Of a stretch of DNA of 64,000 nucleotides, positions 1 to 64,000 are shown one piece after another. The first letter of the stretch is position 1. Each line of letters starts with the position of its first letter. The translations under genes were made by a program, and so were the position numbers. The stretch lies in contig JAVXUO010001395.1 of the NCBI GenBank assembly GCA_033065855.1, positions 371,108 through 435,107 on the forward strand, written 5' to 3'. The notes under the pieces are model-generated. The model saw only the letters and a program-made list of their open reading frames with translations. It ran no database searches and was not told the origin of the DNA. The stretch is from Escallonia rubra. Lineage: Eukaryota; Streptophyta; Magnoliopsida; Escalloniales; Escalloniaceae.

Positions 1-621
1 ACTCACACATATGCAAATTAGGTTTACACACAAAATTTTCACCCTCATCCACTTTAATTTCACTCCACTTCTACTTATTTAATCCTACAATCACATTTAA
101 GATGACAACAAATAAAACATAAGCTAATTCAACCTTAATCCCTCACAAACACACGCCAAAACACCAAGCACACATGCGCGCGCGCTCGCACACACACACT
201 AGAAGCTATTTTTTTTACCTTACTTTGAAAACCCTTAACTTCTTCGATTCTCCACGAAAACACCTTCTGTTTTTACAATATCTTCCTTTCTCTTCCTTCT
301 GTAACTTCTCAGTTCAGCCCTTCACGAAATTTTGCCTAGATTTTCTTCAATTTTCCCCTCAAACAGCTACTCCACACACTGAAGGCTAATGTTTGCCTGA
401 TTTTGATGATTGATAACTCCTTCAATTCTTCACCAAATTTCCCTCTGTTGCTTCCTCTCCCTTCCCCCTGTAACTTCTCAGTTGAAAATTTTCCAAAATT
501 CTTCTTAGTTTTTCGGGATTCTCCCTCAAACAGTTTCCCTTAAATACCCCCTTCAAGTCCAACTCATTCTCCACTTAACTTCACATGCACACACTGCACC
601 TCTTGAAATTTTGAGGTGTCA
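1..621 (+). mobile_element. 3' part of an LTR-like sequence, cut by the window edge
   Basis: The composition (CA-rich runs, then a CT-rich block with repeated 'cttctgtaacttctcag' phrases) resembles the second half of the solo LTR at 6732-10025. The stretch ends in TTTTGAGGTGTCA, comparable to the CGGGGTGTTACA end of the better preserved LTRs in this window. No coding region is convincing; the open frame at 174-389 is low complexity. This is probably the decayed tail of a Ty3-type LTR. The boundary at 621 is an inference from the end motif only. Confidence 0.35.
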
Positions 622-677
622 TTCCCTTATAAACGTGGTTGTCTTTGGCAGCCACAAAATCAGGCAAAGTAGTTTAA

Positions 678-711
<34 letters not shown>

Positions 712-1550
712 TCTAACTAGGATATTACAATTGTTATTTTCACAGATTGTAGAAGCTCTTGCTCCAAATACTAACGGAGTTTAGACAATATTTAGATTTA
801 CTTTTAAACGTAACAAAAGAAATATAGAGGGAAAAAAATTATTATCAAATTTGATGAAAAAAGTTAAAGTAGTAAAAGATTTTATGTGTGATCATTATGA
901 GGCAATGTAGTGGTACAAAGTTAGGATATACCTCATGGAGTAAAGTACTAACAACAAGAAAAAAGAAGCATCTTATTCAATGAAATCTTTTTTATTCTAA
1001 TAAAAAATTGCGGCTTCAAAATATTTGCATACCTTAAAAGTTATCGTTATATGGTTTTAAAAGTCTCAACATCGTTTCTTGTTGGAAACAAAAAATTGAT
1101 AATGTTTGCACGTGTAGTAGAGGTAAATAAAAGTGTAAAGGTGGGATCAAATTAGCGCCTTTTTGTTCAAACTCACGCATTATTGTCTTAGAATTTAAAG
1201 AGTAACTAAGCATCTTCTAGCAACAAAAATAGTGAATTTAGTCAAAGAAGTGTAGATTTAGCTCCAATCAGATTTGACTGATTGCTTCAAGCCTTCCAAC
1301 TTAGACTCCTTTTGGCTTTACTTTTATTTAAATATTTGAAATTCCAAAAGGTTTTTGGTCATGGTCATTCTTTTCCCACTTATAACGTGATGGAGAAAAG
1401 GAAAAATCAAGTTAGCCACATTTCAAAAAGAAAAATATGGTGTTATAAGTCCAAAATGTTCATACCCAAAACAAAGAGAATTTTTGACAAAAAGACTAAA
1501 CTGCTAAGAAGACAGCTCACAAAGAAAATAAGTAGTTTGATAAAAAAAAA
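622..1550. other. No gene seen; AT-rich with a TTA microsatellite
   Basis: A (TTA/ATT)n tract lies at about 678-712. The rest is AT-rich, with no supported coding region and no recognised element ends. The open frame at 1282-1602 has no recognisable domain and runs into the TIR element that follows. Confidence 0.5.
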
Positions 1551-2730
1551 GGGGGGGCTAATTACACTTATATCCCTGAGGTTTAGGGGTAATTACAGGT
1601 AAGGACAATAGTTTCGATAAATTACACTTATGTCCGTTGACCAGACGGAATGTTAAAAACCCTAACAGTTTTGATAAAAAGACTGTATTGCCCTCAAGTT
1701 ATAAATCTATTTATTCAAATGCCATTATCTTAAATTTTTTTCTCTTAAATTCTTGTAATTCTCTCTCTCTCTATTAAATTCTCTTAAATTAATTTTCTCT
1801 CTCTCTCTCTCTATCTCTCTTCCCCCACCACCCCGCACACCACTCCACCGCTGCTACCACCTTCCCTCCACCCCTCCGTTGTTGCGCCTCCCATTCCTCA
1901 CAGTGACGTAGAAAACGAGATCGGTGAGATCACGGCCAACCAGCCACGGCGAGGCAGCAGCCAGTGGTGGCGGCGAGATCGGCGGGATTGTGGGTTTGCC
2001 AAGGGATTGCCGGGATCGGCGAGATCGTGGGTTTGCGAAGGGATTGCCGGGTTCGGCAAGATCGACGGGATCGTGGGTTACCGAAATAGGATTTTAGAGA
2101 GAGAGAGAGAGAGCTGCCATCTGTGTGGGTTTGCGAAGGGATTGTCGGCAGCGTGGTGCGGGGAGGGGCTTGCCAACGTGGTGGGGTGCTACGGGGAGAG
2201 GCTGCTGGCGTGGTGGGGTGGTGTGGACAAGGGCTGCCGGCGGCGAGGGGCCGGGGAAGGAGGGACTGCCGACGGCGGGGGGTGGGGGAGGGAGGCGACG
2301 GCCGGCGGGGACTTCAGATTCACCGGCAATGGGAGAGAGAACATAAAACCCTAATTTGAAAATTAGGGTTTCAAGAAAATCCTAATTTGCAAATTAGGGT
2401 TTCAAGAAAACCCTAATTTGCAAATTAGTGTTTCAAGAATATCCTAATTTGCGGGTTTCAACAAAATCCTAAAACTAAAACTGAGAAATAAATCGTATAT
2501 AATAATAAATAGATATTTTTCAATATATACAGTACAAGGGGTAGTATCGTCATTTTAAAAATACATATTGATGACATCATATAAAAAGTACACTTTTTGG
2601 ACAGAATCCTTACGGATGGACACGGCTGATACATTTTAAAAGTGTTTGGTCACGGTATGTTACATTTTAAAACTTAATGTCATTGACTGTAATTATACCC
2701 TAACCTCAGGGACATATGTGTAATTTGCCC
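1551..2730. mobile_element. Non-autonomous TIR element (Mutator-like MITE)
   Basis: The ends are inverted copies of one another. The left starts near 1555 with GGGCTAATTACACTTATATC. The right, read on the other strand from 2730, starts GGGCAAATTACACATATGTC. Both continue as CCTGAGGTT(T)AGGG and then an imperfect match over about 100 bp. GGGNAAATTACA-type ends and an A-rich flank on both sides (about 1541-1550 and 2731-2735) fit a Mutator-like MITE, but I could not fix a clean 9-bp TSD because of the G run. The interior holds CT microsatellites (1758-1815), a GC-rich block (1830-2330) whose open frames look like composition artefacts, and a tandem palindrome array (2347-2461). No transposase is present. 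Confidence 0.6.
2347..2461. repeat. Tandem array of palindromic CCCTAATTTGCAAATTAGGG units
   Basis: About four units of roughly 32 bp sit in tandem. Each contains an almost perfect palindrome (CCCTAATTTGCAAATTAGGG) followed by TTTCAAGAA. The second and third units are the best preserved, and the last has lost its right arm. Each unit can form a hairpin, and the array could form a compound cruciform. It lies inside the TIR element at 1551-2730. Confidence 0.75.
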
Positions 2731-4299
2731 AAAAACAGATGTAAAAGTACAAAGCCAAATGTGAGATCATGTTAAGTTATGAGTAGTTTGCAGTAGCTTT
2801 TAGAATGTAATGTCAATTTTTGGGTAGCTATCAACCCTTTCAGTCAACTGTATATTATTTGAACAAAACTTATAAGTGCTTTAGTAATTTACCTAGCCAA
2901 TGTTGTTAAGCAACATTGTCACCATAGTCTTCTTAGATTTTCAAAAGTGACATTCAAAATAGCATAGCTAAATGTTTAGATAAATTGTTGACATGTGTAG
3001 AGAAGAGGTTCAATATTTTTAGCAGCACCTCTTACGATTGTGTGATGAATTTACCAAAATTGACAAAGAGCGTTGAATTTTAGTTTTCTCTCTGGCCAAC
3101 AAAATTAGATTTCCACGTGTGCATCGCTACCCTCGTTTCCATCTCAGGAAGATATGCTATCTCAACTCTCCAATCCTCGATAAAGAAGTGAGAGTTTACT
3201 GAGGATGATATGTGAATTGCTAGAGAAGAGAAGGACATGGGAATACAACAATGTAAAGGGAAGCAATAAATCAATTTTTATAAGAATCATGATCAAGTCC
3301 TAAAGCTAAGCTACTAAGAAGCAAAGGCTAATTTGTGAGAAATATTTGAAGCTTAAAGTGAGGACATTGTATGGGGTTAAAGAAGAAGCACAAGATTATA
3401 TTTGGACCCTTATCACGAAATCGTATTTCAATCACTAATTGCAATCATAATTTTGGGAATCCAGTCTAGAACCAAAGCTAGAAGTATAATAACTTGCAAC
3501 AATGATAAATCTCAAGTGTCTGATTAATCCAAGATGGAAGCTTCCATCTCTTTATCTTCTGATCACAAATGTTAGATGCATGTCCCACTTTCAATGGGAA
3601 TGGGAAGTGTTCAATGTTTGATTAGTGTGGAAAGACAGTTTGTCAAAGAACAGGGAACTGCCGTATGCAATTTTTCTTGTAAGTGTTTTTTACTTTTCTA
3701 ACCTTCGAGGTGTTACTTGTGTGCCGATGGTAAGGGCATAATGGCGATTTACTTTTCAATGGAAGCGATGGACAACCCATGAATTTTTTTTTCTTTTTTT
3801 AGGCATTAGGTTTATTCCACCTAATCAAAAGGTTTCAAAGAAAATCTAAAGGTCTGATTAACAAACAGAATTGATTGGTTAGATATGCAAAACGAGAATT
3901 TAATATTTGTCTTACCAAATCATACCCAACAGCATGCCCCCACCCATTCCGTCCCGTGCACCCTATAGAACAGAAGAAAAAGAAAAGAAAAAAAAAGTAC
4001 ACACACGATGACTTACGAACAAAATGAAAAAATGCAACTAATTGATAAGCAAACTTGAATTTGCAACCTAACAGTTGAATATTAGAACTTTAATGCTATG
4101 CTAGTACTTGACAACAAGAAAATGTTCTCAAATATAAAAATATGCTTAGACTTAACAAAATGAAGTAACTCTTAAACGTAGCAAGTGATTAACGAGTTAG
4201 ATCTCTACAAGTAAATAAGCTAAAAGCTCCTAAAAAATTAAGCTTGAAAACAATTCAAAGTTCATGAGTTCCTTGTAATTGGCTCCATATCTTAAGTCT
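2731..4299. other. Intergenic, no supported gene
   Basis: AT-rich DNA. I find no conserved domain on either strand; the open frame on the minus strand at 3080-3274 has no recognisable features. A 'tgtggaaagacagtttgtcaaag' region near 3627 vaguely recalls a CCHC knuckle but cannot be supported. Confidence 0.4.
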
Positions 4300-4690
4300 T
4301 ATGAGTGCTAATTTGCATCATTAACCGTGGCTTCCTCAAGTGAAATGGAAGAGACATGAATGACTCAAACTTCCTCGCATTGCCAGTCGGCACTTCATAA
4401 GCATTGAGCAACTCAAGCTTGTCCCATGTTTTCAGAGGACCAACAATATTCTCTTTTGTAACTTTCACATTTCATTGATCACTTATCGCATCAATCACAT
4501 CATTGTACGCACTTGGTTTCCATTAATTAGGAACTTTGTTCCCAATATTAAGTTGGTCAACAAGAAAACATTAAGAACCCGGTCCATTTCCACAGTCCAT
4601 CTAAGGTATGATTTTGTCTTCAAATCACCAACATTCTTTCTTTTATTAGAAAGACTAACTTGCGAGGCATTGCTATCGATACTCATCTAT
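4300..4690 (-). pseudogene. Myb/SANT-like domain fragment (Harbinger-associated or L10-interacting type)
   Basis: The minus-strand frame at 4495-4686 reads LRWTVEMDRVLNVFLLTNLI and then a stretch resembling the 'W-T-x-E-M-D-x-x-L-x-x-x-L' helix of plant Myb/SANT-like domain proteins. These occur both as host genes and as partners of PIF/Harbinger transposons. Downstream on the same strand, in other frames, come a VTKENIVGPLKTWDKLELLN segment, similar to the 'V-K-N-R-L-K-T-W-K-K' second half of such domains, and FESFMSLPFHLRKPRL. Frames change and stops intervene, so I read it as a decayed fragment. The match is from memory of the family; confidence is modest. Confidence 0.35.
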
Positions 4691-4859
4691 TTACAAACAC
4701 AAAAAGAAATAATAAGAAGAACAACTTCAATTGGAAAACTAAAACGTAAAACATAAGTAGGACAGTAAAATCATAAAATAGACATATGTCCTTTTATAAA
4801 CTCAGATTGAGGTGGTTTTGAGATCTGCAAAATTGCTTAAGCTAAGCTACATCATTTTT

Positions 4860-5378
4860 TGGTTTTTTTGTTTGTAACGTAAAACTAGAACAACCTGCCA
4901 CAAGGGCCACCGTATTGGCCAGGAAACAAGAGTCTACCATATACCATGTTCAAGCAACTCCAAAGGCAGTCACTAGACCACCTGCCAGTACCTTGTACTC
5001 AACCCATAAGGCAAGCTATCCCCAACGCAGTTCAACCCACAAACCTATTTTCAAGCAAAGCCATGAATGCAAGTTCCTTCATCAGGAGCTCCCAGGTTAG
5101 TACAAGCTGAGATTACACATAATAAGAGAAATTTCATTTGGTTCCAAAACCGTCTCTACTCTTATCCTAAGAAATGCATTCAAGCTATTACTAAAACACC
5201 CATTTCGTGAAAATACGAAAATCAACGAATTCCAGGAAACAAAATCTTTGTCAGGCATTTCATCAAACAACTGGTGTGTATTTTTTATAGCATCCCAATT
5301 AGGCATAAAGAGATACCAAACGGTCACCAATGAACCCATCTCTGTAATTCAATGACTTCATTACTTTGGAATGAATGA
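4860..5378 (-). pseudogene. PPR (pentatricopeptide repeat) gene fragment
   Basis: The minus strand encodes NTHQLFDEMPDKDFVSWNSL (about 5200-5290), a classic PLS-class PPR motif: A-x-x-L-F-D-E-M-P-x-x-D-x-V-S-W-N-S-L. A second repeat follows (SLNAFLRIRVETVLEPNEIS). Upstream, in a neighbouring frame, DGFIGDRLVSLYA also fits a PPR. Downstream a further repeat is recognisable in shifted frames (a 'GTCIHGFA'-like stretch near 5050). PLS-class PPR proteins normally act in organelle RNA processing. Here the frame is broken repeatedly and the upstream side stops at the CACTA terminus at 5379, so this is a relic. Confidence 0.65.
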
Positions 5379-5767
5379 CACTACAAGAAAAAGGACTTTT
5401 AGCGACAGACATTTCTGTCGCTAAAAGCCTTACATCTGTCGCCAAAGACTTTTAGCAACGGATACCCCGTCGCTAAAAGTTCGTTTCCTATAACCCCCTC
5501 GCTAAAAGTTTTGCGACGGAAATTTGAAATACGTCGCCTAAAAGTTGACTTTCAGCTACAGGCGTATTTGTATTTCGTCGCTAAATATTTTACGTAATAA
5601 TTTAATTTTTTTCAAAAAAAATTTATTACGTAAAATATTTAGCGACGGAACATTTCGTCTCCAAGAGTTTTAACGACAGACATTTAGCGACGGAACAATC
5701 GTTCCTAACAATTATTCAAATATTGATGACTTTTAGCGACGGAATATCCGTCGCTAAAAGTCAAACT

Positions 5768-5798
<31 letters not shown>

Positions 5799-6420
5799 AA
5801 TACCCAAACCTGTAATTACAAATTCTCAACAATCATTCTCAATCCATGAAATATTTCTCAATGCACATTAGGGTTAAATAATTGTTGATCCATCAACAAT
5901 TATTTAACCCTAAAACAGACGCAACACATCTATATAAAGAAAGGATTCTATACTAATCGAAAAATAAAATGTAAACAAAGTTCAGGAGGTCACGGGAGCA
6001 CGGTACAATAGAGTAGGGGAGGGGAGGGGAGTACTAGTCGGGGGGCACGGGAGCGGGATACAAATAGCTAGGAGGGAAGGGCTGATCAGGGGTCGGCGAG
6101 TCCCGAATTTGGATCCTGCTGATCGTCCTTGTCCAATGGGGCACTGTGATCCGGATCCGGCTCAGCATGTCCAGCAGCAGTAACCTGCATGTAAAGGTAC
6201 GGACGCATTAATCTCGATGACAATCGTATATAGTGTTTACTAAACGTATATAGTGGTTGTACCTGATTATGCGTCGTGATCATCCTATACACCTCCGCAG
6301 TAATGCGACGGATCTCGTCCTTGTGTAACGCCAAAGCACTCCACGGTCAATGTCTGCATCTGTGGAGATACAACGGGCAGTGAGGACGCTCCTATCATGG
6401 CACGTGCAGTCGTACCAAAC
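5379..6420. mobile_element. CACTA (En/Spm) transposon end with subterminal repeats
   Basis: The sequence begins CACTACAAGAAAAAGGAC, the standard CACTA terminus, directly after TGA (possible 3-bp TSD). From 5395 to 5762 there are about ten direct and inverted copies of a GTCGCTAAAAG/CTTTTAGCGAC core, the usual subterminal transposase-binding array. A larger inverted repeat around 5578-5650 (TTACGTAAAATATTTAGCGAC) sits within it. At 6086-6334, minus strand, an 82-codon frame (HKDEIRRITAEVYRMITTH) could be the C-terminus of an En/Spm-type protein, but I am unsure. I see no matching TTTCTTGTAGTG end in the window. The element is therefore a truncated end or has lost its other half; its inner limit near 6420 is approximate. 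Confidence 0.6.
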
Positions 6421-6731
6421 TGATCAACCCTAATTAATTCTTAATTAAACTCTAGTTTACACTAATTAATCTTAATTAAACCCAACTAACTCCAATTAAC
6501 CTTAATTAGCCCTAACTAACATTCATTAGCCCTAATTAACATTGATTAACCCTAATTTACTGTTTATTTAATCTCTAATTAGTCCTAATCACCCCTGATT
6601 AACCTAATTAAACCCTAATTGTACAGATAAATCATAGACAAATCGTAATTAAACCCAATTAGGATAATTAACCGTTATATGCTTTAATTAGGCTCAATTA
6701 GCCCTAAGTAGCCCGAATTAGCCCTAATTAA
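6421..6731. repeat. Degenerate CCCTAATTAA repeat, left part
   Basis: Dozens of variants of CCCTAATTAAC follow one another at about 10-12 bp spacing. The array resumes at 10026 after the inserted solo LTR. The CCCTAA core recalls the plant telomere repeat, but the TTAA expansion and irregular spacing make this a degenerate interstitial simple repeat. No gene is present. Confidence 0.7.
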
Positions 6732-9700
6732 TGTAACATCCCGAAAATCCGGAGCTCCACTGCCCTGAACTCCCGGAACGTTAACCTACCAGATCATATC
6801 AAACCTGTTAAATTTGTTCACTAACGCATATTCGAAATCATGTAATTCAACATCAACTCAGATTTTTTCAAAATACTAGATTACAACTACTTAGCTTAAA
6901 TTATTTCAACTTAGATCCTTCGTAACTCAAATTCCTAAAAACCAATTAACAGTACCAACCCGCACAAGGGCCTTTCTATGCAGTAGTGATGGGCTCATCG
7001 TATTCTCACACAGGCTCTAACCCATTCCTGAACATGCTACAGCTGGTCATCACCTAGAGAATGGAGTCAAATGAAGGGTGAGCTTTTGAGAGCTCAGTAA
7101 GGTTGTACAAGGACTACAAAAAGATTACAAAACGATTCCAAAGAATCCAATCGACGATGATTTCCGAAATACTTCAAACGATTTGAAGTATCATGACGGT
7201 TTCCAAAATGATCAATAAAAGATCAATAAAATTATCACTTCCAAAGTCATCATCTCCAAAGTAAAATGAAAATTTCTCAACAGAAGCACAAATCATTTCA
7301 AGTAATACTTTCCAGTAATTTTCGTAACAGTCACGGCAATATACAGAGCAGATAAAATTAAAAATCAATGTTGATCCTGGGCGGTTGCAATGCCACTCCA
7401 GCAAGCTAACATAGTGTACACATGCATGATGTACCAAAGTAATTACTAGTCCCATTGGGTACTAACCTGCGTTTCATGCAGGATTCAGACCAGCCTTATA
7501 CCGTCTCCTTACAGAACGGATACCCAGGTCAACATAGAAAAATCAACAATATCAATGAGAATTAACATAAGCTCAATCCACCAAAATCAAATCAGATTTC
7601 AATAACCATAACATACAAAAATAAGTCATCATTTGGAATTTCAGAAGAAAATCACAAATAAACAGCAAAACGATTGCGAATAGTTATCAGATTAGGCACA
7701 ACAATTCGGAAGAACGGATACAAACAATTATCAAACTTGCTCAGCATGCATTACAGGCGAGCATTACAAGATTTCCAAATAATCGATTCATGTTCAACAT
7801 TGGGGTTTTCTGGGCAATAACATGCTAATATCAATACATAATTCAGAGTTCGGCATTAGCCATAAGTAGATCAAATGAGTACTTACGAGTACGAGTTATC
7901 AAAATGAGGGTTCGGACGAAAGTCCTTACCTATGGTTCAGATAGAATCATTTATCTAGATCCGCAGCTAAATTATCCTAACCGAAAGTCTTTAGCTTTAA
8001 CCTAAATGAGATAATCAAATCATCAAGACATAGCCTACAGTACAATATTATAACTTAATACGGACTCACACATAATCCCAAAATGAACCTCCATCACCGG
8101 GTATGTAAAAATTACCAAAAAGCCCTTAGATGTAAAATTACCAAAATGCCCCTTTCAGGCTTAAATCACCAAAATGGTCTTCCCGCTTGTAGAATCACTA
8201 TAATACCCTTACCGTATGCAATTTTACCCAAAAAAATACCTTTCTTAACTCAAAATACCATTCGAGATGGTAAATTACCAAAATACCTCCTCGTTACACT
8301 TAAATCATCAAAATGACCTTTCCGTAAGGAAAATCGCTAAAATATCATTACCGTATACAAATTTGGTCAAAAATACCCTTTACAGGTAAATTACTGTAAT
8401 ACTCCTCTCGGGGTGGCAAATTACCAAAATACCCCTGGGGGTTTTCGGCACCGAACAAATCCCAAAACATCTTAAAATACGATTTTTAACATCCTAAAGT
8501 CATTTTTGGGCTAAAAAGTGTTTTAGAGAATTTTCACCCGAAAACGGTGTCCGGACCGATCGCTCAGAAGCCAGTTTTGGCGAAAAATACTTATCAGCCT
8601 TAGAATGGCCCGAACTTTTAGAAGATGAAACATATTAGTAAAATAAGATTTCTCTAAAAATTTCAGATTAAAATAACTTGGTTTGTTATGCCAATTAAAT
8701 AGAGAATTTTTCCTAATCGATACCCTAATTTAACGCCCTTCGCGAACACTGAAAATTTTCCCAAAAAATTCCAAAGCATGCGCCTCGTAAAAATATTGGG
8801 GTTTGCAATTTTGTACTTTGATCCTTATCTATTTATAAAAAATCATATTAAAACTGCCTTAATTAATTTTTACCTTTAGCGACATTTACACTTACTATTC
8901 AAATCAATACACACACTAAAACACCTTGGAAACATGCACTTTCTTCTACTTTACCACTGTTGAAGCACTCAAAAACACGCACTCAATTTACACGCACACT
9001 GCTACATTTCCAACCATTCACCAACCACTCAACACATAATTACACTCACTATACACCCACTTACACCCGAATCACACACAATCATTCACACACCAGTAAC
9101 CCAAACATACACACACACACACGCACACACAACCTGCAACATACATATGAATCACGCACTATAGCCCTTGGCAATACACTAAAAACTCCTAAACTCACAT
9201 TAAGACCACCATACCACAAACACAATCCACATAATTCCTTCACTGCACCAACCGAAACACACACTGAGCACATGGAATTTTCACTCACAAGTATTGAAAT
9301 TGTACAGTGAAATGTATGGAAAAGACTACCTTGAAGCCCTTGTCGCTCCGAAGCCCTTGTCTAATTTTCTCTTCTTTCCTCTCTCTCTCTCTCTCTCTGA
9401 TTTTTGTTTCCCGAAGCTCACTGTCTTGCTTCCTCTTCTCTGTTCTTTCCTTCTTTCCCCGATTTTGTTTCTGCTCTCTGTTCTTATTTTCTCAAATTTC
9501 CATTTGCCTCTCCAAAAGTTTTTTCTCTCTTTTTTTTCCTCTTAAGACTTATCCCCTCCATTTTGTTTATAATATAATGACATTAGTCATTACATAACCA
9601 AGTAGGTGGTGGCCTTACCTTATACTCCATCTTCCAAAATTTGAGACATAATGCATACTTTCAGGAATTGCAATTTAACCCCTCAAGTTTCCATATTTGC

Positions 9701-10025
9701 AAAATACCCCCCCAAATTTCATATAATTATATTTAAGCCCTAATTTTTTTTAATCCTTATTAATTTAACTAAATGTCACTAAAACATATACTATCACTCA
9801 CTTCATCATTTTTCATCACTAAAACCATAAGTTACATTTATGCCCCCAAAGTTTTCTAAAATTACAAAAATGTCTCAAAAATTTGAAAATTATATTTTTG
9901 CCCCAAAAATGTTTTTAAGCTCCTCTCCACTAATAATGCCTGAGCATTACTCAACTTTAACGCCCGTTTATTTTTTGGGTCTCCAATATTCATTTTAACC
10001 CACTCCCAAAGTTCGGGGTATCATA
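6732..10025 (+). mobile_element. Solo LTR, Ty3-type (family A), plus orientation
   Basis: The sequence opens TGTAACATCCCG and closes TTCGGGGTATCATA, flanked by the 5-bp duplication ATTAA (6727-6731 and 10026-10030). No internal coding region or second LTR is present. It aligns over its length with the inverted copy at 36029-39025, for example at the 'gagctcagtaagg' block, the ATTACCAAAATGCCCC array at 8100-8450 and the terminal CCCAAAGTTCGGG. TGTAACA...TGTTACA-type ends and a 3-kb length suggest a Del/Tekay-like chromovirus LTR; that assignment rests on end motifs only. The end has drifted by transitions, so it is an old fossil. Confidence 0.7.
8090..8450 (+). repeat. ATTACCAAAATGCCCC degenerate tandem repeat (in LTR family A)
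   Basis: About ten diverged units of (A)AATTACCAAAATNCCC(C)T, spaced 35-40 bp, lie inside the solo LTR. The same array recurs inverted in the second family A LTR (about 37440-37640) and in the inverted arms around the MULE genes (53920-55250 and 61675-62780). Confidence 0.75.
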
Positions 10026-10210
10026 ATTAAACCCTGAATAACACTAATTAACTGTAATTAATCCTAAATAGTTTGAATTAGCCCTAATTGCCCTAATTAA
10101 CACATTAACTCGGCATGTTCACCTTAATTAGCTCCTAATTAAATCCTAGTTAGCAATAATTAAGTCTAATTAAACCCAATTAACTCTACTTAACTCTATT
10201 TAGCTCTCTC
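10026..10210. repeat. Degenerate CCCTAATTAA repeat, right part
   Basis: This continues the repeat at 6421-6731, which the solo LTR splits. It fades out near the 'ctctacttaactctatttagctctc' stretch. Confidence 0.65.
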
Positions 10211-11576
10211 TCGTATTCCAGTACCTTGTTTGCATGATTTTAGGGAGAGAGAATGGAGTTTCCTTCATGGTTCGTCCAACCAAGGAGTGAAGTTGGAAGA
10301 TTTAGAGGTACAAGGATGCTTAATATTAAAGAGCCCAAATGTTTCCCTTTTATACATGACCCAATACTGTGTATCTAGTTGGAAATTAGCCTAAAATATC
10401 CACAACTCCCTTTTCTTGCCACTGATCTACAGTTGTTTTTAATTATTTAGGTTCGATACAAAATCATTTGGTTATAGTCAACTTGAGCTGAGAAAATCAT
10501 CATTCTTAAATCCTTTAATATCTAACGATCCACCAAATCAGGATTCTCAAATAAATATGGTGCTTTTGGTTGGTAAGTGATGGACTCAAAAACAATTCTT
10601 AGCTCGTCATGTTGAACCATCTTGTTTAAGATCTTATCTTCCGAGACTTCAGATAACACTTTTGGCTCGCAACTCTCCATGTCTGCAGAAGAGAAGACTT
10701 TATGAGACAAAGTAGATGGTAGCCGCCACCGTTTGCACAGTAGACTGTCACTGCCATGGCGAGGTTGATCAAAGAGAAGAGAGGTGGTAGATAACTCAGA
10801 GAAGCAACGTCAGGCGTCGGGCAAAGGCTGTGAGTGGTGAGGCGTGAACAGAGAAAAATATAATGGGCTTGGAATTCTAAATTTGACATTGGGTCTTAAG
10901 AATCGAACCATGGACCTCATAGTACATTTTAGATTTCTTAGAGTTGGGCTTGAATTGTAATTCTAATTCTAAATAAGTTGTCCAAACAGCAATTGTAATT
11001 CTTAAGGTTCAATTCCAAAATCAAACTCAATTCCAAGACTAATTTCGTGATCCAATCTGACCCTAAGAGCTCTAGAAAAATGGGTTACGACTGTAGGTAA
11101 AAAGGTTATCATCGAATCCATATGCATATAGTACTAGTTAAAACCTCATGCTATGCTTGTGCGCATGGTCAAAGTCGTTTACTTTCACAAAGAAAAATAA
11201 ACTCAACATATAAAGTTGTTCTGGATATTGTTACATTTTTTATTTTATAGTACAACACAAATGTAGATAAATTAATTGTGGGAAAATGTAATTTGGATTC
11301 TTTATTTTAGCTAAAATTAAAACAGGGTTTATGCTCCCTTTATATGAACTTTGACCTTTTCTCCATGTTGTACTTTTGCAATGATTACCATAGCTTTTAG
11401 TCCCCTATTTGGTTTTACGGACTTTTCATATAAATGCACATATAATTGGCTTTGTGATTGACTATGTGCAGAGTTCTCTCCCATCAATAGCCTATTCACC
11501 TTTTCCTTCCCCATCGCTCGCTCTCTGACACTCATCATCAGATTTCCCATCCACTTTAAATCCCACTTGTTATACT
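10211..11576. other. Intergenic, no supported gene
   Basis: Two overlapping minus-strand frames at 10522-10889 begin at methionines (MAVTVYCANGGGYHLLCLI; MSHKVFSSADMESCEPKVLS), but I recognise no family and codon use is unremarkable. The region could be a short host-gene remnant. A B-box-like GAATCGAACC lies at 10893, without an A box that I can place. Confidence 0.35.
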
Positions 11577-11929
11577 TTGATTAACTGGTCGGGCTTGGGC
11601 CGGCCCAGCAGGCCAACCAATAAAATGGGCAGGGACCGGGCTCAGGGGGTGGGGAAACGGGCCGGGCCAAAAGAGATGGATATCTAGGCCCAGTCTAAGC
11701 CCAGGCCCTAGGCCCAATATTTAGGGCCGGGCCCAGGTCCAAAAAAATAATTTTTTTTTCAAAAATTCTTCTTATTCTTTTTTAACTTTGTGGAGGAATT
11801 AAATTGAGGATAAATTTGTTCATAGGCCTTCCTCCTTTTATCCAGGCTTAGGACCGGCTGATTGTAAACAAGCAGGCGAAGTTACATATTACATATATAT
11901 TGCTTGTAAATAATCACATTCTCATTCGG

Positions 11930-14090
11930 AAGTGTTTCAACGTCTGAATCGTTGCTCCTCCAATCCTCAATCGGTTTATCTTGCTCGCGGTATTTTGCAT
12001 CAAGATAAATTCTTTCAACATACACATAACTCAATTGACTTGGGGTTAAGACGACTCCTCCTGTCATCCAACACCCTCCTGCTCGCTGAAAATGCCAACT
12101 CTGAAGCAATCGTGGAGGCTTGTACCGGCAGTACATCTCGGGAAATTTGGGATAAAGTTTTATACATTTTTTTATTTTATTTCCAAAAATTTAATATATT
12201 AAAATTAACCTGTTCTTCCATTGAGAAAGTAGAATAATGATTAGTATTGGTATACAAACCAGTCTCATTTAAAGAGAAAAAAGTAGAAAAATCTGCCGAA
12301 TTATAAGTACTTTCCCCTGGTCTTGCTACTAGATGTTCAAAGTCCTTAAGGTATGACGCATAATACGTTTCACCACTCAACATTGAAGCTCGCCTGCGCA
12401 CGTCAGCGGAATTATGATATTGGTTGTACATATCCTCAAATGTCTTACTCACTTTTGTTGTAAGTTTGGTTGTATCTGCATCCGTGTAGCACATTAGCCT
12501 TGATATCTCTTGTATCGAGATGTTCACACCATGCAACTTTAACCTATGATCCAAACAAGTGGTTACAACAAAAATAATAGGCAGTTTCTTCTAATATTTA
12601 TTAAACTTTTTGTCCATCTCTTTTACTATTTCCCGAAAGGGTCCTACATGTCTCATTTTTGTTAATATTGTAGTCATTTTGAGAATTTTTACTACAGCGA
12701 TAGGGGAGGTGGGATAGTACGTACCAAACAATATATTGGTAGACATGTAAAATATTGGTAGACATGTAAAATACTTCCAAAAATTTGGATAGGTGTGTAG
12801 CCATCTGTCATTCTGTGGGAGTTGGCAAGTTTTCTGGGAATGTGATTAGTAGGAAATGCGTATTCACTTCTTTGTATACCAAAACATGTAAAAGTGTATG
12901 ATATGTGGAGTTCCACCTATGGACGACATCTGTAAGTGGTCTCTTACAAGGCAAATTAAATTGAACACATAAAGCTTTAAATTGTTTATGTTCTCGGACC
13001 TGAACTATTAATAAACGCTGTCATACCCCTCATTTTGAGAAAAATATCTCCCGCAGCAGTTAAACCATCTTGAATAATTAAATTAATTATATGACAAACA
13101 CATGGAACATGAAATAATTCACCAGCAAGTGCAGGTTGAAGGCTTTCCTTTAAAGCTGAAGCAGCTTTATTGTTAGTAGCATTATCAAAACTGATACTCA
13201 TAATCTTATTCTTTATTTTAAACGTGGTGCATGCATTAATTATAATAGTAGCAACGTTAATTGCATCATGCGGATAAGGAAAGAGTTCGAAAGCGATGAT
13301 TCTTTTATTCATAGTTCAATCAGAATCAATCTAATGGGCCGTCACACAAGTATAACTAACAAAAGTAAAAGGATATTTTCAAACATTAGAAGTAAGACTA
13401 ACTCTGCCATCAAAATTATCGAAATTATCAATCAAGCGTGCTTTAACAACATTATATTGTTTAAGTGCATCGGATCTAGTTGTGTTTCTATGAACTTTTT
13501 TGTACAAAGGTTGTACGTAAGTGTTTATATATCTAGAGTGCTTAGTATTATCGGCAAAACTAAAAGCTTGTCCATCGTGAATAATAAATTCAGCAAGACC
13601 ATCTCTTTGCTCTCGCTGATTATAAACAAATAACTTACCGTCAAAAGATAACTACGTTTGGCTAGGTTCAACATGGCCTTGTTTCGATGCGCACAGAAGG
13701 TAATGCCTATTAAGATGTCCATTACCACCATCACACGGAAATAATTTAGCACATCACTTATATCGAGCTCTTCGGATGTCGTCCACCATAATATCATCAA
13801 AATGATTCCACACTCAGGTTTTTTTTTTCCTTTTGGACTTCTGGCGGACTACTGGAAGGATTGATCGGCCCTTCTCCATGATGACCGCTTATCGGGTTTA
13901 AATTCTGCCCCAGAGTAGTAGCTTTGCCAACCGAGCTGCGTCCTTGAATATAATGCGGGGTATGTTGTGAGGGCGTATATTCAAGATCTGGAATGTTTTG
14001 GTTGAACTCCCAATTGGCTTGGGTATATATCATACAGCCTGTACTCATTCATGCTGGAACTACATAATCGAATGGTTGTGGTGGTGCTTG
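11930..14090 (-). pseudogene. hAT transposase pseudogene (RICESLEEPER/Ac-like)
   Basis: Read 3' to 5' along the window, the parts are in the right order for a hAT transposase. A Q/P-rich N-terminus and a BED-finger remnant lie at about 13680-14050. A segment resembling 'FVYNQREQRDGLAEFIIHDG' is at about 13560-13650. The RNase H-like core is at 12986-13312 (SISFDNATNNKAASALKESL, FHVPCVCHIINLIIQDGL; the C-x-C-H-x-x-N-L signature is intact). An insertion/helical domain is at 12177-12554. A C-terminal dimerisation domain is at 11935-12140 (ASTIASELAFSASRRVLDDR). The pieces are in different frames with stops between them, so it cannot be active. Ac-type transposases are about 650-800 aa; the summed relic is of that size. 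Confidence 0.8.
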
Positions 14091-14678
14091 GATTCGTGCT
14101 TGTGGTGGTGGTGGTGCTTGTGATGACGATCCACGTTTGCTACGTGACTTCAAAAATCGAGACGCATTTGACGCTAAATTTTTTTTTACCAGAATGAAAA
14201 ATAAAACTAGTAAGAGTAACTAAATACAAAGGAATAAGAGCAGTAAATAATTAAATAATAAATATAATTAAAAATTAGAGAGAGTTAATACTTAATAACA
14301 AATAACAATTGTGGCAAAGCTTGTAGAATTTAGTAAGAATAACTAAATGCAAAGGAATAACAGTAGTAAATAATCAACTAATACTTGTAATTGAAAATTG
14401 GAGAGGGTTAGTAATTAATAAGAAATAACAATGGTAGCAAAGCTTGTAGAAATGTAGAATTTTAGATAAGAGAGAGTGAGAAGATTGGTGTGAAAATATG
14501 AAAGAAAGGATGTGAATTTATAGATTTTTCAAAGTCCACAAAAGATCAAAATGCCCCTTAAAACTAGTCGTTTATAGTTGTTGAGGAGGGTAAAAATGTA
14601 AAAAAGCATAAAAGAGTTGATAGAAATTTGTTGGACGAAAATGCCCCACAAACTAGTTGTTATATAGATGTTGCACGC

Positions 14679-14748
14679 GGGGGGGGGGGGGGGGGGGGGA
14701 TAAAAGTGGAATTTTGCAAATTCGGGGGAATGGGTGGGGGGGGGGGGG
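14679..14748 (+). repeat. Poly-G runs
   Basis: A run of about 21 G residues is followed 37 bases later by GTGGGG and a run of about 13. These are strong G-quadruplex candidates on the plus strand, inside the hAT element, and likely sites of length error in assembly. Confidence 0.85.
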
Positions 14749-15059
14749 AATCTGAAAATTCAAAAGTTAGAGGGCCACGGGCTGGGCGTAAAAGAGGGTC
14801 GGACCCAAGCCAGCCCTAAAACACAGTCGGTTTCGGGCCAGCCTGTTTTTTAGGGCCGACACCGGGCTGGATAATTTTGGAGGCAAAACAGGCTTGGCCC
14901 TAGCCCTGGCCCAAGGCCCTATGGGTTAGCGTCGGCACTGTTCACAAAGAGGGTCAGGCCAGCCCAGAACAATTTAGAGTCGAGTCGGGCTAGCCCGCGG
15001 GCGGCCCAACCCTTTTGACACCTCTAAATTCACATCCAAACCTCATTCACCCATTTAAT

Positions 15060-16090
15060 TCTACAACACCTGTTTGGTAAGCTTTAAGGTATATTTGCCA
15101 AGATATCCTACAGTGCCCTAGGTCTTGGTTCTCATAAGAAAATGAAACTTCCCTTCCCAAAGATCATCAACAATAGCCGGCACTTGTTTCATTTGCGGCA
15201 CCAGGATTTTCAGGTTGTCTTGGATGCAGATGATCATCAACAATAGATGCCACTTGTTTGGCGGGGTTAGAGTAGAAAAACAGCCCAAAATCTTCCTATT
15301 CCACTTTGAATTTAGGTATGAGGCATATTTAGTAATGAGTAATGAATCATGGACTATCCAAAGTACGCTTCCCTAACTTCATCCATTGACACCACATGTG
15401 ATTAATACGGCTATTACCTTTCTGAAAGTTGATCTTTGGGTTCGTATTGCTAATTCTGCCAGCGATTGTTACACTCAAAACTTAGTGAATAGCATCGGAG
15501 GATTCATCGACGAAGTGCTTCGTATAGATCTGGTCACTACTCATAATTAAGTTCAAGGACTACTTCAAGTTTCTGATTGGGGTTGATGTGCAAACGCCAC
15601 TTCTTGCACGTGTATTCTTATACCTGCTCAATCATCAAAGCATATGGCTGGGCTGCTCTTGCAAAAAATTATTTCGTGTCTGCTTCTACTTTAAATGTGG
15701 CTGCATTGGGCACACAATGGAGGACTGCAGCAAGATTGATGAAGAAATTGAGAGGGCCTTCGAAAGCTAAAGTGCCTGTCTCCAAATGAGTTTTGCACAC
15801 CCCACCATGTTTGAGCTGAATCACCTCAAATGTGGTGCCTCTATCTGTATCCTTCCCGACACGGACTTTAACCGTACTTTTCAACTTGAAATGTCGAGAC
15901 CCCATTAGGACCCGAATTACATTATGTATACTCTTCAGTCTCCCCACCAGCCTCCCCCATATATTCACCCGAAGGGAGTTTTAGGTCAGCATCAGAAGGG
16001 CCTATGGAGGATGATCTGATTGTGAAAGAAGTCCTATCCTAAATTTCGACACTTTACACTGATGCACCGACTCCGCATGTAGACCATAAT
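15060..16090 (+). pseudogene. LINE-type ORF1 remnant with CCHC knuckle
   Basis: Plus-strand frames read LWVRIANSASDCYTQNLVNS, then GGFIDEVLRIDLVTTHN (about 15425-15550), then a CFYFKCGCIGHTMEDC-type zinc knuckle (about 15685-15740). This order, a DUF4283-like 'W-V-R-I...L-G-x-x-I-G' domain followed by C-x2-C-x4-H-x4-C, is typical of ORF1 of plant L1-type LINEs. Stops separate the segments and no ORF2 (endonuclease or reverse transcriptase) follows, so it is a 5' fragment. The open frame on the opposite strand (15669-15968) is a shadow. Confidence 0.5.
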
Positions 16091-17072
16091 AGTGCAAGCA
16101 AGGTGTAGTGAACCACCTCGAAAATTTCTTAGACCCGCGAAGGTCTAAAACTCAGAATCACTATCTTATTTTATTAAATAACGAAAAAATAAGAAAAAAC
16201 ACCTAAAAGGCTCTAAAATGCCCAACTAGGCTTGTAATCTAACGAAATAAGAGATCCTGAGTTTGGGACTAAGTTATACAACGGAAAGGTGTTAGGCACC
16301 CTACCCTAACGGTCTCTTTTACGTGTTTATGAATCTTTAGACTTTTAACATGTAACAAATAAGTATGCACATAAATAACCCCCCTAATCTAACTCATAGT
16401 TTTGGTTTGAATTCGACAACATGGGTCAAATAGTCTAGGTATCCGTTCAGACAAATCGGAATCAAAATCACTATAGTTTGACAGACCCTATGGGAGGCGA
16501 CCTAGATTCCGTCTTTGACACGAATACAGGAAAATGAATTTGAAATACTCTTCTCAAAAAGTTTTTTCTTTTTTTGACGGAAATTTGGTCAAGTCTAGAC
16601 ATCTCTAATCTAGACTAAACTAGAAAGCACTATAAAGTTACCTTTAAACGACAATGGCTTAAAAGATTTAAAACCACGTCGAGAGGAATCCACGATGCAA
16701 GTAAATCACCAATATGAAGAGTTTTATATGAAATGTTGCATTTCCCCTTAGTAACGATGCAACAATTCTAGAGAGAAATTATCCAAAAGTTCTAGACATA
16801 ATAGCCTTTTTTAAACTATATATAGCCAAAAGGCTCTTTTTGTAAAGGTCTGAGGCTGGCTGGAATGAGAAGGATAACTTTTGAGTCTGAAATATCTAAT
16901 GGAGTAAAATATTTGATTAAAATCACAAAAAGAACAAAAGTAAATTAATTAGATGTTTTGTCGAGAACCTGTTGGTTCATCCTTACCATACTTTGAGATT
17001 TTTTCTCAAATTTTGGCCAGTTTGTTAAGCGAGTGTTTCTGACTAGTTTGGCAGTGGGAGGTGACATTGATG
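16091..17072. other. Non-coding, unrecognised repeat-like DNA
   Basis: There is no gene. The phrase GGAAAGGTGTTAGGCACCCT (about 16279) is of a kind common in plant LTR sequence, but I cannot define an element. The copia element is inserted at 17078. Confidence 0.4.
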
Positions 17073-17077
17073 GTTAG
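17073..17077. repeat. Target site duplication GTTAG (left)
   Basis: GTTAG directly precedes the TGTTGG of one LTR and recurs at 23214-23218 after the other. This is a 5-bp duplication as expected for Ty1/copia integration. Confidence 0.95.
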
Positions 17078-17943
17078 TGTTGGATAAAAAGGCAGTATGG
17101 AGAAACTGGAGTAAAGATGCCTGAGTCGAATGCGTTGCACTCTTTCCTTAAGACAGTATTTGCTCCCTTATAATCTGCTTAGGGTAGCAGCAAATCTGCC
17201 TCCCAAGATAAAACAGGCGAGACACTATTGATCACAGCAGAATGCAATCAACAGACAGAAATTTGAGAGAGAGCAAGAGAGAAATTCGAAGTGTATTCTA
17301 TGTTCTGACCATCAGCCTATTTATAGACACCAAAGGGTGCCTTGAACAGGTGCAAACAGTTGTGGTAGTTAAGTGACTCTGCAGATGTCACTTAACAGTC
17401 ACAAACTGTAGACACAATATAGAGGTGCAACTTTTGAACGAAAAGGCACCAATTGCAGTTGCCATTTCAAAATAAACTGTTTCAGTTCAAGTTGCAGCTC
17501 ACAAGCTGAATTTGTCGCAAAAGTTAAGGCTGGGCTCGGGGCGAGGGCTCCTAGCGACGATGCGCACGTGCGAAGTGCAAAGTGCGCCTAAAAGCGCCAA
17601 TAGCGCCTTTACGCCGCCGCCCCCGCCGTCGCCGTCGCCGGCGCCGGCGCGCGCGCGTGTGCGGTGCGGTGCACCGCACATGTGCAAGTGCATGGCCATG
17701 CATACCATGTGTTTCTAGAACAATATGGTATGTCACATGGCCATTTAAATACCCTTAACTTTCCCATTTCCCAATCCATGTGGGAACCCACTTCATGATT
17801 ACTTTCAACCTTATTAAATGCCAATGTTTGAGAGTTAATATCTCTCAAACCAATCAATCAATTTGATTGATTCTTTTTGCAACTTATTCCTTGTAGTACA
17901 AACTTTAATAAGGTAATAATCTATTATTGGAAAATTTCCAACA
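17078..17943 (-). repeat. Copia LTR (3' LTR), 866 bp
   Basis: TGTTGG...CCAACA ends. It contains a GC-rich CCGCCG/GCGCGC tract (about 17570-17670). It is longer than its partner by about 90 bp, all within this tract. A TATAAATAGG-type box (minus strand) lies near 17318. Confidence 0.95.
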
Positions 17944-18511
17944 ATTTCCCCCAATTTTCCAAAAATGGATTTTATCACATTCCTAGTTTAGAAATGTACC
18001 TCTCTATCCCTTGGTAGGTCCTACTAAAATAAAGGTGTCTTTCGACTTGAACCTTTACTATAAAGTAGTAAAGTCAATCAGAATTCAAAGTAGCCTTAGC
18101 CTTGAACTAAGAATCCTTGGTGATTGATCAGCACAACTTTGTGTAGAACTTTCCAACCAAATTTCCAAATACCTGCACATTTACAGCCATGTGCTACATC
18201 TTAGGATTTTCATAAGTGCCATAGAGACTAGCTCAAATCTCGTAGAAGCGGCTCCACTTCCCGCACTTATATAGGTAAATCTACTAAGGTGCACTTGTAT
18301 GACTTGCACCCTCCTTTAAGGACATAGATTTATTAAGGGAATAACTCCCACCCTCCTCTTGTTCTCCATACAAGTATGCACTACCTTTAGATGGCATGAA
18401 GATCAAAATCTTCATCTTTTAGTGCATCTTTGGTTATAAATACAACGTGTTTTTCCATTGAACTAGAAGACTAAAGGTTACTCTAGTATCTAGTTGGTTT
18501 CCACGTGTATG

Positions 18512-21500
18512 TTACCTCTCTAATTTCATGAGCTTCAAACCCATCTCCCTGGAAGTCTGCCATATTATATCCCTACCTAGGCCTTTAGTAAAGGGATCTG
18601 CCAAATTTCCTTTGGACTTCACATAACTAATAGTAACAACTCCTTTGCTAAGTTGTTCTCTCACATAGCTATGTCTAAGACTTATATGTCTAGACTTCCC
18701 ATTGTATACCTTACTATATGCTCGCGTTAACGCTGCCTCGTTATCGCAGAATATAGAAATAGCAGGCATTGGCTTAGGCCATAGAGGAATCTCTATCAAC
18801 AGGTCTCTTAGCCATGCTGCCTCCTTAATTGTCATTGCCAAAGCAATAAACTCGGACTCCATGGTCGAATGTGAAATCAAAGTTTGTTTCTTGGAACCCC
18901 AAGAAACAGCACCTCCACCTATGGTAAATATCAAACCACTTGTGGACTTTGTTTCATCTGAGTCCGTGATCCAGTTTGCATCTGTGTACCCTTCCAAAAC
19001 AGCAGGAAACTCTTTATAAGTTAATGCATAGTCCATTGTGCCCTTAAGGTACTTAAGTACTCTAAACACTGCATTCCAATGAACTTGCCCGGGGTTATGA
19101 GTAAATCTACTCAAAACACCAACTGCAAAGGCTATATCTGGCCGGGTACATTGCATGATATACATCAAGCTGCCAATAACACTAGAATACTCTAGCTGAG
19201 AGACACATTTCCCTTCATTTGCCCTCAACTTGATAGAAGGGTCATATGGGGTAGTAACCGGGACACAATTCTCGTGATTAAATTTCTTTAAAGTTTTCTC
19301 AATATAATGAGACTGTGACAAAGAAATAGAATCCGAGTATCTTATTATTTTCATTCCCAATATAACATTGGCTTCCCCCATATCCTTCATATCAAACGAT
19401 GAAGATAGAAATAATTTAGTTTCCAACACAATATCTAAATCAGTACCAAAGATTAACATATCATCCACATACAAACATATTATCACACCACGTCCTTTAT
19501 CAAACTTAGAATAAACGCATTTGTCACATTCATTTATTCTAAATCCATTAGAGAGAACGACTTGATCAAATCGTTCATGCCACTGCTTTGGAGCTTGTTT
19601 TAAACCATACAAAGATTTGATAAGCTTACAAACCTTTGTTTCTTGACCATTTAGTACAAAACCTTCCGGTTGTTCCATGTACACCTCCTCATCTAAAATA
19701 CCATTTAGAAAAGCAGTCTTGACGTCCATTTGGTGTATAACTAGTTTGTTAATTGACGATAACGCAAACAATAATCTTATAGTGCTAAGTCTAGCTACCG
19801 GAGCGTAAGTGTCGAAATAGTCAATTCCTTCCTTTTGTTTAAAACCCTTGGCTACAAGTCTAGCTTTATACTTATCTACGGATCCGTCTGGCTTAAGCTT
19901 TCGCTTAAAGATCCATTTGCAGCCTATTGGTTTAAACCCTAGTGGTAAATCAGTCAATACCCAAGTTTGGTTTGACATTATCGACTCCATTTCATCATTT
20001 ATAGCTTCTTGCCACAAGTCAGAATCTCGAGAAGTTATGGCTTCTCGATATGAAAGAGGGTCGTGTTCTACATTATACATATGAGAGTAATCACCTTCAT
20101 TTCTACTTCCCTCAACTAAAAATTGGTAGAAATCTGGACCATAGGTTTTCTCAATTCTTGCTCTCTTACTTCTTCTTAGTTCACCTCCTTCCCCCATTTC
20201 CGGAGTAGGGTGAACTTGATCCTCATCGACTGTGTTTTCATTTTTCCGATCACTAGAGAAAGAATTCTCAAAAAATTCTGCATCTCTAGATTCCAAAATA
20301 ATATTTTGGCTAACGGATTCCGTTGATTCCACGGTTAAGAATCTATACGCTTTGCTATGTTGAGCATAGCCTATGAAGACACATTCGATTGCCTTTTCCC
20401 CCAATTTGGGTCTTTTTGGATCGGTTAGCCTTACTAACGCCCTACACCCCCACACTTTAAGGTGTCCAAAAGAAGGTTTTCTCTTCTTCCATAACTCATA
20501 GGGTGTGACATTAGATACCTTGTGGGGTATACGATTAAGTATATATGTGGAAGTCATGAGAGCTTCACCACACAAATTCTTAGGCAAATTAGAAGTAAGT
20601 AATAAGGTATTAACCATTTCTTGCAAGGTCCTATTTTTCCTCTCGGCTACACCATTTTGTTGTGGACTATAAGGAGCTGTAACTTGGTGTATGATACCCC
20701 AAGTTTCAAATAGATCATCAAAGGAAATATATTCACCTCCCCTATCCGACCGTAAAATTTTAATCTTACGATCTAGTTGATTCTCTACTTCCGCTTTGTA
20801 AATTTTAAATTTATCCAAAGCTTCATCCTTAGTCCTAAGAAGATACGTGTATGTATAACGTGAACAATCATCTATAAATGTAATGAAGTATCTTTTACCA
20901 CCCCTTGTTAGATTACCTTCCATTTCACACAAGTCCGAATGTACTAATTCTAATAATTGTGTTTTCCTCTCAACCCCTTTAAATGGTTTTCTGGCAATTT
21001 TAGACTTTATGCAAACTGAACATTTCTCTAAACTAGGTGAAGTAATTTGAGGTATTAAACTCAATTTTACCATACTTCTCATGCGTTTATAATTAACATG
21101 ACCTAGTCTAGAGTGCCATAAATTAAAAGGAACAGCAATATAAACAAACTTAGTTTCTTTATTAGCCATAGTAAGCTTGTACAATCCATTGGTTACATAG
21201 CCCTTGCCAACATAGTTCCCTCCCTTAGTCAGAATTACACTATCTGACTCAAACAAAATCTTAAATCCAAACTGATTAAGCATACTAACAGATATAAGAT
21301 TTTTCCTAACATCGGGAACAAAAAGCACATCCTTTAAGGTAAGCGTCTTTCCGGAAGAGAGATAGAGCACCACAGTTCCTTTGCCCATGACCTTAGCCGT
21401 AGAAGAATTTCCCATGCAGAGTTGATATCCCTCCGCAACTGGCTCGAGGTCCTTGAACAGATTTCTGTTTTTAACAATGTGCTTGGTTGCACCGGAGTCA

Positions 21501-22414
21501 ACCCACCACTCTTCATCTTCCCCCATCATGTTGGCTTCGGAAACCACTGCAACGAAGTCCTCGTTGTCAACCATATTGGCATGGTCCTTTTTCTGCCTCT
21601 TAGCCACTCGACAATCCTTCTTGAAGTGGCCAATTTTCCCACACTTCCAACAGGCCTTTTTAGGCTTGTCTTGCCGGTTGGTAGAAACAGAAGCTTGACC
21701 ATCAAGCTTACGCTTAGTGCCACTAGAGGAGCCATGATCTATCACAAGAGCCTTGGAGGACTTGTTGTCTTCCAACTCAAGCCTATCCAAGTTTCGAGAG
21801 TTCTCTTCAACTTGGATATACTTGACCAACTCTTGCATGGTCATGGCATCCTTCTTTTGTTTTAACTCCTTACGACAATCTTTCCAAGCTAACGGTAATT
21901 TAGAAATTATCGTTGACACTTGGAAAGACTCGTCAAGAGAGTGGCCCTCCGAAATAATTAAATTCATAATCATTTGCAGTTCATGAATCTGAGTAATAAC
22001 TGACTTGCTATTTTCCATACGGAAGTCAAACAACTTACTGATTAGGAATTTTTTATTCCCGGCGTCCTCCGTCTTGTACTTGTTGTCGAGATCATCCCAA
22101 AGTTCATTTGCGGTGCTGTTTGCATACTTGATCTCGTACACGTCGTATAAAGTGTCGGACAGCCCTCCCAAAATGTATCCCTTGCAGAAGGTGTCATCCT
22201 CCTCCCACCTTTGCTTTTGCTTCATGGCAGCATGCTTTATTGCTTCGTCTGCAGCTTCATCCACCATAGGCTTTGGAATAGTGAGCACATAGGCAATCTT
22301 CAAAGCAGCAAGAAAGAAGTACATCTTGCTCTTCCATCGCCTGAAGAAAGAGCCATCGAACTTAGCCAGCTTTGAGATGTCGTTGGTGACAGGCATCCTT
22401 GAAGTATTCTCCAT
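18512..22414 (-). CDS. Ty1/copia Gag-Pol polyprotein (fossil or young element ORF)
   Basis: One long frame. The first ATG in good context is at 22414 ([13 protein letters not shown]); an upstream TTG only extends the frame by three codons. Domains in order are: a UBN2/gag-type region (residues about 15-200), a zinc knuckle ([14 protein letters not shown], about 255), a protease active site (DSGATKH, about 306), an integrase with an HxxxH/CxxC finger (LWHSRLGH...CSVC) and the DDE core ([20 protein letters not shown]), a copia reverse transcriptase ([23 protein letters not shown]), and an RNase H with the TMESEF and DNEAA segments. The protein order is PR-INT-RT-RH, the copia order. Length of about 1300 aa is normal for the family. 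The product would assemble particles and copy and integrate the element. It looks whole. Confidence 0.95.
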
Positions 22415-22439
22415 CGTAGCCAAAATACTGTCTTAAGAT

Positions 22440-23213
22440 TGTTGGAAAAAAAGGCAGTATGGAGAAACTGGAGTAAAGATGCCTGAGTCGAATGCGTTGC
22501 ACTCTTTCCTTAAGACAGTATTTGCTCCCTTATAATCTGCTTAGGGTAGCAGCAAATCTGCCTCCCAAGATAAAACAGGCGAGACACTATTGATCACAGC
22601 AGAATGCAATCAACAGACAGAAATTTGAGAGAGAGCAAGAGAGAAATTCGAAGTGTATTCTATGTTCTGACCATCAGCCTATTTATAGACACCAAAGGGT
22701 GCCTTGAACAGGTGCAAACAGTTGTGGTAGTTAAGTGACTCTGCAGATGTCACTTAACAGTCACAAACTGTAGACACAATATAGAGGTGCAACTTTTGAA
22801 CGAAAAGGCACCAATTGCAGTTGCCATTTCAAAATAAACTGTTTCAGTTCAAGTTGCAGCTCACAAGCTGAATTTGTCGCCTTTACGCCGCCGCCGTCGC
22901 CGTCGCCGTCGCCGGCGCGCGCGCGCGTGTGCGGTGCGGTGCACCGCACATGTGCAAGTGCATGGCCATGCATACCATGTGTTTCTAGAACAATATGGTA
23001 TGTCACATGGCCATTTAAATACCCTTAACTTTCCCATTTCCCAATCCATGTGGGAACCCACTTCATGATTACTTTCAACCTTATTAAATGCCAATGTTTG
23101 AGAGTTAATATCTCTCAAACCAATCAATCAATTTGATTGATTCTTTTTGCAACTTATTCCTTGTAGTACAAACTTTAATAAGGTAATAATCTATTATTGG
23201 AAAATTTCCAACA
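22440..23213 (-). repeat. Copia LTR (5' LTR), 774 bp
   Basis: It is nearly identical to 17078-17943 except in the GC-rich tract, which is shorter here. It is followed by TSD GTTAG (23214-23218). Confidence 0.95.
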
Positions 23214-23326
23214 GTTAGTTGGAATTGGAGGTTGACAATGATGGTAAGAGAGGTGAGTATTATGTGCTGTAGTCTTTGTGGTGTGTCTGGTAGGAAGGGG
23301 TGGTGGTGATTGCGGCTTGACAATAA

Positions 23327-24223
23327 TAGCTTGTTTGCGAGTGTTTTTTAGGAGATGAAAAAAAACAGTTCATTCCCTCCCCTTTCTCTAGTTTGTGAGT
23401 TTTTTCAAGAAGAGAAAAGGGAAGAAGGTTTGGGCCTCTTTTGTCTCTAAATCTTTTTTCCCAAAATTAGGAAGAAACGGAGAGAAAAGAAACTCTCATA
23501 AGTAATATTTAATAATGTCCATATTACCCTTGAGATTATGATGACTAAACTTTTAATGACTTTTAGGTCCTAGTATTTTTTACAAAAACCTATTGTACCA
23601 TTTATTACAAACAGATAGAAGAAGTGGTAGAAGTGGTGACTAGCTTCATCTCCTGCAATCTCAGGTAAGAATCCTGAAAAGCCGAGGGCTTTATTTGGCT
23701 GTCCACCAGATAGGCACAAGCTCATTCTCGAAAAATGATGAGAGGTTCAAATCGTCGCTGATAGAATACTTGGATATTAGAGTTGACTCATGATTGATTG
23801 TTATATTTTTAGTTTGACATTAATTAGATTTAGATGGTCTCATGTTTGTATTCAACAAATGGAGTTGACTAGTTTGTGTGTTTTTTAATTGTGGCATTAA
23901 TCGGTGATGTGAGATTTATCATATTATTATGATATAAACTTTTTGTGATGTCTTTGATGACCAAGTTTTTTCCCCTCTAAATTATGTTATTAATTAGGAT
24001 CATAGTTGTCTCTGTACGAATTAACACATTGTTCTATAAGAGTATATATGTAATGTTGTAACTTTTCTTTTCTTCTGAATTCACGAACAAGGGAAAGTAA
24101 TGATACTTTCATTTCTCTCTTAAACTCACAAACAAGAGAAAGGAAAATTGTACTCCCTTCTCTTCATTTCTCTTCTCTTCTTTTATTTTCTTTTCTCTCA
24201 TTTCAAAACTCGCAAACAAGCTA
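23327..24223. mobile_element. TIR element (hAT-like MITE), about 0.9 kb
   Basis: The left end TAGCTTGTTTGCGAGTG (23327) is matched inverted at the right end (AAAACTCGCAAACAAGCTA, ending about 24223). Internally, related GTTTGTGAG/CTCACAAAC words with GAGAAAAG tracts recur at 23391 and 24120. There is no coding capacity. A TSD could not be defined with certainty, so the superfamily is a guess. Confidence 0.5.
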
Positions 24224-24805
24224 TAAGGGATTGCAGTGATGGTTTGTGGTTGGCGAAGAAAGGCGACGGTGATTGTGGGTTAGCACTAGAGGAAAATTCG
24301 AAGGGCAGTGACAATAAAATTTTAACCTAATTGCTTTCATTATCATTCCATTTTTGCCCTCAAAAAGGCTCACATGAGAGGCACAAAATCAAAATGTGGG
24401 TCTAATTGCTTCAAATTATTAATCTCGGATGTTAAATATCCAAATTGAAAGGTCGGAGTTTTAACTACCAAAATTTTATAAACCTTAAAGCGTTATCTAC
24501 ATTTAGCCTTTAATGAAAGCACAAATACACTTTTTCTATTGTTAACCATACCCACCACCCCAACCCCAAAAAAAAAAAAAAAAAAAACAAAAATGAAAGA
24601 CAAAAAACGGTTATTTCAGGCCAAAATTTTTTAGTACAAAAGAAAGCTGCCTTTCATACCAAGAAGATTTAATCAACTACGCAGCCGTCGCGCGCGAAAA
24701 TAGTATTTCTAGTAAGCTTTTCCTATTTCTACCAAGTTATGTTTTAGATATCTGGTATAAAGTATTACTTTAGCTTGAGCAAACGTAACACCAGCTAAAC
24801 CACCA
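24224..24805. other. Intergenic, poly-A tract
   Basis: AT-rich DNA without a gene. A poly-A run lies at about 24568-24590, and the segment precedes the convergent region of the epimerase gene. Confidence 0.5.
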
Positions 24806-25231
24806 ATGGCAGGGCTGAAATCTGCAACTCTCTCTGTTCAAACGACTGTTCATTTTTCCCCGTTCTTAAGCCTCTTCTCCAACCCGCACAAAATTCAAAA
24901 GAACAAGGAAACTGTCATTGTTAATTGTTATAGTTTCCCCTGGACAAAATCCATTATTTTGACTCCTAACATTATTTTTAAGATTCTAGTTCCCGTAGAA
25001 GCAAAAGCCTATGTGCAGCAAGAAGCAAATCCGTCCGTCTTCCTTAAAGGCATTTCAAACCTTACTCGGCCGAAAACTCGAATAACATGCTGTGCTTGTA
25101 CTTCTCACCAGGTTGAACAACAACAGAGGGGAAATTTGGTTGATTTACCGCATTGGGAAATCCCTGAGTCTCCAAACAGACCCCTCCATGCTTTCCGTAA
25201 ACAGCCCCGCCTTTACCAACTACCCCATTGA
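24806..25231 (+). CDS. Unrecognised ORF, convergent with the epimerase gene, possibly a gene fragment
   Basis: A 141-codon frame starts MAGLKSATLSVQTTVHFSPFL. The first 50 residues are rich in Ser/Thr and basic residues and poor in acidic ones, the look of a chloroplast transit peptide, and the ATG context (ccaccATGGcag-like) is good. The second half overlaps, on the opposite strand, the last exon of the epimerase gene (25062-25231), so that part is probably not coding. I do not recognise a family. It could be exon 1 of a lost plastid-protein gene, or chance. Confidence 0.25.
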   Translation: MAGLKSATLSVQTTVHFSPFLSLFSNPHKIQKNKETVIVNCYSFPWTKSIILTPNIIFKILVPVEAKAYVQQEANPSVFLKGISNLTRPKTRITCCACTSHQVEQQQRGNLVDLPHWEIPESPNRPLHAFRKQPRLYQLPH

Positions 25232-28200
25232 CATAGTTTGCAGTGTAAAACTGCATTCCAGGGGCACTGGTCCATAAGTTAAGAACCCTTGAGCTCGATG
25301 GGTCCTTCAGCTTTGCTGCATGTTTCAAGCCCAACTTTTCATCCCCACAGTCGAGCACATAGTTGTGGTCATATCCCAAGCCAGGAACCTCATGGATAGA
25401 GCTCCCAATCTTCTTCTCAGAGGTGAAGTCAAATGGTGTACCTTTAACCGGCATGATTTCACCAGTCGGTACTGTGTTCTGATCCACAGGAGTAACGTGC
25501 ATTCCCCATATCTGAATGGAGTGATCTAAAATGTTACCAGAGTTGTGGCCGGCTAGGTTCCAGTAAGTGTGCTGAGCTAAATTGATAGGAGTAGCCTTAT
25601 TTTCAGGCACTGCTTCCATGTCAAGCCTCATTGTGGTCATTGAAGTGAGCGTATATGTTGCAGTCACAGAAACATCTCCTGGATAACCTGCTCCAGAACA
25701 AGAGAAGGATCACTTAGTGCACGCGCGCGAGCGCGTGAGAGAGAGAGAGAGAGAGTACCTTCCTCCCCATCGCGACAATGGTACTTGAAGGTAATGGATG
25801 GGCTTTCACCCTGTTTATGTTCAGCAACATCCCAAATTACCTTGTCAAAACCTTTGTGCCCCCCTGTACAGAAGAAAGTGCAGTAGAGCTCAAACTAAAG
25901 GGCTAAGTACTCCCAATTCTAGCTCAATATCTTCATCTTTCTAAGCCAAAAAAGAGAGAGAGAGAGAGAAGTAATAAGCAAGCCCTATTTATAAAGCAAG
26001 AATAACGTTAAAGTTCTGAATTGACAAAACTGTGCATCTTAGCCAGCAATAGGTCCTGGCTTCTTCCTCCATCCCCCCACCCCTCCTCTCCACCCGCTGT
26101 GTGTTTACGCTGCACGCTCGGCCAGTACCTCCAACGACCAAACATGGCAGACACAACATAGCCAACCACCTCAAGGCTTTTACCATTTATTACTTTTCCT
26201 CACAAGCTCCATGAACAATAGAGACAATAACAAGATCCGATAGGCCTTCCATCTGAATCCATAGTCATCAAAACTAACAAATAAGATGATGAGGGAAGAC
26301 GGCGGTGGAGTGAAAGATCTGGAGAATATGATGGTACTACGATAGCCATGAGGAATTGATCGGTTTTATTCTAATTGTAGATCAATTTGGAAAGTACCAC
26401 CATCGAGCTCCTTCTGTTCGAACCCTCAGCCACCAAGTACGCACTGCCGCCATCAGCCCCCCTGTTCGCTAGAATTTTAAGGCATCACAAGGGTGCACGT
26501 GGTGGCTGTGGGTCTGTTGATTGTGCAGTTGCCGTAGGTGGTTGCTGGTGGAAATATTGGAAGAGTAGAGGGAGAGATATGGCTGGTGGTGGTGCCGGAA
26601 GAGGGCTGATTAACATATAGAAATAGAGAGGGGATGGAGAACAAGTATTAGACAATAGGAGGTCATCAGTTCTTTTGCAAAAGCCCCTATTGCTATGGCA
26701 ACAGCGCTTGCCTTTTGCATGACTTCAAGTCGATCAACGTAGTAGGTACATCATTGGGAGCGTCTAAACCCAGAGCCACGTTTTCTAATTCACAGCCCAT
26801 TGACGTTAAAAATTCATTACCCTAAACTTTAACCCTATAGGGACGAATGAGGTGTGATTATGAGCCAAGTCAATCAACATTGTAGGTATTGCACAGCCTC
26901 ATCTTCTAATTCGCACCTAATTGTTGTTAAAAATGCATTAGTCACATCCTTTAACAGTATAGGGTTGAATAAGGTGTGGATCAGGAGGAAAGAGACATTA
27001 TCATCATATTGATAAAGCTACTATTATGAGTAAGGATCCATGTGAGAAGAAGAAAGAGGGGTGTCAGGGGAGACACAAGAGAGGGAGTGAAGAGAATAAA
27101 TAGAAAATCAGTATGGCATGCTTGTCTTCGCCAATCCAAACAACACACACCAACAATGTGGTATCGCCACGACAAAAGCAGCGTTGTTGCAATGTACAGG
27201 TCCACAAGCAAAATGACAGCAACTATGTTTTACTTTCGTTTAGTAGTAGTTGCATTTTACTATGCTATGCTCTTTGGTTTCATACATTGGTTGGAAAGAG
27301 AAATTGACTAAAAATAAGCGCGCTGCACTGTAGTAACTATCGTCTGAGAGTTCTTTCCACAAAGATAAGGCAGAGAAACATAAAATCTGCAATCCTTTTG
27401 TTTCAACCTTCATAAATGTCAAGTGCACATGTAATTCATCATAAGGAGAAACAAGAAAGGGAAACATATAGAAACTTCAAAAAAAATTAGATGGTGGTGG
27501 TTTTGTTTACAGAAAAACCAAAACAATTTAGACGCCAGAATTCTAGGCCCTGTATCAAGGTCTATGTTTAACTGTGTCATCGAAGGGGAGGGACTTGGAG
27601 CAATTAAAAGGAAAACGAACACTGGTACCCTAAATTAGCAGCGGCTTGAAACTTATATACCTGCAGGAAGTAGAGTCCATGTGCTGATAAACAAAGCACA
27701 ATACAAAACACAAACGCTCACACCTATATAGACAGAACATTGTTTGTTTTGATTTTGACGTTCCTTCTCCATTCCAGCTATACTTGGCGTGGCTGCTCCC
27801 TTTTTCTTTCGTGGATTTTTAAGATCTTCTCATATCACCACAATTCTTTTCATAAGCAGCAAAAGTAGCCCAGATAATTGATAAAGATAACACATAAATG
27901 CAAGAAAATCGGGTTCCAAGGACACTGTAACCAAAAGCACCAAATCATGGTTATACTCACTAAGCAAGAACCTTCTAGTAACCTAGTCTTTTATCTACAG
28001 TCTTGGCTACTTACAAACCAGGATGCATAAACATAAAATGCCAAATGGTTGAAAACACGCAGCTTTCTAATCGCGTCATCAGAACTTCTGACAGATACAT
28101 CAACAGAAATTAGAAATGCCAGATGCTCAGTTTTTTAGTTTCCAGAACTCATTTCAACGCAAAATTCCGATCTAGTGATACTTTGTAAAAGTAACTTTGA

Positions 28201-28859
28201 ACAGAGCCTTTGTAAGTATCACGCAGCATAATGTCCAAGATTTGCATACTCAGCCCAGAGAGAATCATCACAATCAGAGTAAAATTACTATAATTCTTGT
28301 AAAGCACCACCATTAAAGGATTTATAGGCCCATAAATTACCCTCATGATCATAAAAACCCATGCGTACCATGGAGACTATTTGGGGGTTTGTTGATGGGT
28401 AGGGCGTAATCAATCCCATTGAGTGTGAACTTCCCATCTTTGATCCTGTTTGCAACCCGACCCACAATGCAGCCAAAGTAAGGTGCAGCACCTTTCTGAT
28501 CAAACAAAAGGTCGTGCATCAAAATTCCTATAAATAATCAGACGGGTACATACTGTTTTCCGTAAAAAACGACTAGGACGAAGAATCAAGTGGGTTCAAA
28601 GAATAAAGTTGGTAAATAGGAAAGTACTGACCAGATATGGTTCAAGAGAATCAAATCCAAGAACAACATCAGCTAATTTTCCTTCAAATTCCAGAGAAGC
28701 ACGCATCAGTAAGAAGATCCATTCATGCCAAAGAAAATTGTGAAGCAAAGGGGATTATATACCATCTTTGTCGGGTACAGAGAGGGAGGTGATGGTGCAA
28801 CCGTAGTTAGAGACCTTGACCTGCATGATGCCATTGTTGAGCTCAAAGAGCTGTGCCAT
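25062..28859 (-). CDS. Aldose 1-epimerase (galactose mutarotase) family protein, 5 exons
   Basis: It interconverts alpha and beta anomers of aldohexoses and acts on free sugars, probably in the cytosol, as no signal is visible. Exons on the minus strand are 28859-28763, 28681-28632, 28495-28369, 25863-25759 and 25687-25062. All introns are GT...AG and the phases join into 335 codons (334 aa plus TAA), the usual length for plant members. The start gives [20 protein letters not shown]. Exon 2 encodes [16 protein letters not shown]. Exon 3 encodes the [14 protein letters not shown] core and NKPPNSLHG. Exon 5 carries the catalytic His166 (QHTYWNL), the sugar-binding Asp233 (GYDHNYVLD) and the catalytic base Glu299 ([11 protein letters not shown]). 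Nothing appears broken. Intron 3 (25864-28368) is 2.5 kb and holds no recognisable gene. The upstream side has a TATA-like box. Confidence 0.95.
25864..28368 (-). other. Intron 3 of the epimerase gene
   Basis: This 2,505-bp intron compares with 71-136 bp for the other three. It contains GA microsatellites nearby (25731-25755 in intron 4, 25949-25970 here) and short open frames with no recognisable domain (26387-26620, 27042-27311, 27419-27622). I see no transposon ends in it. Confidence 0.8.
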
Positions 28860-28897
28860 TTGTGAGATTGAGAATTTGCCTTATGATGAATAGACTA

Positions 28898-28904
28898 ATT
28901 TATA
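28898..28904 (-). promoter_or_regulatory. TATA-like box upstream of the epimerase gene
   Basis: The minus strand reads GGCTATAAATTAGTC about 40 bases before the ATG at 28859. If used at the standard 25-35 base spacing, it would give a very short 5' leader of about 5-20 nt. The alternative is an upstream promoter not seen here. Confidence 0.35.
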
Positions 28905-29281
28905 GCCAAAATTTAAAAAACTTCTTTATAGAAGGAGTATAACTTTAAGGTGTTTGCAGCGACAGGGGAATCGGATTCTGGTGATTGGATTGACGCAATT
29001 CGCCAAATTGCGCCGATAAGGACGTTTTATCTACAAATTTAAAGCATGGACGAGGGTTGGACTAACCGTAATACTCTCTCTACAAATTTAATCTTTTGTG
29101 AATTTTAAGGTGGATTCTATCATCAGAAAATCAAAAGTGTACTCATTATTTCTTTTATATATGAACTTAACTTATCATCAGATGATAATCATTTACTACA
29201 TAATTCATAATGATTATCATCTGATGATAATCATTTACTGCATACATGAATGAAAGAATGAATGCTGAAACATAGCAATTA
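28905..29281. other. Upstream intergenic DNA with nested palindromes
   Basis: A palindromic cluster (29168-29240) contains two copies of ATCATCAGATGATAATCATT or its near-inverse (GATTATCATCTGATGATAATC), so it is both directly and inversely repeated. No gene is present. Confidence 0.5.
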
Positions 29282-29624
29282 AACTTCCGTCCCAAGAAAA
29301 TTGCTTCATTTTGACTTCACACGCAATTTAAGTCATATATTTTGCGTTTCTCATTCTACTCTCTAGATAAGAGGGAAAAAAAGTGGGTCAGAGGAGATTA
29401 GTGTAGTGTTGAATGTGAAGAGATATATAGAATAAAAAAGTGTAAGAAAGTGAGTTAGGAAAGGGAAAATAAGTTGGTGGAGATTTATATGTAGATAGAG
29501 AAATAAAATAAAAAGAGAGTGTAAATATGTAAAAATACTTATAGAATCTTTCTTAATTTGAAAAGTAAGCAATTTTTATGGGACGATTCAAAAAGATTGA
29601 TCAACTATTATGGGACGGAGAGAG
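29282..29624. mobile_element. Stowaway-like (Tc1/mariner) MITE
   Basis: The left end AACTTCCGTCCCAAGAAAAT and the right end (inverted) CTCTCTCCGTCCCATAATAG match the plant Stowaway/mariner CTCCCTCCGTCCC consensus. TA dinucleotides flank both ends (29280-29281, 29625-29626). It is 343 bp with no coding capacity. Confidence 0.75.
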
Positions 29625-29959
29625 TATTAAAGTATTCATTACATGAACGATAGTGATAAAAGAATAGCAATTACAACAACAATAATAATACTCGTAAAAA
29701 AAAACACATTATTTTCATCATTTTTACATGATTTTCTTACCCTCTTTCCATCGTTAACGATGCAATTTAGTAATTGTTTTCAACCTTTTAACGTCAAATG
29801 AAGAAGTTAAATAGCATATGCGTGACAATAGTATATTCCTAATAATCACAATAACACGAGTGCAGAAGTGCTAATGTGGTATTGTAACATCAATGTTTTT
29901 ATTTAACGGTAAATTAATAACAAAGATTCGGAAAACCTCCCAAACAGTAGCTAGCAGGT
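29625..29959. other. Intergenic, nothing recognised
   Basis: AT-rich DNA without coding or repeat signals that I can support. Confidence 0.5.
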
Positions 29960-31329
29960 GAATAAAGCATAGTTATAAATATCGTATCGGAGTGTGTACC
30001 AAGTTATCTTCGTGAAATGATATGTAATGGTACCGGTACCATCCTTGGTACCATCTTGAATTTTTGATGTCATACTCATTCATCAGCAAACAAAAGAATA
30101 TATATGTATTTTCTCCCTCACAACTCCTCTAAAATAATCTATTTGTTATTATAGAGCTTAAAAAATTACCTTCTTTTTCAATTAAGTTGTTTGTTCTCAT
30201 ACAGTGGCATTAGGAACCAATAACATATCCAATCGAATTGCCCTTGCAGAATTATCCCCTATTTTCAACTATCTAATAAGCAGAACTCTTATAAAACAAT
30301 AAGTTGCTTGTTCAAGAAATTTTTGTTTGTGAGTGTGTGTGTGTAAAGTAGTGCGTCATATAGATGAAAGAATCTGATAAAAGTTTCCAGCTATAAAGTA
30401 AATCAAAGCTAAGAAGAAATGTAAAAGCAAACTGAAAGTTGCGATGAAGATTGAAAACTTTACCAGAAAAACTTTCGCAAATAGTTATTAAATATTGTGT
30501 GGAAGAGGTTACAGAAGGTTTGATTGATATATAACCTAAGGTTTTTCTTTTCTATTTAGCCTTTAATATGGTCAATTTACTAAATTTTCTAATTCGTAAC
30601 TTTCTGATGCCAAGGAAAGTGGGTTCGTACCTACGTGGAGGTGCCACAAAGGTTGCAGTCCGCGTCAGCTTCCAAGTATGTTGATGTGAGACACAGCGAG
30701 GGTGGAACAAGGGTAGAGACCAAGGGCTTCCCAAATAGAGCTTGAGGGTGGCAGTGCTGCGAGGGCGATGGCGCGAGGATGAATACACGACGACAATCAC
30801 AGTCCGATGCTTAGGTCCAGAGTCAGGGTACTGTATGTTTCTCTTTCTAGAATTCTAGAATGAGAAAGTGAAATGTGTTCTGAAAATGTCCAATCGTTAA
30901 TGTCCTCCCCAAATGAATTCTCAAGACCTCTATTTATAGAGATTGAGATGATGATGTCATTAACCGACATGTGGCGCTCCCCGGGAGTGACACGTCACCG
31001 GGGGGTCCACGGGTGCCGGTGCTCCACGGACTGTCGGATCGCATATTCACCCGGCCTGCTCCTCACAGCGTCGCTCTGCCTGTCTGGAAAGACTGGCTCC
31101 CACAGCGTCGCTGTGGCCAGAGAACCCCCTTGATCTAGCCTCCAATCCAAGCCCTTGCAGAGTCCCACAGGCCTGGCAGCGGTGGGGAAGACCCGACGCC
31201 CAACTGCCAGGTGAACTAGGCGCGATGCCCTCCGAAGACCTGCTCCCGTCTTGGAGTGACCCGGGGTTCATAGTCCCTAGGGGTGCCGACGCAAGCCCCC
31301 AGTGCTGGAGCACGTAGGCCAGTCACGCA

Positions 31330-31870
31330 GGCACCCTAACGGAGATAGTGTCCCGGAGGAGTCGCCTATTCCGCAGGCCGAGGTAGCATCCCGGAAGAGC
31401 CGTCTACCTGGCCGGCCAAGGTAGCATCCCGGAGGAGCCGTCTACCTGGCAGAAGGGGAGTCTTCGTGCCAGAGCACTTAGAGCTCCCTGGCAAAGATAG
31501 TGTCCTGGAGGAGTCGCATATCCCTGCAGGTGAGTCCTTATGCCGGAGCACTTGGACCGAGTCAAGGTAGCATCCCGGAGGATCCGTCTACCCGACTGGC
31601 CGAGGTAGCATCCTAGAGGAGCCGTCCACTTGGCAGAAGGGGAGTTGAAGAGCTCCCTGGCAGATATAGTGTCCCGGAGGAGTCGCCTATCCCCGCGGGT
31701 GAGTCTTTATGCCGGAGCACTCAGAACGAGTCAAAGTAGTATCCCGGAGGATCCGTCTACCCGACTGGCCGAGGTAGCATCCCGGAGGAGCCGTCTACCT
31801 GGCGGAAGGGGAGTTGAAGAGCTCCCTGGCAGAGATAGTGTCCCGGAGGAGTCGCCTATCCCCGCAGGAT
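31330..31870 (+). repeat. GC-rich complex tandem repeat (about 35-bp subunits, about 150-170-bp higher order)
   Basis: Subunits of the form GTAGCATCCCGGAGGAGCCG / ATAGTGTCCCGGAGGAGTCG recur. A longer unit beginning GATAGTGTCC recurs at about 31345, 31496, 31665 and 31834. The open frames across it on both strands are products of the repeat. Confidence 0.8.
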
Positions 31871-32007
31871 GATGTACACTCCGGAGAGTGGGTTGAAGCA
31901 TGTTCCATGACCAAGGCAAGGTGCGCATGGTGTGATGAATGAGTGTGGTGCCCGGGGCATGATGACATGATTGTGGTGCATGGGCGTGATGAAGTGAGTA
32001 AGGTGCC

Positions 32008-35000
32008 TGTAACATCCCGGAATTTTCCGGAACGTTAGACATTTAATCTATGAATTCACTAAGACAATACTCAATCAATCGATAAAACTAAGACAATAGT
32101 GTCCTTTATCTCAATAAATAATGCAACAAGCTATCAGAGCAACTATCTGTCAATCAAACTATACTCTCAATCAACTGTCGTAATTGAAATACCAAATCTA
32201 AGTCTAAGAAAATTTAAACAAAGACGTTTCACCCACGCAGGGGTTCTAATGACCAAAACTAAAACTAAATTCCTCTTTCCTGCGCTCAGATCTATTCCAC
32301 ACCCAATGCGATCTATTGTTCGATATTACCTGCGAAAAGGAAGTCAAAGGGGAGTGAGCTTTTGAGAGCTCAGTAAGGTCGCTCAAATGAAGAAACTACG
32401 AAACAATTACAGATGCAATTCATCAAGATTTAAAAAAAAAAGAATCATAACTAGTTCGATCAGACATCAATATGAATTTTCAGATACGATACAAACAATC
32501 ACGAATGCAATAACATGAGCAATTGCAAAGCCACACAGGCAATGCAGGGTAATCACTTAGCAAAGCCACAAAGGCGATGCTCATTAACACTTTCCACCGG
32601 CTAGTCCATCAAGGCACTAGCCCACACCAATACACCGGCTAGTCCGTCAAGGCACTAGCCCACACCAATACACTGGCCAGTCCGTCAAGGCACTAGCCCA
32701 CACCAATATCCTCCAACATACACCTCCAACATACACCAACTCCCCCAAAACACACCAATACAGAATCTCATGTCAATGTACAGAATGCAATAATCGATAA
32801 CACAATGAATAAATCGATACTCAACGAGTAAGAAATAGTGAGCATCGAATAGAATGTCCAATAACCGTGTAAGGCTCAAAACAGGGTATTTAAAGGCAAA
32901 CGATGCGTACGCATAACAATTATAACAGATGCCAAAGAAAAATTGATAACAATTCAGAAAAATATATACGAAGACAATTTGATGAATTTGGTTTCGGATA
33001 GAAATCCCTTACCTCGATCCACGGTATGCAATGTTAATTGACATCGATCCAAAAGTCGTTGAATTAATCTAAATTGGCAAATTCATTTATTAGAAAAATA
33101 ATCTACACTACTATACTATAAACCCTATTATCAACTACCCAAACGGCGCTCACTTCTAACCCCAGAATGACACAACTCAAAACGGTTTCTGCGCACGGCT
33201 AACCTAGTCGAAAACACTGTACGCTCTCTAATGCGAAATGATATCCCGAGATTCGTAATAAATTACAATAAAACACTTTCGTAGCTTAAAACATTGTAGA
33301 GAGTCAAAATATGAATTTTTCTAAAATTTTGAATATTTTCGAATTAAATATAATTTCTTTAAATACACTAAAAAAACCCATAAATTGCCAAAATTTCTTT
33401 TAGCTGAAAATAAAGTCCCATAATTTTTGTAACAGCTTTAAAATATGTATAAAAGTTATAGAAATTTAAATCAGAAATTAAAAGGTACTAAAACTAATTT
33501 TAAACTATTCGTTTTGCTAAAACCAATGCGATACGGAAACCATAGAAAATAAACTCCAAAAATTATCAAATTCAAACTGAGTCTTACTTATGCTATAACC
33601 ACATTAATTTAATTTTTCCCAGAACATTTTCAGGGTTTAAGGGCTCCAAAATAAATTTAGAGTCACTGAACTTCTAGAAACTATTAAAAATATCAAATGA
33701 TATCAGAAAAATCTGAAATTTGAACAGTAATTCTAATATTTCCCTAAGAATATTCCTGCAAAGTTTTAGCATTTTTTAACAATCACAACATACCCAACAG
33801 TCACGTGATACACTGTTCATGCACAGTGTACCACTTTAACTGCTTAGACCCATTATTGCTCATCACCCTTCTTCTCTTCTTTCAGCTTCTGTACAAACCC
33901 ATTATTTTGATACCTGATTACACCTATGCACCACTCCAAATTGCACCCACATACACACTTCTATATATTATATATATGCACTCACCTCACTACCATTCTA
34001 TATATATATGTACACATTTGCCATGCTCATATTCATACTTGAGCACCCAAACAACTACACTCCAACCCAACCGAAAACACACACTAAAAATGCAAGTCAC
34101 ACCCACTGCCTTACGGCAGTGGGTTTCTACCTCAGTTTCTTCTTCTTCTATTTTCTTTTCTCAACCGTGCACTACACCTACACATTACCTCCAAGACCTC
34201 ACCATATCCAAACACAAACAGGTATTCAATCTCCTCGCCTTCCCACGTCCAACTGCCATCACGGCATTTCCATGCGCCCAAGCTCCTCTCTTCCTCTGCG
34301 CAGCCATGGCTGCCATGACAAGAATTCCACAAGGTGCAAAGCAGCCCCTTATCGTTGGTTCTGTCCCAAACCCATATCCCTTCACGCCGCTACTATACCC
34401 GTTTACACATTCGAATGTTTACGGCAGCTACATAGCTATTTCCTTCCCATATATATCGATACCCACAACCCACCATTTCTCACAGACCCACATACCTGTA
34501 TGTATATTAATACCTACGGTTTAAACTGCCTCATGGCAGTGACTCGTCCCCTGTAAACTCGCGTTTTTCGTTTCTTTCAAGCACACATATAGATCACATG
34601 AATACACTCGAACATATACATATACACCGAAATTGCAGCCCTAAAATCTCGTAGGTTCTCTCTTCCTCCCCTCCAACCGTAATTTCTTTAAGAAATCGAG
34701 GGAAAGGTTAAAAGAAAAACTTACCAGAAAAGCTTCGCCGGAAAACTCTTCCTTCGATCCCTTCTCTTCTCTCTCCCGGTATCTCTCTCTGCCGCAATAG
34801 GTCTCAAACAAAGCCTATGACGGCTGATCCCTATTCTATAATCTATACATAATAACCCTAATTTGGAACATAACCAAAATGCCCCCTCAAATTTTCTTTG
34901 GCTATTCTTATTTTACCTGAAGCCTTTTTCCTTTTATAAAAAGGTCCACAATAATATTCATTATATGATTTTCATGCTAGAAATTTTTTAATAGGCTTGT

Positions 35001-35216
35001 CACATGACCCCGCTTCACTATTCGTCACTAAAAGTCGTTACTTAGTACATCAATGTTAAAAGAAATTTTAATTGTCACTAAAAGTATACGTCAATGCAAA
35101 GTATTTAAAAAAAAATAACGTCGCTAAAAACTGCTAATAAAAATATCGATGCTTAAAAATATATTCGCCGCTGAATTTTATTTTAATAATCCGTATAAAA
35201 ATATCGGGGTGTTACA
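32008..35216 (+). mobile_element. Solo LTR, Ty3-type (family B), copy 1
   Basis: The sequence runs TGTAACATCCCGGAATTTTC...ATATCGGGGTGTTACA, flanked by GTGCC (32003-32007 and 35217-35221). It has no internal region. It aligns with the copy at 48183-51609 and more weakly with family A (shared 'gtgagctttt gagagctcagtaagg' block). The ends fit a Del/Tekay-like LTR. The long open frame at 33805-34524 lies in CA/CT-rich LTR sequence and is probably not a gene. Its ends are better preserved than in family A, so it is probably younger. Confidence 0.8.
32597..32710 (+). repeat. 38-bp tandem repeat x3 in the solo LTR
   Basis: Three head-to-tail units of CCGGCTAGTCCGTCAAGGCA plus CTAGCCCACACCAATACA with few differences lie within the solo LTR at 32008-35216. 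The copy at 48183 has only a degenerate counterpart. Confidence 0.85.
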
Positions 35217-35435
35217 GTGCCGGGGGCACGTCTGTGTCAATGGCGCGGTGCATGGGTGCAACGGAGTACGTAAGGTGCCGGGGGCACGTTTGTGTCAATG
35301 GTGGCGCATTGGCGCGATAGAGCGCGTATGGTGCCGGGGGCACGGTAGTGTGACAGAGAGCCTGGGGGCACGGCTGTATCAGCGGCGCGGCGCACGGGCG
35401 CGGCGAAGTGTTGAAGTGCGACGCCTGGACGCCGG

Positions 35436-35589
35436 CGACGGGGTCGCGGAGTTGTGTCCTGGCGACGGGGTCGCGGAGTTGTGTCCGGGCGACGGGGTCG
35501 CGGAATTGTGTCCGGGCAACGTGGTCGCGGAGTTGTGTCCGGGCGACGGGGTCGAGGAGTTGTGTCCGGGCGACGGGGTCGTGGAGTTA
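35436..35589 (+). repeat. 27-bp minisatellite, about six units
   Basis: Units of CGACGGGGTCGCGGAGTTGT + GTCCGGG repeat about six times. Because 27 is divisible by three, open frames appear in several frames on both strands (9-residue peptide repeats such as ATGSRSCVR). They are artefacts of the period. It is followed by a second GC-rich repeat (AAGGCCAACCTC variants, 35637-35725). Confidence 0.85.
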
Positions 35590-36028
35590 TTTATGGTCCC
35601 TTGAAGAGAAGTGAATGTGCTAAGGATGGATGCCAAAGGCCAACTCTTCGGGAAGGCCAAGGCCAACCTCAAGGGGAGGTCGAGGCCGACCCCAAGGGGG
35701 AGGCCAAGGCCAACCTCCTTGGGCAAGTGCCATGGCGCGCCGACGGGCGACGTGCGAAGTACGACGGTCGAAGCGTGATGCGGTGTCGCACAACGATGAG
35801 GTGATGAAGTCGCGTAGAAGAAGTAAGAAGTGCACGTGACTTGAGCGTGCACGCTTTGACCGGTTATGAGCGTTGAAAATGACTGTTACTTGTGCGGACG
35901 TGTCATGCAAAATGGGACAGTAGTGGGCCTTTGGGTACGGCCAGAATAAGTTGGGAACACTTTCATATTTTTTAAGGAAGCGGTAGAAAACAAAATATCT
36001 CGGTCGATATGTAGTTCTCGGCCAGTAT

Positions 36029-39025
36029 TAAAATATCCCGAACTTTGGGAGCTGTTTAAAATAACCATATGTGACCAAAAAAATAAACGGGAGATAATTT
36101 TGGGCAATGCTCGGTTATTAGTAGAGTATCGAAGCTTAAAAGAATTTTGGGGCAAAAATATAATTTTCAAAAGTTTTGGGGCCCATTTGTAATTTTTGAA
36201 ATTTTGAGGGGGTCATTTTGCAAATTTTGGAAATTTATACCTAGGTGTCAAAGTTTTGGGAAAATGATCACACATGGAACCACCTCTGATGACTAATCCA
36301 ATTAAATAAAAAATTAATAGTTTTGGACTAAATCAAAACAAAGGAAAGAAGGAAAAAAAAGATAGAGGAAATTTCGGAACAGTAAAAAAAAGGAGAGAAG
36401 AGCAAGAACATAACAAGGAGAAGAAAAAAAAACAGGGGGGAAAAAAGGGAAACAGATAGGGGACTTCTGGGAGAAGAAATCAGAGATAGAGAAAGAGGTT
36501 GGGAAAATTCTTTAGGGGTAAACTCTTTATTGTTTTTGTTCGTAAAAAATTCTGGCAGTGTGTGTGTATTACAGTTTGTGTCTGTGTGTTTTGCCGCAGG
36601 GGGAGGGGGAAGCTCGGTGGTGTGTAATTGTGTATTTTGATTGTGAATATGGGTGAATTGGAGGGGGTTGTGAGTTTTTGGTGTGTCCAAGGGTCTGTGT
36701 GTGCGAGTTGTGTGTGTTCAGTGTGTGTCCGTGATTGTGTGTGTTACAGTTGTGATGGTGTGTGTGTGTGTGTGTGTGTGTGTAACTGTTGTGTATTAAA
36801 GTGTTAGAGTGTGAGTTTAGGTATAGGAGTGTGTTTAATGTGTAGCAGTGAGTGTGTGACGACTGAGAGTTCATGGGCGTCGGCTGAAGGAAGAAGAAGA
36901 CAAGTGTGTGTCTTCAAGGTGCAATAGTATGTGTGTGTGTGCGTGTGTTTAATTTGAACAGTGACTGTTTTTGTCACTAAAGATACAAATTATTTTAGGC
37001 AGTTTTTTCATGAATTTTTATAAATATCTCGGACCAAAATTAGACAAAGTCCAAAACAGTAACCCCCAATATTTTCACGAGACGTACACTCTGGAATTTT
37101 TTGAAAATTTGGATCCGCAAAGGACCCTAAATTAGAATACCGATTAAGGGAAATTATCGAATTATTTAGCATAGCAAACAAAACTATTTTAACCCAAAAA
37201 TTTTATGGGAACCCTAGGTTACTGATATGTTTCATATTCTAAAATTTTGTGTCATTCTAAGACCGATAGGTATTTTTAGCCGAACTGGCTTTTGAGCACT
37301 CGGTCCTCACACCGGTTCAGGATTTTCGGACGAAAATTTTACTAAAATACTTTTTAGCCCAAAATTGACTTCTGGATGCAAAAATTAGTGTTTTAATATT
37401 TTTTTTAGATTTTTTCAGTGCCGGGAACCCTAGGGTATTCTGGTAATTTGTCACCCCAAGGGGGTATTTTGGTAATTTTACCAATAAGAGGTATTTTTGC
37501 ATAAATTCACATACGATAAGGATATATTAGTGATTTCACTTATGGAAGGGCTGTTTTGGCAATTTAAGGGTGTGATGGGGTATTTTGGTAATTTTACACC
37601 CTAGGGGCATTTTGGTAATTTTACATACCTGATGAAGGAGGTTCATTTTGAGAATATGCGTGAATCCGTATTAATTTATATGTATTGTTGGTTGTGTTCT
37701 GATGATTTAATTATTCCGTTTAGGGTAAAAGCTAAAGACTTTTCGGTTAAGATAATCTAGTAGCGGATATAGGTAAGGATTTCTATCTGAACCCAGGATA
37801 AGGACCATCGTCCGAAACCTTATTTCGATAACTCATACTTGTAAGTACTCCTTTGATTTACTTATGACTAATGTCGAACACTGAATTATGTATTGATATC
37901 AGCATGTTATTACTCAAAAAACCCCAATATTGAACCTAAATAGATTGTTTAGAAATCTTATTGATGTTCACCTATTATTGCCTGTTGAGCATATTCCATA
38001 AATGTTTGCATTCTTTCTTCTGAAGTATTGTGCCTAAATTCGATAACCGTTCGTAATCGTTCTTGTTGTTTTTGTGGTTATTCAGGAATTCTGAGTGATG
38101 ACTTATGTCAGTATGTTTATTGTTATTGAAACCCGAATGGATTTCGGTGATTTGAGTTTATGTTAATGTTCATTGATATTGTTGATTTGGTGTTGACCTG
38201 GGAAACCGTTATGTGGGGAGGCGTTATAAGGCTGGTCTGAATTTTGCATCAAACACAGGCTAGTGCCCAGTGGGATTAGTAATTATTCCGGTACATCATG
38301 CATGTGTACGGCTTTGCCTGAGTGGCATCACAACCGCCAAGGATCAACGTCTTTGATTTTATTGACATTGTACGTTACCGTGACTGTTACGGAATTGACC
38401 GGAAAGGATTGCCTCAAATGATATGTGTGCATTTTGATCTGTGTGCGTTTTGGAATGATGGCTCTGAAATGTTATTTTATTGATCATTTTCGAACCCGTC
38501 ATGATTGTTATTGTTTATTTTGGTATCTACCTATGATGAATTTATATCATTTTGGAAACCATTGGGTTTTTTTATCGTCAGAAATATTTTGGAAATCATC
38601 GTCTGTTGGATTCTTTGGAATTGTTTTGTAATTCTTTGGTAGTCCTTGTACGACATTACTGAGCTCTCAAAAGCTCACCCTTCATTTGACTCCCTTCTGC
38701 AGGTGATAATAAGCTGTAGCATGTTCGGGAATGGGTTAGAGTTGTGGAGATTCCGGTGAGCCCACCACTACTGTGTAGTGAGACCCCTGCGTGGGTCGGT
38801 ACCGTCAACTTGTTCGATAAGGACTCAAATTTGTAAAGAGCCTAGGTTTTAATAGTTTAAGTTTAAGCAGTTTTATAATCTTGCATTTGAGGAATTTGAG
38901 TTGTTATCGGATTAAATGTTTTGAAGTATGTGTTAATGAATAGGAATTGGTAGGGTTGACTAAACCGGTAGGTTAACGTCCCGGGAGTTTAAGGTGATGT
39001 AGCTCCGGATTTCTGGGGCGTTAAA
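36029..39025 (-). mobile_element. Solo LTR, Ty3-type (family A), minus orientation
   Basis: This is an inverted copy of the family at 6732-10025, flanked by AGTAT (36024-36028 and 39026-39030). On the minus strand it starts TTTAACGCCCCAGAAATCCGG and ends AAGTTCGGGATATTTTA. The TG...CA ends have been lost by substitution, mostly transitions, which indicates age. Internal landmarks are a GT microsatellite (36759-36782), the ATTACCAAAATGCCCC array (inverted, 37440-37640) and the 'gagctctcaaaagctcaccc' block (38661). Confidence 0.7.
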
Positions 39026-39176
39026 AGTATCACCTGTACCGGCCGGTACAATCGGTACAATCGGTACAGGACATTATTTGAACTGGTAATAATGTAAAGA
39101 TATACCATATAGGTAGAAAGGAAAAGTGGTACGTACCGGCTGGTACCAATGCGGTATTGATAACTATGGAATAAAG

Positions 39177-39779
39177 GGAGGATGTGAACAGTTTTGACAT
39201 GATGGAGTGACGATCTTGATCAAGTAATCTAGACCTAACTTTGTATGTTTGTTCAAGACAAAAAGCAAAAAAAAAAAAAAAAATGTGACAATATTGAGTT
39301 TGATTAAAAATCAGGAAAATTACGATTAGGGGGAGAGGTTCTTGCCAAAATTATAATAATTGCTTAAATAGAAAGCTAATGAAAAAGAAGATATGTGTAT
39401 ATTAATTGGGTATGTTGACATGGAAGAGAGCGAAGATATGAAATTACATTTGATTGATTAAATTTCAAATGGCAAAAAAATGCCAAGTAGATAAGAGAAC
39501 GTTGAAAGTTAGAGCTCCGACTTTATAATTTATAATAACTAGACGTGCATACGATTCCATACGAATACGTAGGGCTTGGCTATCTCCACATTTTTTTTAG
39601 CTAATTCCGCACCCTTTAAGAAAACAATGTGACTGAACTTCCCGTTTTGCCTCTTTTCTCTCTCATTTTCTCTGTACTATTATCCTCCCGCTCCCAGAAG
39701 ATCCTACCAAATACCCCTCAAACACCAATCTATACTATAAACATCTAGAATTATCTCTAATATTCTGGATGATACTTAC
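39177..39779. other. Intergenic, nothing recognised
   Basis: AT-rich with a poly-A run at about 39267-39283; no gene or element end that I can support. Confidence 0.5.
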
Positions 39780-40140
39780 TGTGGGTTGGTTTTCTCCGTG
39801 ATAGAATAGGTAAAGCGAAAGATAATTATATAGAAAGTATATAAACTGAGTACAATGAAGACTTTATATAGAAATGAAAAGGCTATCCTACAAGAAACAA
39901 AAAAGAGAGTCTTACAGGAATTAGAAAAGCTAGACTAAGAATAATAGGGATGTAAGAAATTAACATATCGTCTAACATCCCCCTCTCTAACTCAAGATGG
40001 TAAAGAGAACAAGCTTGAGTTTAAAGTTAATTACGTCTAAGGATATTGTCTTGATGCTTGTTGCATCCAGGAAGATCTAAATCGAGGTCTTGGGATTGTA
40101 AGTTTGCAGTCTAATGCATAAGATTCAAGGTCCAAAATAA
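39780..40140 (-). mobile_element. Ty1/copia 3' end fragment: short LTR plus polypurine tract
   Basis: A 198-bp TG...CA segment (39780-39977) is followed directly by TCCCCCTCTC, the complement of a polypurine tract, and a 'taactcaagatgg' stretch. This is the usual layout at the 3' end of a minus-strand copia element. No Gag-Pol coding remains. It is an old fragment and broken. Confidence 0.45.
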
Positions 40141-40815
40141 AAACTCCGACATAATATAGTGGACGAGTTTGGTTTGCAAAAAGGAAATTGCCCGTCGTCC
40201 ACTACAATATGTAGCAGAGAGTCACCATTCTACTTCCTCTGGAGAATCGAAAGCAATTTGGTCAAAACTTATGTCCGATGCTTTATGCAGCGGACGACGT
40301 TTTTTCTTTCTAAAAAAATGTTAGATCTAACCTGTCTATCCGTGATGGATGGACAACCAGATCGCGGTAACAACTTAGCTTAAGTTGCCAGCGATAGCTG
40401 GCAGGCCACATTGTTAACGATTATGGGCCAGAATACATTTGTTTTTAGCAAACTTTCACTATACATAACTTAATGTTGTGGACGGTGAAATTTACCAATT
40501 TTCCCCTTCTACGGATGACTCTAAGAGCCTTATCTAAAATATAAATTGTCATCCCCCTATTTGTCTATGCTTCCCTCTCGGATATTTGCTTCCCTCCGGC
40601 TTCTTCGCATTCGTTCGTTCATCGGTTACCGTCAGTGGTAGAGAGAAGGAACCACTGCGTCGAGAAGCAATTTAGTCAAACGCACCATCCGCTACATTAC
40701 GTAGCAGAAATTGGGAAGCTTTACATGAAAGCCAGATCCAGCCCATCCATCCGTGATGGATGGACGGAAAAATTGTGCTGGTAACTTGAGCTAAGCTGCC
40801 AATATTAGCTAATAC
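40120..40815. repeat. Diverged direct duplication with hairpin-forming units
   Basis: Two segments (about 40150-40400 and 40580-40815) share the order 'ccRctacattaYgtagcag' - 'agcaatttRgtcaaa' - 'ccatccgtgatggatgga' - 'gctaagttgccag'. Each short unit is self-complementary (CTACATTACGTAG; TCCATCCGTGATGGATGGA). This is possibly a foldback-type element; no coding region is supported (the frame at 40159-40383 crosses the repeat). Confidence 0.5.
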
Positions 40816-40904
40816 ACATACAACGCTGAGAAAGCTCATATTTTTCTAGTTCATCTCCAACCATTCACATCACAAAATGGAAGGTTGAGATGACCTTTTG
40901 AGAG

Positions 40905-40942
40905 CATGAATGTTTCTCAATTAAATCTAAGAGACTTTCTCT

Positions 40943-40977
<35 letters not shown>

Positions 40978-42245
40978 AATGTTTCTCAACGTTCTATCTT
41001 AAAATTCCTCAAGTTCTCAGCAATCTCTCTTTTCTTTAGCTTTCAAGTAAGTTCATTTTCTCTACTCAGCTCTTAATTATTCTGGGGTGAAAACGCTCTA
41101 GCGGTGAAAAGCATTCTATGAATTGAAAGAAATTATCTCAGGTCTAGCATGACAAGAAACAACTTTATATAGTCAAGATTTAGAGATCATATGGCATTTA
41201 CTTGGCTCTAGAAAGACTATGTCGAATTTTTAAAATGATTATGCTTTTTCAACGAACTATGATGGCTATCCTAAGGATTTAACAAAAGTGGGAGCGATTC
41301 GCTTAAGGTTGTTTGCCGAGTGATGGCGTTTGAAAACCTGTAGACTAACGCATGCCCTGAGTTTTTCCAGAAAGATATACTCTGATAATTCAAAACTGGC
41401 ATCCTGAAATTTTAAAACTCAAAAACAGACTCTCTCATTGATATGATATCTACTATTGTTTTCTTGATCTATCATAACTATATGGTGTCTTAATAGTTTT
41501 TCTAAATATTTGTTCATTCTTCGAGTAAAATAGTCTAGATTTACAAAGTATCTAAGATAAGTAGCAAGAGGATTTCTAATAAGTCTAAAAAGTTTTTATG
41601 TAATTAGGGTTAATGATGCTTGGGTCTATTACCGTAAGGGTACAACCTGTATCTATAATAGCATTAGTTTATGAAATCTTATTATAATGTTCTACTTGTA
41701 CTCTTATAGTAATTAAATTACCAAATCTATCATTAGTACAGAATTTTTCTATATTAAAACCTTATGTTGTTTGTAGTAGTGGTTGGAATGAAACTGTAAT
41801 ATTAAAATTTTTAAATAAATTACCAGGAGCTTTAGGAAAAGAATTTTAAAATAAATATACTAGTTAAAAAAGTAGTGCCGATTACAGGCCATCTTTAGGA
41901 GGAGTTTTTGAAGAAGTAATAAAAGAATTAGTAGCGAAATGTACTAAAATACAAATAGCTAGACAACTTAAAAATGAAACAAGTTCTTGTAAAGAAATAT
42001 ATACACCTCAGCATTATGGCCAAGAAGAATTTTAGATACTTTTAATAAATTTTTTATTGCTATAGAAACAATAGACTTCACAAACAGTAGAATAAAACAT
42101 TACATAGATACAGAATCAAATGAACTTACTTGAAAGCTAAAGAAAAAGAGAGACTGCTGAGAACTTGAGGAATTTTATGATAGAACGTTGAGAAACATTC
42201 ACATAGAGAGAGAGAGAGAGAGAGAGAGTTTGAGAAATTGTGTCG
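40905..42245. repeat. Inverted repeat flanking a viral fragment
   Basis: About 130 bp at 40915-41060 (CT microsatellite, GTGAATGTTTCTCAACGTTC, TTCCTCAAGTTCTCAGCAAT, 'gctttcaagtaagttcattt') recurs inverted at 42115-42240. Between them lies about 1 kb of caulimovirid-like sequence. Confidence 0.75.
41239..41440 (+). repeat. Caulimovirid intergenic/leader segment, copy 1 of 4
   Basis: The phrase 'gattatgctttttcaacgaac' through 'cagactctctcattg' recurs at about 42541-42695, 45830-46040 and 46775-46940. Copies 1 and 4 also share the preceding 'ctcaggtctagcatgacaag' segment with a TTTATATAG box. This fits the repeated intergenic region of tandem or multiple viral copies. Confidence 0.8.
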
Positions 42246-42738
42246 TATATCTAATCATTTCTTCACCTGTACTAATGTTATCTATTTGTTTTGTCATGAA
42301 ATTAGCTACGGCTGAGTCTTTCCATACTTGTATGTAATTATTACGTTGTTGTGGATCTACTGAAGTAATATTTAGAATGAAAGGGTCTGCTGCCTTTTGT
42401 ATCTTAAATGTTTGTTCTAAAGGATGTTTTTTTACCTTTGGGCCTATAACTATGTTTTCCATAACATGTATTTTCGTTTTCTAGTTTACCACTTATTCTA
42501 GGAAGATTTTCGTAGTTATATTGTGGCCTATTTTCAAAAGTGGCAGCGAGTCGCTTAAGGTTGTTTGCCGAGTGATGGCGTTTGAAAACCTGTAGACTAA
42601 CACATGCCCTGAGTTTTTCCAGAAAGATATACTCTGATAGTTCAAAACCGGCATCCTGAAATTTTAAAACTCAAAAACAGACTCTCTCATTGTTCTTAGT
42701 TTTTGCCATATTTTCTATGAAATCTTCTCTCTATTCTG

Positions 42739-43804
42739 ATGTGTCTGCATCTTTGCTATGCTATCATCCACTATGGTAAAGGTCTAACAGGGGACTTTTG
42801 TTTTTCGGCTCAACCCCCCTCCATTTTTGAAAAACAATTCATGAACAAACGTCCTACAAATCCTACCTTTTACAGTTCTTATACTGAAGATAATGAAAAA
42901 TATGAAGTAGATATTGTAGCATTTAATGAATTTTATTCTGCTTTAAATTTCATAAATTATACCAATGATAGAATTAGAGCTAATTTAGACTCTGGAAGAT
43001 TTAGACTTGTTAGAAATCCTCTTGCTACTTATCTTAGATACTTTGTAAATCTAGACTATTTTACTCGAAGAATGAACGAATATTTAGAAAAACTCCTAAG
43101 ACACCATATAGTTCTGGTAGATCAAGAAAACAATAGTAGATATAATAACAGATCTTAGGAAGAACATTAACAGACACAGCTATACATTACATAAACAACC
43201 CAAGTAATACATATAGTGATTAATGAATAATCGGAATTTAGAACCAAATTCGCATCATAATAGAACTTTAGGATGAGATATATATCAGGAACCTTTTAAT
43301 TTTGAAGAAATGGTTAATAACTTTAATCTTAATCAACTGACAACTTCGGACATTTTAGATACTTTTAATAATTTTTTTACTGCTATAGAAACAATAGACT
43401 TCACAAACAGTAGAATAAAACATTACATAGATACAGAATCAATTACCCTACTTTATAACCCGTTATCTTTCTATATCATATATTTTTTAAATTTAGATGC
43501 ATTACTAGAAGATTTTGATATCTTTTTTCAACACCTTCTAGGTTTTTATATACATCTTACAGATCAACACAATAATTCACTCTACTATAGTGAGTTTCAT
43601 AGACAAATTAGATTACGAGAAGAACAAACTTCCCTAGAAACTTTAGGGATATCTACAGAAATAATAAATAATATGTCTAATTTACAATTAGAATCAGAAT
43701 CAGATAATGACTATGAAGACTATTTAAATAGTTATGATGGAGATAACGATGAAGATTATCAATGGGATGAAGAAGCTCTGGCTAATCTAGACAACACATT
43801 ATGA
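42739..43804 (+). pseudogene. Caulimovirid N-terminal ORF remnants (acidic protein)
   Basis: Two similar open segments (42739-43158 and 43310-43804) share DFTNSRIKHYIDTES-like and FLNLDALLEDFD-like stretches. The second ends in a strongly acidic tail (SESDNDYEDYLNSYDGDNDE). They follow a copy of the viral leader. Their similarity to each other suggests duplicated or overlapping copies. Function is not recognised; position suggests the first viral ORF. Fossil. Confidence 0.5.
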
Positions 43805-44111
43805 GGAATATAGTTTTCATGTCTACAAATAAACTTGATTATTTAAATTTACAAACAGATACAAAAAGTCTAAAAATAATTAGAGAAAATCTAGACTATA
43901 TAAAAGACAGTTTAAAACAAATTATAGAAAAACCAAAACAAATAGAAACTAAAGCATAAACACTTTTAGAAAAAATAAATAAACAATCTGTAGAATATAA
44001 AAATGAATTAGACAAATTTAAAATAAGAATAGAAAGCCTAGAAAAACAAAATAATAAGTTAGAAGATAATTTAAGACATTACTTTAAAATACAAGGTTTA
44101 GAATATAAATG
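43804..44111 (+). pseudogene. Caulimovirid coiled-coil ORF remnant
   Basis: The translation shows heptad-rich KSLKIIRENLDYIKDSLKQI and ELDKFKIRIESLEKQNNKLE, a coiled coil like the small virion-associated proteins of the family. It follows directly on the acidic ORF remnant. Fossil, broken. Confidence 0.45.
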
Positions 44112-44249
44112 AATAGTTCAAAAGATTACAAAGAAAATATAGATTATAAACAAGTTTTTATAGAAAGCAACAAACATTCACAGATGATGCCATCTGCACA
44201 ATTTTTGTCACCACCAACCATTGACTAGATATTTTCAATTTTTGTCATT

Positions 44250-44684
44250 TCAATTACCTACTCCTTTGACATGCTGCCATTCTATTTTATCTATTCTATA
44301 ATTACTTAAAGATGTCATAAACTTTAGCCATCTATTTGTATATCTAGAGTCTTTGTTTTTGTTATATCTAACTATGGCTTCACAGTCTGTTCTAATACAG
44401 AATTCATGCTTTGAAATTAAAAGAACTTTGAAATGTTCTAAGGCATAAACTATTGCTAGTAATTCATAATCTAAACTGGTTAAATATTGATTACTTTCTT
44501 TAGACTTACCACTGACGTATCTACAAACTCGTTCATCTTTCTTATGACTGTACTTATTGGGTTTGCAGTACAAGACTGCTCCCCATCCTTCTTTACAACC
44601 ATCGGTTTGGATAATTAAATAATCTGTATCTAACAGTAAGTGTAAATCAGGAAGTTGTCTTACAATAGGATATAAATTAAGCAT
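44250..44684 (-). pseudogene. Caulimovirid RNase H remnant
   Basis: The minus-strand frame contains IIQTDGCKEGWGAVLYCKPN, VCRYVSGKSKESNQYLTSLD, YELLAIVYALEHFKVLL and IRTDCEAIVRYNKN, the DG-C-x-x-GWG / E / TDC pattern of caulimovirid RNase H. The segment is bounded on both sides by inverted copies of 'ttgactagatattttcaattt' (44213, 44707). Fossil fragment. Confidence 0.75.
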
Positions 44685-44727
44685 TGAAGATACTGCAAAA
44701 ATATCTAGGAAAATTGAAAATATCTAG

Positions 44728-45110
44728 TCAATGAGTAGATATAGGTGCAGGTTCTGAACTATTTCCTATCATTTTATCTACTTGCCATTCTTGGCCTGAA
44801 TTTTCTAAAGAATCTACTTGGTAGGGGGGTAAGAGTTTAATTCCTCTATTTATTATAAATTTTGCAGTATCTTCAATGCTTAATTTATATCCTACTTGAC
44901 TACTTTGTGTTAATTTTCCTATAAAAGTAGTACAGACTAAAATGTTATTTCCTTGTTGAAAATTTTCATATCCTCTAGTCAATTTTAATTTTAATGTTTT
45001 TAGCAAAGTCTCTAGTATTTATACAAAAATCTGGTGCACAATAAAATATGCCACCATTGTTGTTCATATCTACTTCTATAGCTCCTAGTATTTAGAAAGA
45101 AGATTGGTGT
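44728..45110 (-). pseudogene. Caulimovirid movement-protein-like remnant
   Basis: GYENFQQGNNILVCTTFIGK, then VGYKLSIEDTAKFIINRGIK and LPPYQ, resemble the 30K-type movement domain of badnavirus/caulimovirus proteins (GYE-x-F, G-K/R-L-S/T-x-x-x-x-V-G-F/Y, G-x-K-x-L-P). A second partial copy lies at 46383-46640 on the same strand. Fossil. Confidence 0.6.
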
Positions 45111-45119
45111 ATCTATTTT

Positions 45120-45345
45120 TCTAGTCGTTGGCCTCTAATTCTAATACTTGTATATGGGTTCTAAGTTGGGCAATTTGCTGGTCAAAATTTGCCTTTTCTA
45201 AAGCTAAATGGTCTGTCCTACTTTTTAAAATATTAAAATGCCTAATAAGTGTATTGCAGTTTTAACAATATGTATTACTGTTTGAAGAAGAAGAATGTTC
45301 ATGGCATTCAGGACTAATATAGTAGTTTGCTCCATAATGTGTTTG
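45120..45345 (-). pseudogene. Caulimovirid Cys/His plus coil remnant
   Basis: The minus strand shows a C-x2-H/C-type cluster (ISPECHEHSSSSNS, CNTLIRHFNILK) and then a coil (FDQQIAQLRTHIQVLELEAN), next to the movement-like remnant. It is probably part of the viral polyprotein. Fossil. Confidence 0.35.
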
Positions 45346-45355
45346 CATAAGGGTA

Positions 45356-45790
45356 TTGGCCTCAGAAAAAGTAATTTCTCCACAAGTGTTATATCAATGT
45401 AATTCCGCTTTAAGCCAAACAAGATTATTTATGCATTATAGAGAAACACAAAATAGATGTATAGGAGAAGACGTAGTAAGCGTAAATTTAATCGATATAG
45501 AAGATGAAACGTACGAAACAACCTCTAATATTTCTCAGATTACAAATACTAAAGAAAAATTTAATCTAGTCCATGAAACACCTTATGTGCTAATGGAAGA
45601 AGGAGGTAGTCCAGGAACAACAAATAACAGTAATAGTAGATTTTTCACAACTCAACCAGAAAATAGGCCACAATATAACTACGGAAATCTTCCTAGAATA
45701 AGTGGTAAACTAGAAAACGAAAATACATATTATGGAAAACCTAGTTATAGGCCCAAAGGTAAAAAAACATCCTTCAGAAGAAACCTTTAA
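45356..45790 (+). pseudogene. Caulimovirid polyprotein linker remnant, copy 1
   Basis: The frame carries VNLIDIEDETYETTSNISQI, LVHETPYVLMEEGG and GNLPRISGKLENENTYYGKP. Near copies occur at about 47700-48187 (plus) and 42199-42520 (minus). I do not recognise a domain; the segment belongs to the same viral source because it recurs with the other viral parts. Confidence 0.5.
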
Positions 45791-46174
45791 GGTAAAAAAA
45801 CATCCTCGAGAAAGACTTTGTTGAATTTTTAAAATGATTATGCTTTTTCAACGAACTATCATGGCTATCCTAAGGATTTAACAAAAGTGGGAGCGAGTCG
45901 CTTAAGGTTGTTTGCCGAGTGATGGCGTTTGAAAACATGTAGACTAACGCATGCCCTGAGTTTTTCCAAAAAGATATACTCTGATAGTTCAAAATCGGCA
46001 TCCTGAAATTTTAAAACTGAAAAACAGACTCTCTCTTTGATCTTAGTTTTTGCCATATTTTCTCTGAAATCTTCTTTCTATTCCTCTATGTCTGCATCTG
46101 TGCTATGCTATCATCCACTATGGTAAAGGTCTAATCGGGGACTTTTGTTTTTCGGCTCAATCCCCCTCCATTTT

Positions 46175-46186
46175 TGGTATCAGAGC
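46175..46186 (+). other. tRNA-Met primer binding site of the caulimovirid fossil
   Basis: TGGTATCAGAGC is the exact complement of the 3' end of plant initiator tRNA-Met and marks the origin of the circular map in Caulimoviridae. It follows the leader copy here. The same motif also primes LTR elements, but no LTR lies upstream. Confidence 0.8.
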
Positions 46187-47214
46187 CATATGTTCCTTGG
46201 CTTCTAAAGAGATAATTTTCAAGTAAAGGAGAATGTCGAAGTAACACTGAGCAAGTAGCCCCTTTTTATCAAAAAAAATTCATGAACAAACGTCCTGCAA
46301 ATCCTACCTTTTACAGTTCTTATACTGAAGATAATGAAAATATGAAGTAGAAATTGTAGCATTTAATGAATTTTATTCTTCTTTAAATTTCAGTATCTTC
46401 AATGCTTAATTTATATCCTACTGGACTACTTTGTGTTAATTTGCCTATAAAAGTAGTACAGACTAAAAGGTTCTTTCCTTGTTGAAAATTCTCATATCCT
46501 CTAGTCATAATTTTAATTTTAATGTTTTTCGCAAAGTCTCTAGTATTTATACAAAAATCTGGTGCACAATAAAATATGTCACCATTGTTGTTCATATCTA
46601 CTTCTATAGCTCCTAGTATTTAGAAAGAATATTGGTGTATCTATTTTTCCAGCAATCTCTGAATTGAAAGAAATTATCTCAGGTCTAGCATGACAAGAAA
46701 CAACTTTATATAGTCAAGATTTATAGATCATATGGCATTTACTTGGCTCCAGAAAGACTCTGTCGAATTTTTAAAATGATTATGCTTTTTCAACGAACTA
46801 TCATGGCTATCCTAAGGATTTAACAAAAGTGGGAGGTAAGGTTGTTTGCCGAGTGATGGCGTTTGAAAACCTGTAGACTAACGCATGCCCTGAGTTTTTC
46901 CAGAAAGATATACTCTGATAGTTCAAAACCGGCATCCTAAAAAATTAGATATATGACACAATTTCTAGGACCTATAACCAAAGCAAATTTTGATGAATGG
47001 AAGAATATATAGATTTCCAAATGATTTAAAAGAAATGGCCAACTTAGGCCCTAATCCTTATAATTTCGTCAATACCATACAATTAAATCTAGATCCTACG
47101 TGGATTATTTCTAAACTATTACCTTCAAAATTTATCCTACTTTTACCACTATCAACAAAGCTAGTATAAAGAGAAGGAAATACCGGGCTTGTTTGGTTTA
47201 GTTGAGGTCTAAAA

Positions 47215-47556
47215 CTAGTGGTTTGAGTGAACCTGTTCTGAGAAGATGATGCCATCTGTAATAAAACAAGAAACTTTTCTGTGTTTTCTAGGGCAACTTG
47301 AACTCAGATGATCTGGTTCTCCACAGGAAAAACAGGTTATCTTGTTCTTATAAATTCTACTATTATCATATTTTCTAACACTAGGTCCTTGTGCGTCTTG
47401 GAACAAACTATCTGTTGTAGCCGATCCTTCTGGCTCTAGAGTTTTGATTGTTTTGCTGACTAACTCAGCAAAGGCTTCTGCTACTTTCTTCTGAATAACC
47501 TGGGCTTGCCTCTTTGCCCTTTTCTTCTTTTGTCGTCTAAGTTCCGTCTTTCCCAA
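47215..47556 (-). pseudogene. Caulimovirid coat-type zinc-knuckle remnant
   Basis: A lysine/arginine-rich start (LRRQKKKRAKRQAQ) is followed by CFSCGEPDHLSSSCPRKHRK, a CCHC-type knuckle typical of the C-terminal coat region of these viruses. Fossil fragment, minus strand. Confidence 0.65.
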
Positions 47557-47699
47557 ACAGACAGGGGTCTCAGGATTTGAAGTGTCTTTACCAGCTACCT
47601 ATAGGGCTGGACTAGGATTACTATCTCCCGTAATAAATACCAATATAAAGAATCTAAAGATATAGATATTACTAAACAAAATACAAATAGCTTAATAAA

Positions 47700-48187
47700 T
47701 GATATTAGTAGCATATAAGATATAGAAGATGAAACGTACGAAACAACATCTAATAATTCTCAGATCATAAATACTAAAGAAAAATGTAATCTTGTCCATG
47801 AAACACCTTATGTGCTAATGGAAGAAGGAGGTAGTTCAGGAACAACAATTAATAGTAATAGTAGATTTTACACAACTCAACCAGAAAGACCACAATACAA
47901 CTATGGAAATCTTCCTAGAATAAGTGGTAAACTAGAAAATGAAAATACAAATTATGGAAAACCTAGTTATAGGCCCAAAAGTAAAAAAACATCCTTTAGA
48001 ACAAACCTTTAAGATACAAAAGGCAGCAGACCCTTTCATTCTAAATATTACTTCAGTAGATCCACAACAACATAATAATTACATACAAGTATGGAAAGAC
48101 TCAGCCGTAGCTAATTTCATGACAAAACAAATAGATAACATTGGTACAGGTGAAGAAAAGGGCCTTTTGGTCATCAGGAAAATGTAA
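47700..48187 (+). pseudogene. Caulimovirid polyprotein linker remnant, copy 2
   Basis: Close copy of 45480-45790, continuing into VIGPKVKKHPLEQTFKIQKA and PFILNITSVDPQQHNNYIQV. The latter block is also present inverted at 42199-42462. It ends at the solo LTR insertion. Fossil. Confidence 0.5.
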
Positions 48188-50841
48188 CATCCCGGAATTT
48201 TTAGGAACGTTAACGCTCAATCAATCAGTGACACTAAGACAATGATAACCTCATAACCAGATGATCAGTCATCATCAGAGCAACTAAACCTTAAATCAAA
48301 CAATATTCTCCGTGGACTGTCATAAATGATACATCAACTAAGTCTAAAAATTCTTAGATAACAATCACTACCTGCACAGGGTTCTAACAAATAATACTAA
48401 AAATTAAATTCATTTTCTTTCGCCCACTAATCCATGTTCAGGTAACCTACGGCTGGTTATCACCTGCGGAAAGGAAATCAAGGAAGAGAGCTTTCGAGAG
48501 CCCAGTAAGGTCGATCAAAGACTTAAAAACAATGAAAACGATCCGGACGATTTTACATTTAAACCAAATAACAACTTTTTAACGGAGAACATAACGATTA
48601 AAAATGATTTTTCTATATACAATCAAACGACAATTTTAAAATGGTTTTCAAAGAAACCCATAGCATTTCAATGTAAACATAGGGAGGAGTATCAACTCAT
48701 TTTTCCTTAAATAAATAACCATTTTTAAAACACTTAAAGTGCAATAAACATAAATAGGAAACGTTGAACATGAGCAGTACAGAAGCAAAGTCACCCCGGC
48801 AGTGCTCGATACGTTTTACATATGCATATGTACACTGACTAGTTTATCTAGGTACTAGTAACACATCCAACAGGCCATCCTTATAACGCCAACAATACAT
48901 ACCATCTTTATGGCTCCCAAGTTACTAACTCATGTCAACATTGAGAAGTAATAAATAGAATTAAAAAATGCTTTACGATGAGCAATCAATAAACATATCA
49001 AATGTACAATGGATTCCAAGATGAGATGAAACAGAATTCCAAACGATCGCTATAAGGCTCAATTTAGGGTTTCATGGGCAATTTAAAAATATTTTTATAT
49101 CAATCAATAAAATCAACATTCGATCTAGTTTGTAAAACTGTTGTTATAAGCATTTGAAATCAGAATAATGAAATAGGGTTCAGATAGAATTCCTTACCTC
49201 GGTCCAAGCTAAGCGATGCTACCAATCCTCGATCAATATTTTCTGAATAACCTAGATTGGCAATCCATTTGTCAGAACATAATCTATGCTACAATACTAT
49301 AACCCTAATATCATATACCCCCACGTGCTCACTTCTAACCCCCAAATCGCTCAACTCAAAACGTGCCTCGCACGCGGCCAACCTAACCGAGAACCTTGTA
49401 CGATCCTTAACGCGTGTTGATATTCCAAAATTCAAAATAAAACACTTTTATAGCTTACAACATTATAAAAAGTGAATTTTCTGAATTTTTTAATTAAAAT
49501 AATTTCCTTAAATGCAATAAAAACCCATAAATTATCAAAATTACTTTTAGCTGGAAACTAAGTCCCATAATTTTTATACAATATATAAAATATATAAAAA
49601 TTATAAAAATTATAGAAATTGAAATAAAAATTTAAAAGGCACTAAAACTATTTCTTTATTTTTCGTTTTGCTAAATTCAATGCGATACTGAAAATGATAA
49701 CAAATCGACTCCAAAAATCATCAAACTTTTACTGATTCTTTATTATACTATAAAAACATTTATATAATTTTCCCCAAAACATTTTCAGAGTTTAAAGACT
49801 CCAAACGAATTTTGAAAATCTGAAATTTCAGAAAATACTAAAAATTCATACAATCTAAGAAAATTATGAAATTTTGCCAAAAATTCTAATATAGTCTATC
49901 GTACTATACTGTAAAGTTTTAAATTCTAATGATAACCGTGCACTAGTCTATGCACGCGATGAACTCAAACGAGATCCTAATATCCGATCCTCACTTCCTT
50001 TCTTCTCTTTACTTTCTCTGCCTCACAGAACCTCAACATACACCACAGTCAGCATAACCACACACAACAGCACACTCTCTTCACACAGTACCCTCACAGT
50101 TCACAAAACCTCACATATATATACACTAATAATACACTACACTCATCTTCCTCACCAACCCACTCATCAAACCCATTACACATACATTTTGTATCTCCCT
50201 CCTAAGCTGCCATGCAGTTTCCTTCCTCTACCATTACTCATATTCTTAGACACATACCATACGCACAAACACACATTGGCCACACCATACTCTCCCGTCC
50301 ATTTTCTGAAACCCATTTCACACGCACACATCCTTCACTTGCACAGCCCACACTCGGCCGTAATCCCTATGCACCCTACACTACGCTGCCTATGGCAGCT
50401 TCTCCTTCAACCCCCTTTTTCACTTTACTACACACACCACCACGCATACCATGGCTGCCACCACGGCAGCCCGTCCTCTTCTCATTATTTTGTATGCACA
50501 ACACACGCACATACACCACAAATGCTTATTATCTCCCAACGCATACACATCTCAAAGTATAAACTACAACCTACAAAAAGAAAACCTTGTCTTTACCAAG
50601 CCCAACAGTAACAACCAGCCATTGTCTTTCTCCCTCAAATCCAGACACATACGCACACAACACACACAATCGCATACACACACCTCCGCACAGCACTCAC
50701 GCACATAGAAAACACACATATTAACTCATATATATACACACGGTCACACCCATCGCAAGGCACACAGGTTCTTGAAGCCAACGTTAACCGATCTCCGTTC
50801 ACTCTCTCGCCCGATCTCTCATCCACGACGTCAACCCATGA

Positions 50842-50887
<46 letters not shown>

Positions 50888-51609
50888 GACAAAAACGTTG
50901 GAGTTAAAGAGCCCTTACCGGAAAATTCGTCGGAGAATGTTCCGTTGATCTCCTTCTCTGAACCTTCTATCTTTTTCTCGATTGGGTCTGGCCGCCTTAA
51001 GGGGTGGCTGCCAGACTATGTTCTCTATATATATAGGTTAAAAAGAAACCCTATTTTGAAAAATGAAAACCCTATTCGTTTAAATGTCGCTAAAACCTCT
51101 AACCCAAACTTAATATTGCGAAATGATTGAAAAATGAACCGTTATAAGAAATTAAGCGTTATGAAAAATTTTACCGATCGAATACGCTATCTCGATTAAC
51201 CAAAACGTCGCTAATAAGAACGCCTATGCTAAAAATAAGTTTTAATTGTCGCTTAAAAAAATACATATCAATGCTCATGAATTATTTCATTGTTAAAGTA
51301 CACATCAAAGTTAAATATATAATGAGTTACATCGTTGCTAAAAATATGTCAACGTTAAGTAAGTTTTAAATTGTCGCTAAAGTATATCGACGATAAGAAA
51401 ATAAATCCATCACTAAAAAAAAATATAGCGATGCTAAGTTAAAAGTATTGTCGCTAAAAATTACCAATAAAATTTTCACTCGTTCAAATCAACGTTAAAT
51501 CTTTGTATAAAAGTCGCTAAAATCGTTAAACGCAAATATTGATGCTAGCCAATAAAAATTTCGTCGCTAAATTTTTTAAATAAATCGGAAAAAATATCGG
51601 GGTGTTACA
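48183..51609 (+). mobile_element. Solo LTR, Ty3-type (family B), copy 2
   Basis: The sequence runs TGTAACATCCCGGAATTTTT...AAATATCGGGGTGTTACA, flanked by GAAAA (48178-48182 and 51610-51614). It has no internal region. It is inserted into caulimovirid debris, so it is younger than that. It carries an AT microsatellite (about 50840-50884) and, near its end (51060-51570), about eight GTCGCTAAA-like words. Open frames at 50189-50708 lie in CA-rich LTR sequence and are not convincing genes. Confidence 0.85.
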
Positions 51610-51614
51610 GAAAA

Positions 51615-52618
51615 GGTCCGATTTTAGGATTTTTAATTTGAAATCTAGATCCTACGTGGATTATTTCTAAACTGTTACCTTCAAAATTTATCGTACTTTT
51701 ACCTCTATCAACAAAGCTAGTATAAAGAGAAGGAAATACTGGGCTTGTTTGGTTTAGTTAAGGTCTGAAACTAGTGGTTTGAGTGAACCTGTTCTGAGAA
51801 GATGATGCCATCTGTAATAAAACAAGAAACTTGTCTGATTCTACTGCTAATTGTATGGGATTATCTTAAGATAAAATCTTTCTAAATAATAAATCAGCAA
51901 TAGAATTATCTACTCCTTTGACATGCTGCCATTCTATTTTATCTATTCTATAATTACTTAAAGATGTCATAAACTTTAGCCATCTATTTGTATATCTAGA
52001 GTCTTTGTTTTTGTTATATCTAACTATGGCTAAAAAGATTCTAGACTTTCCAGATAAATTAGAAGGACTTAAACAAATACAAGCCTTTTTAGGACTAGTA
52101 AATAGTGCTAGCATATATTTTAAAGACATTGGACATTGGCAAATTATTAGGACTTTTGTATAACAAAACTCGTAAAACAGGTCAAAGACATTTTAAATAG
52201 ATACACCAATCTTCTTTCTAAACACCAGTCGTCACAACCCTCTATTTCCGGGCTTAAAGCAATACCTAGTCTGGCATCACACGCAGCCAGTAAAGACAAA
52301 ACAGGTCATGTTAAAGCTAAAAATTTGCTTAAAATTTCAGGAAAACCTGAGAGTTCAGGAGTTGTTTAATTGCGTACGTTTCATCTTATATATCTTCTAT
52401 GCTACTAATATAATTTATTAAGCTATTTGTATTACAAGTTATGAGTAACATTATAAGAATATTATTTTTTTTTCTAGTCCGGCATCACAGGCTGCCGGTA
52501 AAGACAAAATCAGAATCAGATAATGACTATGAAGACTATTTAAATAGTTATGATGGAGATAACGATGAAAATTATCCATGGGATGAGCTAATCTAGACAA
52601 CACCTTAGGAGGAATATG
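51615..52618. mobile_element. Caulimovirid fossil, part beyond the solo LTR
   Basis: This continues the viral debris. A second RNase H fragment (51866-52020, minus strand, YNKNKDSRYTNRWLKFMTSL) directly abuts, in opposite orientation, a reverse-transcriptase-to-RNase-H connecting piece (52027-52165, plus, FPDKLEGLKQIQAFLGLVNS). Then comes a partial copy of the acidic ORF tail (52500-52600). It is broken and rearranged. Confidence 0.7.
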
Positions 52619-52621
52619 ATA

Positions 52622-52662
<41 letters not shown>
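52619..52662. repeat. TA microsatellite
   Basis: (TA)n of about 40 bases sits directly before the first bases of the Mutator-like element, a favoured kind of insertion site for several plant DNA transposons. Confidence 0.9.
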
Positions 52663-52665
<3 letters not shown>

Positions 52666-52782
52666 GGCCGATCAGGGTCTACCACCGCAACAAGGAGTTG
52701 CGGTTTGTATCATTGAATTTTTTTTACACCCACCCACCCCCCAACCGTCCTTTACCTGGCATGCGGTCCCCTTCCTGCCTGC

Positions 52783-53017
52783 CACGTGGCATGCGGGCGG
52801 TCCCCATTCCCTGCCTACCACGTGGCTGGCGGTCCCTCCTTCCCTGCTTGCCACGTGGCAGGTGGTCCCCCAGTCCCCCCTTCCCTGCCTGCCACGTGGC
52901 CCCCCTGCGGTCCCCCCTGCCTAAACCGCAACACCTTTTTGCGGTCCCCGCCCCCAAAATCCGCAACACCTTGTTGCAGTCCCCCCCCTCATTTTGCGGC
53001 CCCCCCCCCGCCACGTG
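52783..53017. promoter_or_regulatory. Cluster of five CACGTG G-boxes
   Basis: CACGTG cores lie at 52783, 52819, 52852, 52893 and 53012, the first four spaced 33-41 bp within a GC-rich tandem repeat. Several are in the extended palindrome (T)GCCACGTGGC(A). This is the binding site of plant bZIP/bHLH factors. It may act on transcription in the element's left arm, about 2.4 kb upstream of the PMD-Ulp1 gene, or may simply be the repeat unit. Confidence 0.55.
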
Positions 53018-54010
53018 CCCGTTGTTGCGGTTCCCCCGTCCTTTTTCCAACCTTTCTCTGTTTTCTTTCATCTCTCTCCCTCACTTCTCCCTCTTTATAA
53101 GCCCTTCTCCCCGAACCCTTTCTTCCACTCCCCATCATCTTTACCAACACATTACCAACACAGACTTCATACTCCATATCTCACTTACATAATCTCCACA
53201 ACAATACAAACAAAAAAATTTTACGCTAGAAGATCGGTGGATTTTTCTTGATACCAATATATCAAGTTAAAACAAGTAAGTATTTTGAATTTTCTTATAA
53301 TTCAATGTTAATTTCAAATTGTTCTTACCAATGAGTTGTTTAAATTGTGTTTAGCTTAAATTGTTCTTATCATAGTCTAAAATTCGTGTTTTTTTGAGAG
53401 TTTGAAATTAGGGATTGAACTAGTGTTTATTAGCGAATATTCATTCGAAGTCCAAAAATAGTCATTTTGTGGGGCATCAAAATTTGGATTTTTCACGAAT
53501 TTATAAAAATTAGCTAGAGCTAGATTTTACCAAAGTGCAAAAAAGATACCCTAGTTATTTTTAAAAGAACTATATCAGGGAAAATGTTTAGATTTTTCCC
53601 TGGACTAGAAAGGGGTCAACTGATACGGGGAACCTTGTAACTTCGCAGTGTAATTTAAAATATCAAACTAGCGCGATTTCGAGCGAAACTTTTATGAGAA
53701 CCCTAGGATATTGGGAAGTTCCGTTTCCTCGGAATTTGTGCCATTCCGATGTCGTTAGCTATTTTTTTGGCCGAACGGGCTTTTAAGCGCTCGATCCGGA
53801 CACCGGTTCGAGATTTTTGGGCGAAACTTTTGTAAAATACCTTTTAGATCAAGAATGAATTCAGGAATCTTAAAATAGCATTTCAAAGCACTTTTGAGAT
53901 TTTTCGATGCCAGGGGGCATTTCGGTAATTTGCCACCCCGAGAGGGGTATTTTGCTAATTCTACACTGTTAAATTTTTGCAATGTTAATTCTACAATTTT
54001 AAGTCAACGA

Positions 54011-54600
54011 GGTGTTACGCTTCCCTTTTTTTTCTTTTTTTCGTGGGCCCCCTACCCCCCTGCCCTTTTTTCTTTTCTCTTTCTTACGTGGTCCCCACCC
54101 CGGTTCCCGTGGGCCCCCCACCACCCACCCCCGGTTCCCGTGGGCCCCCACCCCCACCCCGAACCGCAACTTTCTCTATGACTACTTTTTTCTTCATGGC
54201 CCCGTGGGCCCCCACCCCCTTCCTCCCCCACCCCCGAACCGCAACAAGGAGTTGCGGTTCTCTGTGACTACTTTTTTCTTCGTGGCCCCCAGCCCCCAGC
54301 CCCACCCCCGTGGGCCCCCACCCCCTTCCTCCCCCACCCCCGAACCACAACAAGGGGTTCCGGTTCTCTGTCCTTCCCATTTTTTTCTTCGTGACCCCCA
54401 CCCCGTGGGCCCCCCCTGGTTCCTTTTTTGTTTTCTTTTGCGTTTTTTGTTTTTTTTTTGCGTGTCCTTTTTTGTTTTCTTGTTTTCTTTTGCGTATCCT
54501 TTTTCTTCTCGTGCATGGCCCCCCACCCCCAAACCGCAACGAGTTGCTGTTCTCTGTGGCCTTCCACTTTTTTCTTCGTGGCCCCCACGGGCCCTTCTGA
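54011..54600. repeat. GC-rich minisatellite block with palindrome units
   Basis: About five irregular units of 75-130 bp: CCCCCACCCCCGAACCGCAAC - (AAGGAGTTGCGG)TTCTCTGTG - ACTACTTTTTTCTTCGTGGCC. The same kind of sequence lies at the outer right arm (63700-64000, inverted). Its flanks at 53945-54010 and 54600 interrupt otherwise arm-like sequence, so it looks inserted or expanded. Confidence 0.7.
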
Positions 54601-55445
54601 AGCCGTTAGCTATTTTTTTCGCCGAACGGGCTTTTAAGCGCTCGATCCGGACACTGGTTCGGAATTTTTAGGCGAAACTTTTGTAAAATATTTTTTAGAT
54701 CAAGAATGATTTCAGGAAGCTTAAAATTGTATTTTAAAGCACTTTTGAGATTTTCTGAAGCCAGGGCATTTTGGTAATTTGCCACCCCGAGATGGGTGTT
54801 TTGGTAATTTTTCCGGTAAAGTTTTTCAAAGGACTTCTTAGTCCAGAAATGTAAGTAAAACACCTGAAATGTTGTTTTGAAGATGATTGTGGGACGTTAG
54901 GGTGATAATGATGCCCCGGGGGCATTTCGGTAATTTGTCGCTCAGCGGGGGTATTTTGGTAATTTAACATTGTAAAATTTTCCGACTTACTTTTAGTTCG
55001 GGAAGGGGTGTAAGACACCCGGAAAGTTATTTTTTTCAGTTGTTCTGAGATGTTTGTTGAGGCGATGGCTGTCAGGGGGTATTTTGCATAAGTTGGGGGT
55101 GTTTTGGTAACTTTCTCCCTTAAAATACCCTGAGGAAATATTTGGTATATAGTTGACGTAATACATTTAAAAAGTGGTTTTAAAGCGATTTTGTGGTGTT
55201 GGTGGTGTAGCGGCCATCGGGGGATATATTGGTAAATTGCCACGTTGGCTCTAAATTTTAGGGAAGTAGAGTAATTAAGCGTTCGGAGTGGTGGGAAGTG
55301 AGGAATTGTTTTAATACATTGAAATAATGAGATAATGACTATTGCTAACGCGTTGGTAAGCTAGGTTTAAGATCCAGTTATATTTTTGGAATGTAAATAT
55401 TATGGACGTTAAGTTGGTTTACGATTATATTTTGTTCTTAGAGAT

Positions 55446-58220
55446 ATGGATTTCAACCCCGGACCTCATGATACATCAATCCTATACGATGACGATGACC
55501 ACGTCGCGAGGTACGTATTTGACGGTGTCGATAGGGGTGTTTTGGAAACAATTCAAAGCACAAGTCACCTCGAAGAGTGGGTACTGAACGAGGAACAAAT
55601 ACAACTATTACACCGTCAAAATTTGGCCATGTTCACCGATTGCGGGATTTGGTCTCGGCATGACGATTGCCTTATATCCGCTCTAGTTGAACGATGGAGG
55701 GGCGAGACGAACTCATTTCACTTCTGGTTTGGTGAAATGACTATTACATTAGAGGACGTCGGATTTATACTTGGAATCCCATGTCACGGCAAACCCATTA
55801 CTTCGAGCAAAACGTCTGCATCCATAGCAAAGATGGCTAGGCAGTATTTCCCGAGAATCCCGAGGGAAGCTCTTACGTCTAATGGCATAAAACTTAAATG
55901 GCTGAGAGAGCAGTACGGCGTGCTACCGGATGAATACACTCCTCATGATTTGGTGACGTATACGAAGGCATTCTTTCTGTATATTATTGGAGCCATATTA
56001 CTTCTGACGCATTCGAAAAACACGGTGCATCCGAAGTATATGGTGTTCTTGGAGGATCTTGAGGAAGTATACTCGTATTCGTAGGGTTCAGCTGTTCTTG
56101 CGCACCTATATCGAGCACTGCATAAGGCTAAGAGATTGGATGCCAAGTCTATTGCCGCCTGCCTGACTCTATTACAGGTATGAGCATTTATATTCTTGTT
56201 TTGACGTGTCAAAATATTCGTGATTAAGACCCTAATTCCATATAATGTTTGCATTCACAGGTTTGGTCTTACGAGAGGCTACCCATGGGACGTCCACAAC
56301 CGCGGGAATATTCTGATGAGACGTGGCCTAGGGTGTGGGCCTGGGGGCCGGAGACCAACCGGAAGAGACGGGTAAACCCTCACCACCATCTACAGTTCTA
56401 TCGGGGGGAACTAGATATGCTGGATGCACCCCAGGTGACGTGGCAGCCATATGGCAAGGTGATGCATCGGTTAGATGAGTGGTGTTGGCAACTTCCGGTA
56501 TCGTAAGTGCTGGCAGGTTTGGTTCGGGTGCCGCTTATTCACTTCGAAGTATGTGAGTTTCAAATGCCCGATCGAGCTATGAAGCAAGCTGGCTGTCTAC
56601 AAGGGATACCAAAACCCCCTGTAGACATGCGGCCATACAGGAGTATTCGAGGGCCGAAATTCGAGGTGCCTGATGCCTTGAATTTGTTGAGCGACGAGGT
56701 GGAACAGTGGAATACTTGGCAAGAAACGTATGGTAGCCTTGTATCGCTCAAGCACGACGGCACCAGTCTTGAGGAGTACCTGCAATGGTTTCTCAAGGTG
56801 ACGCGCACGAGGGTGAATCGCCCTTCCCAGCCGACGAAGACATTGTATGCGCCACGTGAGTTCTATGACCAGTTCTGGGCATTGAACATTGTAAGTCACC
56901 CTAGTGTTGTTTCAATATTTATTTGCGCACCTTATCGACAATGCCTGAAATGATGACGATGATTTTTCTATGCATGTTTTTTAGGTTGACCAGGGCACTG
57001 AGGTGTTTAAGCAGCTGGAGTCGTTTGACTGGTTTGTCGCGCAGGCTCCTGTCAGTCTCAAGAGGTCCATTGAGAGGTACAAGACTGATCTTCACAACTT
57101 CAGTGTTGCGTACCGGGGTTACCAAGGGGAGCCGTCTAGTCGCTTGTCTCCTGACGCGTACAACTCTCAGCCCTAGAGTCAGGTGGGGGAGCCGTCTAGT
57201 CGCTTACCTTCTGACGCGTCTTTGCCGCAGATGGAATTCTAGGAGCCGTATAGTCGCTTGCCTCCTGACGCGTACGACTCTCAGCGCCAGAATCAGGTGA
57301 CCCAAGTAGGAATCCAGGCCTCGCGCCCAAGCATTCGGTCGGACAAAGAACAAGCAATGAAGCCATTGAGGCCGGACAAGAGGGGTTGGATCGACTAGAA
57401 CTACTTCAGGCATGAGTCTATCGATTCAACAGACTTTCCTCTTGCGACATTCCTAGGTCATGAGGATATGAGAACGTTGGCGCTGGAGACAGATATTTCA
57501 AATTTTGTCATGAACGCATATATAGATCTGCTCCGGATTAGAGAGCTACAGTTTAACCATTCTGAATATTTGAAGCTTAACATGTATCCCACTTATTTTG
57601 TGGAATTAACGGTGAGGGAATTCACAGAATGGAGGAGGCGAGGGGCAGGCAGGGGTAAGTGGAAACTAGCTGGAAACGTGTTAGGCATGTTGAACTCAAA
57701 CTATCAATGCCAGGCTGCTCATGCGAACATTATCATGATACCTTGTCATCATGCAAACCACTGGTTCCTATTAGTTCTCCATCCAGCGAACAAAAGGGTT
57801 CACATATACGATAGCCTAAGGGAGGACGATCCTGGACAGCTACTGGCACAGATGTACAGCGAGTACATCACTTTAGTGGTTAGTTTTTATTTTTTGACCT
57901 TGGCTCATAGTATATTCTTCTTGTTACATAGGCTTGATGACCTTTTTTATTGTTAGATGCAGACTACTGTCCTCTCGCTAGCGTGCGAACGGCCATCGGG
58001 GGAGCCTTGGACGGTCGTGATGATAAAGGATCGACCAAAGCAATATAACAGTCACGATTGCGGGATTTACGTCCTCAAGTACATGGACTACATTGCTCGC
58101 TCGGAGGTGCTCAAATATATGTCGTGGACTAGGGAGGATGCCTTGATGTTTAGGTATAGGATAGCCTGGGAGCTGAAAAAGAAGGAAGCTAGACGCCTTC
58201 ATTACCATTATCCTAACTAG
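55446..58220 (+). pseudogene. PMD-Ulp1 gene (plant mobile domain + C48 cysteine protease), four exons, five in-frame stops
   Basis: Exons 55446-56177, 56261-56890, 56985-57878 and 57957-58220 are bounded by GT...AG and keep phase 0 throughout, giving 840 codons. Start MDFNPGPHDTSILYDD. Exons 1-2 carry the PMD/aminotransferase-like mobile domain (WVLNEEQIQLL, HFWFGEMTITLEDVGFILGI). Exon 3 has a three-unit repeat (EPSSRLPPDAY-like, 57120-57280). Exons 3-4 hold the C48 peptidase: His713 (HHANHWFLLVLHP), Asp730 (HIYDSL), Cys787 (YNSHDCGIYVLKYMDY). In-frame stops lie at 56082 (TAG where the family has Trp), 56504 (TAA), 57174, 57240 and 57396 (TAG), yet there is no frameshift and every splice site is kept. 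The protease would cleave SUMO-like conjugates; its role in the transposon is unknown. It is probably inactive as it stands. Confidence 0.85.
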
Positions 58221-59165
58221 CGTGGCTAAGGTGTAATGAGCAAAGAGCACTGCACAAAAAAGAAATGTACATATTTTTTCGCAAGCTATGAATTTGGCGC
58301 TAAAGTGTGCGCGAATAGACCTTTCATAGGACGCATTCGAAAAAATTATGTGTCTCGTTTTTCACCGAAATTCATAGAAATGAGCTAACTAGCGTGCCTA
58401 AGGTGCAACGAGTGAAAAAAACAGACAAAAAAAAATCACAACATTTCTCGCAAGCTACACATTGGGCACTAAAGTGTGCCCGAATAGGCCCTTCGCAGGA
58501 AAACCCGAAAAAATAATGTCTCGTTTTTCGTCGAAATTCATAGAAATGGGCTAAGTAGCGTGCATGAGGTGCAATGAGCGGAAAAAAACTGACAAAAAAA
58601 ATTACAACATTTTTCGCAATCTAAGCATTGGGCGCTAAAGTGTGTGCCCGAATAGGCTCTTCGTATGAAAACCCGAAAAAATAATTTGTCTCTTTTTTCG
58701 CCGAAATTCATAGAAATGGGCTAAGTAGCGTGCATGAGGTGCAATGAGCGAAAAAAACAGACACAAAAAATTACAACATTTTTCGTAAGCTAAGCATTGG
58801 GCGCTAAAGTGTGCCCGAATACGCCCTTCATAGGGAAACCTCAAAAAATAATTTGTCTCGTTTTCCACCAAAATTCATAGAAATGAGTTAACTAGCGTGC
58901 ATGAGGTGCAACGAACGAAAAAAAAAGTGACAAAAAAATTACAACATTTCTCGCAAGCTACGCATTGGGCGCTAAAGTGTGCCTGAATAGGTCCTTCATA
59001 GGGAAACCTAAAAAAATAATGTGTCTCGTTTTTCACCGAAATTCATAGAAATGAGCTAACTAATGTACCTGAGGTGCAACGAGCGAAAAAAAAGTGACAA
59101 AAAAAATTACAACATTTCTCGCAAGCTACGCATTGGGCGCTAAAGTGTGCCCGAATAGGCCCTTC
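58213..59165. repeat. Tandem array of about 167-bp units between the convergent genes
   Basis: Units starting CTAACTAGCGTG (or close variants) lie at 58213, 58385, 58551, 58721, 58888 and 59056; periods are 166-172 bp and the last unit is partial (about 110 bp). Each carries 'gcaagctaYgcattgggcgctaaagtgtgcccgaat' and 'tctcgtttttcRccgaaattcatagaaatg' segments. The stop codon of the PMD-Ulp1 gene (58218-58220) lies inside the first unit. Confidence 0.95.
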
Positions 59166-59273
59166 CAAAAATATTAGTAATCCACAAACCAAATCACAAA
59201 TTAAAGATTTCACAAACCAAATCACAAATATAAACATTATAAAAGTTCAATTTATACAACTGAAACATTAACC

Positions 59274-61565
59274 CTAACACTCTTCCTCATCATCGTCCTC
59301 CTCGACCATACTGCCAGGTTCGATACCTAGCACTTTATAATGATTTCTCTTGTCATGATCAGTCATCTTATTACACAACGCACACCTTCGCAATTTTTTT
59401 GACCCGTTGCTTCTTCAAAATGATTCTTCATACGTATTGATCGTTTTCGCCCTTTTTGTTTGAGAAATAATTGGATCAAAAATGTCATCCTCCTCACGTT
59501 GCAGGCTAGTGCTGTCAATGACTGGCTGTGAAGCTCGATTGAATCTACCGGCTGGAGTCGTCCGAGGGTCCTGTCTTTCTGGTAATGCCATCCTAAACTG
59601 TGCATGCTTAGCCTTATCCCGTGCGGCTGCTTCAACTTGATACCTGTACCCATCATATGTTGACGCTGCATCCAATGATAAACCGTGCATGATGTTACAA
59701 AGGTGATTATATCGCAGCGTCTCAGATTGCTCGAAATCAACTGAAACATTGGGCACGTAAGGAATGTGACCGTGGACTCTATTGGCATCCTTCGTCCACC
59801 GATCCAAGATATACTCTGGAGGGATTTCACGAGCATTCTTGGCGCTAAAATACCTCAAAGCGTGTCGACAGAGTATACCTTTATGCTCAAACAGTTGACA
59901 GTTGCAATTAACAAACCCGGTGTCCATACAAACTGCTACGGTAAAATGTCTTCTGTTCCTCGGAGCCGACGAAGAGCACGGATTGGCGAAATTCGTCACA
60001 TTTGTCAAAGCATAAACCTTGAGCTCCCTGGTGGAATACTCGTGCAACTTTGTCATGCTATATTGATTCGACTTTAGTAGTTCCTCTTGAAACTGTCTAA
60101 ACATTTCCTTGGTATAGACTTGAGCCGCATGAGCCTCCAAAGGTGAAAAAACTACTATGGCTCTTTCTCTTACAACTATAGCCGCGTCGGCTTCTCTCTC
60201 AAGGAAAAATTGCCTGTCAAGGGCTTTCTGCATCTCTAGTACGAACTCTGTTATACTAGAAGAATGGCCTACGTACCCATCAAAGAATGAATTCATACCT
60301 TCGCTTCTCGAGGTCGTAGTCATTCCGGCTGCAAAAAACTTCTTCGTGTAGGCACCGACCCACTGTGTCTTGATCTCATACAACGATTGTAACCATTCAT
60401 GATTGTACAAAGAGTAGTCATCCATTAACTTGGCCCACCTCTCCTCGAACACGTCTACCGTCAACGATTTCTTCACACATGTATTAAAGTCAGTCTTGAA
60501 TGTCGGATGGTAGGCATATACATTGTGAAGCCGTTCGGGATATTTGTTGCTTATGTGCCATGTGCACAGGCCATGGTGAGTATCTGGCAGGACCTTAGCG
60601 ATTGCATTTTTCATTGCCAGATCTTGGTCGGTGATGATGGTCTTTGGAGGAATATGATACATTGCTTTAAGCCACGTTTCAAATAACCACGTAAATGACT
60701 CCTCCGTCTCATCCCTAAGCAGGGCAAAGCCAAACAAGATTGACTGATAGTGGTGGTTCACCCCGGTGAACGGAGCAAAAGGCATAGAGTACTTATTTGT
60801 GCGGTATGTGGTGTCAAACGTCACAACATCCCCAAAATTTTGGTAAGCAGCTCTAGAACGGGCATCCGCCCAAAATATAGTACTAATGTGGTTCTCGTCA
60901 TCCAGTCGGAGACTGTAGAAAAAGCCCGAATTCTCACTCTGAAGGCTCCTGAAGATATCAAGTGTAGCTTGAGAATCACTCTTACCGAAAGACTCTCTCC
61001 TCTGAACACGAAGTTCATTTCGAAGGTCAACTGCGTTGAAACTCAACTTGTCAATCCCCCCAGCCTGGCTTGAGAGAAATCCCATCATTTTAGAAGGTGG
61101 AATTTTAGCCTCGGCCATTGTAAATATCAGTTCCCTGTGTACCGCGCCTATTTGTCGGTGCTGATGAATTTGACCAATCTTACTAGGGGTCATCAACTGA
61201 TGATTATGGCTCAAATCCACTCCCGTCACAACCCAATGATTTTCATTTTTCCATTGTACTGCATACACATGGGCCTTGCAGTCGGTACCCGGAAATGTGT
61301 CCCGTTTTCTTTGTCTTGATGGCCCTTCGTCACTGATCCGAACAACCGGGGGTACATGCGGTGCTCCTCTATGACACTCAAATAGTCTTCCACAAATTTG
61401 ATCTGTATTCGCCCGTTTTCTAGTCGTCTTAATTCTAATACCGAAACCTATCGTTTTCGAATATGCTCTATAGTATGCTTCAACTTCGTCCAGTCTTTGA
61501 AAAACTTGACCCAAGTAAGGTGGATCAGAATCTTCACAAAAAATATTTCCTCCAGTTGCATCCAT
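59274..61565 (-). CDS. FAR1-type MULE transposase, with an in-frame TGA before the last 46 codons
   Basis: The frame runs from MDATGGNIFCEDSDPPYLGQ (61565) to a TGA at 59415-59417 (716 aa), then stays open in the same frame to TAG at 59274. A FAR1 DNA-binding domain lies at residues about 25-125 (YYRAYSKTIGFGIRIKTTRK, C58/C65 and C96 with H120/H122 as likely zinc ligands). The MULE catalytic domain is at about 245-425, with D251 (TFDTTYRTN), D313/D315 (IITDQD) and E422 (SRSEGMNSFF). The SWIM zinc finger is at 554-568 (CNC...CRH). The extra 46 codons (RSNGSKKLRRCALCNKMTDH and an acidic tail) look like the C-terminal knuckle of related transposases, so the TGA probably arose from CGA. The main domains are intact. 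It would bind the element ends and cut and paste it in the nucleus. It is intronless and convergent with PMD-Ulp1. Confidence 0.9.
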
Positions 61566-61674
61566 ATTTATACTGAAATCTAAAAAATAAAAATTATATC
61601 ATTCTCAACAAGTCATAGAATTAAATAAAAGAAGAATAAAAATTATTTAAAAGTCATTCGGAAAATTTGTGTAA

Positions 61675-64000
61675 TGTAAAATTACCAAAATAGCCCCCGA
61701 TGAGTGGCAAATTACCGAAATGCCCCCGGGGGTTCATTATCACCCTAACGCCCCAAATCAGCTCAAAACAACCTTTCAGGTGCTTTGCTTACATTTCTGG
61801 ACTAAGAAGTCCTTTGAAAAACTTAACACTGTAAAATTACCAAAATGCCCCCTACCATCAGAAAATCTCAAAAGTGCTTTGAAACGGGATTTTAAGCTTC
61901 CTGAATTCATTCTTTAAAATAACTTTCCGGGTGTCTTACACCCTTTCCCGAACTAAAAGTAAGTCGGAAAATTTTACAATGTTAAATTACCAAAATACCC
62001 CCGTAAGCTACAAATTACCGAAATGCCCCTGGTGATTCATTGTCACCATAATGCCCCGCAATCAGCTTCAAAATAACATTTCAGGTGTTTTAATTACATT
62101 TCTGGACTAACAAGTCCTTTGAAAAACTTTGCCGGGAAAATTACCAAAACACCCCTCTCGGGGTGGCAAATTACCAAAATGCCCCCTGGCTTCAGAAAAT
62201 CTCAAAAGTGATTTAAAATGCTATTTTAAGCTTCCTGAATTCATTCTTGATCTAAAAAGTATTTTACAAAAGTTTCGCCCAAAAATCCCGAACCGGTGTC
62301 CGGATCGAGCGCTTAAAAGCCCGTTCGGCCAAAAAAATAGGTAACGGCTTCGGAATGGCCCGAATTCCTGGGAAATGGAACTTCCCAACATCCTAGGGTT
62401 CTCATAAAAGTTTCGCGCGAAATCGCGCTAGCTTGATATTTTAAATTACACTGCAAAGTTACAAGGTTGCGCGTATCAGTTAACCCCTTTCCAGTCTTTG
62501 GAAAAATCTGAAATTTTTCCCTGATACAGATCTTTTAAAAATAACTAGGGTCTCTTTTTTGCACTTTGGCAAAATCTAGCTCTAGCTATGTTTTATAAAT
62601 TCGTGAAAAACTGTCTAATTAAGTTTTCACCTTTAGCGACAATTACGTTTCGTATTCACACTAAAAAAACAACATTTCAGGTGTTGTAATTACATTTCTG
62701 GACTAACAAGTCCTTTGAAAAACTTTGCCGGGAAAATTACCAAAACACCCCTCTCGGGGTGGCAAATTACCAAAATGCCCCTGGCTTCAGAAAATCTCAA
62801 AAGTGATTTAAAATGCTATTTTAAGCTTCCTGAATTCATTCTTGATCTAAAAAGTATTTTACAAAAGTTTCGCCCAAAAATCCCGAACCGGTGTCCGGAT
62901 CGAGCGCTTAAAAGCCCGTTCGGCCAAAAAAATAGGTAACGGCTTCGGAATGGCCCGAATTCCTGGGAAATGGAACTTCCCAACATCCTAGGGTTCTCAT
63001 AAAAGTTTCGCGCGAAATCGCGCTAGCTTGATATTTTAAATTACACTGCAAAGTTACAAGGTTGCGCGTATCAGTTAACCCCTTTCCAGTCTTTGGAAAA
63101 ATCTGAAATTTTTCCCTGATACAGATCTTTTAAAAATAACTAGGGTCTCTTTTTTTCACTTTGGCAAAATCTAACTCTAGCTATTTTTTTAAAATTCGTA
63201 AAAAACTGTCTAATTAAGTTTTCACCTTTAGCGACAGTTACGTTTCGTATTCACATTAAACACACATAACCCAAAAGCTAGTTCAATCCATAATTTTAAA
63301 CTCTAAAAAACACGAATTTGAGATTATGGTAAGAACAATGTAAGCATAACACAATTTAAACAATCTACTGGTAAGAACAATTATGGTAAGAACAATTTGA
63401 AATTAACAATGAATTATAAGAAAATTCGAAATACTTACTTGTTTTAATCTTCTAGCGGTTATCCACCGATTTTTGACCGTAGAATATTTTTGTTTATGTT
63501 ATCGTGAAGATTATGCAGATAATCTTTGGAGTATGAAGAAGATGGAAGAAAGAGTTGGAAAAGATGAAGTAGAGTGAAAGGGAGGGTTCTGTCCAGAAAG
63601 AATTAGGGAGAACGAATTATAAAGAGAGAAAAGCGAGGGAAAGAGAAGAAAGAAGACCCGTGAGTCTGAACATCACAGACTCACGGGTTTTCTTTCTCTC
63701 TTTCTCTATTCGTGGGGGGCAAGTAGGGAGAAGCCAAGTGTCGTTGGGAGGGGGCAAATTGTTGGGGGTGGGGGACACAAAGAAAAAAGTGAAAGGCCAC
63801 GCACAAGGAAACAACAAAGTGGAACAACAAGAAAGGAAAACAAAAAAAGAACAACAAAGTACACGCAAAAATGTTCAGGCAAAGAAAACAAAACAAAAAA
63901 GGAACCGGGGGTGGGGGGCCACAAACAGAGAACCGCAACAAGGAGTTGCGGTTCGGGGGTTGGGGTGGGGGCCCACGGGAACCGGGGGGTGGGGGTGGGA
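61675..64000. repeat. Right inverted arm of the Mutator-like element
   Basis: Starting after a 110-bp AT-rich leader upstream of the transposase, it holds ATTACCAAAATGCCCC-type arrays and 'ctggactaaSaagtcctttgaaaaact' blocks (61796, 62102, 62698). It also has the segment 'cccgaaccggtgtccggatc' twice, and an outer purine-rich region (63520-63700) with the inverted DNA CCGTGAGTCTG...CAGACTCACGG near 63658-63688. It then enters GC-rich minisatellite and runs out of the window. No gene is supported in it. Confidence 0.7.
62075..63262 (+). repeat. 596-bp direct tandem duplication in the right arm
   Basis: 62075-62670 and 62671-63262 are nearly identical, with a handful of substitutions and short indels. 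The junction is at '...ctaaaaaaac|aacatttcag'. The left arm has no equivalent duplication of the full unit, so this arose after the arms separated or was lost there. Confidence 0.9.

Follow-up and report, generated by a model that had tools for sequence, protein, structure and literature searches.

Arms of a Mutator-like transposon family in Escallonia rubra share an internal sequence module with retrotransposon LTRs

Transposons capture gene pieces. Uptake of foreign DNA by a mobile element, as proposed here, is described for Pack-MULEs, and foreign sequence within a retrotransposon LTR or body is described for the chimeric LTRs of BARE-2 and Veju. Among the Mutator-like elements (MULEs) closest to the one considered here, AutoMuTAnT of Medicago is given in the available account as a 4.9 kb element with a single ORF, and in the accessible text on MULEs with tandem terminal inverted repeats promoters are placed within the terminal repeats (Ferguson and Jiang 2012, PMC3310237). 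Our literature search found no description of LTR sequence in MULE arms in the portions of the sources that were available, which does not prove its absence.

The window analysed here is a 64,000-nucleotide stretch of Escallonia rubra DNA. It contains two solo LTRs of a family that we call A, and a transposon with two convergent genes between long arms. Each arm carries a module, composed of a motif array and a core of about 0.5 kb, which is also present inside the LTRs. The features, some of them common to a second family, C, are as follows.

6732–10025, plus strand: solo LTR A1 with ATTAA as its target duplication; the module lies at 8095–8915.
36029–39025, minus strand: solo LTR A2 with AGTAT as its target duplication; the core of the module lies at about 36940–37490.
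52663–52673, no strand: left terminus GGGGGCCGATC, with a (TA)n microsatellite immediately 5'.
53095–53100: TATA-like TTATAA, upstream of the candidate donor at 53276–53281.
53276–53281, plus strand: candidate 5' splice site GTAAGT of the PMD-Ulp1 leader intron, judged from sequence.
53430–53961, minus strand: module core, left arm copy 1, 87–88% identical to the right arm cores.
54003–54587, minus strand: GC-rich, hairpin-bearing stretch resembling a second, nested outer arm.
54588–55309, minus strand: module, left arm copy 2, with a partial core (54588–54815) and motif array.
54812–54937 and 55170–55309: two units in left arm copy 2, common to family C.
55446–58220, plus strand: PMD-Ulp1 gene, predicted exons 55446–56177, 56261–56890, 56985–57878 and 57957–58220.
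58275–59165, no strand: 5.3 tandem copies of a 168-bp repeat, separating the convergent genes.
59415–61565, minus strand: transposase, intact 716-codon frame with FAR1 DNA-binding, MULE and SWIM domains.
61676–62131, plus strand: motif array of the right arm, AAATTACCRAAATRCCCCY, mostly doublets about 30 bp apart.
61705–61825 and 62011–62125: two units in the right arm motif array, common to family C.
62132–62665, plus strand: module core, right arm copy 1 (repeat unit 62070–62665).
62728–63266, plus strand: module core, right arm copy 2 (repeat unit 62666–63260).
63438–63433: mirror candidate donor in the right arm.

The transposase is of the MULE type (PF10551, E 5.8e-33, with FAR1 and SWIM alongside), and the PMD-Ulp1 gene, which encodes PMD and Peptidase_C48 domains, is interrupted by five in-frame stops. 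The arms form terminal inverted repeats that are 80–93% identical across stretches of 290–940 bp, and in the right arm the second tandem unit is 98% identical to the first. The nested-arm-like stretch of the left arm aligns with the outer right arm at 54117–54171 (63944–63999), and 54288–54588 aligns with 63768–64000, the latter alignment having no simulated control. The right terminus of this copy lies outside the window, at the end of which the contig itself stops. In each arm the module appears to lie in a putative 5'-leader intron of that arm's gene, the predicted end of the PMD-Ulp1 leader intron being at 55441. Among the fetched loci ACAAGTAAGTATTT occurs 19 times, in 8 of the 19 with a TATA-like string no more than 230 bases upstream.

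The initial annotation, made from the sequence of the window, had reported that the arms match the solo LTRs, and the four strings it quoted do lie within 0–3 bases of where it placed them. Alignment bore this out for both arms, all scores exceeding the simulated and reverse-strand controls: the right arm (62100–62700) scored 310 against A1 and 339 against A2, compared with no more than 58 for each of 100 first-order simulated sequences and 38 for the reverse strand, and the left arm scored 234 and 302, compared with a simulated maximum of 71 and reverse-strand scores of 43–45. The full arm cores are 60–65% identical to those of A1 and A2, far above simulated controls, and the partial left arm copy reaches 0.73–0.74. 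The motif AAATTACCAAAATGCCCC has 31 matches in the window against 0.27 expected. Within the LTR at 6732–10025 the common part is limited to about 8095–8915, and in 7 of 7 tests the sequence outside the module, compared between LTR and arms, fell within the range of 100 simulations. The common DNA is thus an internal module, and its flanks on either side are not common to LTR and arms. These results support the view, suggested earlier, that the two element classes have this DNA in common through descent. It had been taken to be terminal but is not at the ends of either: in the LTRs it occupies an internal position, and in the transposon it lies 0.8–2.6 kb inward. The module is indeed oppositely oriented in the two arms, although calling this orientation outward has so far no functional meaning. 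A sense strand derived from the family-A copy L039 was dropped, since the LTR there is an insertion inside one Ty3/gypsy element, with RNase H on one side and integrase (frames read by eye) on the other.

The search for other arm copies, which the initial annotation had proposed, revealed a multicopy Mutator-like family in the same genome, with at least 40 arms on 35 contigs. There were at least 107 matches (from the best 40 of 3343 candidates), of which 77 of at least 500 bp were merged into the 40 arms and 30 shorter ones were dropped from the arm count; a second search of the genome gave at least 56 matches (best 40 of 2650 candidates). Copies were selected through the module, so that family members lacking it would escape detection. 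Five contigs carry two arms, and in every one of them the pair is inverted and faces outward; each arm holds one to four module units in tandem. The ends seen are GGGGGC.GATC or near variants embedded in TA repeats, and ends like the left terminus of the window copy were found at L017, L022, L023, L026, L028, L030 and L031. Eight ends lie beside TA repeats, a count biased upward since six came from a pattern requiring TA and one from a BLAST query containing it. Target site duplications of 8–11 bp are unreadable, since the ends fall in TA repeats. Homogenisation of the arms, which had also been proposed, is not evident: units from opposite arms of one element are on average 0.928 identical (n = 18), compared with 0.925 for units of different elements (n = 182). 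Tandem units within one arm average 0.937 (n = 10), and the exceptions of high identity are one C1260 pair (0.985) and the tandem pair of the window (0.983). Pattern scans of viral contigs gave 0 and 5 matches, the five being single-motif and otherwise dissimilar, and a protein scan of these contigs gave no match.

Three of the five family-A copies checked (A1, A2 and L038) are solo LTRs with a 5-bp target duplication; in L039 the duplication is out of register, and in L035 the 3' end was not found. Among 41 family-A-type LTR copies (2 from the window plus 8 and 31 from genome searches), 32 have the A-type core, 2, at one locus, have a variant core, and 7 have none in the fetched piece. A search with the variant module gave at least 40 places, query included, and one short extra match (best 40 of 4170 candidates), and its context was examined in 7 of the 40 (C1684 twice, C1519, C422 twice, C2257 and C1173). 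Three LTRs that carry it are built on a family-A backbone (C1684 and C1519), and it is also present in the different family C. The idea that the variant is confined to a 'subfamily B' of LTR A was rejected, C422, C2257 and C1173 having no A backbone. The contexts in which the module has turned up are family-A LTRs, family C, A/C chimeras and the MULE.

Family C is probably an LTR-type element. On C422 two copies lie in direct orientation at a distance of 7.9 kb and are 98–100% identical over about 1.28 kb, which matches the expectation for two LTRs. The 1.5 kb sampled between them gave no Pfam match, and element ends were not found in the family-C copies examined. A family-A pair on C2610 was dropped as a full-length element, the longest frame between its members being at most 141 codons. 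Because family C shares with the arms about 120–140 bp of extra homology that family A lacks, it is the best candidate donor of the module. In C422 this unit, upstream of the core, covers 115–142 bp at 74–77% identity, and in C1173 and C2257 it covers 120–153 bp at 70–73%, whereas A1 and L034 do not match it past the motif. The solo LTRs of the window were rejected as direct donor, the arm cores being 0.60–0.65 identical to them versus 0.73–0.81 to the nearer variant modules. Of the earlier proposal that the arms captured an LTR, capture of LTR-type sequence is retained as the most economical reading, but the nearest source is the variant of family C and the A/C chimeras, not solo LTR family A.

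A tree was built from 15 of the 32 A-type modules, 7 variant modules and 6 arm modules. Variants and arms grouped together (100/100) and the arms formed one clade (100/100); the closest modules to the arms in this set are the C422 pair (0.80–0.81). The arms were nested within the variant group with weak support (52/76), and a sister-group relationship was not rejected (AU p = 0.325). Since both positions fit the tree, the direction of transfer rests on parsimony, by which movement from LTR-type sequence into the transposon would be the most economical. In 2 of 2 related but distant MULE genes (35–56% identical) no clear module was found, the positive control scoring 310–986; upstream of one of them, at L015, the arm core scored 45, a value attained by 2 of 100 simulations.

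We consider it reasonably likely (probability roughly 0.62) that a MULE ancestor captured an LTR-type internal block once, long ago and before the family spread, and that tandem repetition followed. A Mutator-like ancestor residing in TA microsatellites would have taken up the motif array and core from another mobile element, most likely a family C LTR or a near relative. The block would have landed inward of the promoter and first exon in each arm, in what may be a leader intron shared in position by the two convergent genes; it would have been present in the two arms before amplification and would then have been duplicated in tandem inside them. Gap repair during transposition is one example of a possible capture mechanism. 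The single event, its direction, the LTR nature of family C, the leader intron and any effect on expression are inferred. Less in line with this reading, L034 is nearer to A1 (0.73) than to the arm (0.68) over the A1 equivalent of 8841–8915.

It is unlikely that the module is an independent unit, such as a small repeat or host sequence, which entered A, C and the MULE separately. It does occur in at least three contexts with unrelated flanks on one side (family-A LTRs, family C and MULE arms), but the 7 of 40 scored places whose contexts were checked revealed no copy bounded by ends of its own, and the arms have more in common with C than with A. Moreover, matching between L034 or L065 and family C continues 153–207 bp downstream of the core (73–92%), so that exchange between A and C exceeded the module. 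Transfer in reverse, with MULE arm sequence entering a retrotransposon and founding the variant module, is rather improbable. In its favour, the tree allows the arms to be either nested in or sister to the variant, and L034, despite its family-A backbone, departs from A mainly from 8561 onward and is arm-like there. However, this direction needs a second exchange, since homology over the module also links the arms with A-type LTRs. Diversity is higher among the variant modules (mean identity 0.829) than in the arms sampled (0.922), and the one tested topology with variants inside the arm clade was rejected (AU p = 0.0008). The inversion of the module between the arms could suggest ordinary LTR insertions with their own 5-bp duplications, or genes lying between two opposite LTRs, as the initial annotation had considered. 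Both are extremely improbable and were rejected for the copies examined: the arms contain neither LTR ends nor other A-LTR sequence, and many copies repeat an arrangement that ends in GGGGGC.GATC-like termini by TA repeats. Virtually no credence is left for low-complexity convergence on the AAATTACCAAAATGCCCC repeat, although it recurs in both arms and LTRs, since the core stripped of this motif scores 142 and 153 against simulated maxima of 47 and 38, and alignments of 520–547 columns show 77% identity of the right arm to L034 and L065.

Under the capture reading, a class II element seems to hold mid-LTR retrotransposon sequence in both arms, retained through amplification and repeated, which offers a multicopy case for asking if regulatory sequence moves between unrelated transposon classes. 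It also calls for caution in repeat annotation, where module-bearing MULE arms may be masked as LTR. By analogy, the module could be a working cis-element circulating among unrelated transposons, its arrays, which recur in tandem within the putative leader regions, being targeted by the element's own PMD-Ulp1 protein as a VANC-like anti-silencing factor; we regard this as very unlikely, but if true, LTRs bearing the array would gain the same protection. In the available text, VANC6 motifs are reported in AT9TSD1, described as unrelated to VANDAL (PMC5735166), and an anti-silencing role is suggested for MULE-borne PMDs (PMC5418596).

As far as the available descriptions go, MuTAnT and AutoMuTAnT of Medicago and SaTar and AgS-MULE of guayule and rice resemble the Escallonia rubra element in their G-run ends beside TA repeats, and the abutting of different elements within one microsatellite, described for MuTAnT and SaTar, is also seen here. 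The AutoMuTAnT transposase is Jittery-like, and FAR1-type transposase domains occur in our element too, which differs in having a convergent PMD-Ulp1 gene and an LTR-type module in a left arm longer than 2.5 kb. The terminal regions are tandemly repeated as in the MULEs of PMC3310237, but unlike what is described there the 596-bp unit is mainly the LTR-type module. A Mutator-like transposase beside an Ulp1-type protease is described for Kaonashi/KIU and for Ulp1-carrying MULEs of grapevine, melon and rice, and capture of a PMD by a MULE is comparable to the situation here; unlike in those elements, as described, PMD and Ulp1 lie within one predicted gene. In Heracleum, one listed protein (P0124) has both domains. 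Finally, in contrast to Pack-MULEs, BARE-2 and Veju as described in the available accounts, it is retrotransposon-type sequence that occupies the putative leader region of a DNA transposon.

The initial annotation held that the inverted arms of the Mutator-like element (MULE) starting at 52663 match the two family-A solo LTRs of the window, A1 and A2. The four strings it quoted were present within 0-3 bases of where it had placed them, and the right arm (62100-62700) scored 310 and 339 against the two LTRs, compared to a maximum of 58 among 100 simulated sequences per LTR comparison. In A1 the common block extends from about 8095 to 8915 and has two parts, an array of the motif AAATTACCRAAATRCCCCY and a roughly 0.5-kb core, together called the module. 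Allowing up to three mismatches, the window contains 31 matches to the motif where 0.27 would be expected: 27 fall within the blocks common to both LTRs and the arms, two lie elsewhere in these LTRs and two outside. The core similarity remained significant without the motif, and seven tests of the flanks of the block found no similarity. Core identity to A1 and A2 was 0.60-0.65 for full arm copies and 0.73-0.74 for the partial left-arm copy; it was 0.76 between A1 and A2 and 0.87-0.99 between arm copies.

The arms enclose convergent PMD-Ulp1 and transposase genes and carry the following features.

52663: left end GGGGGCCGATC, directly 3' of (TA)n
53095: TATA-like site of the left arm, followed by a putative short first exon
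53276: candidate GTAAGT donor of the left arm, 3' of the putative first exon
55446: start of the PMD-Ulp1 frame
63438-63433: mirror-image candidate donor in the transposase arm

The transposase arm mirrors the left-arm layout of TATA-like site, short first exon and donor, and from the sequence both genes would have a leader intron that holds the module. The donor string occurs 19 times in the fetched loci, with a TATA-like string at most 230 bases upstream in 8 of the 19. The 716-codon transposase frame is intact and contains FAR1, MULE and SWIM domains. In the PMD-Ulp1 gene, predicted to have four exons, the PMD and Peptidase_C48 domains are matched over almost their full length; this gene contains five in-frame stops. 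The right arm includes a 596-bp tandem duplication with 98% identical copies, one stretch of the left arm resembles a nested outer arm, and the right end of the element is missing because the window ends where its contig ends. In addition, a 168-bp tandem repeat (5.3 copies, 58275-59165) separates the two genes. A hairpin unit, ACCGCAACAAGGAGTTGCGGT, is repeated in the outer arms (52684-52704, 54238-54258 and 63932-63952), and similar units adjoin the ends of other copies.

When the own genome (566 Mb, 3222 contigs) was searched with the 596-bp unit and 40 candidates were scored, at least 107 matches were obtained, at least 77 of them of 500 bp or more, which represent at least 40 arms on at least 35 contigs. 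Among the matches listed, five contigs carried two arms, inverted and outward in all five, and the arms contained one (11 arms), two (23), three (4) or four (2) units. Transposase and PMD-Ulp1 pieces of the fetched copies were 70-98% identical to those of the window, except in two distant relatives. Eight ends, including that of the window, were GGGGGC.GATC or close variants next to TA repeats, towards which the searches were biased. A second end type, GGGAGCTGATC, adjoins the family in the same microsatellite at locus L022 and, shortened by one base, also at L030. The 2.07-kb stretch at L022 (2460-4533), whose GGGAGCTGATC ends are inverted and which shares a TA microsatellite with a family member's right end, is a second kind of TA-associated element. 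Database relatives of the transposase and the PMD protein lie on contigs of equal size (P0001 and P0123, 7311 bases; P0012 and P0127, 11583 bases), which would place each pair on one contig; thus, the two genes probably travel together elsewhere too. Contigs C1384, C270, C2332 and C1080 (window end, L016, L020 and L025) terminate in or close to an arm, which suggests that the assembly breaks at such arms.

The A1 segment 6732-8095 used as a query gave at least 56 matches (40 candidates scored). One locus, L034, is an ordinary LTR up to A1-equivalent 8560 (block means 0.77-0.89 against seven others) and beyond it reaches 0.59-0.67 against these seven; from there to 8840 its value against the arm is 0.77-0.82, and at 8841-8915 it is 0.68 against the arm and 0.73 against A1. 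The L034 module matched itself and at least 39 further places (79-85%). Of these 40 places, 36 continue at least as far as base 572 of the 575-base module, while homology to the arms stops at about base 514 in L034 and a little further on in L065. Among seven places inspected for context, the two LTRs of contig C1684 and C1519 have an A backbone, whereas the two copies in C422 and those in C2257 and C1173 are without it and mutually similar, and were named family C. Family C and the arms have in common a unit of about 120-140 bp adjoining the core (74-77% for C422), which is absent from A1 and L034 and lies in the window at:

54812-54937: copy of the unit
55170-55309: copy of the unit
61705-61825: copy of the unit
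62011-62125: copy of the unit

In C422 the two copies form direct repeats at a distance of 7.9 kb. Three adjoining pieces of these copies are 98.0%, 98.7% and 100% identical, which would fit the LTRs of a single element; the 1.5 kb sampled from the interval yielded no coding domain. Because an A backbone is combined with a family-C-like module, L034, L065 and C1519 look like A/C chimeras. Family-A LTRs with such a module, i.e. recombinant LTRs, were seen at L034, L065 and L077/L083, and the downstream part of the first two likewise resembles family C.

Other elements were also observed. At L039 (585-4020) an inserted family-A LTR interrupts a Ty3/gypsy polyprotein, with RNase H on one side and, by our own reading of the frames, a putative integrase on the other. 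The Copia element at 17078-23213 is probably a young insertion, since its 1306-codon pol frame (18512-22432, minus strand) is intact and its repeat pieces are 98-99.8% identical. Dense, scrambled repeats at 41000-52600, with an RNase H-like frame (44250-44723, minus strand), resemble by eye the debris of an endogenous pararetrovirus.

In a tree of 15 A-type, 7 variant (L034-like) and 6 arm modules (right-arm copies R1 and R2 and left-arm copy L1 of the window, and one each from L021, L028 and L029), variants and arms grouped together with 100/100 support, as did the arms alone. The placement of the arms within the variants was weakly supported (52/76). In AU tests, a topology with the variants as the sister group to the arms was retained (p 0.325), and one topology that nests variants among the arms was rejected (p 0.0008). 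Since the module is part of two other element families and the arms group with one of its variants, a single transfer into the MULE is enough; transfer in the opposite direction, out of the MULE, would take two events. The module was present in all sampled arms, which had been selected by it. Upstream of the related PMD gene at L030 (37-47% identical) and the related transposase gene at L015 (35-56%), neither a motif array nor a clear core was found; L030 has a single isolated motif-like string, and L015 scored 45 against the arm core, a value reached by 2 of 100 simulations, compared to 986 for a true arm. The homogenisation of the arms proposed initially was not borne out: the similarity between the opposite arms of an element does not exceed that between units of different elements, and therefore present homogenisation is not needed.

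On a plain reading, the module would be a passive part of the leader that underwent tandem slippage. On a bolder one it might be a circulating cis-element, its motif arrays being targeted by the PMD-Ulp1 protein of the element, by analogy with VANC targets, which are reported to be repeated in tandem (PMC5735166). None of the titles and abstract openings listed in literature searches described a DNA transposon present in many copies whose two arms both contain a block of LTR type. The separate ingredients are already known: MULEs associated with TA repeats, terminal repeats in tandem, MULE-borne Ulp1 and PMD genes and the capture of foreign DNA. The pattern seen here, with ends in TA repeats and different elements adjoining in one microsatellite, is reported for MuTAnT and SaTar elements (PMC4486113, PMC5907723).
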